Shown here one piece after another: positions 1 to 64,000 of a stretch of DNA of 64,000 nucleotides. The notes below the pieces were generated by a model. It searched no databases, was not told the origin of the DNA, and saw only the letters and a list, made by a program, of their open reading frames with translations. A program made the position numbers and the translations under genes. Source of the stretch: Ruminococcus sp. Its GTDB lineage: Bacteria; Bacillota; Clostridia; Oscillospirales; Ruminococcaceae. The stretch is from contig JAFXSC010000022.1 of the NCBI GenBank assembly GCA_017525915.1, forward strand, positions 1 through 64,000. Direction: 5' to 3'. Each line of letters opens with the position of its first letter. Position 1 is the stretch's first letter.

Positions 1-57
1 ATATTGCTTTTTTAACAAATACTGTGCAAATACAGTATAGTTATCATTTTTCATCAT
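1..57 (-). CDS. 5' end of an unidentified gene leaving the window
   Basis: Nineteen codons are visible, starting Met-Met-Lys-Asn-Asp-Asn-Tyr-Thr and running off the left edge without a stop. A perfect AAGGAGG on the minus strand at 70-64 sits six bases before the ATG at 57-55, which is why I call this a real start. Too little protein is present to name a family. Confidence 0.6.
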   Translation of the reverse strand, partial: MMKNDNYTVFAQYLLKKQY

Positions 58-136
58 GAAATACCTCCTTTTGGTTTTGGGATACTTCATGATAACATAC
101 AATACTTAAAAGAACATAAATGAGTTCAGAACATAA

Positions 137-168
137 TTACGATTATGTTTTTAAAAACATAATCGTAA
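137..168. repeat. Perfect 32-bp palindrome
   Basis: Two 16-base arms (137-152 and 153-168) are exact reverse complements with no spacer. The right arm runs into the IS66 transposase remnant that follows, and the left arm lies 67 bases before the start of the leftward partial gene. It could be an operator for that gene, or a junction created when the transposon decayed. Confidence 0.7.
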
Positions 169-319
169 GAACTGGCTGTTCAATAATACAGAGCGTGGTG
201 CAAAATGCAGTGCCATTTTGTACTCGATAATTTCAACAGCACAGGCTAACGGTATGGACGTTGAAAAGTATCTGACCGACCTGTTTTCAAATCCGGCAGG
301 TACGATACTTCTACCATAG
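158..319 (+). pseudogene. IS66-family transposase C-terminal remnant
   Basis: The frame reads ...RKNWLFNNTERGAKCSAILYS and ends with a TAG at 317-319. This matches the conserved tail of IS66 transposases (RKNWLF, then GAK.SA...YS, then a short helical end). The frame is closed by a stop at 152-154, so only about the last 50 residues survive, with no start codon and no terminal inverted repeats. A rho-independent terminator follows. It is a dead fragment of an insertion sequence. Confidence 0.75.
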
Positions 320-336
320 CATAATTGATAAAGTTT

Positions 337-363
337 ATCCTCGCCATAGGCGAGGATATTTTT
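337..363 (+). terminator. Rho-independent terminator after the IS66 remnant
   Basis: A nine-base stem (ATCCTCGCC at 337-345 with GGCGAGGAT at 349-357) has an ATA loop and is followed by ATTTTTG. The T-run is on the plus strand. The same hairpin could weakly stop the leftward operon that ends at 394. Confidence 0.7.
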
Positions 364-393
364 GTATCTTATGGAACGCGGTTTATTTGACTC

Positions 394-3300
394 TTACTTA
401 TCAGGGAGAATTACATCAGTAAGAATAGTACAGTAACAAAATGCATTATCCCCAATACTTGCTACACTGTCAGGTATGGTTATACTTGTAAGACTATTGC
501 AGCCAGCAAACGCTGAGTTCCCAATACTTGTAACACTGTCTGGTATTGTTATGCTTGCAAGACTTGTGCAGCCATAAAAAGTATACTCCTCAATAGTTTT
601 AATGTTATTAGGTAATATAATACTTGTTAGGTTTTTACACTCACCAAACGCTGAGGCCCCTATACTTGTAACACTGTCTGGTATCGATATACTTGTAAGA
701 CTATTGCAGCCATAAAATGCAGATACTCCTATACTTGTAACACTGTTTGGAATTATTATATCATTAAGATAAGTACAATCAGCAAATGCACACATACCGA
801 TACTTGTAATACTATCAGGAAGTGTGATGCTTGTAATTCGTGTACAATAGCTAAAAGCATAATCATTAATACATATAACGCTGTCAGGTATCGTTATATT
901 TGTAAGAACCGTGCGGCCATAGAATGCATTTTTGCCGATACTGGTCACTCCATCTTCGATAACTACACTTCTAATTCTTGTATAATCATGCCACGGTGTA
1001 TTATTTCCGGAAAAACCATAATCAGCCATTTCACCTGTACCAGTGATTGTGAGTGTACCATTTTCGTCAAGCTTCCATTCAACGTTCTCTCCGCATTTTC
1101 CGGATCCGACTACTGGTGATGAAGTAGTTGTAGTAGTTGTCGTGATTGATGTAGTAGTAGTTGTTGTTGAAGTCGTGGTAGTTGTAGTGGTTGTAGTAGT
1201 ACTTGTGGTAGTTGAAGATGTGGTCGTAGTTGTAGAAGAAGTGGTTGTTGTTGACGTGGTAGTAGTTGTAATAGTTGATGTGGTAGTTGTGGTGGTAGTG
1301 CTGGCTTTTTTGTCAGCAATGAATTTCTCAAGCTTCAGATCTGGATTATCTGCAAGGTCGGCGCAGTAAACCAGAAGCAGTGATGCATCAACAGCAGTAA
1401 CCAAACCGTCGCCGTTGATGTCAAACTTTGCAATTACTTCCTCTGTAGGGAACGGTGCATCCGGAGCAGAAAGCTCAGCACATTTCACAAGTATCTTTGA
1501 AGCGTCGATCGCATTGATGATATTATCGCCATTCACATCACCGAATTTAGAAGGGTCAACAGGTGGCTTTGTGGCTATATCCGCTACTTTAACCATGTTG
1601 AGTTCTGTAATTTTATAGTTTGAGTATTGACCTGCATCGTTGTATCTGTCATAAACTGATTTAAATTCGGATTCAGTTATCTTGGCATTATTATATTCAT
1701 ATGTAGTACTGTTAGCAGCGGAATCATATGTCTGTGTATAGTAACCGATTGTTTCAGTTTCAGTACCACTGGTATACTTAATAACTTCCATTCCCAAAAA
1801 AGATTTACCGTCATAATTTGCATGGCTTACTCTTATCCAACAGCCATTGTTCAGAATTTTGACAGATGCACTCCACTGACTGCCATAATATGGGGTCAGA
1901 AAAACAGCTTCATTATTATAAATTGAATAAATAGCCCTTCCTCTTGAATCGTCAATTATAAGCTCGGGCGTGTTATCATTGTTAAGATCGTACAACGCGA
2001 TCTTATCATCAGGTGCTAATTGGAAGCTGTCAAGTATTCCGGATTCTAATATATGCATATACTGTGGATATAGCTTGATATCACTTGCCGGGTACTCTTT
2101 TATGAAATTATCAATAGGAGGAATTGCGGTGGTAGTTGAAGTCACAGTCGGGACTGTGTCACCAATTACCTTGATAAATCCGTTTTCAATTCCTCTCGCA
2201 AACACCCACGCTTGCATAAGTTTTCCTTCTGATGTTTTTTGGGAATCTATAAAATTATCTTCAGCAATAGAGTTTGATTCAAAACTGATTCCGATAGGAT
2301 ATAAATCACCAATTTTAGCATTTTCTGGTAGTTCAAACTGAAACATAGCATATATTCCGTCTTTTCCTGTATCGGATGTTCCGTAAGTTGCAAAAAACAA
2401 ACTGCCATTTTCTATTTTCCTTGAAATTATTCCTAAAGAATGCGTACCGTTTTGATCCGGCTTTTCAACATATTCATCGCTCGGAAACATAATAGGATTT
2501 AGTCTGTCGTCATAATAAATATGTATGCCGGTGGTACAATATTTCTTATCAGCGCCTGTGATACGAATACATACTATTTGCGGGTTCCGGATCTCTGTTA
2601 TAGGTACCTCAAGCTTGTCGACCTTGAGTGACGGCTTAACCGGTGAGGATTCCGGGTCAAGAGTTGTCACATAAGCACTGCCATCATAATCTACTTCGAC
2701 ATTACCATGACTTTTAACTATTTTGTCAACATAGCTGTAGTTTGAAATATCTTTTGTTGTAGCAATATATGTTGATATAGGTTGCGTTGTTGTTCTGCTT
2801 GTAGTAGTAGCTGCCTTTGAGGTCGACGATGTTGTTGAAGTTGTTTGTCGTGAAGTGGTTGATGTTGTGGTGGGCTTCTTCGTTGTAGTTGTGGTCGTTG
2901 TGGTGGTGGTAGTTGTAGTAGTTGTTGTTGAAGTTGTAGTAATTGAAGGAGCAGTACCAAGAGATACAAAAGTAATGTCAAAGTATTCTGCATATTTCTG
3001 AGCTATTGAGTTTTCATAGCTCTGAATAATACCGGAATAGTGACCGGCACCTGTTTCGCTGTCAATTGAGTTGCATATTGTTGTGCCATATTCATCAGTC
3101 CCTTTTTCAAAAACATCTTTGAAATTGCAATTACTATTCAAGATTGTTATCGAATACAGGTCCTCACATTGACAAAATGCGCCGCCTTCGATCATCGTTA
3201 CGGAAGCAGGAACGGTAACGGTTTGAAGGCTGTTACACCCTTTGAATGTATATTGATTTATGGTCTTAATTGAATCGGGTATCGTTATGGATTTCAAGTT

Positions 3301-4002
3301 GTAACACTTCCAGAATGCAGTTGCACCAATACTTGTTACCGAACTTGGGATCTTGAATGATTCAAGACTACTGCAACAGCCAAAAGCCCCAAGACCTATT
3401 GTTTCAACAGAATTTGAAAGGGTCACTGATTTAAGTTCTGTACAGTAAAAGAATGCCATTTCAGGAATAGTTTTAATTGAATCGGGTATAATAATTGATT
3501 TAAGACCGGTACCGCTAAATACATATTCTCCTATATCGATAACAGAATTCGGAATAGTAATATAATTAAGAGACTGACAGCTATCAAAAGCTCTCGCTCC
3601 GATACTTGTGACTGAATTAGGAATTGTTAATGATTTAATAGCACTTCCGGAAAATGCAAATTCTCCAATAGTTTTTACAGTATCAGGTATAGTTATGGAA
3701 TTCATGCTTGTAATGCAAAAGGCTCTGTCTTCAATGTTTGTAACACCTTTGTTTATTACGACTTTTTTTATGTTTTCTTCAAATTCGTACCACGGACGCA
3801 ATGAGAAACTCATCTCTCCTGTACCGCTGATCGTCAGAGTACCATAATTATCAAGGACAAATGTAAGATTATCACCGCATTTTCCGCTCTCAACAGCATA
3901 GGCTGTGATTTCATTGGTCACAGGACTATTCCCGATAACCGGAACCAGAAAATTCAAAATCATCACTGACAGAATAACGGATAGCATTCTTTTAATTTTC
4001 AT
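394..4002 (-). CDS. Secreted BspA-type LRR protein with internal dockerin
   Basis: A 1202-residue secreted protein with an N-terminal signal peptide (MKIKRMLSVILSVMILNF...). Modules in order, rough positions: BspA/TpLRR_5-like leucine-rich repeats (about 40-340, recurring SIP.SVTSIG..AF), a Thr-rich linker (353-403), a beta-rich module resembling a cohesin fold (455-612), a 'YPQY...LYDLNNDNTPELI' module (635-810), a type I dockerin (816-897; two calcium loops, GDVNGDNIINAIDAS and FDINGDGLVTAVDAS), a second Thr-rich linker (898-963), and a second LRR block to the end. Dockerins dock enzymes onto cellulosomal scaffoldins; BspA repeats mediate surface contacts. The start has GGGAGG upstream, and the gene begins 13 bases after the SH3b lipoprotein gene, so the two are probably cotranscribed. 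The cohesin-like call is the weakest part. Confidence 0.85.
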   Translation of the reverse strand: MKIKRMLSVILSVMILNFLVPVIGNSPVTNEITAYAVESGKCGDNLTFVLDNYGTLTISGTGEMSFSLRPWYEFEENIKKVVINKGVTNIEDRAFCITSMNSITIPDTVKTIGEFAFSGSAIKSLTIPNSVTSIGARAFDSCQSLNYITIPNSVIDIGEYVFSGTGLKSIIIPDSIKTIPEMAFFYCTELKSVTLSNSVETIGLGAFGCCSSLESFKIPSSVTSIGATAFWKCYNLKSITIPDSIKTINQYTFKGCNSLQTVTVPASVTMIEGGAFCQCEDLYSITILNSNCNFKDVFEKGTDEYGTTICNSIDSETGAGHYSGIIQSYENSIAQKYAEYFDITFVSLGTAPSITTTSTTTTTTTTTTTTTTTTKKPTTTSTTSRQTTSTTSSTSKAATTTSRTTTQPISTYIATTKDISNYSYVDKIVKSHGNVEVDYDGSAYVTTLDPESSPVKPSLKVDKLEVPITEIRNPQIVCIRITGADKKYCTTGIHIYYDDRLNPIMFPSDEYVEKPDQNGTHSLGIISRKIENGSLFFATYGTSDTGKDGIYAMFQFELPENAKIGDLYPIGISFESNSIAEDNFIDSQKTSEGKLMQAWVFARGIENGFIKVIGDTVPTVTSTTTAIPPIDNFIKEYPASDIKLYPQYMHILESGILDSFQLAPDDKIALYDLNNDNTPELIIDDSRGRAIYSIYNNEAVFLTPYYGSQWSASVKILNNGCWIRVSHANYDGKSFLGMEVIKYTSGTETETIGYYTQTYDSAANSTTYEYNNAKITESEFKSVYDRYNDAGQYSNYKITELNMVKVADIATKPPVDPSKFGDVNGDNIINAIDASKILVKCAELSAPDAPFPTEEVIAKFDINGDGLVTAVDASLLLVYCADLADNPDLKLEKFIADKKASTTTTTTTSTITTTTTSTTTTSSTTTTTSSTTTSTTTTTTTTTTSTTTTTTSITTTTTTTSSPVVGSGKCGENVEWKLDENGTLTITGTGEMADYGFSGNNTPWHDYTRIRSVVIEDGVTSIGKNAFYGRTVLTNITIPDSVICINDYAFSYCTRITSITLPDSITSIGMCAFADCTYLNDIIIPNSVTSIGVSAFYGCNSLTSISIPDSVTSIGASAFGECKNLTSIILPNNIKTIEEYTFYGCTSLASITIPDSVTSIGNSAFAGCNSLTSITIPDSVASIGDNAFCYCTILTDVILPDK
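1113..1308. repeat. Low-complexity Thr-codon tract, second linker
   Basis: Near-continuous ACT/ACA/ACC/ACG and TCA/TCT codons on the minus strand encode about 65 residues that are almost all Thr and Ser. The synonymous codons vary, so it is not a simple microsatellite. Such linkers are usually flexible and often O-glycosylated in secreted ruminococcal proteins. Confidence 0.7.
2793..2943. repeat. Low-complexity Thr-codon tract, first linker
   Basis: This is the same kind of Thr/Ser-coding tract between the first LRR block and the beta-rich module of the large secreted protein. Basic residues (Lys, Arg) interrupt it more often than in the second linker. Confidence 0.65.
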
Positions 4003-4015
4003 AATAATTCCTCCC

Positions 4016-5095
4016 TTAATATGTAATATGCCAGTCTACAAATTCTTCAGCAACATATCCTCTGAAAATGGTATAATCCTGATTGAAGCCATAGATCAGA
4101 AGCCAGCCGTTATAAGAATCATCTTCAACATAAACTTTAGTACCATTTGGAATTTGAGTGACTACTGACGATGAAGTGGAGGGTGACTGACGAACATTCA
4201 ACGAACCGCCTTCAGTGCTGACATAGCCTTCTCCATAGGCAGCTTCATTTGAATTATTATCGTTTATTATCCTGCTGCTTCGTCCGAGTTTATTTAACAG
4301 GTATTCTTTCATTTGAGTGTACGACATTGAACTCATTGTGTTGTGAGCACAGTTGCTGTTTACACTCATTCCATAATCAGGGAATGCTGTATTTAGAGCA
4401 TTCCAGCAGTCGGCAGGAATAGTGTACATGCCAACACCAGAACTCTTGCCTGAAGAATAGTAACTTAAACCAGATGAATCGTCAATGCCCCAGCTCGCAT
4501 TTCCGTTTGAATCATAGTTTATTCTGACAACGAGTTCTTCATATGATGATAAATCACAGTATAATCTTAAAAGCTTGCTATTGCTGCAGGTTTCGCAGCA
4601 TATATAGTTTTTTCCATTAGTTCCGTTGACAACATAGAATGAGGGCGATTCAAGCGTAAGGTTCCAGCCAAATAAACCATCATCAGATTCCATGTTCCAG
4701 TAAGTGATTATGTTTAATCCAAAATCGTCACATAGAATCATATCTTCGTAACCGTCTTTATCAACATCATAGAAGAAACCTGTGCCTTCATCAGCGGATA
4801 CAAGGTAATCATATAATGGTTCATAATGAACTGCATCAACATATGAGGTTGTAGTCATTTGGGTTGTGGTGGAAGTTGTTGTGGTTGTTGTATCCGGAGT
4901 AGATTGAGTTACTGCAGTAGAAGTAATTGCATTTGATGTTGAATTCTCTGTTGTGGAATCGGATGTTTCTGTAAAAGCTATTGATGATGTGGCAGTATTG
5001 GTTTGACTATCTGAATTCGCTCCCTTCCCACAGCTAAAAGTAAATATAGATACAATAATTGATAATCCTAATGATATCATTTTCTTTGTTTTCAT
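4016..5095 (-). CDS. Secreted SH3b lipoprotein with Thr-rich linker
   Basis: About 359 residues. I start at the ATG at 5095-5093 because AAGGAGG lies at 5109-5103, seven bases upstream; an upstream in-frame ATG at 5122 has no such site. The N-terminus is a lipoprotein-like signal ending TFSC-GKG; Thr at -3 makes the lipobox non-standard. A Ser/Thr linker follows (about 30-85), then a domain containing 'YDVDKDGYEDMILCDD', similar to calcium-binding FG-GAP/VCBS-like loops, and a C-terminal bacterial SH3 domain (about 285-355, with LNVRQSPS and GYVAEEFV) that typically binds cell wall. The LRR/dockerin gene follows 13 bases downstream. The function is not known; cell-wall attachment is inferred. 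Confidence 0.8.
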   Translation of the reverse strand: MKTKKMISLGLSIIVSIFTFSCGKGANSDSQTNTATSSIAFTETSDSTTENSTSNAITSTAVTQSTPDTTTTTTSTTTQMTTTSYVDAVHYEPLYDYLVSADEGTGFFYDVDKDGYEDMILCDDFGLNIITYWNMESDDGLFGWNLTLESPSFYVVNGTNGKNYICCETCSNSKLLRLYCDLSSYEELVVRINYDSNGNASWGIDDSSGLSYYSSGKSSGVGMYTIPADCWNALNTAFPDYGMSVNSNCAHNTMSSMSYTQMKEYLLNKLGRSSRIINDNNSNEAAYGEGYVSTEGGSLNVRQSPSTSSSVVTQIPNGTKVYVEDDSYNGWLLIYGFNQDYTIFRGYVAEEFVDWHITY

Positions 5096-5326
5096 AACTA
5101 TACCTCCTTGAATGTCATTCATATTTATCTTGTCGATATACTATGGCACAATAAATATTGTTAAATCCGGGACATATAAACCACATTGATTGGCGTCAAT
5201 TATTATTTGAAACAATTATAACACAATTAACCCCTAAATTTGTTGTTACTTTGTTAACATTACTGCATCTCTGAGAAAATTTGTCTGGTTTAACAATTGA
5301 TACATGTGCTGTTTGTCGAAAATACC

Positions 5327-5545
5327 GAAAACAGGCTAACACAGGAGCAGTTTGCTGAGAAGATAGATAAGAACCTCGCATTCATAGGAGCTGTGGAGGC
5401 GCTGAACGTTAATAAAACTGTGTCACTTAAAACCCTTTTTCACGCAAAAGATTTTTCTGGACTAAAAAGGTCCTCACAGACAATAGTTGGTGTCGCGAAC
5501 AGGGAAGTTGGCATCCGCGATACCCTTAGGGTGACAAATGGGTGA
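5327..5545 (+). pseudogene. Broken XRE-type helix-turn-helix regulator fragment
   Basis: The stretch reads RLTQEQFAEKIDKNLAFIG, then AVEALNVNKTVSLKTLF. This fits the helix-turn-helix part of XRE regulators (LTQEQLAEK...SFI...VNKTISLKTLF). The usual start and first helix are missing, and after the HTH the sequence turns into unrelated residues before a stop. No good ribosome site precedes it. I read it as a decayed regulator. The rest of the 5096-5640 gap holds AT-rich upstream DNA of the leftward operon (5096-5326) and a terminator. Confidence 0.5.
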
Positions 5546-5570
5546 CAAATCATGTTTTTCCCTGAAAAAG

Positions 5571-5609
5571 CCAAAAAATCCTGACAAGCCGCAAGACCTG
5601 TCAGGATTT
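5571..5609 (-). terminator. Terminator of the GGGtGRT operon
   Basis: An 11-bp stem (AAATCCTGACA at 5576-5586 with 5599-5609) is followed on the minus strand by TTTTTT (5578-5573). It lies 32 bases after the stop codon of the GGGtGRT gene. Confidence 0.85.
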
Positions 5610-5640
5610 CATTTTATAGCTTATTATAGCCGTTCAGCTA

Positions 5641-6639
5641 TTACTTCATAGCCTCTTCAACAGCAACTGCGCAAGCAACTGTTGCGCCAACCATCGGGTT
5701 GTTACCCATACCGATAAGACCCATCATCTCAACGTGAGCAGGAACAGAAGAAGAACCTGCGAACTGAGCGTCAGAGTGCATACGACCGAGGGTATCTGTC
5801 ATACCGTAGGAAGCAGGGCCTGCAGCCATGTTATCGGGGTGGAGAGTACGTCCTGTACCGCCGCCGGAAGCAACAGAGAAGTACTTCTTGCCGGCGTCAG
5901 TGCGCTCCTTCTTGTATGTGCCTGCAACGGGGTGCTGGAAACGAGTTGGGTTGGTGGAGTTACCTGTGATAGAAACGTCAACGTTTTCCTTCCACATGAT
6001 AGCAACGCCTTCTCTTACATCGTTAGCGCCGTAGCAGTTAACCTTAGCGCGGAGACCTGTGGAGTAAGCCTTGCGGAATACTTCCTTGACTTCGCCGGTA
6101 GCGTAGTCCATTTCAGTCTCAACGTATGTGAAGCCGTTTATACGGGCAATGATCTGAGCAGCGTCCTTGCCGAGACCGTTGAGGATAACGCGGAGGGGCT
6201 TCTGACGAACCTTGTTAGCCTTCTCAGCGATACCGATAGCACCTTCAGCAGCAGCGAATGATTCGTGACCTGCGAGGAAAGCGAAGCACTCAGTGTCTTC
6301 CTCAAGAAGCATCTTGCCGAGGTTTCCGTGGCCGAGACCAACCTTACGCTGGTCAGCAACAGAACCGGGGATACAGAAAGCCTGGAGACCCTCACCGATA
6401 GCAGCAGCAGCGTCAGCAGCTCTTGTGCAGCCCTTCTTTATAGCGATAGCGCAGCCTACTGTGTAAGCCCACTTAGCGTTTTCGAAGCAGATAGGCTGGA
6501 TCTTCTCTACAAGGTGGTAGATGTCAAGACCCTTAGCCTTGCATACGTCAGCACACTCCTCGATGGAGTTGATGCCGTAATTCTTGATAACGTCGAGGAT
6601 CTGCTTCTCGCGTCTCTCATATGATTCAAATAAAGCCAT
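5641..6639 (-). CDS. GGGtGRT family protein
   Basis: 332 residues matching the widespread but poorly understood 'GGGtGRT protein' family of anaerobic Firmicutes. The naming motif is seen as VASGGGTGRTLHPDNMA near residue 255. Other conserved-looking stretches are GSVADQRKVGLGHGN, LAGHESFAAAEGAIGIAEKA and the C-terminal GLIGMGNNPMVGATVACAVAV. There is no signal peptide or membrane segment, so it is cytosolic. It sits 14 bases after the NifU-like gene in the same orientation, and the pair share a strong promoter and a terminator, so a joint role in metal or Fe-S handling is a reasonable inference. The biochemical activity is not established as far as I know. Confidence 0.85.
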   Translation of the reverse strand: MALFESYERREKQILDVIKNYGINSIEECADVCKAKGLDIYHLVEKIQPICFENAKWAYTVGCAIAIKKGCTRAADAAAAIGEGLQAFCIPGSVADQRKVGLGHGNLGKMLLEEDTECFAFLAGHESFAAAEGAIGIAEKANKVRQKPLRVILNGLGKDAAQIIARINGFTYVETEMDYATGEVKEVFRKAYSTGLRAKVNCYGANDVREGVAIMWKENVDVSITGNSTNPTRFQHPVAGTYKKERTDAGKKYFSVASGGGTGRTLHPDNMAAGPASYGMTDTLGRMHSDAQFAGSSSVPAHVEMMGLIGMGNNPMVGATVACAVAVEEAMK

Positions 6640-6653
6640 GTTTCGTTTCCTCC

Positions 6654-7346
6654 TTATTCCTTTCTCGGGTCAACGAACTTAACGGCGTCGTCTACTCTGC
6701 CGTACTGACCCTGTGCCTTCTCGAAAGCAGCATTAGCGTCCATGCCGCCCTTGATGAAGTCCATCATCTTACCGAAGTTCACGAACTTATAGCCAATGAT
6801 CTCATCGTCCTCGTTGAGAGCGAGCTTTGTTACATAACCGTCAGTCATTTCGAGGTAACGGGGACCCTTTGCGAGAGTACCGTACATTGTGCCGACCTGT
6901 GAACGGAGACCCTTACCGAGGTCCTCAAGTCCTGCGCCGACAACGAGACCGCCCTCAGAGAAAGCAGACTGTGAACGACCGTAAACGATCTGGAGGAAGA
7001 GCTCTCTCATAGCTGTGTTGATAGCGTCGCATACGAGGTCTGTATTGAGAGCCTCGAGAATAGTTCTGCCGGGGAGTATCTCAGCAGCCATAGCAGCGGA
7101 GTGTGTCATACCGGAACATCCGATAGTCTCAACGAGAGCCTCCTGGATAACGCCCTCCTTAACGTTGAGAGTGAGCTTGCAGGTACCCTGCTGAGGAGCA
7201 CACCAGCCGATACCGTGTGTGAATCCGGAAATATCAGTGATCTCCTTTGCCTTTACCCATTTTGCTTCCTCCGGGATCGGAGCAGCGCCGTGAGCAACGC
7301 CCTGAGCGATAGGGCACATTGTTTCAACTTCGTGCGAATAAATCAT
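6654..7346 (-). CDS. NifU-like iron-sulfur cluster scaffold protein
   Basis: 230 residues. Cys residues sit in contexts expected for a NifU/IscU-type scaffold: GIGWCAPQQGTCKL (about 47-56) and ETIGCSGMTHSAAMAAE (about 78). The second resembles the G-CxG helix start of NifU_N domains. The protein is longer than IscU (about 130 residues), and the C-terminal half (TDGYVTKLALNEDDEIIGYKF onward) is family-specific. It is the first gene of a two-gene operon with the GGGtGRT gene. AAAGGAG lies nine bases before the ATG. Scaffold function is inferred from family resemblance. Confidence 0.75.
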   Translation of the reverse strand: MIYSHEVETMCPIAQGVAHGAAPIPEEAKWVKAKEITDISGFTHGIGWCAPQQGTCKLTLNVKEGVIQEALVETIGCSGMTHSAAMAAEILPGRTILEALNTDLVCDAINTAMRELFLQIVYGRSQSAFSEGGLVVGAGLEDLGKGLRSQVGTMYGTLAKGPRYLEMTDGYVTKLALNEDDEIIGYKFVNFGKMMDFIKGGMDANAAFEKAQGQYGRVDDAVKFVDPRKE

Positions 7347-7469
7347 TATAAATACTCCTTTCTGGTATAGAGCAGTCCGGCAGGGGAGAGTTCCGCAGAC
7401 GGACGGCTGAATACTGATCCTCAGAACGCTGCCGTCGAGACGGACAGGCTCCGGGGCTTTAACGTTACT

Positions 7470-7498
7470 ATTATACCACCTGCGGTATAAAAAGTCAA
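7470..7498 (-). promoter_or_regulatory. Strong sigma-A promoter of the NifU-like/GGGtGRT operon
   Basis: On the minus strand TTGACT (7498-7493), a 17-base spacer and TATAAT (7475-7470). The predicted start leaves a leader of about 115 bases before the ATG, with no obvious terminator in it. Confidence 0.85.
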
Positions 7499-7563
7499 GA
7501 CAAAAGCGATGAATTGCGTTTATTTTTTATCAGCAGGGGAGAATGATGGAGGAACAGAAAGAA

Positions 7564-7586
7564 AGCAGTGCCTTATCAGCACTGCT
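7564..7586 (-). terminator. Likely terminator of the tRNA-Arg transcript
   Basis: An eight-base stem, AGCAGTGC (7564-7571) with GCACTGCT (7579-7586), has a seven-base loop. On the minus strand it is followed by TTTCTTTC. It lies about 160 bases downstream of tRNA-Arg, in a stretch with no gene. Confidence 0.4.
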
Positions 7587-7697
7587 TCTGTATGAACAAT
7601 TATAAAAACAAGCACCCCTCAGAAGGGGGAGACAGGCAACAGTCTATAAGGATTTAACGCCGCGAGCGATAGCAGAGCAAACCTTTAGTAAAAAGTA

Positions 7698-7745
7698 AGC
7701 GAGTCCCTGCGAGCGGCAACGTGTCCGCCTGCGGAGGCTCGCCTG
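7698..7745. repeat. Dispersed imperfect repeat, copy 1
   Basis: About 48 bases beginning AGCGAG and containing ACGTG and GCCTGCGG..GGCT. They align loosely with 15532-15578 (AGCGAG, GAGC, ACGTG, GCC.GCG..GGCT in the same order). This copy sits directly after tRNA-Arg. The alignment is by eye; identity is moderate. Confidence 0.35.
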
Positions 7746-7822
7746 TGGCGTCCCAAAGAGGAGTCGAACCTCCGGCCTACTGCTTAGGAGGCAGTCGCTC
7801 TATCCTACTGAGCTATTGGGAC
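7746..7822 (-). tRNA. tRNA-Arg (anticodon CCT)
   Basis: A full cloverleaf reads on the minus strand. The acceptor stem is GTCCCAA/TTGGGAC, the anticodon loop CTCCTAA has anticodon CCT at 7788-7786, and the T-arm contains GGTTCGACTCC. Discriminator G and an encoded CCA (7748-7746) close it. It decodes AGG. Confidence 0.95.
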
Positions 7823-7833
7823 ATAACATATGT

Positions 7834-7862
7834 ATTATACCATGAGAAGTAAAAAAAAGCAA
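7834..7862 (-). promoter_or_regulatory. Promoter of tRNA-Arg
   Basis: TTGCTT (7862-7857), 17 bases, TATAAT (7839-7834) on the minus strand, 12 bases before the tRNA 5' end. Confidence 0.75.
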
Positions 7863-7922
7863 GGGGTCACACTATATTTTGTTGATTTAACAATAACTAT
7901 CCTTAAATTTCATTAATTTCTG

Positions 7923-7951
7923 TTGACCTTTGAAGCAAACAGTGATATAAT
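7923..7951 (+). promoter_or_regulatory. Promoter of the mscS-rsmA operon
   Basis: TTGACC (7923-7928), a 17-base spacer and TATAAT (7946-7951), followed by GGAGGAG at 7968-7974. This gives a very short leader. Confidence 0.85.
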
Positions 7952-7981
7952 AAGTGTAAGTATGTTTGGAGGAGATTGGTT

Positions 7982-8914
7982 TTGCAGGAAAATATCGTTA
8001 CCACCGCCGCTGAGACTGTTACCTCTGCGGCAGAGCTTACAACTGAGACGGAAACTACTCATGCTACACTTCAGGAACAGGTCGAAAAGACCGCCGGCAT
8101 CTTTGAGAGCGCGGTAGACAAGCTAAGAAACGCTATGCCATCGCTGTTCATGGCGCTTCTCATATTCATCGGCGGATTTATCACCGTAAAAATAATCATA
8201 AGAGTTGTAAAACGTGCGATGAAGCGCTCGAACATCGACAGTGCGGCAAAGAGCTTCCTTATTTCGCTGATAAAGATAATCCTATATGTGAACGTACTGA
8301 TAATGGTGCTGTCCGTGCTGGGAGTACCGATGTCGTCTATCATCACGATATTCGGAGCTGCCGGTCTCGCAATATCCCTCGCGCTTCAAAGCTGTCTGTC
8401 AAACCTTGCCGGAGGCTTCATAATCCTTTTCTCAAAGCCGTTCACAGCCGGCGATCTACTTGAAATAGACGGCACGGTCGGAAAGGTCGAGTCGATAAGC
8501 ATACTCTATACAAAGCTGGTGACTTTCGACAATAAAACGGTGTATATCCCAAACGGAAAGGTCTCAGAGGGCAGGATAATCAACTATACCGAGAGCCCCA
8601 CGCGGAGACTGGATATGCGCTTTGATATAAGCTATGGCGCGGACTATGAGAAGGCGCGTGAGCTGATACTTTCGGCTGCCGCTGCAAACAAGCTTGTACT
8701 CAAGACACCTGCGCCGATAGTCAGAATGAGTTCTCACAACGAGAGCTCGGTAACTGTTGATGCTCTTGTATGGGTGAATAATGCCGATTATTTTGAAGCA
8801 AGATATGATCTGGTGGAGAATGTTAAGACTGCCTTCGACGAAAACGGCATAGAGATACCCTTCAATCAGCTTGATGTTCATATTAAGGAAAATGATAAAT
8901 GGATGAAAACGTGA
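7982..8914 (+). CDS. mscS: MscS-family mechanosensitive channel
   Basis: A small-conductance mechanosensitive channel of about 310 residues that relieves osmotic stress at the inner membrane. After a Ser/Thr/Glu-rich N-terminus there are three membrane segments (about 45-70, 85-110, 120-150). The third contains the pore-lining pattern GAAGLAISLALQSCLSNLAG. The soluble beta domain follows (GDLLEIDGTVGKVESISILYT, VYIPNGKV) and then the alpha/beta C-terminal domain. Both possible starts are TTG; I use 7982 because GGAGGAG (7968-7974) lies seven bases upstream, against one base for the TTG at 7976. It is first in a six-gene operon; its end overlaps the next gene by 16 bases. Confidence 0.9.
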   Translation: MQENIVTTAAETVTSAAELTTETETTHATLQEQVEKTAGIFESAVDKLRNAMPSLFMALLIFIGGFITVKIIIRVVKRAMKRSNIDSAAKSFLISLIKIILYVNVLIMVLSVLGVPMSSIITIFGAAGLAISLALQSCLSNLAGGFIILFSKPFTAGDLLEIDGTVGKVESISILYTKLVTFDNKTVYIPNGKVSEGRIINYTESPTRRLDMRFDISYGADYEKARELILSAAAANKLVLKTPAPIVRMSSHNESSVTVDALVWVNNADYFEARYDLVENVKTAFDENGIEIPFNQLDVHIKENDKWMKT

Positions 8915-9786
8915 CCCCGCAGCAGTCTGAACCGGCTGCTGCAAATAAACCGCCTTCAAAGGCAAAGTACCGCCGCCGCAGATTATGTGCGATCCTTGTG
9001 ATATTGCTCCTTGTCTGGTGGTTCAATAACTATACCCTGAGGACGACAAAGGTAAAGCTCACTTCTCCGAAAATAAAGGAAAAGGTACGCATTGCCGTCA
9101 TCAGCGACCTTCACGCCTCGACCTTCGGCATAAGCAACAGGACTGTTTTCAGGCGTATCGACAAGTATTCGCCCGATCTCGTCTTTATTCTCGGCGATAT
9201 GTATACCACAGGCAGCCGGGAAGGTCTGAAGCAGCGGCCGGTAGACCTTGCGGAGGATATCGTCGATGCAGGCTATCCGGTGTATTTTGTTCCCGGTGAG
9301 CATGACTATGACCCTGAATATCTCAGTTCGCTCAGAAAGGCAGGGGCAAAGGTAATGAACTACAAGTCCGAGGACATAGATATCGGTAAGAACAAGCTGA
9401 CTGTATACGGCATAGACAATGTTTATTACAGCGATACATTCGACCTGCGGAACGAGTTCAGGCTCGACCGCAGCCGCTACAATATTCTTCTCGCACACAT
9501 ACCGAACTACGAGAAATTCGCGCTTTTCGGAGCTGACCTTACGCTCTGCGGCGATACTCACGGAAATATGATGCAGCTTCCGTTCGACCTCGGTCCGGTA
9601 TACGATTCGGATTCGCACGACTGGTTCCCGCAATTCGGAAAGAGCCCGAAGAAGGTCTATGACAAGGGAGTTTTTCCCTACAACAGCGGAAATATGTTCA
9701 TAACCTCGGGTATCGGCGATTCGCCCTTCCCGATAAGATTCAACAACCGTCCGGAGGTCGTTATCATCGACATCTCTCCGGAATAA
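8899..9786 (+). CDS. Membrane-anchored metallophosphoesterase (YkuE-like)
   Basis: 295 residues with a calcineurin-type phosphoesterase fold. A single N-terminal membrane anchor (about 30-45, LCAILVILLLVWWF) is followed by metal-binding motifs in order: VISDLHAS, ILGDMY, PGEHDYD, LLAHIPN and LCGDTHGN. GEHD replaces the usual GNHD, so the metal-ligand Asn is Glu here; this is the one odd residue. Members of this group include YkuE (acting on UDP-linked or lipid substrates), but the substrate cannot be told. The ATG has AAGGA eight bases upstream inside the end of mscS, implying translational coupling. Confidence 0.85.
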   Translation: MDENVTPQQSEPAAANKPPSKAKYRRRRLCAILVILLLVWWFNNYTLRTTKVKLTSPKIKEKVRIAVISDLHASTFGISNRTVFRRIDKYSPDLVFILGDMYTTGSREGLKQRPVDLAEDIVDAGYPVYFVPGEHDYDPEYLSSLRKAGAKVMNYKSEDIDIGKNKLTVYGIDNVYYSDTFDLRNEFRLDRSRYNILLAHIPNYEKFALFGADLTLCGDTHGNMMQLPFDLGPVYDSDSHDWFPQFGKSPKKVYDKGVFPYNSGNMFITSGIGDSPFPIRFNNRPEVVIIDISPE

Positions 9787-9801
9787 CAGGCAGGTGCTCA
9801 T

Positions 9802-11025
9802 ATGCTTTGCGATATTATCGTTATCGGTGGAGGAGCTTCCGGACTTACGGCGGCTATATCCGCTAAGATGTGCCGTCCGGAAGCCTCTGTCACGGTCTGC
9901 GAGAAGCTTGACCGCGTTGGCAGGAAGATCCTTTCGACCGGAAACGGAAGGTGCAATCTTAGCAACCGTTCCGTGAATACTGAAAACTACCACGGCTCGG
10001 TGAACGCGCCGGCTGTTATCCGTGATGAGCCGTCCGCCGACGAGTTCTTTTCCGGTCTCGGGATAATGCTTGTGGCGGATGATGCAGGAAGGGTATACCC
10101 TTACAGCGGCAGTGCTGCGACCGTGCTGAGTGCTCTGCGGCTGAAAATGAGTACTCTCGGAATCACTGAGGAATGCGGCTTTGCTGTGAGTGCGGTAGAT
10201 GGCGTAAAGGACGGTTACAGACTTACCTCCGCGGACGGCAGGACACTCTCCGCAAGGCGTCTCATCGTGGCAGCTGGAGGCTATGCTGCGCCATCCTCCG
10301 GTACTGACGGAGCGGTGATGAGACTTTTCCGCAGCAGGGGTTACAGGACCGCTAAGATATGTCCGGCTGTTGCGCCGATGAAGGCTTTCCCGGAGGAGAT
10401 AAAGGGACTGAAGGGTGTTCGTGCGAAGTGCCGCCTGTCGGCTTTCTCAGGGGAAAAACTCCTGCGTACAGAGGCAGGGGAGATACAGTTCACCGAGAAC
10501 ACCCTTTCGGGGATATGCGTCTTCAATATGGCTTATCTCTTTGCGGAGAATGAGGGCTCACTGACGCTGTGTGCGGACTTTGCTCCGGACATCAGTGCGG
10601 CGAGACTTTCGGGATATCTTTCCGATGTTAGGAAGCAGCGTTCCGGAAGTAGTCTGGAAGACTTCCTGACGGGACTTTTCGGCAAAAACCTTGCGGTATA
10701 CCTTACAAAAAGAGCGCTCCGCAGACCGCTAACGGAGAGCATTTCCACACTGAGCGATGAGGATATTTCATCGGCTGCGGCACTGATAAAGAACTGCCGC
10801 TTCCGTGCTGCCGGCGCTTCTCCGTGGCAGAACGCGCAGTCTACCCTCGGCGGTATAACGGCTTCGGAAATTACCCCGGAGCTTGCTTCACGCCGTGAAA
10901 AGGGGATATATTTCTGCGGTGAGATACTTGATACAGCCGGTGACTGCGGCGGCTATAACCTGCAATGGGCTTGGTCGTCAGGCTGGCGTGCAGGCAGGAA
11001 CTGTGCGCTCTCACTGAAAGGATAG
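9802..11025 (+). CDS. NAD(P)/FAD-dependent oxidoreductase, HI0933/BaiN-like
   Basis: 407 residues. The N-terminal dinucleotide fold is IIVIGGGASGLTAAISA, followed by the family hallmark VGRKILSTGNGRCNLSN. The C-terminal flavoprotein closure is CGEILDTAGDCGGYNLQWAWSSG. This COG2081 family includes YhiN and BaiN-type flavoproteins. The BaiN bile-acid reductase name applies to a distant relative and should not be taken as function here. AGGTG precedes the ATG by five bases, and the next gene begins three bases after the stop. Confidence 0.85.
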   Translation: MLCDIIVIGGGASGLTAAISAKMCRPEASVTVCEKLDRVGRKILSTGNGRCNLSNRSVNTENYHGSVNAPAVIRDEPSADEFFSGLGIMLVADDAGRVYPYSGSAATVLSALRLKMSTLGITEECGFAVSAVDGVKDGYRLTSADGRTLSARRLIVAAGGYAAPSSGTDGAVMRLFRSRGYRTAKICPAVAPMKAFPEEIKGLKGVRAKCRLSAFSGEKLLRTEAGEIQFTENTLSGICVFNMAYLFAENEGSLTLCADFAPDISAARLSGYLSDVRKQRSGSSLEDFLTGLFGKNLAVYLTKRALRRPLTESISTLSDEDISSAAALIKNCRFRAAGASPWQNAQSTLGGITASEITPELASRREKGIYFCGEILDTAGDCGGYNLQWAWSSGWRAGRNCALSLKG

Positions 11026-11028
11026 GCT

Positions 11029-12633
11029 ATGATCAGAGTAAACGGCATAAGCGTACCGCTCGGGCAGGACTTCGGCGACCTCATAACGGTCTGCGAGAAG
11101 AAGCTACGCATAAAGCGCGGACGCATCAGGAGCGTCAGGCTCGCAAAGAGGTCGGTGGACGCGCGTAAAAAGAACGATGTGCATTTCATCATCTCCGTTG
11201 ATATCGAAGCCGACGGCGAGGAACAGCTCCTCCGGATGCTGAAAAATGCCGTCCGGCGTGAGGAACAGTTCTACGAGGTCGCAAGTGTGCCGGAGAACGT
11301 CAGCAGACCCGTGGTGGTAGGCTTCGGGCCGGCAGGAATGTTCGCTGCGCTCGTTCTGGCGATGTCCGGCGCGAGACCAATTGTCCTCGAAAGGGGAGAC
11401 GATGTTGACAGCCGGTGCAGGAAGGTCGAACATTTCCGTGATACCGGCGAGCTCGATACCGAGTGCAACGTGCAGTTCGGCGAGGGCGGTGCGGGCACTT
11501 TCTCGGACGGCAAGCTCAATACCGGCATCAGCGACAGCAGGATAGGCTGGATATTTGAGCGGCTTGTTGAATTCGGCGCACCGGAGGATATACTCTATCT
11601 TGCAAAGCCGCATATCGGCACTGACAGGCTGCGCGGCGCTGTGAAGTGTCTGAGGGAGCGTGTAATTTCCCTCGGCGGCGAAGTTGTTTTCGGAGCGAGG
11701 TTCTGCGGCTTCGACCGCGCGGACGGAAGTATTTCCGGCGTTTATTATATCAGGAACGGAGAGAAAACCCATATCCCTGCCGAAAACGTTATACTTGCCG
11801 CAGGTCACAGCGCAAGGGACGTCTTCACGCTGCTGCGCGATGAGGATATCAAGCTCTCGCAGAAGAATTTCGCGGTCGGCGTCCGAATCGAGCACCGCCG
11901 CGAGGACATTGACAGGGCTATGTACGGCGATTTTGCCGGACATCCTGCGCTGAAAGCGGCAGACTACAAGCTTGCTGTTCATCTCCCGAACGGAAGAACT
12001 CTCTATACCTTCTGTATGTGTCCGGGCGGCTATGTCATGGCGGCTTCCTCCGAGGAGGGCAGGCTCGCTGTGAACGGCATGAGCTGCTATGCGAGAGATG
12101 CCGCTAATTCCAACAGCGCACTTCTCGTAAATGTTGATACCTCCGATTACGGAAGCGATGACCCGCTTGCAGGAATGTATTTCCAGCGCGATATCGAGGA
12201 ACGCGCATACCGTGCTGGCGGCGGCGGTTACAGAGCACCTGCTGCGACAGTCGGAGAACTGTATTCCGTAAAAGCGGAAGGCTTGCAGGGAAGGGTAGTG
12301 CCCTCCTATCTGCCGGGGTATAAAGCTGCACTTCCGGACGAGTATCTTCCGGATTTCGTATGCGAATCGCTGCGGCTCGGCATAAGGGAAATGGGAAAGC
12401 GAATCCCCGGCTTCGACAGTCCCGAGGCTGTTCTCACCGGCGCAGAGACGAGGAGCAGTTCGCCTGTGCGTATCGACCGCGGCGCGGATCTCCAGTCCCT
12501 CTCGCTGAGGGGACTTTACCCGTGCGGAGAGGGCGCAGGTTATGCTGGAGGCATAGTATCGGCGGCAGTTGACGGAATGAAGTGCGCCGAGGCAGTGATA
12601 AACAAACTTCGCGGATATAATAAGGTTCAATAA
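11029..12633 (+). CDS. FAD-dependent dehydrogenase (COG2509 type)
   Basis: 534 residues. A small N-terminal alpha/beta region (1-90, with RVNGISVPLGQDF and VHFIISVDIE) precedes the FAD-binding fold VVVGFGPAGMFAALVLA at about 97. The family signature ECNVQFGEGGAGTFSDGKLN follows near 155. The C-terminal region ends with GLYPCGEGAGYAGGIVSAAVD. Such proteins are widespread in Firmicutes and Bacteroidetes, with no settled substrate. It is the fourth gene of the operon, tightly spaced on both sides. Confidence 0.85.
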   Translation: MIRVNGISVPLGQDFGDLITVCEKKLRIKRGRIRSVRLAKRSVDARKKNDVHFIISVDIEADGEEQLLRMLKNAVRREEQFYEVASVPENVSRPVVVGFGPAGMFAALVLAMSGARPIVLERGDDVDSRCRKVEHFRDTGELDTECNVQFGEGGAGTFSDGKLNTGISDSRIGWIFERLVEFGAPEDILYLAKPHIGTDRLRGAVKCLRERVISLGGEVVFGARFCGFDRADGSISGVYYIRNGEKTHIPAENVILAAGHSARDVFTLLRDEDIKLSQKNFAVGVRIEHRREDIDRAMYGDFAGHPALKAADYKLAVHLPNGRTLYTFCMCPGGYVMAASSEEGRLAVNGMSCYARDAANSNSALLVNVDTSDYGSDDPLAGMYFQRDIEERAYRAGGGGYRAPAATVGELYSVKAEGLQGRVVPSYLPGYKAALPDEYLPDFVCESLRLGIREMGKRIPGFDSPEAVLTGAETRSSSPVRIDRGADLQSLSLRGLYPCGEGAGYAGGIVSAAVDGMKCAEAVINKLRGYNKVQ

Positions 12634-12643
12634 GGAGGCTGTT

Positions 12644-12907
12644 ATGAGGATCAATGTTACAGGCGGCGAGATGTCAAGAGCCGAAATAGACGAATACATA
12701 AAATACGCCGGAGAAAAGCACCCCGGACGTCAGATCTCCCAGATAGATATAAATATTGACGGCGATTACGTCGATCTGCAATTCCATTTCAAGGATACTG
12801 ATTTTCAGCACGCCTACCGTTCGGCGGACTACCTTGTAAATTCAATGGAAAAGCTGAACGATGCGAAGCAGAAGGAATTCTCCGAAAAAGAGCGCCACAA
12901 GGTATAG
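12644..12907 (+). CDS. Small NrdD-tail-like protein
   Basis: 87 residues, no cysteine. The start is well marked by AAGGAGG seven bases before the ATG. The N-terminal half (MRINVTGGEMSRAEIDEYI, then a short beta hairpin) and the tail (YLVNSMEKLNDAKQKEFSEKERHKV) resemble small Firmicute proteins often labelled 'anaerobic ribonucleoside-triphosphate reductase'. Their tail mimics the YLVGTLDRFNNAK..E...RVKH end of the class III reductase NrdD. It has none of the catalytic or zinc Cys residues of NrdD, so it cannot be a reductase. A regulatory or partner role is speculation. Confidence 0.65.
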   Translation: MRINVTGGEMSRAEIDEYIKYAGEKHPGRQISQIDINIDGDYVDLQFHFKDTDFQHAYRSADYLVNSMEKLNDAKQKEFSEKERHKV

Positions 12908-12916
12908 GAGTAAAAT

Positions 12917-13777
12917 ATGGAACTTACGAACATCGGAACGGTCAGGGAAATACTCTCCCGGCACGGCTTCAGCTTCTCGAAGGGGCTCGGTCAGAATTTT
13001 ATAATCAACCCGGATATATGCCCTAAAATTGCCGAAATGGGCAACGCTGCCCCCGGCTTCGGAGTGCTCGAGATAGGTACGGGCATCGGGGTGCTCACTG
13101 CCGAGCTTGCAAAACGTGCGGACAGGGTCGCCGCTGTCGAGATAGACAGCCGTCTTCTGCCGATTCTTGACGAGACGCTTGCCGATTTCAACAACGTTAA
13201 GATATACAACGAGGACGTAATGAAATGCGACCTGCACAGGCTCATAGCCGAGGAATTCGGCGGTCTGAGGGCGGCGGTCTGCGCCAATCTGCCGTATTAT
13301 ATCACATCGCCGGTGCTGATGCTGCTGCTCGAAAGCAGACTGCCGGTCGAGTCGATAACCGTAATGGTGCAGAAGGAGGCAGCGCAGAGACTTTGTGCGA
13401 AGGTCGGCTCACGAGAGAGCGGAGCGATAACCGTAGCCGTGAACTATTACGGCACTGTGCGCCAGCTTTTCGGGGTATCGAGAGGAAGCTTCATGCCTGC
13501 GCCGAACGTTGATTCCGCAGTCATAAGGATAGACCCTTCACCTGAGCCGAGGCTTTCCGAGGCGGAGGAAAAGTTCTTCTTCAGAGTCGTGAGGGGAGGC
13601 TTCTCGCAGCGCAGAAAAACTGCCGCGAACGCTGTTTCCTCACAGCTCGGTATAACGAAGGAAGCGGTCTATGAAGCTCTGCGCGTTACCGGTCTAGGCG
13701 AGTCCGCAAGACTTGAACAGATGACGCTTGACGAACTGATCGCATTCTCGGCGGCACTCAGAAAGATTACTATGTGA
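12917..13777 (+). CDS. rsmA: 16S rRNA dimethyladenosine transferase RsmA/KsgA
   Basis: 286 residues. This enzyme methylates the two adjacent adenines of helix 45 in 16S rRNA from S-adenosylmethionine during small-subunit maturation. The family start FSKGLGQNFIINPDI is clear. The SAM-binding motif is VLEIGTGIGVLTAELAKRA, and the catalytic motif NLPYYITSPVLM matches N-L/I-P-Y/F. The C-terminal substrate domain holds RGGFSQRRKTAANA. GGAG precedes the ATG. It is the last gene of the operon, followed by a bidirectional terminator at 13874-13901. Confidence 0.95.
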   Translation: MELTNIGTVREILSRHGFSFSKGLGQNFIINPDICPKIAEMGNAAPGFGVLEIGTGIGVLTAELAKRADRVAAVEIDSRLLPILDETLADFNNVKIYNEDVMKCDLHRLIAEEFGGLRAAVCANLPYYITSPVLMLLLESRLPVESITVMVQKEAAQRLCAKVGSRESGAITVAVNYYGTVRQLFGVSRGSFMPAPNVDSAVIRIDPSPEPRLSEAEEKFFFRVVRGGFSQRRKTAANAVSSQLGITKEAVYEALRVTGLGESARLEQMTLDELIAFSAALRKITM

Positions 13778-13873
13778 AATAGACTGCACAATATTAATGG
13801 TACCTTATATAGTAGCAATTTTTGTATCTCACTTATGACTGTGCAGCTTATTTTACAAGTAAATACCAGAAAA

Positions 13874-13901
13874 ACAGCGGCTCAGAAAACTGAACCGCTG
13901 T
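13874..13901. terminator. Bidirectional terminator between rsmA and the GGDEF gene
   Basis: A 12-base stem with one mismatch (13874-13885 with 13890-13901) has an AAAA loop. T-runs lie on both sides (TATTTTTA on the plus strand, TTTTTC on the minus), which suits two converging transcripts. Confidence 0.85.
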
Positions 13902-13908
13902 ATTTTTA

Positions 13909-15291
13909 TCACAAGGAAGAAGTCCTTCTGTAATAAGCGTCTTTATCGCTGTCGCAGGCTGCCTTGACTTCAATGAATACAGTACGGTAACTGCTGAACT
14001 TTTCCGGATCAAATGTAATCGTTCCCTTGGCGACAGAGAGGGCATTTTCCGTGGTGTGTTCGTCGTTATACCGTTTCAGTCCGGCTTCAAATTCTGCAAA
14101 GTAGTCTTTCATCTGCCAGTGCTGTTTATTCTCCATGATAACTATGAATTCGTCGCCGGTAACATGGAAGATATTGTCCACGCCGAAGACTGAAATCAGG
14201 AGCTTTGCACATTCAAACAGCAGCTTTTCGCCGGCTTCAAATCCGTAATATGTATAAGTGCTCTTCAGCCCGTTGATATCAAAGAAAGCGATCGAGAAGT
14301 CGGCATTTCCATTGTTTATCTTTTCATCGAGCTCTCTGATCCTGTTCCTGTATGCTGCCTTATTGCTGACACCGGTCATATCGTCGATGTAAGTCTGGAA
14401 TTCCAAATATTTTATGTATTTGCCGAACTTTTCATACACATCGGAAATGCTTGTGTTAAGAGCGTCATATTCATCGACGGGAGCCTGCTTTTCGGCTTCA
14501 CCAGCTGCAAGTGTCTTCAGGAGTAAACTCTCGCTTTCGGGGAGGAGATCAAGCCTCTTGATCGAGCTGTCCATAATTATAGTATCCAGCTTTTCGGTCT
14601 CGTGCTTGAGCTCATTCAGATTGGCGAGCATTGTCTTGAAACGTTTTCTGTTCTGTGAAAAGATAACGAACGAAAGAACTATGCCGGTCGTGACAGCGAC
14701 CATTGTTATGATAACGGCAGTAGCTCTGTGCGAATTGAGTTTATCGTCAAACCAGTCTGCATTGAAATCAACACCGATAAGACCTATGATCTTTCCGTCG
14801 GAATTATATATCGGGCTGTACGCAGAATAAAACCTGCCCCAGTCATCGCTGTGTGATACTTTATCGACGGAGGGCGTTCCCTTTGCAGCTTTTTTGAGTG
14901 CTTCGGTAGCTTCAATACGCTCACCGAACTCGGCAGGGTCTTCTCTGTCGGGGTCTATCGCAAAAGTAAATGTGCCGTCTTCTTCCGGATTGATGCCGTA
15001 GATATAGTCAAGGTCGATATTATCCTGGAACGAACGGAGAATTGTGAGGATCTTCTGGTAGTCCTCGGTATCCTTATCATCTGCGGTAAGGCGTTCTGCA
15101 ACATCTCCGTCTATCTGAGCTGCTGCGGTGTTGGCTACGTCGAGCATTCTCTGTTCGATCTGGTCGCGCAGGGTCTTTTTGGACATCGTAACAAGCGTTA
15201 CACCCATAAGGATATGAGTTATCAGAAGCAGGGCGAGAGCCATTACGAAATTGCGTACACTTGATTTTACCTTAGTATCTTTTGAGTTCAT
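13909..15291 (-). CDS. Membrane GGDEF protein with extracytoplasmic sensor
   Basis: 460 residues. Two membrane segments (about 15-37 and 190-212) flank a periplasmic-side sensor resembling a Cache/PDC domain, with YIYGINPEEDGTFTFAIDPD and YSPIYNSDGKIIGLIGVD. A helical linker leads to a C-terminal GGDEF domain (about 300-455: FFDINGLKSTYTYYGFEAGE then HVTGDEFIVIM). The signature is TGDEF, not GGDEF, so cyclase activity is uncertain although the D-E-F residues remain. The role is probably to sense an external ligand and make or bind c-di-GMP. It has its own promoter and a structured leader. Confidence 0.8.
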   Translation of the reverse strand: MNSKDTKVKSSVRNFVMALALLLITHILMGVTLVTMSKKTLRDQIEQRMLDVANTAAAQIDGDVAERLTADDKDTEDYQKILTILRSFQDNIDLDYIYGINPEEDGTFTFAIDPDREDPAEFGERIEATEALKKAAKGTPSVDKVSHSDDWGRFYSAYSPIYNSDGKIIGLIGVDFNADWFDDKLNSHRATAVIITMVAVTTGIVLSFVIFSQNRKRFKTMLANLNELKHETEKLDTIIMDSSIKRLDLLPESESLLLKTLAAGEAEKQAPVDEYDALNTSISDVYEKFGKYIKYLEFQTYIDDMTGVSNKAAYRNRIRELDEKINNGNADFSIAFFDINGLKSTYTYYGFEAGEKLLFECAKLLISVFGVDNIFHVTGDEFIVIMENKQHWQMKDYFAEFEAGLKRYNDEHTTENALSVAKGTITFDPEKFSSYRTVFIEVKAACDSDKDAYYRRTSSL

Positions 15292-15333
15292 GATGCACCT
15301 CTTTCTTTGTGTATGGGGGTGTATATATAAAAC

Positions 15334-15370
15334 AGCGTATTCAAAAAGATAAATATCTTATGGATACGCT
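15334..15370 (-). other. Leader hairpin upstream of the GGDEF gene
   Basis: A nine-base stem (15334-15342 with 15362-15370) encloses a second palindrome (AAGATA..TATCTT). It lies in the transcribed leader, 43 bases before the ATG, and is followed on the minus strand by GTTTTATAT. It could attenuate or stabilise the message. I see no match to the c-di-GMP (GEMM) riboswitch core. The rest of 15292-15635 holds the promoter, a terminator and copy 2 of a dispersed repeat. Confidence 0.5.
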
Positions 15371-15413
15371 TTATAACTATGTTGTGGCGAGGTTAACTTT
15401 ATAACTTTATATA

Positions 15414-15442
15414 ATTATATCATTTTTCCGGATTTCTGTCAA
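15414..15442 (-). promoter_or_regulatory. Promoter of the GGDEF gene
   Basis: TTGACA (15442-15437), 17 bases, TATAAT (15419-15414) on the minus strand: a perfect consensus. Confidence 0.9.
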
Positions 15443-15481
15443 GCATAAATGCGATGCGAACTGACTTTATTCGTCAAATTG

Positions 15482-15511
15482 AAAAAGCCGCAGGAGAGAA
15501 TCCTGCGGCTT
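15482..15511 (-). terminator. Terminator of the pyrG-dapL operon
   Basis: An 11-base perfect stem (15485-15495 with 15501-15511) has a five-base loop and is followed on the minus strand by TTTTTC. It lies 125 bases after the dapL stop. Confidence 0.8.
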
Positions 15512-15531
15512 GTAAGCATAATTAAATAGTT

Positions 15532-15589
15532 AGCGAGCTTGTGAGAGCTAACGTGGAAGCCCGCGTTGGCTAACTGCCAGAACCTAATG
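15532..15589. repeat. Dispersed repeat copy 2 with a tRNA-Leu-like anticodon arm
   Basis: 15532-15578 aligns loosely with 7698-7745. At its end GCCAGAACCTAATG (15576-15589) is identical to 14 bases of the tRNA-Leu remnant at 39637-39650, here within a small hairpin. It may be debris of a tRNA-Leu locus, or the short match may be chance. Confidence 0.3.
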
Positions 15590-15635
15590 GCAGCATAACA
15601 ACATTGAAAGAATTCTGCTATTTCGTATAATTGAC

Positions 15636-16832
15636 CTAAAACAAGTTCTTGAACCGTTTCATTGCCTCAATCGTGTTTTCTTTGTTGTTGAAGGCTGTCA
15701 GACGGAACCAGCGATTTCCGTTCTTGCCGAAGCCTGCGCCGGGAGTACCTACAACGCCGGCATTTTCGAGCATATAGTCGAAGAAGGTCCAGCTGTCCAT
15801 GCCGAATGGACACTCAAACCAGATATACGGCGAATTCACGCCGCCTGTATAGCGTATACCAAGCTCGTTCATAGTGTCGGAGATGATACGGGCGTTCTCC
15901 ATATAGCAGGCTGTCATTGCCTTTGACTCCTTCTGTCCCTCAGGGCTGAAAACAGCCTCGGCAGCTCTCTGCACAACGTAGGGAACACCGTTGAATTTGG
16001 TAGTCTGGCGTCTGTTCCACATCTTGTTCAGGCTCATTTCGCGTCCGTCGGGAGATACGGATTTGATAGCCTTCGGTACTATCGTGTAGCCGCAGCGTGT
16101 GCCTGTAAATCCTGCTGTTTTTGAAAGCGAGCAGAACTCCACCGCGCACTTCTTGGCACCCTCGATGCAGTAGATAGTGCGTGGTAGATCTTTGTCTGAT
16201 ATGAAGCTCTCGTAAGCCGAATCGAAGAGGATAACAGCATCATTTTCGAGTGCGTAGTCCACCCACTCCCTGAGCTGCTGCTTGTTGTAGCAGGCGCCTG
16301 TGGGATTGTTAGGGGAGCAGAGGTAGATTATATCCGCGTGAACGCTCCTGTCGGGCATCGGGAGAAAATCGTTCTCGGCACTGCCGTCCATATAGACGAT
16401 ATTCCTGCCGTTCATCGTGTTCGTGTCAACATAAACGGGGTAAACCGGGTCGGGAATGAGAACGGTGTTATCAGCGGAAAAGAGGTCTGTGATATTTCCC
16501 GTGTCGGACTTTGCACCGTCGGAAACGAATATCTCGTCCTCGTCAACGTCCGCGCCTATCTCTTTATAGTGCCCGGCGATAGCCTTCCTGAGGAAGTCGT
16601 AGCCCTGCTCCGGACCGTAGCCGCGGAAGGTCTCAGCCCTTCCCATTTCATCGGCGGCAGAGTGCATAGCCTGCACAACAGACTTGCCGAGCGGCAGTGT
16701 AACATCGCCGATACCGAGTCTTATAACGTCCCTGCCGGGATTTTTCTCCCTGAATACATTCACTCTCTTTGCGACCTCGCTGAAAAGGTAGCTCTCCTTT
16801 AAATCAAGAAATCTCTCGTTAAACCTTGCCAT
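15636..16832 (-). CDS. dapL: LL-diaminopimelate aminotransferase
   Basis: About 398 residues. It converts tetrahydrodipicolinate to LL-diaminopimelate in one PLP-dependent step with glutamate as amino donor. Fold-type I features are visible: RLGIGDVTLPL near the start, CSPNNPTGACYNKQQL, and the PLP lysine in SLSKTAGFTGTRCGYT. The ATG at 16832 (MARFNERFL) has GAGGGAG six bases upstream and is preferred to the ATG at 16847. It overlaps the 3' end of dapF by 14 bases, so the two are translationally coupled. DapL then DapF give meso-DAP for peptidoglycan and lysine (LysA is at 49129). Confidence 0.95.
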   Translation of the reverse strand: MARFNERFLDLKESYLFSEVAKRVNVFREKNPGRDVIRLGIGDVTLPLGKSVVQAMHSAADEMGRAETFRGYGPEQGYDFLRKAIAGHYKEIGADVDEDEIFVSDGAKSDTGNITDLFSADNTVLIPDPVYPVYVDTNTMNGRNIVYMDGSAENDFLPMPDRSVHADIIYLCSPNNPTGACYNKQQLREWVDYALENDAVILFDSAYESFISDKDLPRTIYCIEGAKKCAVEFCSLSKTAGFTGTRCGYTIVPKAIKSVSPDGREMSLNKMWNRRQTTKFNGVPYVVQRAAEAVFSPEGQKESKAMTACYMENARIISDTMNELGIRYTGGVNSPYIWFECPFGMDSWTFFDYMLENAGVVGTPGAGFGKNGNRWFRLTAFNNKENTIEAMKRFKNLF

Positions 16833-17667
16833 AGTATTCTCCCTCAAATGTATATTCCGCAGGACCTGTCATATAGATGTGTCCGTCCGATTCTTTCCAT
16901 TCAATCACAAGCTCACCGCCGAGCAGCTCAACTCTCACGGGCTTGCGCGGACAAATGCCGTTCAGACAAGCCGCCGCGACAGTCGCACAGGTGCCGGTTC
17001 CGCAGGCGAGAGTTTCGCCGGTTCCGCGCTCCCACACACGCATTTTAAGGTGGTCAGGAGCTATTATCTCTGCAAACTCGATGTTTGCGCGGCGCGGGAA
17101 GTGCTCGTCACACTCGAAGACTTTACCGTATTTTTCGACCTCAAATCTGCTGACGTCCTCGCTGATGAATGTGACGGCGTGGGGGTTGCCCATTGATACG
17201 CAGGTGAAGCGGAACTCCCTGCCGTAAGCCGTGAGCGAGAGGTCGGTGACGGGTGAAGTCTCCGCGATAACCGGAACTTCCGCCGCTTCAGTGACAGGAG
17301 CTCCCATATCAACGGTAAGTGTGCGGGCGATGTCGTTTTCATCAGTGTGGACTTCGATGATTTTAATGCCTGCCAGTGTGTCCACAGTTACAACAGGCTT
17401 GTGGATTATGCCCTTGTCGTAGACGTATTTAGCAACGCAGCGTATGGCGTTGCCGCACATCTCTGACTCGCTGCCGTCGGGATTGAACATACGCATACGG
17501 CAGTCTGCTTTATCGCTCGGAAGGATCAGTACGAGCCCGTCCGAACCAACGCCGAAATGGCGGTCACTGACCGCCTTGGCAAGCTGCTCGGGAGAGCTTA
17601 CGCTCTCCTCGAAACAGTTGATATATACATAGTCGTTTCCGCAGCCATGCATTTTGGTGAATTTCAT
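16819..17667 (-). CDS. dapF: Diaminopimelate epimerase
   Basis: 282 residues, the standard length. DapF turns LL-DAP into meso-DAP without a cofactor, using two cysteines. Both are seen: SEMCGNAIRC (about 71) and LACGTGTCATVAA (about 220). The N-terminal KMHGCGNDYVYI is also diagnostic. It follows glnN by five bases and overlaps dapL, so pyrG, glnN, dapF and dapL form a tight leftward operon. Confidence 0.95.
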   Translation of the reverse strand: MKFTKMHGCGNDYVYINCFEESVSSPEQLAKAVSDRHFGVGSDGLVLILPSDKADCRMRMFNPDGSESEMCGNAIRCVAKYVYDKGIIHKPVVTVDTLAGIKIIEVHTDENDIARTLTVDMGAPVTEAAEVPVIAETSPVTDLSLTAYGREFRFTCVSMGNPHAVTFISEDVSRFEVEKYGKVFECDEHFPRRANIEFAEIIAPDHLKMRVWERGTGETLACGTGTCATVAAACLNGICPRKPVRVELLGGELVIEWKESDGHIYMTGPAEYTFEGEYYGKV

Positions 17668-17672
17668 TTATA

Positions 17673-19760
17673 TCACACTCCGAAAAGAAGTTTGTCGTAT
17701 GTCGGGAAGGGATAGTAGTCCTCGGCTGTCATCGTTTCAGCCTTGTCGGCAGCCGTACGGAGCTTATCCATTGCAGGTATCATCTTGTCGCGGACGAACT
17801 CGGACTCCTTTTTGATATCGCCGATAGTCTTAAGCTTTGCAACTGTATCTTCAAGCTTTGAAGCAGCCTCGTCCATTGCGTCAACGAGAACTGACAGTTC
17901 CTCGACGAGCTTGGTCTCATACTTGCAGGCGACCTTTGACACGCTCTTCTTTACCGCAACTGCGGAAGCTGTATCAGCGGCGAACTTTGCAACAGCAGGG
18001 ATTATCTCCTTGCGAGCCATATCTACCATTGTCTGAGCTTCGATGTTTACGGACTTGACGTAGTTTTCGAGCATGATGTCGCAGCGTGAGAATATCTCAG
18101 CCTCGGTGAAGATACCGTGAGATGTGAGCATCTCAACGTTCTTCTTGTCGCATATCTTAGGCATACAGTCGGCAGTTGTGCGGAGGTTGGAAAGTCCGCG
18201 CTTCTCGGCTTCCTTTACCCATGAATCGTCGTAGCCGTTGCCGTTGAAGATTATGCGCTTGTGCTCCTTGATAGTTTTCTTGATGAGGTCATGGAGAGCC
18301 TTGTTGAAGTCCTTGGCACCTTCGAGTTTGTCGGCAAACTGCTTCAATACCTCGGCAACTGCACCATTGAGGTGAATGTTAGCGCAGGAGATACTGTTCG
18401 ACGAGCCGAGCATACGGAACTCGAACTTGTTGCCGGTGAATGCGAAAGGAGATGTACGGTTTCTGTCGGTGGTATCCTTGCTGAACTGCGGAAGAACATC
18501 AACACCCAGCTTCATTTTCTCCTTTGCAGTGCCGCCGTAGGGCTTGTCGTTCTCGATAGCTTCGAGTATAGCTGTGAGCTCGTCACCGAGGAAGATAGAG
18601 ATTATAGCAGGAGGAGCTTCGTTTGCTCCGAGACGGTGGTCGTTGCCGGCAGTTGCTACTGAAAGTCTCAGCAGATCCTGATAATCGTCAACAGCCTTGA
18701 TAACAGCTGCAAGGAAGAGCAGGAACTGAGCGTTCTCATAGGGAGTTTCACCGGGAGAGAGGAGGTTCACGCCTGTATCAGTGGAAATGGACCAGTTGTT
18801 GTGCTTGCCGGAGCCGTTTACGCCCTCGAACGGCTTTTCGTGGAGCAGGCAGACAAGACCGTGGCGCTCTGCTACTTTTTTCATAACTTCCATTGTGAGC
18901 TGGTTGTGGTCAGCGGCAATGTTCGTGGTCTTGTAGATAGGTGCAAGCTCGTGCTGAGCGGGAGCAACCTCGTTGTGCTTTGTCTTGGCGAGGATACCGA
19001 GCTTCCAGAGCTCCTTGTCGAGGTCAGCCATGTATTCTGCAACTCTTGTCTTGATAGAGCCGAAGTAGTGATCTTCCATTTCCTGACCCTTGGGAGGCAT
19101 TGCGCCGAACAGTGTACGACCGGTCATGATGAGGTCTTTTCTCTTCTTGTACATCTCGCGGTCAACGAGGAAGTATTCCTGCTCAGGGCCAACAGATGTG
19201 CGGACGCTTCTGACATTCTCGTTGCCGAACAGCTTCAGCACGCGGAGTGCCTGCTTGTTGAGAGCTTCCATTGAGCGGAGGAGCGGTACCTTCTTGTCAA
19301 GAGCCTCGCCTGTGTAGGAGCAGAACGCTGTCGGGATGTAGAGCGTACCGTCCTTGATGAATGCGTAGGAAGTCGGGTCCCAAGCCGTATAGCCGCGGGC
19401 CTCGAATGTTGCACGAAGTCCGCCGGAGGGGAACGATGAAGCGTCAGGCTCACCCTTGACGAGTTCCTTGCCCGAGAACTCCATGATAACTCTGCCGTCG
19501 GGAGCAGGAGTGATGAAGCTGTCGTGCTTTTCTGCGGTTACGCCTGTCATAGGCTGGAACCAGTGGGTGTAGTGGGTCGCGCCTTTTTCGATAGCCCAGT
19601 CCTTCATAGCGGCAGCTACGACGTTTGCTACTGAAATATCGAGGGGAGTGCCTCTGTCGATAGTCCTTTTAAGGGACTTGTAAACCTTCTCGGAGAGGGT
19701 AGCCTTCATTACTCTCTCATCGAATACCATTGAACCAAAATACTCTGTTACCTTTTCCAT
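17673..19760 (-). CDS. glnN: Glutamine synthetase type III
   Basis: 695 residues, within the usual size of the large GSIII class common in Bacteroidetes and Ruminococcus. It makes glutamine from glutamate, ammonium and ATP as a dodecamer. Recognisable pieces are [45 protein letters not shown] and [16 protein letters not shown]. The C-terminal helical extension (about 570-690) is the GSIII C-terminal domain. It sits 15 bases after pyrG. Nothing is visible for separate regulation, so it probably rides on the upstream amt/pyrG transcript. Confidence 0.95.
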
Positions 19761-19775
19761 TTTTATTTCCTCCGT

Positions 19776-21398
<1,623 letters not shown>

Positions 21399-21405
21399 TT
21401 ATGAG

Positions 21406-21471
21406 AAAGGCGTTCCGCAGACAGGTGGAGATATTTCCGTTTTTTAAGTGGAAGTGCCTGCGGAAGCCTTT
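21406..21471 (-). other. Long-stem hairpin between amt and pyrG
   Basis: 21406-21420 pairs with 21458-21471 (14 base pairs with one bulge) around a 37-base loop. On the minus strand the stem ends in GCCTTTCTCAT, a poor T-run. It may partly terminate amt transcription or set expression of the downstream pyrG-glnN genes. Confidence 0.5.
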
Positions 21472-21477
21472 ATCAGC

Positions 21478-23286
21478 TTAAGCTTTTTCCCATTCCGCGG
21501 AATCGTGGAGAGCGTTGTAGCCTTCCTCGCCGGTACGGATCTTGATTACGTTCTCGATGTCGTAAATGAACATCTTGCCGTCACCGTAGTTTCCGGTGTA
21601 GAGGGCAGCCTTTGCTGCTGCAACTACCTTGTCAACGGGAACTGCACATACAGCGATCTCAGCTTTTACCTTTGGCAGCAGGTTCATCTCAACAGTAGTA
21701 CCACGATAGTAGTTTACCTGTCCGTTCTGCATTCCGCAGCCGAGAACGTTCGTGACTGTGATACCCTTTACGTCGATAGCCTCCATAGCCTCAATGAACT
21801 GCTGGAGCTTCTGCTGTTTGAAGATAACTACGATATTTGTGAGCTTCTGTCTGCCGTCCGGTGAAGGAACGGAGTAGTTCTCAACTTCAACTGCCTTGTC
21901 AACAGGAACTGCCGGTGCAGCGGGCTTTTCAACCTTCTTGACGCTCTTTGCATCGTCCTTTGTATAGCCGTAAACTGAAGCGTCGTTCATTGAAGGTGCA
22001 AAGTCAGCGTAAGAGGAAATAAGACCGTGCTCAGTAACATCAAGACCGATGATCTCTTCCTGCTCGGAAGCGCGGAGACCGACAGTGTGCTTGATTACGA
22101 GGAATACGATAGCCATTGAAACTGCTGTGAATGCTGCGATAGCTGCGAAGCCGCCGAGCTGTCTGCCGAGAAGTCCGAAGCCGCCGCCGTAGAATACGCC
22201 TGCGAGCTCGTTGCCGTCCTGATCAGCGAGTGCGTAGCCGGGAACGTCAGGATTTGCGAAGAGACCGACTGCGATAGTGCCCCAGATACCGTTCATCATA
22301 TGAACTGCAACCGCACCGACAGGATCATCGATGTGGAGCTTGTAATCGAGGAACCAAACGCCGAAGCAAACAAGCAGACCGGAAACGATACCGATGATAG
22401 AAGCGCCGAGACAGTCTGTAACATCACAGGGAGCTGTGATACCGACGAGTCCAGCAAGTGAAGCGTTAAGACACATTGAAACGTCGGGCTTGCCGTATTT
22501 TACCCATGTGAATATCATGCAGGTAACTGTTGCGATTGCGGGAGCAACTGTTGTTGTGAGGAATACAGAACCGAGCTGGTCGATAGAAGTACAAGCGGCA
22601 CCGTTGAAGCCGTACCAGCCGAACCAGAGGATGAAGCAGCCGAGAGCACCGATTGTAAGGTTGTGACCGGGGATAGCGTTTACCTTGATCTCGCCGTCCT
22701 TAGTCTTTGAGAATTTACCGATTCTCGGTCCGAGGATAGCTGCGCCTACGAGGGCTGCGATACCGCCGACCATGTGGATATGTGCCGAACCTGCGAAATC
22801 GTGGAAGCCCCATTCGCTCAGCCAGCCGCCACCCCAGCCCCAGTGGGCTTCTATCGGGTAAACGACTGCGCTGATTACAGCGGAGTAAACACAGTATGAA
22901 AGGAACTTTGTACGCTCAGCCATTGCACCGGAAACGATAGTAGCTGTCGTAGCACAGAATACAAGGTTGAATACGAAGTTTGACCAGTCGAATGAGCCGT
23001 AGGAAGTGAAGATATCAAATCCGGGCTTACCGATGATGCCGACTGCGTCCTCACCGAAGAGGAGACCGAAGCCTATGAGTATGAAAACAACTGTACCGAT
23101 ACAGAAGTCCATAAGGTTTTTCATAATGATATTGCCGGCGTTCTTGGCACGGGTGAAGCCTGTCTCCACCATTGCGAAGCCTGCCTGCATAAAGAATACG
23201 AGTGCAGCGCCTATTAAGAACCATACTCCGAAAATCGTTTTGTCAGTGTTTTCGGCAGCTTGTTGAAGAATTGTCTGAGAGTCCAT
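21478..23286 (-). CDS. amt: Ammonium transporter fused to a PII signalling domain
   Basis: 602 residues. Residues 1 to about 435 are an Amt/Mep/Rh channel with eleven membrane segments and the signatures DFAGSAHIHMVGG and GALGCFILWFGWYGFNG. After a linker (about 440-475) a complete PII (GlnB/GlnK) domain fills about 478-602. Its T-loop region is GQVNYYRGTTVEMNLLPK, its B-loop TGNYGDGKMFIYDI, and it ends KIRTGEEGYNAL. PII normally plugs Amt reversibly in response to 2-oxoglutarate and ATP/ADP; here the plug is covalently attached. It has its own promoter (23485-23513) and two terminator-like hairpins in the leader, and it diverges from gltB. Confidence 0.95.
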   Translation of the reverse strand: MDSQTILQQAAENTDKTIFGVWFLIGAALVFFMQAGFAMVETGFTRAKNAGNIIMKNLMDFCIGTVVFILIGFGLLFGEDAVGIIGKPGFDIFTSYGSFDWSNFVFNLVFCATTATIVSGAMAERTKFLSYCVYSAVISAVVYPIEAHWGWGGGWLSEWGFHDFAGSAHIHMVGGIAALVGAAILGPRIGKFSKTKDGEIKVNAIPGHNLTIGALGCFILWFGWYGFNGAACTSIDQLGSVFLTTTVAPAIATVTCMIFTWVKYGKPDVSMCLNASLAGLVGITAPCDVTDCLGASIIGIVSGLLVCFGVWFLDYKLHIDDPVGAVAVHMMNGIWGTIAVGLFANPDVPGYALADQDGNELAGVFYGGGFGLLGRQLGGFAAIAAFTAVSMAIVFLVIKHTVGLRASEQEEIIGLDVTEHGLISSYADFAPSMNDASVYGYTKDDAKSVKKVEKPAAPAVPVDKAVEVENYSVPSPDGRQKLTNIVVIFKQQKLQQFIEAMEAIDVKGITVTNVLGCGMQNGQVNYYRGTTVEMNLLPKVKAEIAVCAVPVDKVVAAAKAALYTGNYGDGKMFIYDIENVIKIRTGEEGYNALHDSAEWEKA

Positions 23287-23367
23287 AAAAATACCTCCTG
23301 AATAATATTACAGCATTTTTATACCGCTTCCTCAAACGCCATTGTTGTGAGACTGAGTATAAATTCA

Positions 23368-23406
23368 AAAGGGTGCATGATGCCTTGAAGCATCATACAC
23401 CCCTTT
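23368..23406 (-). promoter_or_regulatory. Second leader hairpin of amt (terminator-like)
   Basis: 13 base pairs with one mismatch (23371-23383 with 23390-23402), loop UUCAAG on the RNA, plus an A/T extension to 23368 and 23406. On the minus strand it is followed by TTTTGAATTT. It lies between the amt promoter and the amt ATG, so it would fold in the leader RNA. Confidence 0.6.
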
Positions 23407-23430
23407 GTGTATGGAATTAGCGCTTAAACC

Positions 23431-23465
23431 AAAAAAGAGAGCTACGGATATCTTATCCGCAGCTC
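23431..23465 (-). terminator. Promoter-proximal terminator in the amt leader
   Basis: A 12-base stem with one mismatch (23439-23450 with 23454-23465) is followed on the minus strand by TTTTTT (23436-23431). It begins only about 13 bases after the predicted transcription start, so full-length amt mRNA needs read-through or antitermination. Confidence 0.75.
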
Positions 23466-23484
23466 CCTTGCTGTTTACAATGCC

Positions 23485-23513
23485 ATTATAGCTCATGGCG
23501 AATGATTTGTCAA
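23485..23513 (-). promoter_or_regulatory. Consensus promoter of amt
   Basis: TTGACA (23513-23508), 17 bases, TATAAT (23490-23485) on the minus strand. An inverted repeat GCCAT..ATGGC (23482-23499) overlaps the -10 and might be an operator. Confidence 0.9.
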
Positions 23514-23614
23514 TAGCTTTTTTGAAATTTGACGTTTCGCATATTTTTTGATTTGTGTTAGCGAATAATAACTGTGCATTTTTTACGAAAGCGCAGAAAT
23601 GCCCGATTTTCCTA

Positions 23615-23643
23615 TTGACATTTCCGCTTTAACGTGGTAAGAT
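23615..23643 (+). promoter_or_regulatory. Promoter of gltB
   Basis: TTGACA (23615-23620), 17 bases, TAAGAT (23638-23643). It is divergent from the amt promoter, with about 100 bases between the two -35 boxes. Confidence 0.85.
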
Positions 23644-23648
23644 GTTTT

Positions 23649-23701
23649 CAGTAACAAGGACGTTCGTACAGGCTTACTGTCTGTATGGACGTCCTTTTTT
23701 T
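23649..23701 (+). terminator. Attenuator-like terminator in the gltB leader
   Basis: AAGGACG (23656-23662) pairs with CGTCCTT (23690-23696), continued after an internal loop by TACAG/CTGTA (23667-23671 with 23681-23685), then a T-run (23695-23701). It lies right after the transcription start and about 70 bases before the start codon. CAGTAA (23649-23654) can instead pair with TTACTG (23674-23679), and this cannot coexist with the full terminator: a possible antiterminator. Confidence 0.75.
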
Positions 23702-23758
23702 GAACGTCAATAAAATTTGACATTCAATATTATACGATGCGGATCAATGGCGCTCCGC
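23702..23758 (+). promoter_or_regulatory. Two small hexaloop hairpins before gltB
   Basis: Hairpin one (23702-23725) has an eight-pair stem with one mismatch and hexaloop UAAAAU. Hairpin two (23739-23758) has stem GCGGA/UCCGC, a U-C mismatch, a closing C-G pair and hexaloop AAUGGC (23746-23751). Paired hexaloop hairpins are what ANTAR proteins bind. Loop two fits the A1/G4 rule; loop one does not. The second hairpin ends three bases before the GGAAAGG ribosome site. Confidence 0.5.
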
Positions 23759-23771
23759 ACCGGAAAGGCAA

Positions 23772-26700
23772 GTGAATGATATGGACAATTTCAGAACAGA
23801 AGCTCCTTACCAGCAGCAGGGACTTTACAGTCCGCGCTTCGAGCATGACAACTGCGGTATCGGAGCAGTAGTGAACATCAATGGCGAACAGTCACGGTAT
23901 GTTGTGGAAAATGCTCTCACTATCGTTGAAAAGCTGGAACACCGTGCAGGCAAGGACGCTGAGGGCAAGACCGGCGACGGTGTTGGAATACTTGTACAAA
24001 TGCCGTACAGCTTCTTTATAAATGAGGCTAAGAAGCTCGGTGCAGAGCTTGGCGGGAACGGCGATTTCGGCGTTGGAATGTTCTTCCTCCCGCAGAGTGA
24101 GCTGAGACGTGACCGCGCAAAGAAGCTCTTTGAAAAGATCATAGACAACAACGGCATGGAGTTCATATGCTGGCGTGAAGTTCCGACTTCCGCTTCTATA
24201 TTAGGTCACAAGGCTCTTGACAGTATGCCGTGTATCATGCAGGCTTTCGTAAAGCGTCCCGACAGCTGCAAAAAGGGACTTGACTTCGACCGCAGGCTCT
24301 TTATTGCAAGACGCGAATTCGAGCAGTCCAACGAGGACACATACGTCTGCTCACTGTCGAGCCGTACTATTGTATATAAGGGAATGTTCCTCGTTGACGA
24401 GCTGAGAAGGTTTTATACAGACCTCCAGAGCGAGGACTTCACATCGGCTATCGCAATGGTACACTCCCGTTTCTCAACAAATACAAATCCGAGCTGGCAG
24501 AAGGCTCACCCCAACCGCTTCATCGTTCACAACGGCGAAATAAACACTATCACAGGCAACGCTGACAAGATGCTTGCCCGTGAGGAGACAATGGCGTGTG
24601 AGACACTCAGCGCCGATATGCACAGGATACTTCCGGCTATAAACATAAACGGTTCGGACTCCGCAAGACTTGACAACGCTCTTGAATTCATGGTGATGTC
24701 CGGAATGCCGCTGCCGCTTGCAGTTATGATAACGATTCCCGAGCCTTGGAAGAACGACAAGACCATCTCCAAGGCAAAGTACGATTTCTACCAGTATTAC
24801 GCCACTATGATGGAGCCGTGGGACGGTCCTGCGTCCATACTTTTCTCCGACGGTGACGTAATGGGAGCAGTCCTCGACAGAAACGGTCTCCGTCCGTCAA
24901 GATATTGTATAACCAATGACGGTTTCCTCATTCTTTCTTCCGAGACAGGCTGTATCGATATCGCACCTGAGAAGATAGTGAAGAAGGACCGTCTCCGTCC
25001 CGGAAAAATGCTCCTTGCGGATACAAAGCAGGGACGCATCATAGAGGACGACGAGATAAAGAATACCTACGCTTCACGCCAGCCCTACGGCGAGTGGCTT
25101 GACGCTAATCTTGTACGTCTTCACGACCTGCATATCCCGAACAAGGGGGTACAGACCTACTCTAAGGACGAGCTTGCGAAGCTCCACAAGGCATTCGGCT
25201 ATTCGTATGAGGATATCCGCACATCTGTACTGCCAATGGCTGAAAAAGGCGCCGAGCCTATCGCTTCTATGGGAAGTGATATTCCGCTTCCGCCTCTGGA
25301 CAAGCAGTCTCCGCCGCTTTTCAACTACTTCCGTCAGCTGTTCGCACAGGTAACAAATCCGCCGTTTGATGCTATCCGTGAGGAAGTCGTTACCGATACC
25401 AGCGTCTATATCGGCAAGGACGGCAATATCCTTGAGGAGCGCCCCGAGAACTGCCACGTCCTCAAAATTGAGAATCCTATCCTCACCGAGACGGATATGC
25501 TCAAGATAAAGAGCCTTCACTCCGACGGACTGAAAAGCGCTGTTATCCCGATAACCTATTACATCGGTACCTCACTTGACAAGGCAATAGAGCGCCTTTT
25601 CATTGACGCTGACAAGGCTTACCGTGACGGTGCTTCTATTCTCATTCTCTCCGACCGCGGCGTGGACGAATACCACTGTCCGATACCATCTCTCCTTGCA
25701 GTTGCAGCTCTCCAGCAGCACCTTGTTTCCACGAAAAAGCGCACGGCTGTTGCGATGATACTTGAATCCGCAGAGCCCAGAGAGGTTCACCATTTTGCAG
25801 CACTTCTCGGCTACGGTGCGTGTGCTGTGAATCCATATCTCGCACATGAGACTATCCGTTCACTTATCGAGGACGGCTCTCTTGACAAGGACTTCTATGC
25901 CGCCGAGGACGACTACAACAGTGCTATACTCCACGGCATCGTAAAGATAGCTTCTAAAATGGGTATATCCACTATCCAGTCCTATCAGGGCAGCAAGCTC
26001 TTTGAAGCTGTTGGCATTTCTCAGGAGCTTATCGACCGCTATTTTGCAGGTACTGTCAGCCGTATCGGCGGCATAGGACTTGCTGATATAAGCCGCCGCA
26101 CTGAGGCTCTCCATACAGCAGCATACGATCCGCTTGGACTTCATGTTGGCAGCGACGTCAAGAGCGCAGGCAGCCACAAGCTTCGCAGCGGAAAGAGCGA
26201 ACATCTCTACACTCCCGAGACGATACATCTGCTCCAGCAGGCAGCGTGGACGGGCAGCTACGATACATTCAAGAAGTATTCCGAAGCTCTTAACCGTGAA
26301 GACAATGAGCTGACGCTGAGAAGTCTCCTTGACTTCAATTTCGACAGTGCCGCTGAGATACCGCTCGATGAAGTAGAGTCCGTCGAGAGCATCTGCAAGC
26401 GTTTCAAGACAGGCGCTATGTCCTACGGTTCCATTTCGCAGGAAGCACATGAGTGCATGGCAATGGCTATGAACAGCATCGGCGGCAAGTCCAACAGCGG
26501 CGAGGGCGGAGAAAGTCCCGAGCGTCTGAAATCCGACAAGTGCTCGGCTATCAAGCAGGTGGCTTCCGGACGCTTCGGCGTTACATCGGAATACCTCGTT
26601 TCCGCACAGGAGATTCAGATAAAAATGGCACAGGGCGCTAAGCCAGGCGAGGGCGGACATCTTCCCTCGGGCAAGGTTTATCCGTGGATAGCAAAGACCC

Positions 26701-28316
26701 GTCATTCAACGGCAGGCGTGGGACTTATCTCGCCTCCGCCTCACCATGACATATACTCTATCGAGGACCTCGCACAGCTCATATACGACCTCAAAAACGC
26801 CAACGACAAGGCGCGCATCTCCGTCAAGCTCGTATCAGAAGCAGGCGTTGGGACTGTTGCGGCAGGCGTTGCAAAGGCAGGCGCACAGGTAATACTTATC
26901 TCCGGTTATGACGGAGGTACAGGTGCCGCTCCCAAGAGCTCGATATACAATGCAGGACTTCCATGGGAGCTCGGACTTGCCGAAGCTCACCAGACGCTCA
27001 TGCTCAATGGTCTCCGTTCGCGTGTACGCATAGAAACGGACGGCAAGCTCATGACAGGCCGTGACGTACTTGTTGCCGCACTTCTCGGCGCAGAGGAATT
27101 CGGCTTCGCAACAGCTCCGCTGGTAACAATGGGCTGCGTGATGATGAGAGTGTGCAACCTTGACACCTGCCCTATGGGTATCGCAACGCAGAACCCCGAG
27201 TTGAGAAAGCGTTTTCGCGGCAAGCCGGAATATATCGTGAACTTCATGCACTTCATCGCGCAGGAGCTCCGTGAGTACATGGCAAAGCTTGGCATACGCA
27301 CGGTTGACGAACTTGTCGGACGCACAGACCTCCTCCGTATCAGGGACAGCGCCGCAGAAAAGAACATCGACTTCACGAAAATTCTCGCAAACAGCACAGC
27401 CGGCGGCAAAAAGCACTTCGATGCAGACGATATTTACGATTTTGCACTTGACAGCACCATAGACCGCCGTGTTATAATAAAGAAGCTGGGAAGTGCGCTG
27501 AAAAACGGTACTCCCAAGGCTATTTCCATTGACGTTGTGAACACCGACCGTTCCGTGGGAACTCTCACAGGTGCGGAGATAACCCGTATCCACGGCGAAA
27601 ACGTACTTGCTGACGACACATTCACTGTTAAATGTACAGGCAGCGGCGGACAGTCCTTCGGTGCGTTCATACCCAAGGGACTTACGCTTGAACTTGTCGG
27701 TGACAGCAACGACTACTTCGGCAAGGGACTTTCGGGCGGCAGACTCGTCCTCAGTCCGCCGGCAGCTTCCACCTTCAGGGCTGACGAGAATATCATCGTC
27801 GGAAACGTTGCGCTCTACGGTGCAACATCGGGCAAGGCATTCATCAACGGCGTTGCAGGCGAGCGCTTCTGCGTAAGAAATTCCGGTGCAACAGCGGTCT
27901 GCGAGGGCGTGGGCGACCACGGCTGCGAGTACATGACCGGCGGACGTGCTGTTATCCTCGGACGCACAGGCAAGAACTTTGCTGCAGGTATGTCCGGCGG
28001 CATTGCCTATGTACTTGACGAGGAGCACGACCTCTACACAAGGCTCAACAAGGCTCTTGTTTCACTTGAAACAGTCACCGAGGAAGATGATATCGCCGAG
28101 CTGAAAGCCATCATCACCGAGCACGCAGAGGCTACCGGCTCAGAAAAGGCAAAACAGATTCTTGCGGACTTTGAGCGCTATCTGCCGTGCTTCAAGAAGG
28201 TAATACCTCACGATTACGCGAAGATACAGAAGACAGTTACCGCACTCGAAAAGAACGGTGTGAGCAGCGAACAGGCTATGATAGAAGCCTTCGAGCTCAT
28301 CAGAAAGGAGGCGTGA
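23772..28316 (+). CDS. gltB: Glutamate synthase large subunit
   Basis: About 1514 residues, full length. It transfers the amide of glutamine to 2-oxoglutarate, giving two glutamates. The N-terminal class II glutaminase begins after a propeptide at Cys28 (HDNCGIGAVVN). The FMN/2-oxoglutarate domain holds GGKSNSGEGGESPER and KPGEGGHLPSGKV. The 3Fe-4S cysteines are in RVCNLDTCPMGIAT. A C-terminal beta-helix closes it (FGAFIPKG, GAFIN-like repeats, GVGDHGCEYMTGG). The start is uncertain: GGAAAGG (23762-23768) is 3 bases from the GTG used here and 12 from an ATG at 23781. gltD follows after three bases. Confidence 0.95.
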   Translation: MNDMDNFRTEAPYQQQGLYSPRFEHDNCGIGAVVNINGEQSRYVVENALTIVEKLEHRAGKDAEGKTGDGVGILVQMPYSFFINEAKKLGAELGGNGDFGVGMFFLPQSELRRDRAKKLFEKIIDNNGMEFICWREVPTSASILGHKALDSMPCIMQAFVKRPDSCKKGLDFDRRLFIARREFEQSNEDTYVCSLSSRTIVYKGMFLVDELRRFYTDLQSEDFTSAIAMVHSRFSTNTNPSWQKAHPNRFIVHNGEINTITGNADKMLAREETMACETLSADMHRILPAININGSDSARLDNALEFMVMSGMPLPLAVMITIPEPWKNDKTISKAKYDFYQYYATMMEPWDGPASILFSDGDVMGAVLDRNGLRPSRYCITNDGFLILSSETGCIDIAPEKIVKKDRLRPGKMLLADTKQGRIIEDDEIKNTYASRQPYGEWLDANLVRLHDLHIPNKGVQTYSKDELAKLHKAFGYSYEDIRTSVLPMAEKGAEPIASMGSDIPLPPLDKQSPPLFNYFRQLFAQVTNPPFDAIREEVVTDTSVYIGKDGNILEERPENCHVLKIENPILTETDMLKIKSLHSDGLKSAVIPITYYIGTSLDKAIERLFIDADKAYRDGASILILSDRGVDEYHCPIPSLLAVAALQQHLVSTKKRTAVAMILESAEPREVHHFAALLGYGACAVNPYLAHETIRSLIEDGSLDKDFYAAEDDYNSAILHGIVKIASKMGISTIQSYQGSKLFEAVGISQELIDRYFAGTVSRIGGIGLADISRRTEALHTAAYDPLGLHVGSDVKSAGSHKLRSGKSEHLYTPETIHLLQQAAWTGSYDTFKKYSEALNREDNELTLRSLLDFNFDSAAEIPLDEVESVESICKRFKTGAMSYGSISQEAHECMAMAMNSIGGKSNSGEGGESPERLKSDKCSAIKQVASGRFGVTSEYLVSAQEIQIKMAQGAKPGEGGHLPSGKVYPWIAKTRHSTAGVGLISPPPHHDIYSIEDLAQLIYDLKNANDKARISVKLVSEAGVGTVAAGVAKAGAQVILISGYDGGTGAAPKSSIYNAGLPWELGLAEAHQTLMLNGLRSRVRIETDGKLMTGRDVLVAALLGAEEFGFATAPLVTMGCVMMRVCNLDTCPMGIATQNPELRKRFRGKPEYIVNFMHFIAQELREYMAKLGIRTVDELVGRTDLLRIRDSAAEKNIDFTKILANSTAGGKKHFDADDIYDFALDSTIDRRVIIKKLGSALKNGTPKAISIDVVNTDRSVGTLTGAEITRIHGENVLADDTFTVKCTGSGGQSFGAFIPKGLTLELVGDSNDYFGKGLSGGRLVLSPPAASTFRADENIIVGNVALYGATSGKAFINGVAGERFCVRNSGATAVCEGVGDHGCEYMTGGRAVILGRTGKNFAAGMSGGIAYVLDEEHDLYTRLNKALVSLETVTEEDDIAELKAIITEHAEATGSEKAKQILADFERYLPCFKKVIPHDYAKIQKTVTALEKNGVSSEQAMIEAFELIRKEA

Positions 28317-28319
28317 GCC

Positions 28320-29804
28320 ATGGGAAAAGCAACAGGATTTCTTGAATTTGCAAGAACAGAAACGTTGGCAAAGGAACCGCTCGAGCGTATAAAGGACTTC
28401 AACGAGTTCCACATTCAGCTCTCGGAAGAAAAGCGTAAGGAGCAGGCTTCACGCTGCATGGATTGCGGAGTGCCGTTCTGTCAGAACGGAAAAATGCTCT
28501 GCGGAATGATCTCAGGCTGTCCGCTCAACAACCTCATTCCCGAGTGGAACGACCTCCTTTATCACGGTCAGAAGGAGCAGGCGCTGAGCCGTCTGCTGAT
28601 GACGAACAACTTCCCGGAGTTCACTTCGAGGGTTTGTCCGGCACTGTGCGAGAAGGCTTGTATCTGCGGTGTTTACGATTCTCCGGTTACTACGAAGGAG
28701 AACGAAAATTCAATAATCGAATTCGGCTTCGCGAATGGTCTTATGCAGCCGCAGATACCTGCCGTAAGAAGCGGTAAGCGTGTAGCGGTAATCGGCTCCG
28801 GTCCTTCGGGACTTGCTGCCGCTGACACTCTCAACAAGCGCGGTCACAGCGTGACGGTGTTCGAGCGCTCTGACCGTGTGGGCGGACTGCTGATGTACGG
28901 TATCCCTAATATGAAGCTTGAAAAGCACATCATAGACCGCCGCGTTGAGCTTATGAAGGCTGAGGGCGTGGAGTTCAGAACTGATTCAAATGTTGGCGAA
29001 AACGTAAAGGCTGACGAGCTCCTCAGAGATTATGACGCAGTCGTACTTGCCTGCGGCTCTTCAAATCCGCGTGACATAAAGGCGGAGGGACGCGACGCTG
29101 AGGGTATTTACTTCGCGGTGGATTTCCTCAGAGCGACCACAAAGAGCCTGCTTGACTCAGAGCTGAAAGACGGAAAGTTCATCTCCGCAAAGGACAAGAA
29201 CGTTGTCATAATCGGCGGCGGTGATACAGGCAATGACTGTGTTGGTACATCTGTACGTCACGGCTGCAGGTCGGTGGTACAGCTCGAAATGATGCCGAAG
29301 CTCCCCGATGAGAGAGCCGCAAACAATCCGTTCCCGGAGTGGCCAAGAGTATGCAAGACTGACTACGGTCAGGAGGAAGCGATAGCGGTATTCGGTCGCG
29401 ACCCGCGAATCTACTGCACAACGGTGAAGGAGTTCATCAAGGACGAGAACGGCAAGCTTTCAGCCATAAAGACGGTCAAGCTCGAATTCGGTACTGACCC
29501 CGAAACAGGCAGACGCACGATGAACGAGATAGCAGGCAGTGAGGAAACGCTTCCCTGCGAACTCTGCCTTATAGCGGCAGGCTTCTTAGGCTGTCAGCAG
29601 TATGTAGCGGAGGCTTTCGGAGTATCCCTCGATCAGCGCACTAACGTAAAAACAGCACCCGGCAAACATTTCACAGACGTTGAAAAGGTATTCACAGCAG
29701 GCGATATGCACATCGGACAGTCGCTCGTGGTACGCGCTATCCGTGAGGGACGTGACGCCGCGGCAGAGGTGGACGAATACCTTATGGGCTACACCAATCT
29801 ATGA
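28320..29804 (+). CDS. gltD: Glutamate synthase small subunit
   Basis: 494 residues. It passes electrons from NAD(P)H through FAD and 4Fe-4S clusters to GltB. Clustered cysteines near the N-terminus (SRCMDCGVPFCQ and CGMISGCPLNN, then CPALCEKACICGVY) bind the iron-sulfur clusters. The FAD motif is VAVIGSGPSGLAAADTL and the NAD(P)H motif VVIIGGGDTGNDCVGTS. The end GDMHIGQSLVVRAIREGRDA is conserved. AAAGGAGG eight bases before the ATG lies within the end of gltB, so the subunits are coupled. Confidence 0.95.
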   Translation: MGKATGFLEFARTETLAKEPLERIKDFNEFHIQLSEEKRKEQASRCMDCGVPFCQNGKMLCGMISGCPLNNLIPEWNDLLYHGQKEQALSRLLMTNNFPEFTSRVCPALCEKACICGVYDSPVTTKENENSIIEFGFANGLMQPQIPAVRSGKRVAVIGSGPSGLAAADTLNKRGHSVTVFERSDRVGGLLMYGIPNMKLEKHIIDRRVELMKAEGVEFRTDSNVGENVKADELLRDYDAVVLACGSSNPRDIKAEGRDAEGIYFAVDFLRATTKSLLDSELKDGKFISAKDKNVVIIGGGDTGNDCVGTSVRHGCRSVVQLEMMPKLPDERAANNPFPEWPRVCKTDYGQEEAIAVFGRDPRIYCTTVKEFIKDENGKLSAIKTVKLEFGTDPETGRRTMNEIAGSEETLPCELCLIAAGFLGCQQYVAEAFGVSLDQRTNVKTAPGKHFTDVEKVFTAGDMHIGQSLVVRAIREGRDAAAEVDEYLMGYTNL

Positions 29805-29817
29805 TACGGAGGCTAAA

Positions 29818-31095
29818 ATGATATATTCTGAAAATGAGATATTGCAGTATATCGAGGAAAACGACGTTAAATTCGTAAAGCTCACATTCTGCGATATGAA
29901 GGGCAGACTGAAAAATATCTCTGTACTTTCATCGGAGCTTGCAGTTACCTTTGAGCGCGGAGTACGCATAACTGCAAAGAAAATAGCAGGCTTCGAGGCT
30001 GCAAACGGCAAAGACCTCTTCCTCTTCCCCGACGCTCAGACCATGACCGTTCTCCCGTGGAGGCCTCAGCAGGGCAGAGTTATCAGAATGTTCTGCTATA
30101 TCCGCTATGAGGACGGCACCCCCTTTGAGGGCGACGGCAGATACTTCCTCAAAAAGGCAATGAAGGCAGCTGTTGCGGCAGGCTATTGCTTCCGCTTCGG
30201 AACATCCTGCGAGTTCACGCTTTTCCGCAGGGACGATAACGGTCTGCCCACGAAAACTCCCCACGACTTTGCCGGCTACTGCGACGTTGCTCCCGATGAC
30301 AAGGGGGAGAATATCCGCCGCGATGTATGCCTTACTCTCGAGCAGATGGGGATCCACCCTATTTCATCACGTCATGAGAGCGGCTGCGGACAGCATGAGA
30401 TAGACTTCAACGCATCGTCCGCGCTTAAAGCTGCCGATACGTTCCTCAGCTTCAAATCCGCTGTAAAGTCGGTCGCTGAGACTCATGGCGTACACGCCAG
30501 CTTCATGCCTAAGCCCCTCCGCAATGACTGCGGCAACGGTATGCACATCAGCTTCAACGTTTTCCCGGACAACGATATGCTTGAGGAGACGAAGCCGAAT
30601 GACAATGAGCTGCTCAGAAGCGCAGCGGCAGGTATAATGAAGCACATCCGCGAGTTTACGATGTTCACGAATTCGACGGTGAATTCCTACGCGCGGCTCG
30701 GAGAATTCGCTGCTCCGCGCGACATTATCTGGTCTGATGAGGAGGGCTCACAGCTTATCCGTATGAACCCTGACAGCGAAAATACATCAGTTGAGCTCCG
30801 CGCCGCTGACTGTGTCTGTGATCCGTATTTCGTGCTCGGCCTGATGATATACGCTGCACTTGAAGGTTTTGAGGAAAAGCTCCCGCTGCCGGAGAAGAAC
30901 ACAGGCTCGGAGCGCCTGCCGTCCACGCTTGATGAAGCGATAAGCTGTACCGAGAGCTCGGAATTCGTGAAGAAGTACGTTCCCGCGAATATACTTGAAG
31001 TTCTTCTGAGATACAGCCGCGAGGAATGGCGCGGATATTCCGCCGCCTACGACAAGGAAGCATTCGAGGAAAAACAGTATTTTTACATTCTCTGA
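29818..31095 (+). CDS. Glutamine synthetase family protein (GSI-like)
   Basis: 425 residues. I start at the ATG at 29818 because GGAGG lies five bases upstream; a longer reading from 29680 would sit inside gltD. Glutamine synthetase landmarks are partly kept: VKLTFCDMKGRLKN, CEFTLFRRDD, GCGQHEIDFN, GNGMHISFN and SVELRAADCVCDPYFVLGL. It is shorter than classical GSI and some catalytic stretches are altered (for example GMHISFN for GMHxHQS), so it might ligate an amine other than ammonium. Its position between gltD and an ANTAR regulator supports a nitrogen role. GSIII (glnN) is probably the main glutamine synthetase. Confidence 0.85.
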   Translation: MIYSENEILQYIEENDVKFVKLTFCDMKGRLKNISVLSSELAVTFERGVRITAKKIAGFEAANGKDLFLFPDAQTMTVLPWRPQQGRVIRMFCYIRYEDGTPFEGDGRYFLKKAMKAAVAAGYCFRFGTSCEFTLFRRDDNGLPTKTPHDFAGYCDVAPDDKGENIRRDVCLTLEQMGIHPISSRHESGCGQHEIDFNASSALKAADTFLSFKSAVKSVAETHGVHASFMPKPLRNDCGNGMHISFNVFPDNDMLEETKPNDNELLRSAAAGIMKHIREFTMFTNSTVNSYARLGEFAAPRDIIWSDEEGSQLIRMNPDSENTSVELRAADCVCDPYFVLGLMIYAALEGFEEKLPLPEKNTGSERLPSTLDEAISCTESSEFVKKYVPANILEVLLRYSREEWRGYSAAYDKEAFEEKQYFYIL

Positions 31096-31107
31096 CGGAG
31101 GTAAGCT

Positions 31108-31689
31108 TTGGATAAAATTCTTGTAGTTTCAAGTAATAAAAGCGCCTCTGAAGCTCTTGTGAATTTCCTCCGCGATTCGTTCAGATGTACCCCTAAGCTT
31201 GCCGAATCAGCATATCAGGCAAAGACAGTTTTCGATGCCGACCCGTCCGTGGAGCTTGCGGTTATAAACTCTCCGCTCATGGACGAATCAGGCTTTGAGC
31301 TTGCGGAATACATCATTGAGAACACCACCGCCAACTGCATCTTTATGATAAAGGACGAGCAGACTGAAAAGGTAGCCGACCGTGCCGACAAGACCGGTAT
31401 CATCATTGTCGGAAAGCCGTTCAGCCGCACGCTCCTCTACCAGCTCATAAAAACGCTTGATATAGCCGTGAACCGCTCACTTAAACTATATGAGGAGAAC
31501 CAACGGCTGGAAGCAAAGATCGAGGAGATACAGGCGATAGACAAGGCGAAGTTCATGCTGATGCAGTACAAGGGCATGACCGAGGATGAAGCACACGCTT
31601 ATCTTGAACAGTACGCAATGAACAAGCGCAAGAAGAAGAGTCTTGCGGCACTGGCGATAATAGATAAGCTGAGCGAGCAATATTTATAA
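31108..31689 (+). CDS. ANTAR-domain antiterminator with a pseudo-receiver
   Basis: 193 residues, TTG start with GGAGG six bases upstream. The N-terminal 120 residues have a response-regulator fold but lack key residues: the acidic pair is replaced (VVSSN) and the phosphoacceptor position is Asn54 (LAVINSPLMDESG), although the switch Lys remains (GKPF). A coiled coil (about 123-140, YEENQRLEAKIEEIQ) leads to the ANTAR domain (about 138-190: IDKAKFMLMQYKGMTEDEA, then AHAYLEQYAMNKRKK). ANTAR proteins (NasR, AmiR, EutV) bind paired RNA hairpins to stop premature termination. Phosphorylation control seems unlikely. It sits 12 bases after the GS-like gene. Leaders of amt and gltB are the obvious targets, by inference. 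Confidence 0.9.
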   Translation: MDKILVVSSNKSASEALVNFLRDSFRCTPKLAESAYQAKTVFDADPSVELAVINSPLMDESGFELAEYIIENTTANCIFMIKDEQTEKVADRADKTGIIIVGKPFSRTLLYQLIKTLDIAVNRSLKLYEENQRLEAKIEEIQAIDKAKFMLMQYKGMTEDEAHAYLEQYAMNKRKKKSLAALAIIDKLSEQYL

Positions 31690-31703
31690 GCGAGGCGTAG
31701 TAA

Positions 31704-33125
31704 ATGTTTGACAGTATCCATGAGGAATGCGGAGTTTTCGGCATATATGAGAGCAAGATCTCTGATGTTGCCGCATCGGTATATTTCGGACTGTATGCGC
31801 TCCAGCACAGGGGACAGGAGAGCTGTGGCATAACTGTCTGCGATGACGGAATATTCCGGCATAAACGCGCGGACGGACTTGTCTCGGAGGTGTTCAGCCG
31901 CGAAGAGCTTGACAAGCTTGGCAGCGGCAATATGGCTGTTGGACACGTCCGCTACTCCACAACGGGCGGTCACAACCACAACAATATCCAGCCGCTCGTT
32001 ATCCGCCATATCAAGGGCAATATGGCTCTCGTCCACAACGGCAACCTCGTCAATGCGGCTGAGCTCCGCCGCTCCTTTGAGATGTCTGGAGCTATCTTCC
32101 ACGGCACTTCTGATACGGAGGCGATAGCCTATTCGATAGTACGCGAGCGCCTTTCGAGCAGCTCCACCGAGCAGGCTGTTGAACGTGCAATGCCCTTTAT
32201 CAAGGGTGCTTATTCGTGCATTCTCATGACCGCGACCAAGCTCATCGCTTTCCGCGACCCTGACGGCTTCCGGCCGCTCTGCATCGGCAAGACCCGTGAC
32301 GGAGCTTACGTTGTGGCTTCGGAATCCTGCGCTCTTGAAACAGTGGGCGCAGAGTTCCTGCGCGATGTTGATGCAGGCGAGATAGTCGTAATAGGTAAGG
32401 ACGGCTTGAAGTCCATACGCACCAACTGCACTGACAGGCGCAATATCTGCATTTTCGAGTATATTTACTTTGCACGTCCGGATTCCGTAATTGAGGGAAT
32501 ATCAGTTCACCACGCCCGCCGCAGAGCAGGCGAGCTCCTTGCAAAGAGCAGTCCCGTTAACGCGGATATAGTTATAGGTGTTCCAGATTCGGGACTGGAC
32601 GCGGCTCTCGGTTACGCCAACGCAAGCGGCATACCCTACGGTATCGGCTTCATCAAGAACAAGTACATCGGTCGCAGCTTCATTCAGCCCGAACAGCACC
32701 AGCGTGAGAATGCAGTCAAGATAAAACTCAACGCCGTCCGCGAGAGCGTTGCAGGGAAGCGCGTAATAATGATAGATGATTCGATAGTCCGCGGCACGAC
32801 GAGTGCGAGAATTGTGAAACTGCTGCGTGAAGCAGGAGCAAAAGAGGTGCACGTTCGTATCTCGTCACCGGCTTTCCTGCACACTTGCCACTTCGGCACG
32901 GACATCGACTCTGAGGAAAACCTCATCGCCGGCAAGTGCAGTTCGACCGAGGAAATTGCTCAGTATATCGGCGCGGACAGCCTTGCGTACCTGCCGGTCG
33001 AATGCCTCGGTGAGCTTGTGGACAACAAATTCGGCTACTGCAATGGCTGCTTCACGGGAAGTTATCCTGTGGACATTTCTGGTGCAGGAAGCAAGAATAA
33101 GTTCGACGAGAAAATACACGGATAA
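31704..33125 (+). CDS. purF: Amidophosphoribosyltransferase
   Basis: 473 residues. It makes phosphoribosylamine from PRPP and glutamine, the first step of purine synthesis. Cys9 (HEECGVFGIY) becomes the N-terminal nucleophile after propeptide removal. The PRPP loop is VIMIDDSIVRGTTSA. Late cysteines (CHFGTDID, FGYCNGCFTGSYP) suit the Fe-S-containing B. subtilis-type enzyme. It follows the ANTAR gene by 14 bases, so a purine gene is joined to the nitrogen transcript. Confidence 0.95.
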   Translation: MFDSIHEECGVFGIYESKISDVAASVYFGLYALQHRGQESCGITVCDDGIFRHKRADGLVSEVFSREELDKLGSGNMAVGHVRYSTTGGHNHNNIQPLVIRHIKGNMALVHNGNLVNAAELRRSFEMSGAIFHGTSDTEAIAYSIVRERLSSSSTEQAVERAMPFIKGAYSCILMTATKLIAFRDPDGFRPLCIGKTRDGAYVVASESCALETVGAEFLRDVDAGEIVVIGKDGLKSIRTNCTDRRNICIFEYIYFARPDSVIEGISVHHARRRAGELLAKSSPVNADIVIGVPDSGLDAALGYANASGIPYGIGFIKNKYIGRSFIQPEQHQRENAVKIKLNAVRESVAGKRVIMIDDSIVRGTTSARIVKLLREAGAKEVHVRISSPAFLHTCHFGTDIDSEENLIAGKCSSTEEIAQYIGADSLAYLPVECLGELVDNKFGYCNGCFTGSYPVDISGAGSKNKFDEKIHG

Positions 33126-33223
33126 ACATATGGAAAAGCAGGGGCGGATTACAGCAAAGCTGTATATAGCATCACGATCCAGATCAAAGATTTGGTGTGC
33201 TGCTTAATTATCCGCACAGATAA

Positions 33224-33254
33224 ACGCTGTACATCAATGGCGATGTACGAGCGT
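33224..33254 (+). promoter_or_regulatory. AAUGGC-hexaloop hairpin before asnB
   Basis: ACGCT-GTACATC (33224-33235) pairs with GATGTAC-(G)-AGCGT (33242-33254): 12 pairs with a single bulged G. The loop is AAUGGC (33236-33241), the same hexaloop and flanking UC/G as in the gltB leader (23744-23752). No T-run follows, so it is not a terminator. The 33126-33293 gap also holds two smaller palindromes (33156-33170 region and 33178-33194 region). I see no promoter there. Confidence 0.5.
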
Positions 33255-33293
33255 ATCCAATTACAATACACCTATTATTCGGAGGGATATACT

Positions 33294-34874
33294 ATGTGTA
33301 CGATAATGGCATACTGCGGTCTGAAGGACGGCACGGGAAAAGTTATGGAGGGGCTGAAAGCTACGGTCTCACGCGGTCCTGACGACCAGAGGATAGTCAG
33401 GGTGCCTGATGGTCTGCTCGGCTTCCAGAGGCTTTCCATTATGGGACTTACTCCCGAGGGAATGCAGCCCTTTGAGCTGGACGGCGATTTTGCAGTCTGC
33501 AACGGTGAGATATACGGCTTCAGGAAGCTCCGTGAAGAGCTCATCTCAAAGGGATACGTTTTCAGAAGCGACAGCGATTGTGAGATACTGCTCCCGATGT
33601 ACCGTGAATATGACACGGATATGTTCGCAAAGCTGGACGCCGAGTTTGCCTGCGTGATCTACGACGGGGCAACAGGGGAGTTCATAGCTGCCCGTGACCC
33701 GATTGGCATTCGTCCACTGTATTACGGCAAATCTGATGACGGGACGATGGTATTTGCAAGCGAGCCCAAGAACCTTGTTAAGTGCTGTAAAAAGATCATG
33801 CCTTTCCCTCCCGGACACTATTACAAGGACGGAAAATTCCACTGCTACTGCGATATCACAGCCGTAGACAAGGTCGTTCACGATGATATTGATACAGTCT
33901 GCAAGAATATCCACGACAAGCTCGTTTCGGGCGTGAAGAAGCGCCTTGACGCTGATGCAAAGGTGGGATTTCTGCTTTCGGGCGGACTTGATTCCTCACT
34001 TGTATGTGCTATCGCTCAGCGCGAGAGTGACAAACCGATACGCACGTTCGCTATCGGCATGAACACCGATGCTATCGACCTCAAATACGCAAAACAGGTC
34101 GCGGACTACATCGGCAGTGACCACACTGAGGTCATCATTACAAAGGACGACGTTATTGCTGCTCTTGACGATGTTATACACCTTCTCGGTACATATGATA
34201 TCACAACTATCCGTGCAAGCATGGGTATGTATCTGCTCTGCAAGGCTATCCATGAGCAGACCGATATCCGCGTGCTGCTCACAGGCGAGATATCCGATGA
34301 GCTTTTCGGCTATAAGTATACGGACTTTGCTCCGTCAGCCGAGGCTTTCCAAGCCGAGTCCGTGAAGCGTGTCCGCGAGCTGCATATGTACGATGTGCTC
34401 CGTGCAGACCGCTGTATATCAGTAAATTCTCTCGAAGCCCGTGTGCCGTTCGGCGACCTTGACTTCGTGAAGTATGTCATGGCGATAGACCCTGAGATGA
34501 AGCTCAACAAGTACAATAAGGGCAAGTATCTCCTCCGTCACGCCTTTGAGGGCGACTACCTGCCGCACGACATTCTTTACCGCGAAAAGGCGGCGTTCTC
34601 AGACGCTGTGGGACATTCAATGGTGGACTACCTCAAGGAATACGCCAACAGTTCCTACTCCGATGAGGAGTTCGAGCTGAAATGCACAAAGTACACCCAC
34701 GCGAAGCCCTTCACTAAGGAGTCGCTCCTGTACCGCGAGATATTCGAGAAATACTACCCCGGCAACAGTGAAATGGTCGTAGATTTCTGGATGCCCAACA
34801 AGGAGTGGGAGGGCTGCAACGTGAATGATCCTTCCGCAAGAGTTCTTTCAAACTACGGTGCAAGCGGCAAATAA
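33294..34874 (+). CDS. asnB: Asparagine synthase, glutamine-hydrolysing (526 aa)
   Basis: The ATG at 33294 follows GGAGGG by seven bases and places Cys at position 2 (MCTIMAYCG), as the Ntn glutaminase nucleophile requires; a longer reading from 33192 would bury it. Glutaminase motifs are SRGPDDQRIV and CNGEIYGFRKL. The synthetase ATP-pyrophosphatase motif is LLSGGLDSSLV, and LEARVPFGDLDFV is also typical. It converts aspartate to asparagine. At 526 residues it is near the E. coli AsnB size and differs clearly from the second copy at 60247. It ends the rightward nitrogen run. Confidence 0.95.
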   Translation: MCTIMAYCGLKDGTGKVMEGLKATVSRGPDDQRIVRVPDGLLGFQRLSIMGLTPEGMQPFELDGDFAVCNGEIYGFRKLREELISKGYVFRSDSDCEILLPMYREYDTDMFAKLDAEFACVIYDGATGEFIAARDPIGIRPLYYGKSDDGTMVFASEPKNLVKCCKKIMPFPPGHYYKDGKFHCYCDITAVDKVVHDDIDTVCKNIHDKLVSGVKKRLDADAKVGFLLSGGLDSSLVCAIAQRESDKPIRTFAIGMNTDAIDLKYAKQVADYIGSDHTEVIITKDDVIAALDDVIHLLGTYDITTIRASMGMYLLCKAIHEQTDIRVLLTGEISDELFGYKYTDFAPSAEAFQAESVKRVRELHMYDVLRADRCISVNSLEARVPFGDLDFVKYVMAIDPEMKLNKYNKGKYLLRHAFEGDYLPHDILYREKAAFSDAVGHSMVDYLKEYANSSYSDEEFELKCTKYTHAKPFTKESLLYREIFEKYYPGNSEMVVDFWMPNKEWEGCNVNDPSARVLSNYGASGK

Positions 34875-34943
34875 AACAAACGACAGACATCAAAAAGCCA
34901 TTTAGATCATATGCAACTGTCACAGCATGACAAGAATAACTAA

Positions 34944-34986
34944 CACAGCACCTGTAACACGAACAATTGCAGGTGCTGTGTTTTTG
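34944..34986 (+). terminator. Terminator after asnB
   Basis: CACAGCACCTG (34944-34954) pairs perfectly with CAGGTGCTGTG (34970-34980), followed by TTTTTG. It closes the rightward gltB-asnB transcript. Confidence 0.9.
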
Positions 34987-35145
34987 TAACTATACAATCT
35001 GTGAGTGGTTGTGTTATGATACGGCACTGAACATAAACATTGTATTCATATCGAGCTAGTGTTGCTGCTGTATAAGGTTAGCCGCTGCACCAACATTCCA
35101 TAAAGCGAATTCTTTCATAAAATACCTTAAACGGAAGATAAAAAT

Positions 35146-35175
35146 AACTCCCCATAGCGTTGACTATGAGGAGTT
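35146..35175 (-). terminator. Terminator downstream of the tRNA-Leu remnant
   Basis: AACTCC..CATAG (35146-35156) pairs with CTATG.GGAGTT (35164-35175), followed on the minus strand by ATTTTTATC. It sits directly after the CCA end of the remnant, where tRNA terminators lie. The stretch 34987-35145 shows no gene. Confidence 0.65.
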
Positions 35176-35177
35176 GA

Positions 35178-35206
35178 TGGTGCGGGTAACAGGAGTTGAA
35201 CCTGCA
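35178..35206 (-). pseudogene. tRNA-Leu 3'-end remnant (T arm to CCA)
   Basis: The minus strand reads the T arm, acceptor 3' strand and CCA of a tRNA-Leu. It is identical over 29 bases to 39597-39625 and differs at two positions from the intact tRNA-Leu at 43016. The 5' part of the tRNA is absent and replaced by an unrelated gene fragment. Remnants limited to the tRNA 3' end are typical of att sites of integrative elements. Confidence 0.7.
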
Positions 35207-35211
35207 TGGAT

Positions 35212-35328
35212 GGGCTTTCGATATATATTGAGACTGAAAAGCACAGGCTCCTTCTTGACACGGGACAGACCGACGCAGTTGTAAAGAATGCGGAAGTCCT
35301 CGGCATAGACCTCTCATCGGAAACGCTC
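35212..35328 (+). pseudogene. Metallo-beta-lactamase-fold hydrolase fragment
   Basis: About 38 residues read GLSIYIETEKHRLLLDTGQT, then DAVVKNAEVLGIDLSS. This matches the N-terminal beta hairpin and DTGQ/DTG motif of MBL-fold hydrolases that usually continue into a HxHxDH metal site. The HxHxDH part is missing and the frame runs into a terminator. It has no ribosome site of its own and begins inside the junction with the tRNA remnant. It is a truncated gene left by a rearrangement. Confidence 0.6.
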
Positions 35329-35363
35329 TGCACAGCGGAAAATGTGTTTTATAAAGATAAAGA

Positions 35364-35386
35364 CTGGGAAAGTTCCCAGCCTTTTT
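35364..35386. terminator. Terminator of the zinc operon
   Basis: CTGGGAA (35364-35370) pairs with TTCCCAG (35373-35379), followed on the plus strand by CTTTTT. On the minus strand the T-run is weaker (TCTTTATC). It overlaps the stop of the leftward lipoprotein gene by one base. Confidence 0.6.
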
Positions 35387-35913
35387 CACCACGATAACGA
35401 ATCGTCCACTTCCATATCAGCATCAATCAGCTGACAGTAAGTATAAGAATCTTCCTTATAATAGTTGAACTTACCGATAACAGTGATCTTTGTACCAATC
35501 TCCGGATAATCCTCAGGATATTTGTGATCTTCTGCAAGTACGAACTCGATTCCCTGTGAACAGCAGGCTGTGGCATCACTTACAAGCACGGCGAAGAATT
35601 CCCTGCCATCGTCCTCCTTGAAATACGAAAAAGGACCTTTAACTTTGACCTTTTTGCCGAGATATTTATCGCCGTTATAGACCATATCATACACCTGAGC
35701 ATATATCATATTTGAATCCAGCTGAGTGAGGTCAATATCTATATCATCACTGCTTGTATCAGGCATAGTTGCTGAAGCATAAGCCGATGTATCGTCAACT
35801 ATCATTGTAGCATAATAGTCTGCGACACTATCATCTGATGATAACGAAGTGCTGCCGCAGCCTGTGAGAAGAAGTGCAGCCGCCGTAACAGCAATAAAGA
35901 TAGTTTTTTTCAT
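35386..35913 (-). CDS. Lipoprotein of the zinc-uptake operon, function unknown
   Basis: About 175 residues. I use the ATG at 35913 (MKKTIFIAV) because GGAGG lies seven bases upstream; a reading from 35931 lacks this. The lipobox is LLLTGC, so it is a surface lipoprotein. After an acidic spacer, a beta-rich region (about 80-170, GKKVKVKGPFSYFK then GTKITVIGKFNYYK) suggests an OB-like fold. A Cys pair in SDATACCSQGIEFVL could bind metal. It is the last gene of the znu operon, overlapping or abutting the permease gene. I do not recognise a named family; an accessory metal-handling role is inferred from position. Confidence 0.75.
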   Translation of the reverse strand: MKKTIFIAVTAAALLLTGCGSTSLSSDDSVADYYATMIVDDTSAYASATMPDTSSDDIDIDLTQLDSNMIYAQVYDMVYNGDKYLGKKVKVKGPFSYFKEDDGREFFAVLVSDATACCSQGIEFVLAEDHKYPEDYPEIGTKITVIGKFNYYKEDSYTYCQLIDADMEVDDSLSW

Positions 35914-35927
35914 AATATACCTCCGAA

Positions 35928-36863
35928 TCATTTTCTTACTCTGCGGGTGAACGCAGACATTATCGAAAACAGAATGAACACAGCCAGATCAGCTGCAACT
36001 ATCGTTGAGCCTACCGGAGTAGAATACAGAATAGACGCAATTATTCCGAATGCTGCACAGAGCACTGAAATAGCAGCCGAGCAAATTATAACTGCACGAA
36101 AGCTCTTGAATACTCTCATAGCTGAAAGCGCCGGAAAAATAATAAGCGCAGATATAAGAAGTGAACCGACAAGGTTCATTGCAAGTACGATTATGAGTGC
36201 AGTAATAACGGCTATCAGCAGATTATAGGCATTTGCCTTTACGCCAGCAGCCTTTATGAAATTCTCATCAAATGTCACAGCGAATATTTTGTTATAGAAC
36301 AGGATAAATGTCAGCAGTACAACTGAGGACAGAATTATACACAGGCGGACATCTTCCGGTTTCAGGGTTATTATCGAAGTTGAGCCGAATAATGTACTGC
36401 ACACATCTCCGGATATATTTGCCCTTGAGGGATAGCGATTCATAAGCAGATATCCTATCGCAAGAGCACAGACCGAAAGCATTGCGACAGCTGCATCACC
36501 TTTTATTTTTGTATTCTGACCTGTACGCAGGAGGAGTATAGCACATATAAGTGTGACAGGCAGGACTATGTACATATCATTGAGATTACCGAACCAGTTG
36601 ACTACGCTCTGCATACGGGGGCTGAGTTTTTCATCGCCGCTCCATGCAAGAGCATTTTTTTTAATCATTACCGGCAGTGTAGCCGACAGGGACATTGCTC
36701 CGAAAGCAACGTGTGAAAGTCCGTCACCGATGAAAGAAAAACGTTTGAGCACAAGAGTAACTCCGAGAAGAGATGAACAGAGTGCTATGAGTATACCTAC
36801 AATGAACGCATATCGAACAAATGGAAATTCAAAATAGAAGCGCAGTTTTTCCATATTACTCAT
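35928..36863 (-). CDS. znuB: Metal ABC transporter permease (ZnuB-like)
   Basis: About 311 residues with eight or nine membrane segments, ABC-3 family. The segment YAFIVGILIALCSSLLGVTL, then FSFIGDGLSHVAFGA, is the conserved N-terminal part. A later block holds GSLLISALIIFPALSA. I start at the ATG at 36863, which overlaps the end of znuC by eight bases; a TTG at 36869 is possible. With ZnuA and ZnuC it imports zinc (or manganese) through the membrane. Confidence 0.9.
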   Translation of the reverse strand: MSNMEKLRFYFEFPFVRYAFIVGILIALCSSLLGVTLVLKRFSFIGDGLSHVAFGAMSLSATLPVMIKKNALAWSGDEKLSPRMQSVVNWFGNLNDMYIVLPVTLICAILLLRTGQNTKIKGDAAVAMLSVCALAIGYLLMNRYPSRANISGDVCSTLFGSTSIITLKPEDVRLCIILSSVVLLTFILFYNKIFAVTFDENFIKAAGVKANAYNLLIAVITALIIVLAMNLVGSLLISALIIFPALSAMRVFKSFRAVIICSAAISVLCAAFGIIASILYSTPVGSTIVAADLAVFILFSIMSAFTRRVRK

Positions 36864-37575
36864 TTTCAATCATCTCCGTTCCTATAAACAGCTTTCCGGT
36901 TGAACTTTTGGCATAATCCTGAGTTTTACCGAAAAAGAGCTGTTTCTTTCCTCCTATATGCAGGATATGTGACGCATATTTCACTGCTGAAAAAATATCA
37001 TGTGACACCATGATTATAGTTATTCCCTCACGGTTGAGTTTAGCTATAAGCTTATACAGTTCAAGCTGTGCTTTTGGATCAAGACCTGTTACTGGCTCGT
37101 CAAGCAGAAGCATTTTCCTTGTAGCACACAATGCCCTTGCAAGAAGAACACGCTGCTGCTGTCCACCGGAAAGCTCACGATAACAGCGCTTAGCCAACTT
37201 GTCTATCTCAAGCTGCTTCATTGTATTCTCAGCAAGTTCCTTCTCCTCTTTGCTGTAAAAAGGGCGCAGTCCGCATTTTGCAAGGCAGCCTGAGCGTACT
37301 ATCTCACGAACAGAAGCAGGAAAATCCTTCTGCACAACAGTCTGCTGAGGAAGATAACCTACCTCATTTTTCTTTACATCGCCGCACCACTCTATCTCTC
37401 CGCTTATCTGCTGTTTAAGTCCCAATATAGCTTTTATAAGCGTGCTTTTACCGGAGCCGTTTTCTCCAAGGATACAAAGATAATCTCCTTTGTTTATCGT
37501 AAAATCAAGATTTTCTGCAACGATGCCGTCCTCATATCCGAGAGAAGCGTTCCTGCATATCATTTGTGCAGACAT
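36856..37575 (-). CDS. znuC: Metal ABC transporter ATPase (ZnuC-like)
   Basis: 239 residues, an ABC ATPase with every motif visible: Walker A GENGSGKSTLIKA, Q-loop GYLPQQTV, signature LSGGQQQRVLLARAL, Walker B KMLLLDEPVTGLDP and H-loop MVSHD. The family (ZnuC/MntB) energises divalent metal import. It lies between znuA and znuB in a compact leftward operon. Confidence 0.95.
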   Translation of the reverse strand: MSAQMICRNASLGYEDGIVAENLDFTINKGDYLCILGENGSGKSTLIKAILGLKQQISGEIEWCGDVKKNEVGYLPQQTVVQKDFPASVREIVRSGCLAKCGLRPFYSKEEKELAENTMKQLEIDKLAKRCYRELSGGQQQRVLLARALCATRKMLLLDEPVTGLDPKAQLELYKLIAKLNREGITIIMVSHDIFSAVKYASHILHIGGKKQLFFGKTQDYAKSSTGKLFIGTEMIENE

Positions 37576-37646
37576 TGATAATTCCTCCGTTCACTGAAAG
37601 TGCAGGAGCGGTAAACATACTCCTGCACATATATTATTATTGTGCC

Positions 37647-38720
37647 TTACTTGAGAACATTTGCAAGAACATCATAGTTCTTCTGCATAAGTGAGATATA
37701 ACTTGCACCGCCTGCAATTTCGTCCTTTGATATTGACTGGAGGGAATTGAGTTCAGCGATGTCTACGCTTTTCCTTGATGTGCTTATAACTGTGTCCGCA
37801 ATAACCTTGCTTGAATTTTCAAGTGTAAATATAGTTTTGCAGTCAAGCTCGTTGACTTTATCAGCAAGGAATGCGATAGTTTCAAAGCTTGCTTCTGTTT
37901 CAGCAGAGCATCCTATGAAAGCAGCATAATAGTCAAGACCGTAATCGTCAACGAAGTAACGGAAGGGGAATCTGTCACCGAATACAAGCACCTTTACAGA
38001 AGAACCGTCAACAAGTGTTTGGAAGCTGTTGTCAAGGGCGGAGAGTTCAGCAGTATAGCTGTCAAGGTTAGCCTTGTAATCAGCAGCGTTGGCAGGATCA
38101 ATAGCCTCTATATTCTTCTCAATCTCTGTACAGAAAACTTTAGCATTTTTTACAGAAAGCCAGACGTGCTCGTCGTATTCGATCTCATCTTCTTCCTCAT
38201 CGTCTTCGTTTTCTTCCTCTTCGCCCTGCATACCCTCCTTAAGTTCTTCTTCCTTGGCAGCGTCACCAATGCTTTCCATCAGATTGATGACCTTCATATC
38301 CTTGTTCTGAGCATCAGCAAGTGCATCTTTTACCCATTCATCAGATTCTCCGCCAACATACACGAAAAGATCACAGGTGGATATTTTCATCATATCCTCG
38401 GCAGTCGGCTGATAGCTGTGAAGATCAACGCCGTTGTCAAGAAGACATGTAAGCTCAACATTATCAGCGTGATCGCCAAGTATTTCCTTTACCCAGTCGT
38501 ATTCAGGGAAGATAGTGCAGACTACGCTGAACGATTCAGAGCTTGTGTTGTTGCTTGTATTTTCACTTGTGCTTGCACTTGTACCATCACTTGTCTTTTC
38601 AGTTGCAGCAGTAGTCTTTGCTGCATTTTCAGAACTGTTTCCGGATGAACCGCATCCGGTCGTACCTGTTATAGCCAATGCTAAAGCGAGTGTGTAAATA
38701 CCTGTTTTTTTCTTGAACAT
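37647..38720 (-). CDS. znuA: Zinc-binding lipoprotein (ZnuA-like)
   Basis: 357 residues, cluster A-I substrate-binding protein. The lipobox TGTTGC gives a lipid-anchored receptor. A Ser/Thr-rich spacer (about 25-60) precedes the binding domain. Metal ligands are suggested by DLHSYQPTAED and YDEHVWLS, and the loop between them is highly acidic (EEEENEDDEEEDEIEYDEH). Zinc receptors typically carry such a His- or acid-rich loop between the two metal-binding His residues, which favours zinc over manganese. A GGAGG precedes the ATG. Upstream lies a 164-base spacer with a hairpin. Confidence 0.9.
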   Translation of the reverse strand: MFKKKTGIYTLALALAITGTTGCGSSGNSSENAAKTTAATEKTSDGTSASTSENTSNNTSSESFSVVCTIFPEYDWVKEILGDHADNVELTCLLDNGVDLHSYQPTAEDMMKISTCDLFVYVGGESDEWVKDALADAQNKDMKVINLMESIGDAAKEEELKEGMQGEEEENEDDEEEDEIEYDEHVWLSVKNAKVFCTEIEKNIEAIDPANAADYKANLDSYTAELSALDNSFQTLVDGSSVKVLVFGDRFPFRYFVDDYGLDYYAAFIGCSAETEASFETIAFLADKVNELDCKTIFTLENSSKVIADTVISTSRKSVDIAELNSLQSISKDEIAGGASYISLMQKNYDVLANVLK

Positions 38721-38820
38721 AAAAAAGAACCTCCAAATTAAAACATTGATAGCATAACGAAATAAGGCGTATTTTCATACGGCAATGCCGAAAACACACC
38801 CTGCATTCCTGCAAACAGTT

Positions 38821-38858
38821 ATAGTTATCCCGTAAGACCTGCGTCTGGACATAACTAT
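38821..38858 (-). other. Intercistronic hairpin before znuA
   Basis: ATAGTTAT (38821-38828) pairs with ATAACTAT (38851-38858), and inside AGAC pairs with GTCT. No T-run follows. It may set the mRNA ratio between the small membrane protein and the znu genes by processing or partial termination. Confidence 0.4.
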
Positions 38859-38884
38859 CCCATAGAAGATAATGCTGTCAATAT

Positions 38885-39187
38885 TTAGTTCAGAAGCTCT
38901 ACTTTAAGAGATATGAGTGTTGTATGGTCTGTCTGACCTTTAGTGAATGATCTTACTATCACAGACAATACAAACATAACGACTGAAAGATGTAAGATAC
39001 CTATAAACGCTGTACCAAGCGTGTTCAGAGTTTTATGGCACTCTGCAAGCTCCATACAGACAGAACAATCCTCACCCGAACATTCATGATTCGTGTGAGT
39101 AATAATAAAGAATGAGGAGCTGATAATAACAAAACTGAAAACTATAAGAACTATCAAAGAAAAGATTCTATTTCTATTGTTTGTCAT
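38885..39187 (-). CDS. Small membrane protein with Cys/His-rich outer loop
   Basis: About 100 residues. The ATG at 39187 (MTNNRNRIF) has GGTGGGAG eight bases upstream. Two membrane segments (about 10-30 and 62-85) flank a short loop, THTNHECSGEDCSVCMELAE plus CHK, with three His and four Cys able to bind zinc. It is the first gene after the Zur-type operator and so the most directly controlled one. No named family is recognised. A sensor or metal chaperone for the Znu importer is a guess from position and ligands. Confidence 0.75.
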   Translation of the reverse strand: MTNNRNRIFSLIVLIVFSFVIISSSFFIITHTNHECSGEDCSVCMELAECHKTLNTLGTAFIGILHLSVVMFVLSVIVRSFTKGQTDHTTLISLKVELLN

Positions 39188-39214
39188 TATATTCACTCCC
39201 ACCTTTTAGCACAC

Positions 39215-39241
39215 AATCGAAAATGATTATCATTTTCGATT
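39215..39241. promoter_or_regulatory. Fur/Zur-family operator
   Basis: A perfect 13-1-13 palindrome is centred on 39228, with core AATGAT-T-ATCATT typical of Fur-family boxes. It starts five bases downstream of the -10 of the znu promoter, so bound repressor would block initiation. The zinc genes point to Zur. Confidence 0.9.
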
Positions 39242-39245
39242 TAAT

Positions 39246-39274
39246 ATTATATTCTTAAGTAGGTTAAATGTCAA
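39246..39274 (-). promoter_or_regulatory. Consensus promoter of the zinc operon
   Basis: TTGACA (39274-39269), 17 bases, TATAAT (39251-39246) on the minus strand: a perfect match. In the stretch 39275-39564 I see no credible gene. Confidence 0.9.
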
Positions 39275-39564
39275 CACCTTACTTGCTTCTTCTACATTTT
39301 TAACAAAGCAACAACCATTCCCAATTTAAATAATGGCGTTTTTAACAACGTATTGTTTGTTAATAATCATACCCAAGCCTGAACAAGTCTCACTTCCCTG
39401 TAAGTACGGTTATGTCCTCAGTTCAGAAGGAGGCACCGTAGAGGTATATGGCAAAACCATAGATTTTTCAAAGATTCCTAATGAACATGAAGATGAAACA
39501 ACGCCCTACAGTATAACTTGTGCATCCCATTACTTGGTACCAATGAAGGAATAGCAAAGTGTAA

Positions 39565-39588
39565 AAGAAAAAGCCCGAATAATCGGGC
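39565..39588 (-). terminator. Terminator of the second tRNA-Leu remnant
   Basis: GCCCGA (39573-39578) pairs with TCGGGC (39583-39588) with loop ATAA, then TTTTTC on the minus strand. The intact tRNA-Leu at 43016 has a closely similar hairpin (42991-43008), and the 60-70 bases beyond both hairpins are also alike. Confidence 0.75.
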
Positions 39589-39596
39589 CTTTTGAA

Positions 39597-39650
39597 TGGT
39601 GCGGGTAACAGGAGTTGAACCTGCACGGATTTCTCCGCCAGAACCTAATG
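39597..39650 (-). pseudogene. tRNA-Leu 3'-half remnant from anticodon loop to CCA
   Basis: On the minus strand the sequence starts in the anticodon loop (TTAGGT) and continues through the anticodon 3' stem TCTGG, the long variable arm CGGA-GAAA-TCCG, the T arm and the acceptor strand to CCA. The 5' half is missing. The breakpoint in the anticodon loop is where tyrosine integrases commonly cross over. It shares 29 identical bases with the remnant at 35178. Confidence 0.75.
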
Positions 39651-39715
39651 ATACAGTAACGTCATTGGAACTAACTCTTTTTTGCTTGACTAATGCTATT
39701 CTAATGAAAGAAAAG

Positions 39716-40282
39716 TCAGATACGGAAGCCAATCTTACCGGTAGCGATGTTCAGTATCAGCTCGGCAAGCTCGCGTGGAGATTCGTTCATCCCGTTGCTG
39801 AGCCACCTGCGTATAATTGAAAGCGAGCCTGATACAACGAACAGCGAGCAGTATTCCGCATAGCCGCGCATACTTTCCGGCATAAATTCGTGCATATCCG
39901 TGATCCTTCCGACTGTGCCCTCGATGAGCTTGAAAGGGAATTCGCCGTCCGCACTGTTTTCAAAGAGAAGTGTGTAAAGCTCCGAATTATCCCTGATATG
40001 CGAGAGCAGCTCCGCTACGCGAAGTATCACGGAATCCCTGTCCTGTGCGCTGACTCCGGCGATACAGCTTTCACCTGCCTCAAGAGCTTCCTGTTCTATC
40101 TCTTCGTAGATCTCACGGATATTGTTGTAATACTTGTAGAAGGTGGAGCGGTTGATCTCGGCATCCTCACAAAGCTGACTGACGGTTATATCGTAGATAG
40201 TCTGCTTTCCCAGCAGCTTTATGAGGCTTTCGCGGAGAAGTCTTTTTGTAAGCCTTACGCGCTGATTGCCTTTGGTATTCAT
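39716..40282 (-). CDS. TetR-family regulator
   Basis: 188 residues. The N-terminal helix-turn-helix is clear: LTKRLLRESLIKLLGKQTIY, then VSQLCEDAEINRSTFYKYY. The C-terminal half is the variable ligand/dimer domain. It follows the MMPL exporter by 21 bases on the same strand, so it probably controls its own exporter operon in response to a transported compound. The promoter to test is 42493-42521. Confidence 0.85.
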   Translation of the reverse strand: MNTKGNQRVRLTKRLLRESLIKLLGKQTIYDITVSQLCEDAEINRSTFYKYYNNIREIYEEIEQEALEAGESCIAGVSAQDRDSVILRVAELLSHIRDNSELYTLLFENSADGEFPFKLIEGTVGRITDMHEFMPESMRGYAEYCSLFVVSGSLSIIRRWLSNGMNESPRELAELILNIATGKIGFRI

Positions 40283-40303
40283 TTTGCACCTCTGAGTGTC
40301 AAA

Positions 40304-42457
40304 TTATTTCTTCCTGCCGAACTGCATTATCGCCAGCTTGTCCGTGAGGTATATGACCAGCGGAAGCACAAATACGACCATAACGACCGACACTGCTGTT
40401 CCGCAGGCTATCATCGAACAAGTCTGGGAAATGGCTTTCTGCGTCATAAGAAGACCGGTGGTGAGACAGCAGCCGATAAGTATCAGCGATGAGGTGAGGA
40501 TCGTCTTGACTGAGCGGTTCATAGCTGCGCCGAGTGCCAGTTTTTTGTCGGAGGACCCGCGCTCCTCGATGTAGTTGCAGGTGAAGAGGATACCGTAGTC
40601 GATAGTCGCACCCATAAGTATGCACTGCACAAGGATAAGAGCGATGTAGTTGACAGTGAAACCGCTGAGCACCATTATCAATGTAGTGATGAACACTGAG
40701 GACTGTATCACGGCAACGAGTATTGCCGAGCTGAAAACGGCTCTGAATGTCAGGATAACGACAATGAATATCGCAATGACTGTAAGCATCGTTACGAAGT
40801 TGAGCTCCTTTTTGAAGCCGTCGTTCATCTCCTTGCCCATTACGGAATCGCCCACGAAATAGTGCGTGCCTTCAAGGGTATCATCAGCCTTGTCAATGAG
40901 TTCGCCGATGGCGCTGAACGACTTATCCCCCTCGGATTCGTGCCTGATAGATACCACCATACGGTTGTATTCCTTGCCAAGCATCTGGTTTGTGTTCTCG
41001 TCGATGAGCTTCTGTGCAGCCTGGAGCTGTGCCAGTTTGTCCTCGCTGTCGGGCATCTTTTCAAGCATTGCACTTGCCGCACCGAGGAACTCCGGAGTGG
41101 TCATAGTCTCCTTGCCAAGCATCCTGAACATCATCTGTGCCTGTGATTCCTCAAAGCCGAACTGAGCTGCAATTTCAGCCGGAGTATAGCTCATGCCGAG
41201 GGTATTTGAGTAATCCTGAACAGAATTTACGTCATCGCGCTTTCCGAGCCATTCAATGTAGGAAGCAACCGTTTCCGGAGACTCGGTATTATTGTAGAGC
41301 AGCACGGTCTGGTTGTCGTAGCCAAAGCATTCCTCGATGTAGGTCTGGTCGCTGTTGTCGAATACCTTGAGGAAGCCTACCTTCACGTCATCCTTCTTGA
41401 TATAGGCAAATCCGACGATTATCATCACAGCCGGAAGTATGACTGCTCCCAGCTTTGTGACGAGCTTCATAACGCCGGTCATAGGTATCTCCAGTGACTT
41501 CTTGCGGCTCTTTTCGATTATTTTGTCGAACGTCACAACAACTCCCGGCAGGAGTGTGAATATGCACACAAGGCTCATGAATACGCCCTTTGCCAGTACC
41601 ACGCCCATATCCTGACCTATCTTGAAGTCCATAAATACGAGTGCCAGCAGACCTACGATAGTCGTTACCGAGCTTCCTGATACGGGAGCTACCGAGTGCG
41701 CCAGAGCGCTTATCATTGCCTCCTCGTGAGAAGCGTACTTCTTTTTCTCCTGAGCATATCGGTTCATCAGCATTATCGAGTAGTCCATTGACAGACCGAG
41801 CTGTAACAGGGCACCGACTGAGAATGTCATGAACGATATTGACGGCAGAAATGCGTTCGTACCCATATTAAGCGCTATCGCAACTCCTATGCACCCCATA
41901 AAGATGAAAGGCTCCACCCACGAATCGCACAGAATGAAAAGTATCGTAAAGATAACGATGACCGCTATCAGGGCGATAACAGGCAGGTCACCGACAAGCG
42001 AATCCGTCATAAGTGCATTATCGACGACAGCGCCGCTCACATAGGCGTCGTCGTAGGTATTCCGTATCTTGTCGAGCACCTTGCGTGAGGTCTTGGAGTA
42101 TGTATCCGCGGAAACGGTCACCAGATACTTGGAGTGCCCATCCTTCTGGTAGGTCTCGTCGTTCTGGACGTATACCACGGACTGCACGTTGTCCATAGCG
42201 GCAAGCTCCTCCTGACGTCTGAGCTGTTCTGTTTCATCAAGCCCGTCGAACATCACTGTTATCGCGGAGCTGTCTCCGAATTCGTCGGACATTATCTCCA
42301 TTCCCTTTTTGACTGATGAGTCGTCCGGCAGGTACTTCGACATATCGTAGTTTATCTTGCAGTTGAATATCCCCACCGCGCAAAGCACTACCGCAACTGC
42401 ATAGATTATGAATATTATCTTTCGCTTGCGGACGATTATTTCTGACAGTTTCTTCAA
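40304..42457 (-). CDS. MMPL/RND-family exporter
   Basis: About 717 residues with twelve predicted membrane segments in two halves, each half led by a large outer domain. Typical pieces are DMSKYLPDDSSVKKGMEIM, GALLQLGLSMDYSIMLMNR (first sterol-sensing-like block) and GATIDYGILFTCNYIEERG (second). The Asp-Tyr in both (MDYS, IDYG) matches the proton-relay position of MMPL proteins. I place the start at the TTG at 42457, six bases after AGAGGGA; a GTG at 42475 has no ribosome site. The substrate is unknown; lipids or hydrophobic drugs are usual for the family. It is paired with a TetR regulator. Confidence 0.85.
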   Translation of the reverse strand: MKKLSEIIVRKRKIIFIIYAVAVVLCAVGIFNCKINYDMSKYLPDDSSVKKGMEIMSDEFGDSSAITVMFDGLDETEQLRRQEELAAMDNVQSVVYVQNDETYQKDGHSKYLVTVSADTYSKTSRKVLDKIRNTYDDAYVSGAVVDNALMTDSLVGDLPVIALIAVIVIFTILFILCDSWVEPFIFMGCIGVAIALNMGTNAFLPSISFMTFSVGALLQLGLSMDYSIMLMNRYAQEKKKYASHEEAMISALAHSVAPVSGSSVTTIVGLLALVFMDFKIGQDMGVVLAKGVFMSLVCIFTLLPGVVVTFDKIIEKSRKKSLEIPMTGVMKLVTKLGAVILPAVMIIVGFAYIKKDDVKVGFLKVFDNSDQTYIEECFGYDNQTVLLYNNTESPETVASYIEWLGKRDDVNSVQDYSNTLGMSYTPAEIAAQFGFEESQAQMMFRMLGKETMTTPEFLGAASAMLEKMPDSEDKLAQLQAAQKLIDENTNQMLGKEYNRMVVSIRHESEGDKSFSAIGELIDKADDTLEGTHYFVGDSVMGKEMNDGFKKELNFVTMLTVIAIFIVVILTFRAVFSSAILVAVIQSSVFITTLIMVLSGFTVNYIALILVQCILMGATIDYGILFTCNYIEERGSSDKKLALGAAMNRSVKTILTSSLILIGCCLTTGLLMTQKAISQTCSMIACGTAVSVVMVVFVLPLVIYLTDKLAIMQFGRKK

Positions 42458-42492
42458 GTTGGTTCCCTCTTTCACAAAGTATTGACATAACC

Positions 42493-42521
42493 ATTATATC
42501 AACATTGTGTAGATTTTGCAA
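42493..42521 (-). promoter_or_regulatory. Promoter of the exporter-TetR operon
   Basis: TTGCAA (42521-42516), 17 bases, TATAAT (42498-42493) on the minus strand. No long palindrome is seen at it. Confidence 0.8.
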
Positions 42522-42598
42522 TAACAAGTTGCAAATATCGTGTCGCATAAGCAACAGTTTGGTAGGATTTGTTGATTTTTAATTCATATAAATCAAAC

Positions 42599-42627
42599 TT
42601 GACAAACATACAATAGTATGTTAGAAT
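42599..42627 (+). promoter_or_regulatory. Orphan promoter with palindromic operator
   Basis: TTGACA (42599-42604), 17 bases, TAGAAT (42622-42627). The spacer is almost wholly a palindrome, ACATAC-AATA-GTATGT (42606-42621), as in repressor-controlled promoters. The only thing downstream is a gene fragment, so the controlled gene seems lost. Confidence 0.65.
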
Positions 42628-42631
42628 ACAT

Positions 42632-42868
42632 GATTCAAGCAGGAAATATGACGAGATAGTTAAGGAGTGGAACAAAAAGAAACCCAAATACGATAAAATG
42701 ATTAAGGACAATACCGCGAAGATAGTGGGTCTTAAAGGTCAGATTGAGGAGCTAATAATGGAGCGTATCAATGACCGCGAGCACGCCATGGTCTACAACT
42801 CCATGATTGAAAAGCGTGAAACTGAGATAAAGGATACAAGCACGGGTTGCTTTGCAATCAATGAATAG
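42632..42868 (+). pseudogene. Charged coiled-coil fragment, perhaps serine recombinase
   Basis: An open frame of about 78 codons without a credible start ends at TAG 42866-42868. It reads KYDEIVKEWNKKKPKYDKMI, later IEELIMERINDREHAMVYNS and MIEKRETEIK. The pattern resembles the coiled-coil region of large serine recombinases of Firmicute mobile elements. The last residues (DTSTGCFAINE) look unrelated, so it is truncated at both ends. The family call is from memory of sequence style and is tentative. Confidence 0.4.
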
Positions 42869-42878
42869 GTATGAGAAT

Positions 42879-42902
42879 AGCCGCAGGGAGTACCCTGCGG
42901 CT
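42879..42902 (+). terminator. Hairpin after the recombinase-like fragment
   Basis: A ten-base perfect stem (42879-42888 with 42893-42902) has loop AGTA, followed by a weak TACTATTTG. It is probably the old terminator of the broken gene. Confidence 0.45.
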
Positions 42903-42988
42903 TACTATTTGTCGGCATACTCACGAAATACACCTTTTGCACCTCATTACCTGGCACCAAAGTAGGAATAGAAAAGAAGAGAAGATAA

Positions 42989-43008
42989 AAGTCCGAATAA
43001 TCGGACTT
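42989..43008 (-). terminator. Terminator of tRNA-Leu
   Basis: AGTCCGA (42991-42997) pairs with TCGGACT (43002-43008), loop ATAA, followed on the minus strand by TTTTATC. It starts eight bases after the tRNA 3' end. Confidence 0.8.
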
Positions 43009-43015
43009 TCTGAAT

Positions 43016-43100
43016 GGTGCGGGTGACAGGACTTGAACCTGCACACCTTACGGCATTAGAACCTAAATCTAACGTGTCTGCCAATTTCACCACACCCGCA
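43016..43100 (-). tRNA. tRNA-Leu (anticodon TAG)
   Basis: A class II tRNA. The acceptor stem is GCGGGTG/CACCCGC, the anticodon loop TTTAGGT has anticodon TAG at 43066-43064, and a long variable arm and T arm with GGTTCAAGTCC follow. Discriminator A and encoded CCA (43018-43016) end it. It lies directly after the terminator of the Cys-rich protein gene; no clear promoter of its own is visible in the 55 bases upstream. Confidence 0.95.
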
Positions 43101-43102
43101 TA

Positions 43103-43142
43103 AAAAGCTGTGATTCTGCGGCGACTGCCACAGGATCACAAC
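43103..43142 (-). terminator. Terminator of the Cys-rich protein gene
   Basis: GCTGTGAT (43108-43115) pairs with ATCACAAC (43135-43142) and the stem continues inward with mismatches. On the minus strand TTTTTAT follows and abuts the tRNA-Leu 5' end. Confidence 0.75.
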
Positions 43143-43155
43143 TTCGTAAATACTA

Positions 43156-43686
43156 TTATGAATTGCTGTTATCAGCAGGCTTTTCTTCCACAGCAGGAGC
43201 TTCCTTTTCATCAGGAGCGGCTTCGTTCTTCTTAGCTTCTTCCTTGGTGGGAGTCTGAGCGTCTGACTTCTCGGGAGCTTCTTTTTCAGGAGCGTTCTCA
43301 TCCTTCTTGGTTTCGGGCTTTTCTTCAGCGGTCTTCTTGGGTTCTTCGGACTGCTTTTTCTGCTCCTCGGCAGGCTTCTTTGCAGGTTTTGAATTTTCCT
43401 GCTCCATTTTTTCTTTGAGCTCCTTCTCTGCCTTGTCGCCGACAGACTCTATGTAGAGGTCCTCATCAGCAAGACTTCCAACGAAGCTGAGCTGCTTTAC
43501 AGGGATTCTTTTAAGGGGAGAATAGATGAATTTACCGCAGGAATAAGTGGAGTCAACAAGACCTCTGTGTTCGCAAAGTACCTTGTTTCCGTCCTTGGCA
43601 CGTTTGCCCCAGCGGCAGTAATCGCACTTGGGAGCCATATTTTTATCAAAATAGTTACCGCTTTTAAAGAATGAGAATAAACCCAT
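43156..43686 (-). CDS. Four-Cys protein with a Lys/Glu/Pro-rich tail, unknown
   Basis: 176 residues with no signal peptide. The N-terminal 85 residues hold four cysteines in a zinc-finger-like setting (CDYCRWGKRAKDGNKVLCEH, then YSCGKF). The second half (about 90-176) is a disordered, highly charged tail rich in Lys, Glu, Ala and Pro. GAGGTGAT precedes the ATG by five bases. It has its own promoter and terminator. I recognise no named family; the Cys pattern suggests a structural metal site. Confidence 0.75.
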   Translation of the reverse strand: MGLFSFFKSGNYFDKNMAPKCDYCRWGKRAKDGNKVLCEHRGLVDSTYSCGKFIYSPLKRIPVKQLSFVGSLADEDLYIESVGDKAEKELKEKMEQENSKPAKKPAEEQKKQSEEPKKTAEEKPETKKDENAPEKEAPEKSDAQTPTKEEAKKNEAAPDEKEAPAVEEKPADNSNS

Positions 43687-43716
43687 TTAGATCACCTCGA
43701 ATAAAAATCTATTCAT

Positions 43717-43745
43717 ATTATACCACAAGTGAATTGATTTGTCCA
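43717..43745 (-). promoter_or_regulatory. Promoter of the Cys-rich protein gene
   Basis: TGGACA (43745-43740), 17 bases, TATAAT (43722-43717) on the minus strand. Confidence 0.75.
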
Positions 43746-43773
43746 GTAATTTTTGAAAATTATGAATAATAAT

Positions 43774-43838
43774 AATATTGTCGGTTGAAATTTGTGCGTT
43801 GTGCACAAATTACTGCCGCAAATTTTGGCGACAATATT
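43774..43838. repeat. Nested palindromes between two divergent promoters
   Basis: Outer arms AATATTGTCG (43774-43783) and CGACAATATT (43829-43838) are perfect complements. Inside, AATTTGTGC (43789-43797) pairs with GCACAAATT (43803-43811), and a small GCC/GGC hairpin follows. The fold would be a three-way junction. It is upstream of both the leftward and the T-box promoters, so it acts, if at all, as DNA and not as leader RNA of either. Confidence 0.6.
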
Positions 43839-43855
43839 CCCACCTTACTACGGTC

Positions 43856-43884
43856 TTGACAAACAGCAAAATATGTGGTATGAT
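43856..43884 (+). promoter_or_regulatory. Promoter of the T-box dcd-tyrS operon
   Basis: TTGACA (43856-43861), 17 bases, TATGAT (43879-43884). Confidence 0.85.
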
Positions 43885-43890
43885 ATAGAA

Positions 43891-44121
43891 AACTGTGAAC
43901 GGATAAAACCCGTGCAGAGCCAGATCCAGAGAGCTTCCGGTCGGTGCGAGGAGGCGAAGGCGCATGGAGAACTACATCCGGGAGTTGCCGTGCTGAACTT
44001 GCAGTAGGTGCGGACGGGTCTGCCCGTTACAGCTCAACGAGGTGCGTATCCACGCATAAAACAGGGTGGTAACACGGAGAATTTCGTCCCTGTACAGTCG
44101 TTGGCTGTACAGGGCATTTTT
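43891..44121 (+). ncRNA. Tyrosine-specific T-box riboswitch
   Basis: A leader of about 230 bases contains the T-box core AGGGTGGTAACACGG (44063-44077). It ends in an intrinsic terminator that overlaps the 3' side of the core. In stem I the specifier is GAAC-UAC-A, with UAC (Tyr) at 43973-43975. Uncharged tRNA-Tyr would pair with the specifier and the T-box bulge (UGGU) to favour the antiterminator. The downstream tyrS agrees with the specifier. Confidence 0.9.
44088..44121 (+). terminator. Regulated terminator of the T-box
   Basis: CCCTGTACAG (44088-44097) pairs perfectly with CTGTACAGGG (44105-44114), followed by CATTTTTG. Its 5' arm would be used by the antiterminator when tRNA-Tyr is uncharged. 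Confidence 0.9.
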
Positions 44122-44140
44122 GTTTATAGGGAGGCTTTGA

Positions 44141-44674
44141 ATGATACTTTCGGATAAGACAATAAAGCAAATGCTCGGTGAAAATACGCTCAAGATCGAG
44201 CCGTTAACTGATGAACAGATCCAGCCTGCAAGCGTTGACATCAGGCTTGGAAACACCTTCAGTATTGTTGAGGACTCATCGACGGGGATAATAACACTCG
44301 GCGAACAGATAAACTACCGGACTATCACTACCGACACATATCTTATCCTCCCGGGGCAGTTCGTGCTTGCGACAACTATGGAGTATTTTGAGCTTCCCGA
44401 TGACCTGACTGCCTTTGTTGAAGGCAGAAGCTCCCTCGGACGAATGGGACTGTTCATTCAGAATGCAGGTTGGGTAGACCCCGGGTTCAAGGGTGAAATA
44501 ACACTTGAATTATTCAACGCCAACAGGTGTGCGATAGAGCTTAAAGCAGGACGCAGAGTCGGACAGCTTGTATTTGCAAAAATGGACTCCCCTGCCCTAA
44601 ATCCGTACAACGGCAAGTATCAGGGACAAACAGGTGCAACAGGTTCAAGGGTGTTCCTTGATTCAGATAAATAA
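44141..44674 (+). CDS. dcd: dCTP deaminase
   Basis: 177 residues, in the dCTP deaminase/dUTPase superfamily. It deaminates dCTP to dUTP, or directly to dUMP in bifunctional members. Landmarks are [33 protein letters not shown] and [15 protein letters not shown], whose Glu is the catalytic residue. The tail [13 protein letters not shown] closes the active site. It is the first gene behind a tyrosine T-box, 15 bases before tyrS, so it shares tyrosine-starvation control. Whether it is mono- or bifunctional cannot be settled by eye. Confidence 0.9.
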
Positions 44675-44689
44675 TAAAGGAGAATAAAT

Positions 44690-45907
44690 ATGACTACTTT
44701 TGAAGAACTAAAACGCAGAGGTCTCCTCGCTCAGCTCACTGACGAGAAAGAGATCGAGGAACTTGTCAACGCAGGCAAGGCCACCTTCTACATCGGCTTT
44801 GATCCTACAGCGGATTCCCTCCATGTCGGACACTTCATGGCGCTCTGCCTTATGAAGCGTCTCCAGATGGCAGGAAACAAGCCAATCGTCCTCATCGGCG
44901 GCGGTACAGCAATGATAGGCGACCCCTCCGGCAAAACCGATATGCGTAAGATGATGACCCCTGAGACTATCCAGCACAACGTTGACTGCTTCAAGAAGCA
45001 GATGAGCCGTTTTATCGACTTCTCAGAGGACAAGGCTATCATCGTCAACAATGCTGACTGGCTCATGAACCTCAACTACATCGAAGTCCTCCGCGAGGTC
45101 GGCGCACAGTTCAGCGTAAACCGTATGCTCACAGCGGAGTGCTACAAGCAGAGGCTCGAGAGGGGACTCTCTTTCCTTGAATTCAACTACATGATAATGC
45201 AGAGCTACGACTTCTATCAGCTCTTCCAGAAATACGGCTGCAATATGCAGTTCGGCGGCGACGACCAGTGGAGCAATATGCTCGGCGGTACTGAGCTTAT
45301 ACGCCGTAAGCTCGGCAAGGATGCCTATGCTATGACCATAACCCTCCTTCTCAACTCCGAAGGCAAGAAAATGGGCAAGACTGAGAAGGGCGCAGTTTGG
45401 CTCGACCCCGAAAAGACTACTCCCTACGACTTCTTCCAGTACTGGAGGAACGTGGACGATGCGGACGTTATCAAGTGTCTGAAAATGCTCACATTCGTGC
45501 CTGTTGAGCAGATAGAGGAAATGGAAAAGAGCATGGAGGGCGCACAGTTCAACGCTGCAAAGGAGCTTCTCGCATATGAACTCACAAAGCTCGTTCACGG
45601 TGAGGAGGAAGCTGAAAAGGCAAAGGCCGCTGCAAGGGCATTGTTCGGCGGTAGCGGCAGCGATGAGAATATGCCTGTTGCAGAGATAAGCGCGGCTGAC
45701 CTCACTGACGGTACTATCGGTCTGCTCAATCTTCTCGTAAAGGCTGAGCTTGCACCGTCTGTTTCCGAAGCAAGAAGACTCGTCCAGCAGGGCGGTATCA
45801 CGGTCGATGATGTGAAGATGTCCGACCCGAAGGCTATGATAGCGATAGGGGAGGGCGTTATCGTCCGCAAGGGCAAGAAGGCATTCAAGAAGTGCATAGT
45901 CAAGTAA
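44690..45907 (+). CDS. tyrS: Tyrosyl-tRNA synthetase
   Basis: 405 residues, class I synthetase charging tRNA-Tyr. The HIGH motif is HVGH in [15 protein letters not shown]. The tyrosine pocket includes [12 protein letters not shown]. The KMSKS loop is KMGKT. A C-terminal S4 RNA-binding domain is present (about 340-405, [20 protein letters not shown]). AAAGGAG precedes the ATG. It is controlled by the UAC-specified T-box, together with dcd, and ends at a strong terminator. Confidence 0.95.
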
Positions 45908-45910
45908 GAA

Positions 45911-45936
45911 AAAGGGCGGTATTTCCGCCCTTTTTC
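45911..45936 (+). terminator. Terminator of the dcd-tyrS operon
   Basis: AAAGGGCGG (45911-45919) pairs with CCGCCCTTT (45925-45933) and runs into TTTTTC. Confidence 0.95.
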
Positions 45937-46054
45937 AATGCGTAATCCGTAATTATTTGTGTAGGTGGGAGATAACATAACTCTAAACTATCAATTATCA
46001 GCTCTCAGCTCCGCTTGTATTTGCCGGGGATATGCGGTCACACACAAAAAGTCC

Positions 46055-46083
46055 TTGCATTTTCAACAATTATGTAGTATAAT
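46055..46083 (+). promoter_or_regulatory. Promoter of the lon operon
   Basis: TTGCAT (46055-46060), 17 bases, TATAAT (46078-46083). I see no CtsR-type heat-shock operator or CIRCE element at it. Confidence 0.8.
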
Positions 46084-46135
46084 AGTATTGGCATAAATAT
46101 ATCATGAAGGATAAATATGTTGACTAACCTGAAAT

Positions 46136-48490
46136 GTGGTGATAGATTTGGAACAAACCATAAAAAGTGACAAGAATACTGAAAACGGTTCTGTTTTTTA
46201 TACCGTTGCGATGCGCGGTCTGGTTGCATTCCCGAAAATGGTCATGCACTTCGACGTTTCGCGCGAAAAGTCCGTAAAGGCTATCGAGAGCGCTCTCAAA
46301 GAGGGCGGAAAGCTCTTCCTCGTTGCTCAGAAGGAAGCCTATGTCGATGACCCGAAGCCTTCTGACCTCTACAAGATAGGCGTTGTTGCCGATATCAAGC
46401 AGGTATTGAAGCTCCCGGACAACGTTATGAAGGTACTCATCGAGGGCGTATACAAGGCGAGGATAGTCGAGCTCACTGACGAGGGCGATGTTCTCAGGGC
46501 AAAGGTACGCAAGATACCGACCTACTCAAACGCCAAGGTCGATGCAGTCGGTGCGGAAGCACTCATGCGTTCGGTCAAGGATATCTTCGAGCGCTATGCT
46601 TCGTATTATCCGCGTATGCCGAAGGAGCTCATAACCTCGGTAATGACGCAGGATTCACCGGTCAAGCTCTTTGAGACCGTGACCTTCAACTGCTCGCTCA
46701 ACTACCGCGACAAGCAGGCTCTCCTTGAAGGCTCTAACATTGAGAACAACCTCTCCTCGCTCTACGCAAGGCTCTCGCTCGAGGTCGAGATACTTGAACT
46801 CGAAAACCTCATCAATGAGCAGACCAAGAACAGCATAGACAAGGAGCAGAAGGAATACTACCTCCGCGAGCAGATGCGTACCATTCAGGAGCAGCTCGGC
46901 GAGGCTGATTCGGACGACGCCTACGCCTACATCAATGATATCATGGAGATGAAGGCGGACGAGAAGGTCAAGGAGAAACTCCTCAAAGAAGCCGACAAGC
47001 TCACAAAACTCCCACCTTCGTCGCAGGAAGCCTTTGTCATCAAGAACTACCTCGATACCGTTCTCGACCTCCCGTGGGGAAAATATACCAAAGCCAAGCT
47101 CTCAATGGACAAGGCGGAGGCAGTCCTCGAAAAGGACCACTACGGACTGAAAAAGGTCAAGGAGCGCATACTCGAATTCCTTGCCGTGCATATGCTCAAC
47201 CCCGAGATAAAGGGACAGATCATCTGTCTCGCAGGCCCTCCCGGTATCGGCAAGACCTCTATCGCAAAGTCTGTTGCAAAGGCAATGGGACGCAAGTACG
47301 CGAGGGTTTCTCTCGGCGGCGTGCGTGATGAGGCTGATATCCGCGGTCACAGAAAGACCTACGTCGGCGCTATGCCGGGACGTGTCATAACCGCGGTTTC
47401 GCAGGCAGGTTCGATGAATCCGCTCATACTCTTTGACGAGATAGACAAGCTTTGCAGCGACATCAAGGGCGACCCTTCATCGGCTATGCTCGAGGTGCTC
47501 GACGGCGAACAGAACAACGCTTTCCGTGACCACTTCATCGAAGTGCCGTTCGACCTGAGCAAGGCTGTTTTCATCACGACCGCAAACAATACCGCTGCGA
47601 TACCTGCACCGCTGCTCGACCGTATGGAAGTCATCGAGCTTCCGAGCTACACTTCTGAGGAGAAGTTCCACATCGCAAAGGAACATCTTATCCCCAAGCA
47701 GCTCAAGGAGCACGGTCTGAAGGCAAGTCAGCTGAAGATCGACGACAAGGCGATACACGATATCATACAGTTCTATACCAAGGAAGCCGGAGTGCGTACC
47801 CTCGAGAGGAACATCGCTTCGCTCTGCCGCAAGACAGCGCGTAAAATAGCCGCTGACGAGGTTAAGAAGGTGACAGTGAGACCTAAGGACCTCAAGGACC
47901 TTCTCGGCGTTCACAAGTACCTCGAGGACATTTCCTCCAAGACCGATCAGGTCGGCGTTGTAAACGGCCTCGCGTGGACATCGGTAGGTGGAGTGCTCAT
48001 GCCGCTCGAAGTCCTCATCATGCCTGGTACAGGCAAGACCGAGGTCACAGGCTCTCTCGGCGATGTTATGAAGGAGAGCTCGAAGATAGCGGTCAGCTAC
48101 GTCCGCAGCATTGCAGAAAAATACAAGATAGACCCCGAGTTCTACAAGAACTGCGACATTCACATACACGCACCCGAGGGCGCTGTTCCCAAGGACGGTC
48201 CTTCCGCAGGCGTGACCATGACTACCGCGCTCGTATCGGCTCTGTCCGGGCTGAAAGTCCGCGCCGATGTCGCAATGACCGGTGAGATAACCCTCCACGG
48301 AAAGGTGCTCCCGATAGGCGGCCTGCGCGAAAAGACAATGGCTGCTTACAAGGCAGGTATCAAGACCGTGCTTATCCCGAAGGCAAATGTTCCGGACCTC
48401 GAGGAAGTCGATGACGTCGTTAAGGACGCGATCGAGTTCGTACCGTGCGATGAGCTGAAAACTGTTCTCGACAGGGCGCTCATCAAGTGA
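46136..48490 (+). CDS. lon: ATP-dependent protease Lon
   Basis: 784 residues, single-chain Lon. The N-terminal LON domain (about 15-210) begins [19 protein letters not shown] coiled coil (about 210-270) follows. The AAA+ module has Walker [16 protein letters not shown], Walker [10 protein letters not shown] and [20 protein letters not shown]. The C-terminal protease has the Ser-Lys dyad ([11 protein letters not shown] and [17 protein letters not shown]). Start choice is unsure: GTG at 46136 or 46139, or TTG at 46148 behind GGTGAT. It degrades damaged and regulatory proteins. engB follows 11 bases after the stop. Confidence 0.95.
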
Positions 48491-48501
48491 ACGGAGGGTG
48501 T

Positions 48502-49110
48502 ATGAAACTCAACTACAACAAAGCGGAGTTCTGCGCGGCTTACGGCAAGTTCTCGCAGATACCTCCGCCCGAACGCATAGAGATAGCCTTTGCGGGACAT
48601 TCCAACGTAGGAAAGTCCACGCTTATAAATAAGCTCATGAACCGCAAAAGCCTTGCGAGGGTCAGCTCCGTTCCCGGAAAGACCTCAACTATAAACTTCT
48701 TCGGGCTTGAAAATCTCTACCTCGTTGACCTTCCCGGCTACGGCTACGCGAAGGTCGCAAAGTCCGAAAAGGAACGCTGGGCAGGGCTTATCGAGGGCTA
48801 CCTCAGCGCCGACCGCGACCTGCGGCTGGTGTTCATGCTCGTGGATATGCGGCATAAGCCGACAGCGGACGACATAAGAATGATAAATTACCTCATTGAT
48901 ACCGAAACGCCATTCGTCATCGTGCTCACAAAGGCGGACAAGCTCAACAAGACCGAACGCGCTAAGCGTATGGAGGCTTTTTCAACCGAAATACCGTGCT
49001 TTGACGAGATACACTCGATACCGTTCTCATCGCAGACCGGCGAGGGCGTTGATGAGCTCAGGAGCATAATCGAGGACATCGCTGACGATGCCGGCGATGA
49101 GCTCTCCTGA
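48502..49110 (+). CDS. engB: Ribosome-biogenesis GTPase EngB/YsxC
   Basis: About 202 residues. The ATG at 48502 (MKLNYNKAEF) has GGAGG six bases upstream; an in-frame GTG at 48487 overlaps lon and is less likely. GTPase motifs are G1 GHSNVGKST, G2 PGKTSTINFF, G3 DLPGYGYA and G4 LTKADKLN. YihA/YsxC GTPases help 50S subunit assembly. The lon-engB pairing is common in bacteria. Confidence 0.95.
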   Translation: MKLNYNKAEFCAAYGKFSQIPPPERIEIAFAGHSNVGKSTLINKLMNRKSLARVSSVPGKTSTINFFGLENLYLVDLPGYGYAKVAKSEKERWAGLIEGYLSADRDLRLVFMLVDMRHKPTADDIRMINYLIDTETPFVIVLTKADKLNKTERAKRMEAFSTEIPCFDEIHSIPFSSQTGEGVDELRSIIEDIADDAGDELS

Positions 49111-49128
49111 AAGAAAGGATTGATAAAT

Positions 49129-50427
49129 ATGTTCGTATCCGATGCACTGGATATTAATTCACAGGGAAATCTTACTATTGGCGGCGCTGATACCGTTGCG
49201 CTCGCAAAGGAGTACGGCACTCCTCTCTACGTTATGGACGAGGAGCTTATCCGCACCAACCTCAGAAGATTTCACACAAGTATAGACAAGGCTTACGGCG
49301 GCAGGGGAATGGTCTGCTATGCCGGAAAAGCCTTCACCTGTCTGGAGATGTGCCGTCTCGTTGCAAGCGAGGGTGACGGTCTTGATGCTGTTTCGATTGG
49401 CGAGCTCTATACTGCGGTCAAGGCTGGATTTCCCATGGAAAAAGTCGGCTTCCACGGCAACAATAAGACCGATGAGGAGCTTGCCTACGCGCTCGATAAC
49501 GGCGTCGGACACATCATCGTTGACAATATTTCCGAGCTGAAGAGGCTTGAAGTCCTTTGCGCTCAAAAAGGCGTGAAGGCGCAGATAATGTTCCGCATCA
49601 AGCCCGGCATCGACGCCCATACCCACAAGGCGGTCATGACCGGACAGATAGACAGCAAGTTCGGCTTTGCCCTTGAAACAGGCGAGGCTTTCGAGGCTGT
49701 GAAGGAAGCTCTTGCGTGCGAGAACACCGAACTTGTCGGTCTGCACTGCCACATCGGCTCGCAGATATTCGACATCACTCCCTTCGAGGAAGCCGCAAGG
49801 GTAATGACCGGCTTCATCGCAAAGATACGAAACGAGCTCGGCTATGAGATAAAGTGTCTCGACCTCGGCGGCGGCTTCGGCATCAAGTACCTCGAATCCC
49901 ACGACCCAGTGCCGTTTGAGGAGTATATGGAGCGCGTCTCCGTTGTCGTAAAGACTGAGTGCGAAAAGCACGGTCTTGAACTGCCGTTCATCATCATTGA
50001 ACCGGGACGTTCTATCGTTGCACCGGCAGGTATCACGCTCTACACGGTCGGCGCAAGGAAGGAGATACCCGGCGTAAGGACTTACATATCCGTTGACGGC
50101 GGAATGACCGATAATCCGAGATATATCCTTTACCAGTCCGAGTACGAGGCAGTTGTTGCGAACAAGGCTTCGCAGGAGCGCACCGAGAAGGTGACTATTG
50201 CCGGAAAATGCTGTGAGAGCGGCGACCTCATCGGCGAGGGAATGTCTCTCCAGCACGCCGAGAGCGGAGATATACTTGCCGTTCTTGCAACAGGTGCATA
50301 TAACTATTCGATGTCCTCGAACTACAACCGTATCCCAAAGCCGGCAGTCGTTTTTGTAAGCGGCGGCAAGTCGAGAGTGGTCGTAAAGCGAGAAACTCCG
50401 GAGGATATCATCCGCAGCGATGTGTGA
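49129..50427 (+). CDS. lysA: Diaminopimelate decarboxylase
   Basis: About 432 residues. It removes CO2 from meso-DAP to make lysine, with PLP. The PLP lysine is in MVCYAGKAFTCLE. Other family motifs are HCHIGSQIFD, DLGGGFGIKY, EPGRSIVAPAG and the catalytic CCESGDLIG. The ATG at 49129 lies nine bases after AAAGGA; a TTG at 49120 overlaps that site. It completes the DAP/lysine route started by dapL and dapF at 15636-17667. It ends at a strong terminator. Confidence 0.95.
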   Translation: MFVSDALDINSQGNLTIGGADTVALAKEYGTPLYVMDEELIRTNLRRFHTSIDKAYGGRGMVCYAGKAFTCLEMCRLVASEGDGLDAVSIGELYTAVKAGFPMEKVGFHGNNKTDEELAYALDNGVGHIIVDNISELKRLEVLCAQKGVKAQIMFRIKPGIDAHTHKAVMTGQIDSKFGFALETGEAFEAVKEALACENTELVGLHCHIGSQIFDITPFEEAARVMTGFIAKIRNELGYEIKCLDLGGGFGIKYLESHDPVPFEEYMERVSVVVKTECEKHGLELPFIIIEPGRSIVAPAGITLYTVGARKEIPGVRTYISVDGGMTDNPRYILYQSEYEAVVANKASQERTEKVTIAGKCCESGDLIGEGMSLQHAESGDILAVLATGAYNYSMSSNYNRIPKPAVVFVSGGKSRVVVKRETPEDIIRSDV

Positions 50428-50455
50428 CATTGGCTGTTTACAATGCATAAAGAAG

Positions 50456-50486
50456 CCGCCCTTCATAAGAAGGGCGGTTTTGTTTT
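50456..50486 (+). terminator. Terminator after lysA
   Basis: CCGCCCTTC (50456-50464) pairs with GAAGGGCGG (50469-50477), loop ATAA, then TTTTGTTTT. It may also act weakly on the leftward gene that ends at 50485. Confidence 0.9.
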
Positions 50487-52272
50487 AATTAACAGTCAGT
50501 ATATACGAGGTATTGTCTGTCACTGCTGCTTCAAACCAGTAGATAGAGTCATAGCAGAAAGTTTCGCCTTCATACAGAGTTGCTTCAAAATGTGGCAGCG
50601 ATGAGCTTTTCTTCATGTTGCCGCCGCTGTCAGTTGTCAGTGTGCAGGAGGGGTTGAAGTAGAGGTATGAGCCATTCAGCATAGTACCGGTGAATATAAA
50701 GCTGATAGTATAGTCATGTGGCTTGGTGCTGTCGGATTTTCTTATCCTGAAGTAAACGTTGTCAATCATATTTCTGCTGTTCTTTTCATTGTAGGCTGAA
50801 AAATCGGCGGTCACGTTGATATTCACATCGCTGGCATTATATGTATTGCTGTCATGGCTTTTGCTGTAATTCGTATAAGTGAAAGTACCGTATGGCGTTG
50901 AAGTACCGCTTGCCTGACTGCCCTTGAACTCCTTGATGTACTTAGCCGCAACATAGCCTGTTTCGCCGGCATCAGTAACGAACTTGTACCATTCGGAATT
51001 TCCCTCGACAGCGTAGATATCGCCCTTTGTGCCCTTCGGGAGCTGCTTTATGACCTTACCCTCAGCGGAAGGCTCCTCGCGGAGATTTAGGGGGTCCTTT
51101 TCAGTGGCGACATAGCCCCGATAAAGGTAAGTATCCTTCGGCTTGGTCTCGATAGTAATTCCGAGCTTGCCGACCGGTGTGAGGGCAGGTGTGAATTCGG
51201 GGGCAAGAGCGTCTGCCATTGCCTTGCTTTCGGCTTCTGTGATGACTGTGGCCGCACCGTTCACGGTCTTGGTTATCGTGACATTACCGCTGTTGTCATA
51301 TTCATAAAGCATGTCGTAGAGCTTAGTGAGCCCCGTGCCGCCTTCATATATGTAATAGGTCGCACCGTGTAACATTGCGCCGCCTGAGCCGGAGTGAGCA
51401 ATGATACCATCAGAGTAGATCGTGATACCGTCGCGGAAGCCGCCGCCGACAGCATTGAGCTCGCAGACCTTGCCGCCGCTGATAGTGTAGATACCGACTA
51501 TATATCCTTCCTTTGAAGCCGTGATGAACTCGGGCATATCGTCGCCGTTGAGGTCGGCGAGAGAATAGGAGAAGCCCTCCTGATAGTAGTTCTGCGTCAG
51601 GAACCATGTTACGCTGCTCTCGTCTTTCAGCTGTTTTTCGAGGAATTCGCCGTACTGGGGATATCTTGATATCTCGCTCTCTGGGAACTGCTTTACCTGA
51701 ACGGAAGGTGTTGTCGTGACGGTAGTTGTGACTGTGGCAGAAGTGCTCTCCGTCGCGACATTTGTGGTGATGGTACCGTCTTCGGCGGAAGCTTCCTCGC
51801 TCACAGCCTGAGTTGTGACCGCGGCAGGTGCATTGACCTCGCTGCTGCCGGAATCATTGCCCTTTGTGAGGTACAGGTAGCCGAGAACGCCTATTATAGC
51901 CACGAGCAGAGCGATGATGATACCGATGAGCAGGCCAGTGTACGACTTTTTCTGCGGCGGCTCACCGTAGGGCGCATAGCCGTAGTCATAGCCGTCCTGC
52001 TGTGATGGGTACCGGTAATCCGGGGCAGGCGGCGGGGGAGCGTACTGCTGCAAACCGGGGTCATACTGCGGCGGAAACTGTCCGTTCGGGTCGTATGGCG
52101 GCTGTGCGTACTGCATATTCTGGTCAGCCGGAGGAGGTGCATACTGCGCGTTCGGGTCGTATGGCGGCTGTGCATACTGCATATTCGGGTCAGCCGGAGG
52201 GGGTGCGTACTGCTGTAAATTCGGGTCGCCCTGCGGCGGATTTCCGGGAAAATTGTTGAATTGATTGTCCAT
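50485..52272 (-). CDS. Membrane-anchored SH3b protein with Pro-rich cytosolic tail
   Basis: 595 residues. Residues 1-105 are Pro/Tyr/Gln/Asp-rich with tandem units such as QPPYDPNAQYAPPPADPN. A single membrane segment lies at about 113-135 (LLIGIIIALLVAIIGVLGYL). Outside come a Thr-rich linker (about 150-190), a module with YPQYGEFLEK and SLADLNGDDMPEFI that also occurs in the LRR/dockerin protein, an SH3b domain (about 385-445, LNLREEPS and GYVAAKYIKEF), and a beta-rich C-terminal domain. The topology suggests an anchored cell-wall or substrate sensor. AAGGAGG lies seven bases before the ATG. It is the last gene of a five-gene operon with surE. Confidence 0.8.
   Translation of the reverse strand: MDNQFNNFPGNPPQGDPNLQQYAPPPADPNMQYAQPPYDPNAQYAPPPADQNMQYAQPPYDPNGQFPPQYDPGLQQYAPPPPAPDYRYPSQQDGYDYGYAPYGEPPQKKSYTGLLIGIIIALLVAIIGVLGYLYLTKGNDSGSSEVNAPAAVTTQAVSEEASAEDGTITTNVATESTSATVTTTVTTTPSVQVKQFPESEISRYPQYGEFLEKQLKDESSVTWFLTQNYYQEGFSYSLADLNGDDMPEFITASKEGYIVGIYTISGGKVCELNAVGGGFRDGITIYSDGIIAHSGSGGAMLHGATYYIYEGGTGLTKLYDMLYEYDNSGNVTITKTVNGAATVITEAESKAMADALAPEFTPALTPVGKLGITIETKPKDTYLYRGYVATEKDPLNLREEPSAEGKVIKQLPKGTKGDIYAVEGNSEWYKFVTDAGETGYVAAKYIKEFKGSQASGTSTPYGTFTYTNYSKSHDSNTYNASDVNINVTADFSAYNEKNSRNMIDNVYFRIRKSDSTKPHDYTISFIFTGTMLNGSYLYFNPSCTLTTDSGGNMKKSSSLPHFEATLYEGETFCYDSIYWFEAAVTDNTSYILTVN
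52085..52215. repeat. Tandem DNA repeat coding the Pro-rich tail
   Basis: Two near-identical units of about 63 bases, and a third partial one, lie in tandem and encode YAPPPADPNMQYAQPPYDPN-type blocks. Units differ by a few third-position and single-residue changes, suggesting recent duplication and possible copy-number variation between strains. Confidence 0.7.
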
Positions 52273-52284
52273 ATTATGACCTCC

Positions 52285-52835
52285 TTATCTGTTCTGCACG
52301 GGCAGGATGTCAACGAGCCCGAGCTTGTATTGCTGTATTGCGAGTGCGTTCTTGTTCGTAACACCGTTGCCGACCTCATCAACGTCCGCGTTTTTCTCGC
52401 CTAAGGACGTGAGACTGTACTTGTCGGGATTTCCAATGGTCTGCATTATGAGCACCGCGTCAGCCATATTGACCTGTACGTTGCAGTTCGCATCGCCATG
52501 AAGAAGGCACTGTCGAGGTCGAAGTCTTCGCCGGGGGTATAAGTGCCGTTCTCAGAGGCCGTACCGTTAACTCCGCTTGAAAACTGACCGATGTTGATGA
52601 AGAAAAGAACAAGGCTGCCGGTCGGACTGTAAACAGGGGTATTCCCCGGGGCGCAGTTTGCCCATACAGTCGTCGTGTAGCCGGCAGCCGGATTGAATAT
52701 TGTATCGGAAGATTCAGTGTAGTCCAGACCGCTGTCCGTGAGCGCATGACTGCTCCCGGCGTCAGAGGAGGGGACAGACGGCTGAATGGCTGCGGCAAAA
52801 ACTGCGGCAGCAGCGAGGGCGAAAGCTCTGAGCAT
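52285..52835 (-). pseudogene. Frameshifted secreted dockerin protein
   Basis: Frame one starts at 52835 (ATG nine bases after AAAGGA; MLRAFALAAAAVFAAA is a signal peptide) and encodes a short beta-rich domain to about 52505. There it leaves the right frame and stops at about 52449. The frame shifted by -1 then encodes a complete type I dockerin: LLHGDANCNVQVNMADAVLI, then NADVDEVGNGVTNKNALAI, ending near 52285. Together they would form a small secreted dockerin protein of about 180 residues. The junction lies in TTCTTC, a short repeat prone to indels, and no classical slippery heptamer is seen. It is a mutation, a sequencing error or, less likely, a programmed shift. Confidence 0.75.
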
Positions 52836-52853
52836 TGTAGCACTTCCTTTCAT

Positions 52854-53573
52854 TCAGCTTATATTCTTAGCCTTACCCACGGAAATATAATTCTCGATGA
52901 CAGCGCGGAGGTCAGAGCCCTCCTCCGCCTTCTTGTCAAGAGCGCCGCTGACAACGAGGCGGACACCGCCGCCGGGCAGCTCCTCAACGGTCTTGTAGGA
53001 GTCCTTGTAGAACATACCGTCAGAGACCCTGCGGTCGTAGAGAATACCCTTCAGTTCGCTGAGGGGACAGGCAGGGAAGTTGACGTTGTATATCTCACTC
53101 TGACCGGGCATACCGGAGGAAATGAGTTCCCTGAGCAATCTGCTGAGGTAGAGGTCAGTCACCTCGCGGCAGGTGTGAACGTCCTCCGAGAGTGCGATAG
53201 AGAGAATGCCCTGAAAAGCTCCCTCGAAGGCAGCGCCGCACGTTCCGGAATACTGGATATCGGTAGCGGTATTGAGACCGTTGTTGATGCCGGAAATAAC
53301 GACATCGGGCTTGTGCGGCATGACGCTGAGAGCGCCGGTCCTTACGCAGTCGGCAGGCGTACCCGAACATGAGAAAGCGTGAACACCCTCAACGGGAAAG
53401 TCAGCCGGAAAGATATCAACAGTGCCGTGAAGTGTGATAGCGTGGGAAGCCGCACTCCGCTGACCGTCCGGGGCAACAGCCCATACCTCGCCGAATTCCT
53501 GAGCGGCGCGGGCAAGACGTACCAGACCGTCGGAGGCTATACCGTCGTCATTGGTTATAAGTATAGAAAGCAT
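52854..53573 (-). CDS. surE: 5'-nucleotidase SurE
   Basis: 239 residues. SurE hydrolyses nucleoside 5'- and 3'-monophosphates and short polyphosphates with a divalent metal. Metal and phosphate motifs are all present: ILITNDDGIASDG, DGQRSAASHAIT, CSGTPADCVRTG, VISGINNGLN and YSGTCGAAFEG. The stop is directly followed by in-frame material of the dockerin gene (ATG at 52853 is adjacent), so translation may be coupled. Its place inside a run of secreted-protein genes is unusual, as SurE is cytosolic. Confidence 0.95.
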   Translation of the reverse strand: MLSILITNDDGIASDGLVRLARAAQEFGEVWAVAPDGQRSAASHAITLHGTVDIFPADFPVEGVHAFSCSGTPADCVRTGALSVMPHKPDVVISGINNGLNTATDIQYSGTCGAAFEGAFQGILSIALSEDVHTCREVTDLYLSRLLRELISSGMPGQSEIYNVNFPACPLSELKGILYDRRVSDGMFYKDSYKTVEELPGGGVRLVVSGALDKKAEEGSDLRAVIENYISVGKAKNIS

Positions 53574-53584
53574 GGCTTACACCT

Positions 53585-53869
53585 TTATTCGGTCGGAACG
53601 GTCGGCTTTATCGCGGAGGTATTAATTGAATAGCAGCAGAGCGTAACATCGTGGTTAGGCATGGTGAAACGCAGAACATAGCCTTTTTTCGGGTGGTAGC
53701 CGTAGCTGAGGCCCTTGCCGTCGAGATAGAAGGAATAGTCCGTGTCGGTGGCGATCATTCTGTAATAGATCTCGACCTCAGCGCCTTCCTTGTAGCTGCT
53801 CTTTACGTTGTCATAGCAAATTTCCTGTCCGCAGAGGTCTATGCGGAATTTTTTCTTTTTCAGTTCCAT
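53585..53869 (-). CDS. Small conserved protein, unknown
   Basis: 94 residues. No signal or membrane segment. The central part (EGAEVEIYYRMIATDTDYSF, then YLDGKGLSY) and the end (FTMPNHDVTLCCYSI) look like a small beta-sandwich; similar stretches occur in ruminococcal proteins with InlB-type or 'bacterial repeat' modules. It overlaps the preceding lipoprotein gene by ten bases and is 11 bases before surE, so expression is coupled. Function not recognised. Confidence 0.65.
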   Translation of the reverse strand: MELKKKKFRIDLCGQEICYDNVKSSYKEGAEVEIYYRMIATDTDYSFYLDGKGLSYGYHPKKGYVLRFTMPNHDVTLCCYSINTSAIKPTVPTE

Positions 53870-55095
53870 TCTATAAGCCTTATCCTGTCGCTTCCGGACT
53901 GCACTGTGCCGTCCTTCAGACTGATGTACGGGGCGAATTCAACAGAATCCTTTCCATTTTCGTTTATTCTTATCTTGACATCACCGGAGATGTCGCTGTA
54001 ATTGCACTTTACGAGCACAGGCGCACCGTTATAGCTGCGGAAGATAGTGCCGCTGTCCTTGTCGTTCATGAAGTCGTAGAGCGATACCTCTACCGTTGCC
54101 TTGTCATCGGCAGGGATAACGAGATACAGCTCAGTGCCGAGGTAGGTCGAAGCGTAGTTGAGGTCTGTGATCTCGCTGACGAAGGGGAACATTTCGAGAG
54201 CGCCGGAGTTTGCGAAGAGCGTGTTGAAATACTCTTTGTCGGATTTGATATCGTTCTTGGTATCGTCGATATGTCCGATTAACATGACCGCACCGGACTG
54301 TCCTGCTTGTTTAAGCTCACTGCGGAGGGGAATATCCGGGTTCCAGATATCAGCCTTTTCGTTTATATCGACCGGCTCGCTGAGGAAGTCCTTTCCCTTT
54401 CCTGTGAAACGGTCTATGTAGTACCACGCACAGGTCGAAGCGTGACTATCGATGATATCATAGAGGTGAACGGCAACAGTGCCGGGAAGTGTCTCATCAG
54501 TGACCTCGACGAACTCAGGAACGTGGTTGAAGTGAGTGCCGTAGTAATCTGATGCTTCTGCCTTTATGCTTTCGTTGCACATAAATCTGAACGTATCCGG
54601 GTCAGCGTCCGAGAACCATGTGTACACAATCTCGCCGAAGCCTTCCTCCTTGAAGGTCACGCAGGTGTCGGAGTTCTTCGTGAAGGTGATCTTCTCCTCA
54701 TCGCCGTTCACAACAGAAGCAGCGGTTATGGTACTGCCGTCAACAGTGAAATCGTACATACTCCCAATATTGTACTCGATATCAGTGCGGAGGATAGTGC
54801 CGTTCCTGATTATGAGGAAGTCGCTGAGCTTGTCGGGAGCAGAAGCCCTGCAGCCGTACCATGCGCCGTTTTTGAGAACGCTTTGTGAAGCCGGAGCTTC
54901 TGTTGAAGCGGTAGTTTTCTCAGAGACCGGCTCGGCGGAGGTATCTTCCGGAGCGGAAGGCTCATTGCCGGTGCCGTCGGAGACAGCAGGAGCGGTGGCC
55001 GGAGAGGCATCTGATATGTCGGAATCGTTGTCCTTGCCGCAGGCTGGAAGCGCGAGCAGCAGGGCAGCAGCAATTGCAAGAGCAGGTATCTTCAT
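53860..55095 (-). CDS. Lipoprotein with Ser/Thr/Pro-rich linker, unknown
   Basis: About 411 residues. The ATG at 55095 (MKIPALAIAA) has GGAG nine bases upstream and is preferred to the ATG at 55110. The lipobox is LALPAC. A disordered acidic, Ser/Thr/Pro-rich linker (about 25-75) leads to a beta-rich domain (about 85-410) that includes NGAWYGCRASAPDKLSDFLI and YYIDRFTGKGKDF. No named family is recognised. It heads an operon of five genes (this, the small protein, surE, the frameshifted dockerin and the SH3b protein), four of them secreted or surface-linked by appearance. Confidence 0.75.
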   Translation of the reverse strand: MKIPALAIAAALLLALPACGKDNDSDISDASPATAPAVSDGTGNEPSAPEDTSAEPVSEKTTASTEAPASQSVLKNGAWYGCRASAPDKLSDFLIIRNGTILRTDIEYNIGSMYDFTVDGSTITAASVVNGDEEKITFTKNSDTCVTFKEEGFGEIVYTWFSDADPDTFRFMCNESIKAEASDYYGTHFNHVPEFVEVTDETLPGTVAVHLYDIIDSHASTCAWYYIDRFTGKGKDFLSEPVDINEKADIWNPDIPLRSELKQAGQSGAVMLIGHIDDTKNDIKSDKEYFNTLFANSGALEMFPFVSEITDLNYASTYLGTELYLVIPADDKATVEVSLYDFMNDKDSGTIFRSYNGAPVLVKCNYSDISGDVKIRINENGKDSVEFAPYISLKDGTVQSGSDRIRLIEWN

Positions 55096-55346
55096 GGTTA
55101 TCATCTCCATAATCGTGAATGGCAGTCCGCAGAAGGGGAGTGCCGGATATCATACTCAAATTATACCACTATTTTATATAAAAATCAATAACAATTCAGT
55201 TAAAAAGTGTAATTCAGCAATTAGTGACCAGTGACCGAGAACTGCGAAAAAATTTTCGCAATATTCAACGGTTTTACATTGAACGGGACCGGAATAATGC
55301 CCGTTAGTGAAAGCAGTTGCTTATTTCACGAACGGAGGAATTTAAA

Positions 55347-55955
55347 ATGGCAGAAAAAAAGTCTATGCTGGTGTATTACGATTATGAGCAGCATTTCAGT
55401 TTTCTGAGTGACGAACAGCTCGGAAAGCTGATCCGCGCAATGCTGGACTATGACAAAAGGCAGGAGCTACCGGATTTTGCGGGCGAACCTGCATTGCAGA
55501 TGTGCTTCAGCTTCATACAGGCACAGCTTGACAGGGACAGGAGCGAGTACGAAGTGCGCTGTCAGAAGAACGCTGATAACGGTAAGAAGGGCGGCAGGCC
55601 TTCAAAAAACCAAACGGTTTTTGAAGAAACCGAACGGTTTTCGGAGAAACCCAAAAAACCCGATACGGATAAGGATACAGATAAGGATACAGATAAGGAT
55701 ACAGATACGGATAAGGATAAGGATAAGGATACATCGAAGCCTTCGGCTTTGCCTTCCCCCCTCGAAACGCTCGTATATGAATACGGTAAGGAGACCGTTG
55801 ACCGCTATGTAAAACGCGTTAAAGGCTGGTACTCTGAAAAGGGAAGTGTTCCCTCCGATTTGGAAGCGACCGTCCGAAGATGGCTTGAACAGGATGCTGT
55901 AAAGCCTGTCGATCACAGAATGGACAAGTATAAGTGTATCATAAACAAATTCTGA
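55347..55955 (+). CDS. DUF6291-like protein with Lys-Asp-Thr-Asp repeats
   Basis: About 202 residues, starting at the ATG at 55347 (MAEKKSMLVYYDYEQ) with GGAGG eight bases upstream. The N-terminal region (1-85: FLSDEQLGKLIRAMLDYDKR and CFSFIQAQLDRDRSEYE) matches a domain common in phage and mobile-element replication proteins (DUF6291), including the following GKKGGRPSK. A repeat of K-D-T-D (about 108-130) links to a C-terminal helical segment (YVKRVKGWYSEKGSVPSDLE). No phage neighbours are present, so it is an orphan. Upstream 55111-55346 holds a TGCGAAAA/TTTTCGCA hairpin (55243-55260) but no gene. Confidence 0.75.
   Translation: MAEKKSMLVYYDYEQHFSFLSDEQLGKLIRAMLDYDKRQELPDFAGEPALQMCFSFIQAQLDRDRSEYEVRCQKNADNGKKGGRPSKNQTVFEETERFSEKPKKPDTDKDTDKDTDKDTDTDKDKDKDTSKPSALPSPLETLVYEYGKETVDRYVKRVKGWYSEKGSVPSDLEATVRRWLEQDAVKPVDHRMDKYKCIINKF
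55662..55733. repeat. Six-base-unit tandem repeat inside the DUF6291-like gene
   Basis: Units GATAAG, GATACA and GATACG follow each other about twelve times, coding alternating Asp-Lys and Asp-Thr. The six-base period keeps the frame, so length changes would alter the linker without breaking the gene. Confidence 0.8.
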
Positions 55956-56017
55956 CTATATGCAAAAACCTCCGGAGGCTGTATTTCGCCATTCCGGAGG
56001 GGGCATACAAAACAAAA

Positions 56018-56041
56018 CGCGTCCCACATATGTGAGACGCG
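56018..56041 (-). terminator. Terminator of tRNA-Thr
   Basis: A 12-base stem with one mismatch (56018-56029 with 56030-56041), followed on the minus strand by TTTTGTTTTG. Confidence 0.8.
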
Positions 56042-56044
56042 ATA

Positions 56045-56120
56045 TGGAGCTGATGATCGGACTTGAACCGACGACCTACGCCTTACCAAGGCGTTGCGCT
56101 ACCGACTGTGCCACATCAGC
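56045..56120 (-). tRNA. tRNA-Thr (anticodon GGT)
   Basis: Acceptor stem GCTGATG/CATCAGC, anticodon stem ACGCC/GGCGT, loop TTGGTAA with anticodon GGT at 56087-56085, T arm with GGTTCAAGTCC, encoded CCA (56047-56045). It decodes ACC and ACT. Confidence 0.95.
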
Positions 56121-56132
56121 ACCAACATATAA

Positions 56133-56161
56133 ATTATACATCAAACGAATGCGGTTGTCAA
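56133..56161 (-). promoter_or_regulatory. Promoter of tRNA-Thr
   Basis: TTGACA (56161-56156), 17 bases, TATAAT (56138-56133) on the minus strand: perfect consensus. Confidence 0.9.
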
Positions 56162-56551
56162 TAGTTATAGAATATTTTTTTGTTTTAATTATATAGTTCT
56201 CCTGCACGATAAATTTCCCGTCAGCAAAAACGTTTCCGTAAGCTGTACCGTTCACGGATAAAGACACGGTAAGTCCGGCAGGTAAAAGGAAATGTCACAC
56301 AGTACGGCTGCACGGCAATCTCCAATAAAAAATGCAGTCGGTTTACCGTTCAAAGCTAACCGAATACATACACAATATGATTAAGCACGATGAGAACTTT
56401 CACTGCTTACCGTGCTAATATTCTATCACAATACAAAACAATTGTCAAGTACGGCGGCAATGTCCTGATGTACCCAGCCGTTCACAGTGCGGACATCGGC
56501 ACACGCCGCTGATGGTACAGCAATTGCATCTGCGTACGGTTTCTCAGAGAC
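56162..56551. other. Gene-free stretch
   Basis: About 390 bases with no convincing gene. A short minus-strand frame (about 56190-56290, LTVSLSVNGTAYGNVF) and another near 56470-56500 look protein-like but are broken by stops and lack starts. They may be remains of a lost gene. No tRNA or repeat is seen. Confidence 0.5.
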
Positions 56552-56580
56552 TTGATTTCTCAGGGGGAATGATGTATAAT
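56552..56580 (+). promoter_or_regulatory. Promoter of the Nudix-recombinase pair
   Basis: TTGATT (56552-56557), 17 bases, TATAAT (56575-56580). Confidence 0.75.
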
Positions 56581-56610
56581 GAAATCAACAGCAATGTTGA
56601 AGTCACGCAC

Positions 56611-56644
56611 AAAGTTGCACCAAATGAAAGTTTGGTGCAACTTT
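56611..56644. repeat. 14-bp inverted repeat in the Nudix leader
   Basis: AAAGTTGCACCAAA (56611-56624) and TTTGGTGCAACTTT (56631-56644) are perfect inverted copies around TGAAAG. It lies in the transcribed leader, before the AAGGAGG of the Nudix gene. No T-run follows, so it is not a normal terminator. A third copy lies at 58176-58189. Confidence 0.85.
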
Positions 56645-56667
56645 AGATACATATTAAGGAGGCCGCT

Positions 56668-57186
56668 ATGAAAAGACTGTTTACTATGGACCTCATGGAC
56701 TATCCCGAAGGTTTGCCGCGTTTCCGGCGCCCGTCTGTCCGTGCTGTTATAATGGCCGGTGCAGGTATCGCTATGGTACACAGCAAGAAGTTCGATTACT
56801 ATAAATTTCCAGGCGGCGGCATTGAGTCCGGCGAAGATCACGTTCAGGCACTCGTTCGTGAGGTGCGCGAAGAAACCGGTCTGAGCGTGATACCGGATAC
56901 CGTCCGCGAACTTGGAAGCGTTCTGCGTGTACAGCTCAGCCAGTACGCTGCCGATACTGTCTTCGAGCAGGAAAATTACTATTACGTCTGCGAGGTCACA
57001 GGTTCGTCCGGTATACAGTCACTTGACGACTATGAGTTTGACGAGGGCTTCAAGCTTGAATACATTACACCGCAGACTGCTATTGATGTCAACCGTACTC
57101 ATGACCACAGCGGCTATGACCCTCAGCTAGTCGAACGCGAGGCTCTTGTGCTTGAATACATTATGAATAATCCGGTGATACTATGA
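56668..57186 (+). CDS. Nudix hydrolase
   Basis: 172 residues. The Nudix box GX5EX7REUXEEXGU is exact: GGIESGEDHVQALVREVREETGL. These enzymes hydrolyse nucleoside diphosphates linked to another moiety. The pieces before and after (VRAVIMAGAGIAMVHS, YYYVCEVTGSSG) fit the family but do not fix the substrate. AAGGAGG precedes the ATG by six bases. The stop overlaps the start of the recombinase gene by four bases (ATGA), so the two are translated together. Confidence 0.9.
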   Translation: MKRLFTMDLMDYPEGLPRFRRPSVRAVIMAGAGIAMVHSKKFDYYKFPGGGIESGEDHVQALVREVREETGLSVIPDTVRELGSVLRVQLSQYAADTVFEQENYYYVCEVTGSSGIQSLDDYEFDEGFKLEYITPQTAIDVNRTHDHSGYDPQLVEREALVLEYIMNNPVIL

Positions 57187-58172
57187 ATAATTATAACACT
57201 CCGGACAATCCGGAATTTCTGAACGATTACCTTGTACATATTAAAATAGTGCAGCTCCTCTCAGAGCGCACCATACAGGAATACTACCTTGATATCCGCC
57301 TTTTTCTGAGGTTTATCATCTTTTCAAAGTCCGGCTCTGATGCCGCTCCGGAGGACATCGACATATCCGGCATGAAGCCCTCAGACCTCCGTGATATCTC
57401 GGTTGCTGATATCTATAATTTCGTATTTTATACATCTGACGAGCGCAGTAACGCTGACAAAGCGCGTTACCGCAAAATATCGTCCCTGCGGAGCTTTTTC
57501 AAATATCTCGAAAAGGTCGCCCATATTATCGACAAGGACCCCATGCTCGATATCGACGTACCTGTGCCGAAAAAGGCGCTCCCGAAGTTCCTTTCGCTTA
57601 AAGAAAGTCTCCGTCTTCTCGAAGCTGCCGGAAGCACGGACTCCCGCCGCGATTACTGCATCATCACGCTGTTTCTCAACTGCGGAATGCGTCTGAGCGA
57701 GCTTGTCGGCATCAATATAAAGGATATCGACTTCTACGAGAACCGTCTGAAGGTACTCGGCAAGGGCAATAAGGAGCGCATGGTGTACCTCAATAATGCC
57801 TGCGTTGATGCTCTCAACAGCTATCTTGAAGTGCGCCGCGATAATCTCAAGGCAAAGGACGAGCCTGCGCTGTTTATAAGCAACCAGAACAAGCGTATCT
57901 CGAAGCGCAGAGTTCAGCAGATAGTGGAAAGCTCCATACAGGCAGCCGGTCTTGACGGCAAGGGTATAACCACCCACAAGCTCCGCCATACAGCCGCTAC
58001 ACTGATGTACCAGTACGGTGACGCGGACGTCCTCACCCTAAAGGAACTGCTCGGTCACGCCAATATTTCCACAACGGAGATATATACCCACCTCAATAAC
58101 GAGAACGTCCGGAATGCTGTTGAAAGCAACCCCCTTGCGAATATAAAAAACGATCACTCGGACAAGGAATAA
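57183..58172 (+). CDS. XerC/D-type tyrosine recombinase
   Basis: 329 residues. The N-terminal core-binding domain (about 8-115) has LSERTIQEYYLDIRLFLRFI. Catalytic residues are all visible: Arg in NCGMRLSELVGI, Lys in GKGNKERMVYL, His-x-x-Arg in THKLRHTAATLM, His in LLGHANISTTE and Tyr in EIYTHL. This could be a housekeeping Xer enzyme resolving chromosome dimers or a mobile-element integrase. The size and motifs favour Xer, but the flanking 14-bp repeats raise the second option. It is cotranscribed with the Nudix gene. Confidence 0.9.
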   Translation: MNNYNTPDNPEFLNDYLVHIKIVQLLSERTIQEYYLDIRLFLRFIIFSKSGSDAAPEDIDISGMKPSDLRDISVADIYNFVFYTSDERSNADKARYRKISSLRSFFKYLEKVAHIIDKDPMLDIDVPVPKKALPKFLSLKESLRLLEAAGSTDSRRDYCIITLFLNCGMRLSELVGINIKDIDFYENRLKVLGKGNKERMVYLNNACVDALNSYLEVRRDNLKAKDEPALFISNQNKRISKRRVQQIVESSIQAAGLDGKGITTHKLRHTAATLMYQYGDADVLTLKELLGHANISTTEIYTHLNNENVRNAVESNPLANIKNDHSDKE

Positions 58173-58175
58173 ATA

Positions 58176-58189
58176 TTTGGTGCAACTTT
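58176..58189 (+). repeat. Third copy of the 14-bp repeat after the recombinase
   Basis: TTTGGTGCAACTTT is identical to 56631-56644 and starts four bases after the recombinase stop codon. Confidence 0.85.
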
Positions 58190-58204
58190 TGCCTCAAAAA
58201 ATAC

Positions 58205-58246
58205 AAGCCTGAAAGCAGTATATCGCTGTTCTCAGGCTTTTTCTTT
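58205..58246. terminator. Bidirectional terminator
   Basis: AAGCCTGA (58205-58212) pairs with TCAGGCTT (58232-58239), with an inner AGCAGT/GCTGTT-like pairing. T-runs follow on the plus strand (TTTTTCTTT) and on the minus strand (GTATTTTTTG). It serves the recombinase operon and the converging asnB-pyrB operon. Confidence 0.85.
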
Positions 58247-58439
58247 ATATTATGCTGTACTTTAACACGAGGAGCGCTGCTGCGGCTGCAAAACCGAGCA
58301 TAACATTGCCGCACTTTTTCGTCTGCTCGATAGCGTCTGGATCGTCACGCTTGTCCTCTCTTATCAGGAGCTGCGGTGAGACCTTCATAATGACAGCTAA
58401 CAGGATAAAAACTATAAATGCTATAAATCCGATGCTCAT
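58245..58439 (-). CDS. Small two-segment membrane protein
   Basis: 64 residues. Two membrane helices (about 3-22 and 45-62) are joined by a charged loop (REDKRDDPDAIEQTKKCG). GGAGGAG lies just before the ATG. It is 13 bases after pyrB on the same strand, so it belongs to that operon. No function is recognised. Confidence 0.65.
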   Translation of the reverse strand: MSIGFIAFIVFILLAVIMKVSPQLLIREDKRDDPDAIEQTKKCGNVMLGFAAAAALLVLKYSII

Positions 58440-58452
58440 ACTCTCCTCCGCC

Positions 58453-59535
58453 TTATATCAGCTTTCTCTCGTCGCAGTATTCGCATTCGAGAAGCGTTTC
58501 GTCACCGCTCGAACGGAAGCTCTTTGGCAGGTAATGCTCGTGGTTGGTTATGCACTTCGGATTGTCGCAGCAGACCTTGTTGTAGACTCTGCCCTTCAAT
58601 GTTTCGGACGGCTTTTTGTCGCGGAGTATAGTCAGTATCAGCGCCATTCTCACGAATACACCGTACTTTGCCTGTGTGAAATACTTTGCCCTGTCGTCAT
58701 CGTCAACGTCAACAGTTATCTCGTCAACTCTCGGCAGCGGGTGCATAACTATCATATCGCGCTTGGCAAGCTGCATCTTCCGGCTGTCGAGGACGTATGT
58801 ATTCTTTTGTGCGAGATAGTCCTCACGGCTTGCAAAGCGTTCCTGCTGTATTCTCGTCATATAGAGAACGTCGAGGTCACCGATAGCCTCTTCGATGGTA
58901 TCGACCTCTGTGAAGGTGCTGCCGTTCGCTTTTATGATATCCTTGATATAAGCCGGCATTCTCAGTTCGGGCGTTGAAATGAACACGAATTTATTGTCCT
59001 TGAACATACTCAGTGCCTTGCAGAGCGAGTGTACCGTTCTGCCGTTGATGAGGTCTCCGCACATTCCGACAGTAAGTCCGGAAAGGCGCTTCTTTTCGAT
59101 TTTGAGCGTGAGAAGGTCGGTGAGGGTCTGGGTCGGGTGAAGGTGTCCCCCGTCCCCTGCGTTTATAACGGGACACTCAGCCGTGAGCGAGGCAGCCTTT
59201 GCGGCGCCTGCGATAGGGTGACGTATCACAAGAACATCTGCATAGCTGCTGACTATCTTGGTGGTATCCTTTATCGTTTCGCCCTTTGAAACTGAAGAAT
59301 TCATGGGGTTGTCGAAGCCGATTATCTTTCCGCCGAGCCTTATCATAGCGGTCTGGAAGGACATCTGGGTACGGGTCGAGGGCTCATAGAATAGCGTTGC
59401 CATGACCTTTCCGTCGCACTCATGTGCGAACTTTTCCGGCTCGCGGCGTATCTCCTCGCCGAGCTCGACAACTCCCTTCCACCATGAAACGGGATAGTCA
59501 CTCAGATCAATAAGATGCTGATATTCCGAACGCAT
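58453..59535 (-). CDS. pyrB: Aspartate carbamoyltransferase with PyrI-like zinc tail
   Basis: 360 residues. It joins carbamoyl phosphate to aspartate, the committed pyrimidine step. The catalytic chain (about 1-315) shows STRTQMSFQTAMIRLGG (carbamoyl-phosphate site), GDGGHLHPTQTLTDLLT and MHPLPRVDEI. The last 45 residues hold Cys323-x4-Cys328-x22-Cys351-x2-Cys354, matching the zinc site of the separate regulatory chain PyrI (C-x4-C-x23-C-x2-C). The nucleotide-binding allosteric domain of PyrI is absent. So a structural zinc module is fused to the catalytic chain. AGGAGG precedes the ATG. It lies in an operon with asnB and an HD protein. Confidence 0.95.
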   Translation of the reverse strand: MRSEYQHLIDLSDYPVSWWKGVVELGEEIRREPEKFAHECDGKVMATLFYEPSTRTQMSFQTAMIRLGGKIIGFDNPMNSSVSKGETIKDTTKIVSSYADVLVIRHPIAGAAKAASLTAECPVINAGDGGHLHPTQTLTDLLTLKIEKKRLSGLTVGMCGDLINGRTVHSLCKALSMFKDNKFVFISTPELRMPAYIKDIIKANGSTFTEVDTIEEAIGDLDVLYMTRIQQERFASREDYLAQKNTYVLDSRKMQLAKRDMIVMHPLPRVDEITVDVDDDDRAKYFTQAKYGVFVRMALILTILRDKKPSETLKGRVYNKVCCDNPKCITNHEHYLPKSFRSSGDETLLECEYCDERKLI

Positions 59536-59566
59536 ATTTTTACCTCCTGATGATTTTATAATCTTA

Positions 59567-60235
59567 TCACAGCACTCTGCTGCCGTTTATTATCATGCCG
59601 AAGCTGACGTTGAGATACTCCGAAGCCCTTCTGCAAAGCAGCATACGGTCGAGGAATATCTCGAAATACTCGATGACCGGCGATATCGAGGTGTCTATCG
59701 AGAGGTCGAGCAGTATCGTCTTTTTGTCGTCAGTAAGGCTTACGGACGAACGCTCAACGGCATAGTTCACCCTGTCGTGGATATCGAAGGTGAGAAGGTC
59801 GGTATTGCGTACTCTCGAACGCCGTACATCGGTCTTGTCGCCGATTATGAGCGCCGCAGAAATGGGGTCGAGCGGCTGACCGGTACCCTCATCGTGGTTG
59901 CCTATCGCTGAGATTATCGAGCAGATCTCCGAAGCCGGCATACTGAGGTTGTCGAGAAGCCTGAACGCCATGACAGCGCCGCTCTGAGCGTGGTCGATGC
60001 GGTTTATAACGTTGCCGATATCGTGCATCATGGAGGCTATCTTTGCAAGCTCGATAGTCCTCTCGTCGTAGCCGAGGGTGGTGAGTATCATGCTCGATGT
60101 CGCCGCGACACGTTCAACGTGCGCGAAGGAATGCTCCGTATATCCGAGAGCCTCGAGGGCACTGTCCGCACGGCGGATATACTCCATGATATCGGGGTTC
60201 TGCTTGATGTATTTGTATGTTACGATTGTAGCCAT
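59567..60235 (-). CDS. HD-domain phosphohydrolase
   Basis: About 222 residues. The ATG at 60235 (MATIVTYKYIKQ) follows AGAGG by four bases; the longer reading from 60310 would overlap asnB. HD-superfamily metal motifs are HSFAHVERVA, MMHDIGNVIN, HAQSG and ISAIGNHDEGTG, followed by ALIIGDKTD. Such enzymes hydrolyse phosphoester bonds in nucleotides; the C-terminal third is family-specific. It lies between asnB (11 bases away) and pyrB (31 bases away), which suggests but does not prove a nucleotide-related role. Confidence 0.85.
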   Translation of the reverse strand: MATIVTYKYIKQNPDIMEYIRRADSALEALGYTEHSFAHVERVAATSSMILTTLGYDERTIELAKIASMMHDIGNVINRIDHAQSGAVMAFRLLDNLSMPASEICSIISAIGNHDEGTGQPLDPISAALIIGDKTDVRRSRVRNTDLLTFDIHDRVNYAVERSSVSLTDDKKTILLDLSIDTSISPVIEYFEIFLDRMLLCRRASEYLNVSFGMIINGSRVL

Positions 60236-60246
60236 ATTACCTCTTT

Positions 60247-62118
60247 TCAGTATGCGCCGTTGTTCTCGAAGAAGACCTTGTACCAGACGAGGAAGGAGAA
60301 TACCGTCCATATCTTGCGGCTGTTGTCAGCCTTGCCGGCACGGTGGTCGTCAAGGAGCTTTATGAGCGGTTCCTTGTTGAAGAATTTCAGTGAAGCCTCG
60401 CTGGTGAAGGCATTTCTGACGGTGGTGTAATACTTATCCTCCTTGAGCCATACCCTTATCGGAACGGGGAAGCCGAGCTTCTTCTTTGCGGCGGTATCAG
60501 CCGTTTCCTTCGGAGTATCGCGCTTTGCGGCAAGTCTCATCGCATACTTGGTGATGTATTTCGTGTCCTTGGTGGACTTGTCATGCGTTACCCTGTACCT
60601 TGTGGGTATCTGCTCGGCGAGCTTCATTATCTCCTTGTCGAGGAACGGCACTCTGAGTTCAAGGGAGTTCGCCATGCTCATTCTGTCGGCTTTCAGGAGG
60701 ATATCGCCTGCCATCCACATATGGAGGTCGAGGTACTGCATCTTTGTTACGTCGTCCTTGCCGGAGACTCTGTCGTAATACTTCTTTGTTAGTACAGACG
60801 GGTCGGGCGCACTTGTCGTGATCTTCAGTATGGATTTTCTCTGTTCGGGCGTGAAGATGTAGGCGTTGCCGATAAACCTCTCCTCAACGTCTCTGCCCTT
60901 GCGGACGAAGAAGTTCACTCCCCTCTTGGCAGGGAGCTTTGAAGCGACCTTCCCCACTCCCCTTCTGAACATTCTCGGAAGCTTGTCGTAGAGCGTGCCG
61001 TCGGGGTCGCTGTAAACGTTATAGCCGCCGAATATCTCATCGGCTCCCTCACCGGAGAGGACAACCTTTACTCTTTCGGAGGCGATATTGCAGACGAAAT
61101 ACAGTGCGACCGCGGAGGGGTCAGCGAGGGGTTCGTCCATGTGGTACTGTATCTTCGGGAGGATGCCCCAGTATTCCTCGGGGGTGATGACTTTGCTGGT
61201 GTTCTCCTTGCCGATAGCTTTGGAGAAGCGCTTTGCGAAGCCTATCTCGTTGTATTTCTCATCGGTGCCGAAGCCGACCGTGAAGGTCTTGTCAACGTTT
61301 GCGACTGCTGCCACATAGCTTGAATCTACACCGCTCGAAAGGAATGAGCCGACCTCTACATCGGCTATCTTATGAGCTTTTACTGAATCGTGCATGGTAT
61401 CGGAAATCCTGTCCGCCCACTGGTCGAGCGAAGGCTTTTCGTCCGCGCGGAAGTGGATGTCCCAGTAGCGCTTTATGCTGAGCTTACCGTCTTTGTATAT
61501 GAAGAAATGTGCAGGCTGGAGCCTGAATACGCCCTTGAAGAAGGTCTCGTCAGCCGGTGAATACTGGAACGTGAGGTAGTTCTCGAGCGCGTCGGTATTG
61601 AGTTCCTTTGTGAAATCGGGGTGCGGCAGGAAGCTCTTTATCTCCGAGCCGAACATGAAGGTGCCGTTCATCTGTGCGTAGTACATCGGCTTGATGCCGA
61701 AGAAGTCTCTTGCACCGAAAAGCTCCTTCTTATTCTTGTCCCAGATGACGAACGAGAACATTCCGCGGAGCATACCGAGGAGCTTTGTTCCGTACTCCTC
61801 ATAGCCGTGAATGAGCACCTCAGTGTCGGTATTGGTCCTGAAAACGTGACCGGCAGCGGTGAGCCTTTCCCTTATCACAGCGTAGTTGTATATCTCGCCG
61901 TTGAATATTATGACGAGTGAGCCGTCCTCATTGAAGATAGGCTGGTCGCCCTGAGAAGAAATATCGATGATGCTGAGCCTGCGGTGTCCAAGCGCGATGT
62001 CGCCGTCAACATACTTTCCCTCTGCATCGGGACCTCTGTGACGTATCCTGTCCATCATTTTTCCGAGTATCTCACCCGAATTATTGTCTGTATTCGTAAA
62101 ACCAACTATTCCGCACAT
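60247..62118 (-). CDS. asnB: Asparagine synthase, glutamine-hydrolysing (623 aa)
   Basis: 623 residues, the longer Bacillus AsnB/AsnO-like type. Cys2 (MCGIVGFTNTD) is the glutaminase nucleophile; HRGPDAEGKYVDGD and FNGEIYNYAVIRE follow. The synthetase site is FLSSGVDSSYVAAV (the usual SGGxDS is SSGVDS here) with LSGEGADEIFGGY and LELRVPFLD. It is a second asparagine synthase beside 33294. It has its own consensus promoter and heads the asnB-HD-pyrB-small membrane protein operon. Confidence 0.95.
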   Translation of the reverse strand: MCGIVGFTNTDNNSGEILGKMMDRIRHRGPDAEGKYVDGDIALGHRRLSIIDISSQGDQPIFNEDGSLVIIFNGEIYNYAVIRERLTAAGHVFRTNTDTEVLIHGYEEYGTKLLGMLRGMFSFVIWDKNKKELFGARDFFGIKPMYYAQMNGTFMFGSEIKSFLPHPDFTKELNTDALENYLTFQYSPADETFFKGVFRLQPAHFFIYKDGKLSIKRYWDIHFRADEKPSLDQWADRISDTMHDSVKAHKIADVEVGSFLSSGVDSSYVAAVANVDKTFTVGFGTDEKYNEIGFAKRFSKAIGKENTSKVITPEEYWGILPKIQYHMDEPLADPSAVALYFVCNIASERVKVVLSGEGADEIFGGYNVYSDPDGTLYDKLPRMFRRGVGKVASKLPAKRGVNFFVRKGRDVEERFIGNAYIFTPEQRKSILKITTSAPDPSVLTKKYYDRVSGKDDVTKMQYLDLHMWMAGDILLKADRMSMANSLELRVPFLDKEIMKLAEQIPTRYRVTHDKSTKDTKYITKYAMRLAAKRDTPKETADTAAKKKLGFPVPIRVWLKEDKYYTTVRNAFTSEASLKFFNKEPLIKLLDDHRAGKADNSRKIWTVFSFLVWYKVFFENNGAY

Positions 62119-62146
62119 AGTCTTAGCCTCCTTACTCTAATAGATT

Positions 62147-62175
62147 ATTATACTACATCTTACAGATTTTTGCAA
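62147..62175 (-). promoter_or_regulatory. Promoter of the asnB-pyrB operon
   Basis: TTGCAA (62175-62170), 17 bases, TATAAT (62152-62147) on the minus strand. The leader is only about 20 bases, so no pyrimidine (PyrR) attenuator can fit before asnB. Confidence 0.85.
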
Positions 62176-62227
62176 CATCAACAGCAAAATTTCTTTGCAT
62201 TTTTTTACACAAACGCCGCTCTTGTTC

Positions 62228-62256
62228 TTGCAATTTCCGTTTCCGGGTGTTATAAT
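62228..62256 (+). promoter_or_regulatory. Promoter of the antiporter gene
   Basis: TTGCAA (62228-62233), 17 bases, TATAAT (62251-62256). Confidence 0.8.
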
Positions 62257-62300
62257 ATCATTCGGAGTATTTTTACGATATTATTTCCGGGGGTATTTTT

Positions 62301-63494
62301 TTGGACAGAATTGATTTTTTTCGCGATCTTTCGATAATCATTGTTTCGGCTAAGCTTTGCGGTCTGCTCGCACAGAAGCTCCGCGCTCCGCAGGTGGTCG
62401 GCGAGATAATCGCCGGACTGCTCATCGGTCCCTGCTGCTTTGGCTTTGTCGGAAATTCGGACTATCTCTCGCTCATTGCCGAAATAGGCGTGGTCATGCT
62501 GATGTTCAGCGCCGGTCTGGAGACCAATATGCGCGACCTGCTGAAAACCGGACCGAAGGCGTTTGCAATCGCCTGTACCGGCGTTTTCGTGCCGCTTGCC
62601 GGAGGAACTCTGTTGTACAGCTGTTTCTACGGCTTTGCTTCGGTCGGGAGCGACAGCTTCTACCGGGCAGTGTTCATAGGAACGATAATGACCGCGACCT
62701 CGGTCGGCATCACCACCCAGACCCTGAAGGAACTCGGGCATATCAAGGAGGAGGTCGGCACTCTCATCATGAGCGCCGCTATCATCGACGACGTTATCGG
62801 CATCATCGTCCTGACCTTCGTCATAGGCTTCAAGAACCCAGATTCCAAGCCAACTGATGTACTTGTCAACACGGGACTTTTCATCGTCCTGAGCATAGCT
62901 GCCGGCTTCATAATGTACTACGTCTTCAAGTTCATCGACAAGCGTCACCCGCGTCAGAGAAGGATCCCGATACTCGGATTTGCGATGTGTATGTTCATGG
63001 CGTTTGCGGCGGAGGAGTTCTTCGGTATCGCCGATATAACGGGCGCTTACGTTGCCGGACTTATCCTTTGCAGCCTTAACGATTCCGACTACATAGCGCG
63101 TAAGATAGACATTAATTCGTATATGCTGTTCGGCCCCGTGTTCTTTGCGAGCATCGGTCTCAAGACCACGCTCAGCGGCTTTGACCGCGAGCTTGCACTC
63201 TTCTCGGCAGGCTTCGTGGCAGTTGCACTTCTCACCAAGGTCGTCGGCTGCGGACTTTGTGCGAAGCTCATGAAGTACCGTCTTCGTGACAGTCTCAAGG
63301 TCGGCGTCGGCATGATGACACGCGGCGAGGTCGCACTTATCGTCGCCCAGAAGGGCTTGTCCGTGGGAATGCTCGACGAGAAATACTTTGCGTCCGTCAT
63401 CGTTCTGATAATCATTTCGTCGATATCAACACCGATACTGCTCAAACTGCTTTACAGCGACCATTCCCCTGCCCCGGCGGAAAAAACTGAGTGA
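62301..63494 (+). CDS. CPA2-type cation:proton antiporter
   Basis: 397 residues, TTG start with GGGGG seven bases upstream. About 12 membrane segments are seen. Conserved pieces are QVVGEIIAGLLIGPCCFGF, GVVMLMFSAGLETN and AAIIDDVIGIIVLTF; the two Asp residues are the ion-binding pair of electrogenic CPA2 carriers. TRGEVALIVAQKGL is the usual late motif. No C-terminal TrkA-N nucleotide domain follows, which separates it from gated KefB/KefC channels. It exchanges Na+ or K+ for H+ at the cell membrane. It stands alone, between its promoter and a terminator. Confidence 0.9.
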   Translation: MDRIDFFRDLSIIIVSAKLCGLLAQKLRAPQVVGEIIAGLLIGPCCFGFVGNSDYLSLIAEIGVVMLMFSAGLETNMRDLLKTGPKAFAIACTGVFVPLAGGTLLYSCFYGFASVGSDSFYRAVFIGTIMTATSVGITTQTLKELGHIKEEVGTLIMSAAIIDDVIGIIVLTFVIGFKNPDSKPTDVLVNTGLFIVLSIAAGFIMYYVFKFIDKRHPRQRRIPILGFAMCMFMAFAAEEFFGIADITGAYVAGLILCSLNDSDYIARKIDINSYMLFGPVFFASIGLKTTLSGFDRELALFSAGFVAVALLTKVVGCGLCAKLMKYRLRDSLKVGVGMMTRGEVALIVAQKGLSVGMLDEKYFASVIVLIIISSISTPILLKLLYSDHSPAPAEKTE

Positions 63495-63503
63495 AACAAA
63501 AAC

Positions 63504-63537
63504 AGCAGCGTCCATTGCGGACGCTGCTGCTGTTTTT
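63504..63537. terminator. Terminator after the antiporter gene
   Basis: AGCAGCGTCC (63504-63513) pairs with GGACGCTGCT (63519-63528), and the stem extends into CTGTTTTT on the plus strand. On the minus strand TGTTTTTGTTTC follows, so it also serves the leftward gene that ends at 63536. Confidence 0.85.
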
Positions 63538-64000
63538 ACAGTTGATCTTTCATTTCATAGGTCGGTTTCATTTCGGCAGGAGTGCGCCAGTCGATGCCGT
63601 AGCGGTCGTGCAGGAGGCGCTTCTTTATATCCCAGAAGGCATAGCACCAGCTGAAATATACCCCGTCCGGCGAGTCTTTGGCAGCGTGTGAATTGCTCTC
63701 GAGTTCGCTCTGTGCAGCGATATCCACTTCCTCGACCACCTTCCTGTAACGGTCGGTGTCTTCGACCGGGTCATAGATGCGGCTCTCGCTCATGAGAGCT
63801 TCGACCTCCGCACGCGAGCAGCGGTAGTCGCCGTCACCGTTGCGCCGGTAAGTACCCGTGAACGGGTCGCTGCCGATATACACGGGCTTGCACCGCCTGT
63901 CAGCACGCGGCACTCTCATGCAGACGATATCCCTCCCCTGAGTATTGTGCAGGAAAACGTCGTCCTGCGTGAGGATATTGCAGCTCACCTTCGTCCTGTC
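63536..64000 (-). CDS. 3' part of an AlbA_2/Schlafen-type protein
   Basis: About 155 codons are visible; the frame is open to the right edge, so the start lies outside. The first part (DIVCMRVPRADRRCKPVYIG, then GTYRRNGDGDYRCSRAEVEA) matches the end of AlbA_2 (divergent AAA_4) domains of putative ATP-dependent transcription regulators or helicases. The last 80 residues are different: acidic, then CYAFWDIKKRLLHDRYGIDW and RTPAEMKP, a motif I recall from short uncharacterised ruminococcal proteins. So the C-terminal AAA half of usual family members seems replaced by this tail. Confidence 0.65.
   Translation of the reverse strand, partial: DRTKVSCNILTQDDVFLHNTQGRDIVCMRVPRADRRCKPVYIGSDPFTGTYRRNGDGDYRCSRAEVEALMSESRIYDPVEDTDRYRKVVEEVDIAAQSELESNSHAAKDSPDGVYFSWCYAFWDIKKRLLHDRYGIDWRTPAEMKPTYEMKDQL

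Follow-up and report, generated by a model that had tools for sequence, protein, structure and literature searches.

Among the described systems closest to the locus considered here, EutV antitermination is reported to need two hexaloops with a short linker, and the same EutV-RNA structure paper asks how far single hexaloops function (PMC8934654). Precedents for antitermination of nitrogen genes by an ANTAR protein are the predicted ANTAR targets before such genes (PMC3369931) and NitR of Clostridium saccharobutylicum, which, when nitrogen is limiting, is reported to switch on GS/GOGAT genes through antitermination and is itself an ANTAR protein (PMC6316151). In the AmiC-AmiR and NasS-NasT pairs the ANTAR protein is run by a neighbouring sensor protein, and AmiR has a pseudo-receiver (PMC8934654). 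In Bacillus subtilis, glutamine synthetase (GS) itself acts as a nitrogen sensor for the regulator TnrA (PMC6316151). The ANTAR target searches of PMC3369931 and PMC8164766 were built on two stem-loops, so that single hexaloops would escape them.

The Ruminococcus locus described below shares several of these traits. With the EutV attenuators of Enterococcus faecalis it has in common an ANTAR protein, a short-stemmed hexaloop carrying A1 and G4, and the overlap of this hexaloop with a terminator; with the dual-hexaloop targets predicted in PMC3369931, the association with nitrogen genes; and with NitR, as described in PMC6316151, the clustering of the ANTAR gene with GS/GOGAT genes. Unlike EutV attenuators, it presents a single hexaloop near the predicted 5' end of the transcript, with no first hairpin (P1) at 5-12 nt, a stricter loop (A2, C-G closing pair), and tandem hexaloop/terminator units in amt; unlike the EutV response regulator, its receiver carries no phosphorylated Asp. 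It also differs from NitR in its GS neighbour, a pseudoenzyme, and in that the RNA element has been defined. The likeness to AmiC-AmiR and NasS-NasT lies in the proposed GS sensor, by adjacency alone, and in a pseudo-receiver or degenerate receiver like that of AmiR, but the candidate sensor has a glutamine synthetase fold, unlike AmiC or NasS. A GS acting as nitrogen sensor for a regulator, as proposed here, recalls GS-TnrA in the form given in PMC6316151, except that TnrA binds DNA, whereas the present regulator is of an RNA-binding type and the GS can be catalytically dead. We estimate at roughly three in four the probability that this cluster is a nitrogen-limitation regulon under transcription antitermination by the ANTAR protein, with the adjacent GS fold as input.

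Gene layout and leader hairpins

The window, that is, the whole stretch of DNA analysed (64,000 nucleotides), covers positions 1 to 64,000 of the forward strand of contig JAFXSC010000022.1 of Ruminococcus sp. (GCA_017525915.1). On the reverse strand, amt (21478..23286) encodes an ammonium transporter with a fused P-II domain (PF00909 and PF00543), and glnN (17673..19760, PF12437), encoding a type III glutamine synthetase (GSIII), lies downstream of amt and pyrG, possibly on a transcript shared with amt. On the forward strand follow gltB (23781..28316) and gltD (28320..29804) for the large and small subunits of glutamate synthase, a GS pseudoenzyme of type I fold (29818..31095), the ANTAR gene (31108..31689), purF (31704..33125), located 14 nt downstream of the latter and by this spacing in one operon with it, and asnB (33294..34874), encoding asparagine synthase. 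An earlier note on this DNA had placed amt and gltB back to back around 23485-23643, each with an intrinsic terminator between promoter and start codon, and both points were confirmed: one sigma-70-type promoter was found per strand, and the terminators comprise 16 pairs in amt and 18 in gltB. Among the 24 terminator-like stems listed in the 19.5 kb scanned, the three amt/gltB stems are by far the longest, the next having 9 pairs.

The conserved element of these leaders is a hairpin with the six-base ANTAR loop, C[AANGNN]G, in which loop positions 1, 2 and 4 are fixed or nearly so while the rest differ between leaders. A hexaloop whose loop and 3' arm start a terminator occurs once in gltB, twice in amt and once before the second GSIII gene (glnN2), the overlap in each case concerning the 5' arm of an intrinsic terminator (T1 and T2 in amt). 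In gltB, the promoter (TTGACA-17-TAAGAT, 23615-23643, forward strand; 10/12 consensus matches) has a 17-nt spacer in all 37 distinct leaders, and hexaloop A (AAC[AAGGAC]GTT, 23653..23664) begins no more than about 3 nt from the predicted transcript start. A1, A2 and G4 are kept in 37/37 leaders, with 10-13 nt between the -10 element and loop base 1 in every one, and the overlapping terminator (23656..23703, 18 pairs) folds at -29.3 kcal/mol (z -8.6 vs shuffles). A second hexaloop, B, with a ten-position stem around [AATGGC] (23736..23761), stands immediately 5' of the ribosome site with no terminator attached. It is present in 35 of the 37 leaders, with loop positions 1, 2 and 4 kept in all 35, and its stem covaries (0.631 vs 0.179 in shuffles and 0.198 or less when slid; 27 distinct sequences). 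Sequestration of the Shine-Dalgarno sequence by this hairpin was dropped as an idea, the TCCG/CGGA pairing being visible by eye in some leaders and absent in others.

The amt promoter (TTGACA-17-TATAAT, 23513-23485, reverse strand) matches the consensus at 12/12 positions and predicts a transcript start near 23478. Hexaloop A (CAGC[AAGGGA]GCTG, 23460..23473, reverse strand), near the predicted 5' end, keeps A1, A2 and G4 in 26/26 aligned rows, and its first loop base lies 15 nt from the -10 element in 23/24 leaders; its loop and 3' arm form the 5' arm of terminator T1 (23435..23469, reverse strand; 16 pairs, z -6.2 vs shuffles). Hexaloop B (CATACAC[AAAGGG]GTGTATG, 23394..23413, reverse strand; 7 pairs) has G4 in 26/26 rows and A1 in 25/26, the exception (L005) reading GAAGGG, and overlaps a putative second terminator, T2 (23366..23407, reverse strand), of 19 pairs with a weak U tract. 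If the predicted promoters are right, neither gltB nor amt offers space for a P1 hairpin 5' of the first hexaloop. A further candidate, AAC[AATGGC]GTT near 23340 in the amt leader of the window (14.9 bits), was discarded as a hexaloop, being missing by eye in the other 25 rows.

The earlier note mentioned neither the ANTAR-type hexaloop hairpins of the amt and gltB leaders nor the T2 stem (23407-23366), with which the amt leader thus has two terminators.

Occurrence across Clostridia

A class sample of 148 Clostridia genomes provided 74 ANTAR regions totalling 693,697 bases. These regions contain 19 hexaloops embedded in a terminator against 0.3 expected from shuffles (16 shuffles, 5 hits in all), and all 19 read C[AA.G..]G, a form reached by none of the shuffle hits, although the search pattern specified only A..G. 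The hairpin precedes GSIII genes in 18/20 ANTAR-bearing genomes vs 2/20 genomes without ANTAR (p 5e-7), the counts being 19 vs 4 for a stem of 3 and 14 vs 2 for a stem of 5; it is missing from two ANTAR-positive leaders, and the two other exceptions, L229 and L248, carry it although their genomes scored ANTAR-negative. Its spacing is regular, with 14-18 nt from the -10 element to loop base 1 in 17/18 of these foreign leaders with a hairpin. An automatic embedding test, in which the terminator had to start at loop base 1 or immediately 3' of it, was passed by only 9/20 ANTAR-positive and 2/20 ANTAR-negative leaders. Closer to the window, the hexaloop occurs in 10/12 leaders examined of second-GSIII orthologs at 76-96% identity (one more, L085, left out) and in none of the four examined at 60-62% identity, for which 12 further loci were left out.

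The earlier suggestion of one antiterminator encoded inside its own regulon gains from these data, through the hexaloops with A1 and G4 in the amt and gltB terminators and before glnN2 and asnB (without a terminator in the latter) and through the association with ANTAR genes; the base-pairing switch and the active GS-like enzyme that accompanied this suggestion are not supported.

The ANTAR protein and its glutamine synthetase neighbour

The ANTAR open reading frame was correctly recognised in the earlier note, with 53.6-55.9 bits against PF03861 (cut-off 27.3), and its product consists of a pseudo-receiver, a coiled coil and an ANTAR domain. A receiver fold is present; AmiR is among the best fold matches, and the VIA-align matches listed are receiver domains only, as this one domain takes up the listing; an NCBIfam search of the protein returned no named family. 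The phospho-acceptor Asp54 is replaced by Asn, and the aligned column contains Asp in 0/49 relatives; phosphorylation of this receiver by the usual route is not possible. Across the class sample, Asp54 is kept in 7/53 GS-adjacent ANTAR proteins vs 14/19 others (p 2.4e-6). The genome holds two ANTAR loci above the PF03861 cut-off, the second of which, on contig C39, keeps the Asp and has a GS-like neighbour of its own.

A GS gene lies directly upstream of the ANTAR gene in 53/73 cases of the class sample. That of the window belongs to PF00120 (E 2.6e-71), and its nearest solved chains are glutamine synthetases. An active enzyme, as implied by the "GS-like enzyme" of the earlier note, is not supported, given the replacement of 7/17 mapped catalytic residues (D50, S53, E129, N264, E327, R339 and R355) and a TIGR00653 score of 273.8 bits, under the 429.15 cut-off. 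At least 5/17 of these residues are lost in 9/53 partners, in the window and in C39, which amounts to five changes on the tree; GS has degenerated repeatedly beside ANTAR genes. We infer that glutamine synthetase, or a dead copy of it, is the nitrogen sensor.

A proposed antitermination circuit and its alternatives

In the mechanism that we propose, amt, gltB and the second GSIII gene would each be transcribed from a strong sigma-70 promoter, and within its first 10-30 nt the RNA would be able to fold the small hairpin with hexaloop C[AANGNN]G. By default, the loop and 3' arm of this hairpin would be absorbed into the longer intrinsic terminator and transcription would stop; an active ANTAR protein would hold the hexaloop hairpin, block the terminator and let the operon be read, including its own gene, which would amount to positive feedback. 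One hexaloop per terminator would be enough, with no separate recruiting hairpin P1. The dead GS copy would respond to glutamine or some other bound effector and, presumably through contact with the ANTAR protein, keep it silent under ample nitrogen, in the way AmiC restrains AmiR. The terminator-free hexaloops before gltB and asnB fall outside this explanation and were counted against it. Also counted against it were the four exceptions among the GSIII leaders, the low pass rate of the embedding test, the Asp kept in 7/53 GS-adjacent ANTAR proteins and in that of C39, the two hexaloops that EutV is reported to need, and the outcome of the genome scan with model R1.

How far the scheme extends is more doubtful, and we put slightly less than even odds on a general picture for Clostridia in which a GS fold would be the sensor of an RNA antiterminator: an ancestrally active enzyme would have informed ANTAR, the partner would repeatedly have become a dead, dedicated glutamine sensor where GSIII took over catalysis, and an ANTAR protein without phosphorylation site would act on a single 5'-end hexaloop. 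To our knowledge, such a single hexaloop would be the smallest antitermination site in the ANTAR family. Natural leaders of about 55 nt with one hexaloop per terminator make the single-hexaloop question directly testable in vitro. For ANTAR nitrogen control in Clostridia, rumen bacteria included, the locus supplies the RNA element and a candidate for the sensor. If the scheme is true, the repeated turning of GS into a pseudoenzyme next to a regulator that binds RNA would add, independently of Bacillus TnrA, another example of GS as nitrogen sensor. Among the matches listed in a literature search, the scope of which ended short of supplements and subscription papers, none linked ANTAR control of nitrogen genes with either single-hexaloop leaders or a pseudoenzyme resembling GS.

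The most serious competitor, less probable than not by a clear but modest measure, accepts the hexaloop attenuators and denies the adjacent GS its role as sensor, making it either a duplicate in decay or simply one more nitrogen gene, with the P-II domain on Amt, a small ligand or the ANTAR level as input. Since 20/73 ANTAR genes lack an adjacent GS under the adjacency rule of this analysis and 10/53 partners retain all 17 residues, GS may indeed be there as a mere nitrogen gene, and Amt does carry a P-II domain; against this, the degenerate GS stays beside ANTAR in the relatives of the window, degeneration has occurred elsewhere too, and GS adjacency accompanies the loss of the phosphorylated Asp. 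The target could also consist of two hexaloops far apart (63 nt between A and B in amt, 90 nt in gltB), with an ANTAR dimer moving between them, as in the successive-binding model of PMC8934654. Two hexaloops are found in amt, in gltB and in GSIII leaders L211, L214, L220, L224 and L229, but a single hairpin is listed in 12/18 ANTAR-positive GSIII leaders with a hairpin, the second hexaloop is made only after polymerase has passed the first terminator, and short-linker duals amount to one weak candidate among 21 embedded hexaloops of the class sample (a search run without a known dual leader as control); we regard this reading as unlikely.

Equally improbable is that the C39 ANTAR protein, rather than that of the window, reads these leaders. 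Its PF03861 score is slightly higher (60.9 vs 55.9 bits) and its Asp is kept, but no hexaloop match was found in its region, and the ANTAR gene of the window is part of the operon that the gltB hexaloop precedes, as it is in relatives. Terminator-bearing leaders before amino-acid genes are often riboswitches, which speaks for a metabolite riboswitch or T-box with no relation to ANTAR; the leaders are short and have no Rfam match above the gathering score (the four in the window being a T-box at 43886-44094 and three tRNAs), and the hairpin accompanies ANTAR genes, which makes this explanation very hard to sustain. Least credible of all is the switch put forward in the earlier note, in which CAGTAA pairs with TTACTG in the gltB terminator as antiterminator: the six letters do pair in the window, but the pairing is perfect in that leader alone among 37 distinct ones and in 3/37 with G-U pairs allowed.

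The generic hexaloop model R1, run on the window with loci L052 and L057 (93,695 bases), gave 12 matches with E values of 5 or less; leader hairpins of amt, gltB and glnN2 take the first five places and asnB the sixth. On the genome to which the window belongs, R1 gave 17 hits (E 0.09 to 7.4, none significant; 150 of 1054 candidates scored), of which four are leader hairpins (amt A, gltB A, gltB B and glnN2), 12 lie inside listed ORFs and one, L071, between listed ORFs, by eye in an RNase HI-like frame; coding sequence accounts for the four top scores. A promoter-plus-hexaloop pattern found 13 hits in this genome against one for the reversed pattern; four of them have a stem of three or more, and among these four amt and gltB alone show a terminator. 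The asnB hexaloop (GTACATC[AATGGC]GATGTAC, 33229..33248, forward strand), with no terminator attached, stops 45 nt short of the start codon; the strict hairpin recurs in 20/38 loci, and L012 and L028 show, by eye, two further hairpins with a T.C mismatch.

Leader hairpins of the nitrogen gene cluster

The genome of the window is Ruminococcus flavefaciens-like, and its ANTAR protein shares 96% identity with that of Ruminococcus sp. RGIG6826 and 93% with that of R. flavefaciens ATCC 19208. On the plus strand, gltB, gltD, a GS-like gene (a type I-fold glutamine synthetase relative), the ANTAR gene and purF follow one another with intergenic gaps of 3-14 nt, and asnB lies 168 nt beyond purF; the minus strand carries amt (with a fused P-II domain), pyrG, glnN (encoding glutamine synthetase type III, GSIII), dapF and dapL. 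Among 49 relatives from other assemblies (L003-L051), the gltB-gltD-GS-ANTAR-purF order is kept to the contig limits, with the divergent locus L050 as the exception, and the amt start lies opposite gltB in 25.

Both divergent promoters and both intrinsic terminators that the earlier note had placed in the amt and gltB leaders are present, and the amt leader has one more stem, of 19 pairs, farther along. The three leader stems count 19, 18 and 16 pairs, the next terminator-like stem among those listed over the 19.5 kb scanned having 9, and the stability of the three folded terminators exceeds that of dinucleotide shuffles by 6 to 9 standard deviations. The second terminator stem of the amt leader (T2) is nevertheless only a putative terminator because its U tract is short. 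The competing pairing of CAGTAA with TTACTG, also proposed for the gltB leader, is not conserved: of 37 distinct gltB leaders, one has it in perfect form, and three have it when G-U pairs are admitted.

All 37 of these leaders (39 loci, including the window) contain AAC[AANGRC]GTT, the third pair being G-U in three. This first hairpin (A), with its short stem and a six-base loop carrying A1, A2 and G4, is of the ANTAR hexaloop type described for EutV in the sections available of PMC3369931. Its loop base 1 lies 10-13 nt past the -10 box, which places the first base of the hairpin no more than a few nucleotides from the predicted start of transcription, and its loop and 3' arm form the beginning of the terminator 5' arm: hexaloop and terminator are thus mutually exclusive. 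In the amt leader, CAGC[AAGGGA]GCTG occurs in the first terminator stem (T1) and CATACAC[AAAGGG]GTGTATG in T2; over 26 aligned rows, A1 is found in 26 for the first hairpin and in 25 for the second (L005 has G), and G4 in all. The second GSIII gene of the same genome, on contig C23, has a leader with ATTGGAAC[AATGGC]GTTCCGAT, the 3' half of which pairs with an arm of the downstream terminator, and the hexaloop is found in 10 of 12 leaders examined from its close orthologs.

Two further hairpins have no terminator. Hairpin B of gltB, directly ahead of the ribosome site, has the loop AANGRN and a ten-position stem in which 8 of 10 pairs show changes on both sides, with a covariation of 0.631 vs 0.179 in shuffles (27 distinct sequences); the pattern has no match in L036 and L049. 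The asnB hairpin of the window has the same loop, ends 45 nt upstream of the start codon, and occurs in its strict form in 20 of 38 loci. Both of these hexaloops may act on translation. The window carries about 29 additional bases at 23704-23733, after the gltB terminator and ahead of hairpin B; they include a TTGACA-like stretch and are absent from most aligned relatives. The purF-asnB gap measures 576-627 nt in L005, L008, L012, L013, L023 and L028, with an acetyltransferase-like ORF apparently inside it, as judged by eye on the printed ones of these six; in some other relatives, the gap is 49-73 nt and is without an asnB hexaloop.

Association of hexaloops with ANTAR genes across Clostridia

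An ANTAR domain was found in 73 of 148 Clostridia genomes sampled. From 75 foreign ANTAR regions above the cut-off, 74 were fetched (693,697 bases), and both strands were scanned for a hexaloop A..G on a stem of at least 4 pairs, with the loop at the start of a terminator arm. This retrieved 19 embedded hexaloops, every one of the form C[AA.G..]G, which the search did not demand, while 16 dinucleotide shuffles gave 5 matches altogether and none of this form. By an automatic rule, a nitrogen gene lies downstream of 13 of the 19 (7 GS, 3 GSIII, 2 gltB and 1 asnB-like, the latter a weak match of 25% identity); behind four others lies an unnamed ORF (337-455 codons), and two have no assignment.

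As a second control, GSIII leaders were compared between 20 ANTAR-positive and 20 ANTAR-negative genomes from this sample: C[AANGNN]G with at least 4 pairs within 600 nt was found in 18/20 vs 2/20 (p 5e-7), the counts being 19 vs 4 with a stem of 3 and 14 vs 2 with a stem of 5. Within families f12, f18 and f33, ANTAR-positive and ANTAR-negative genomes differ as expected; in f31, none of 3 GSIII leaders has the hexaloop. The exceptions are L229 (family f8) and L248: their GSIII leaders have clear hexaloops, but no ANTAR domain was found by HMM search in the assemblies, which are 96-97% complete. The domain may be absent from the assembled sequence or may have been lost recently.

Single and dual hexaloops

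According to the available text of PMC8934654, EutV antitermination requires two hexaloops with a short linker, but only one is bound at a time in the structure, and the authors ask for work on single hexaloops. The leaders described here differ from this arrangement, with a single hexaloop per terminator near the 5' end. In 23 of 24 amt leaders, 15 nt separate the -10 box from loop base 1 (L046, the remaining one, contains unread bases), and among 18 foreign ANTAR-positive GSIII leaders with the hairpin, the spacing is 14-18 nt in 17; given such short distances, the gltB, amt and foreign GSIII leaders leave little space for a preceding hairpin. The distance is longer, 29 nt by eye, in the second GSIII leader of the window's genome. 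A relaxed scan of the class sample, run without a known dual leader as positive control, gave one weak dual candidate among 21 embedded hexaloops. Two hexaloops do occur, 63-101 nt apart, in some leaders (that of amt, and the GSIII leaders of L211, L214, L220, L224 and L229); as judged by eye on the printed leaders, a separate terminator-like stem then follows each hexaloop.

The ANTAR receiver, its GS partner and a proposed circuit

The predicted structure of the window ANTAR protein (pLDDT 85) comprises a receiver, a long helix and the ANTAR domain, and its best solved matches include EutV and AmiR; its receiver has Asn in place of the phosphorylated Asp. A GS gene (at least 370 codons, same strand, at most 400 nt upstream) precedes 53 of 73 ANTAR genes in the class sample, and Asp is kept in 7/53 GS-adjacent ANTARs vs 14/19 others (p 2.4e-6); excluded from this count were a region in which the HMM gave no ANTAR ORF and an ORF of 518 codons.

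Mapped on 17 catalytic sites of B. subtilis GlnA, the window GS-like protein has lost D50, S53, E129, N264, E327, R339 and R355, and Lys at S53 is common to 45 of 46 full-length relatives; the GS of L050 differs from the enzyme at only 2. In a second GS-like/ANTAR pair of the same genome, on contig C39 (L052:9396-11281), the GS-like protein lacks another set of sites (E129, E212, N264, H269, E327 and R339), the ANTAR receiver keeps Asp, and no hexaloop matched in the region. The 53 class-sample partners range from all sites kept (10) through one lost (6, always N264) to at least five lost (9), and E327 is absent in 20 (in locus L200 through an alignment gap). On the GS tree, where the window, C39 and L200 sit on long branches of uncertain placement, the state of at least five losses requires 5 changes, and the loss of E327 requires 7. 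A GSIII gene is present in the genomes of the window, of C39 and of all 9 strongly degenerate partners. Such a pattern fits a putative sensor no longer needing catalysis; the degenerate genes could also be decaying neighbours.

In the proposed circuit, nitrogen limitation would lead the ANTAR protein to bind the hexaloop and block the terminator, allowing transcription of amt and gltB-gltD-GS-ANTAR-purF and, the ANTAR gene being within the gltB operon, positive feedback on itself; when glutamine is plentiful, the GS-like protein would keep the ANTAR protein inactive. ANTAR control of GS/GOGAT genes is already known for NitR (PMC6316151), was suspected in C. thermocellum, whose GOGAT cluster contains an ANTAR gene (PMC4676874), and was predicted in many bacteria via dual hairpins ahead of nitrogen genes (PMC3369931), as far as the portions available of these papers go. 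As far as the literature searched shows, the single 5'-end hexaloop coupled to ANTAR presence, and a GS pseudoenzyme as ANTAR partner together with Asp loss, are new.

Elsewhere in the window, amt is separated from pyrG by 106 nt up to an ATG at 21371, and this gap (21372-21477, minus strand) shows by eye an inverted repeat rich in GC, with a long loop and a short run of T, that may be a weak terminator or attenuator. A T-box leader is found at 43886-44094, scoring 108.4 bits vs a gathering score of 93 bits.
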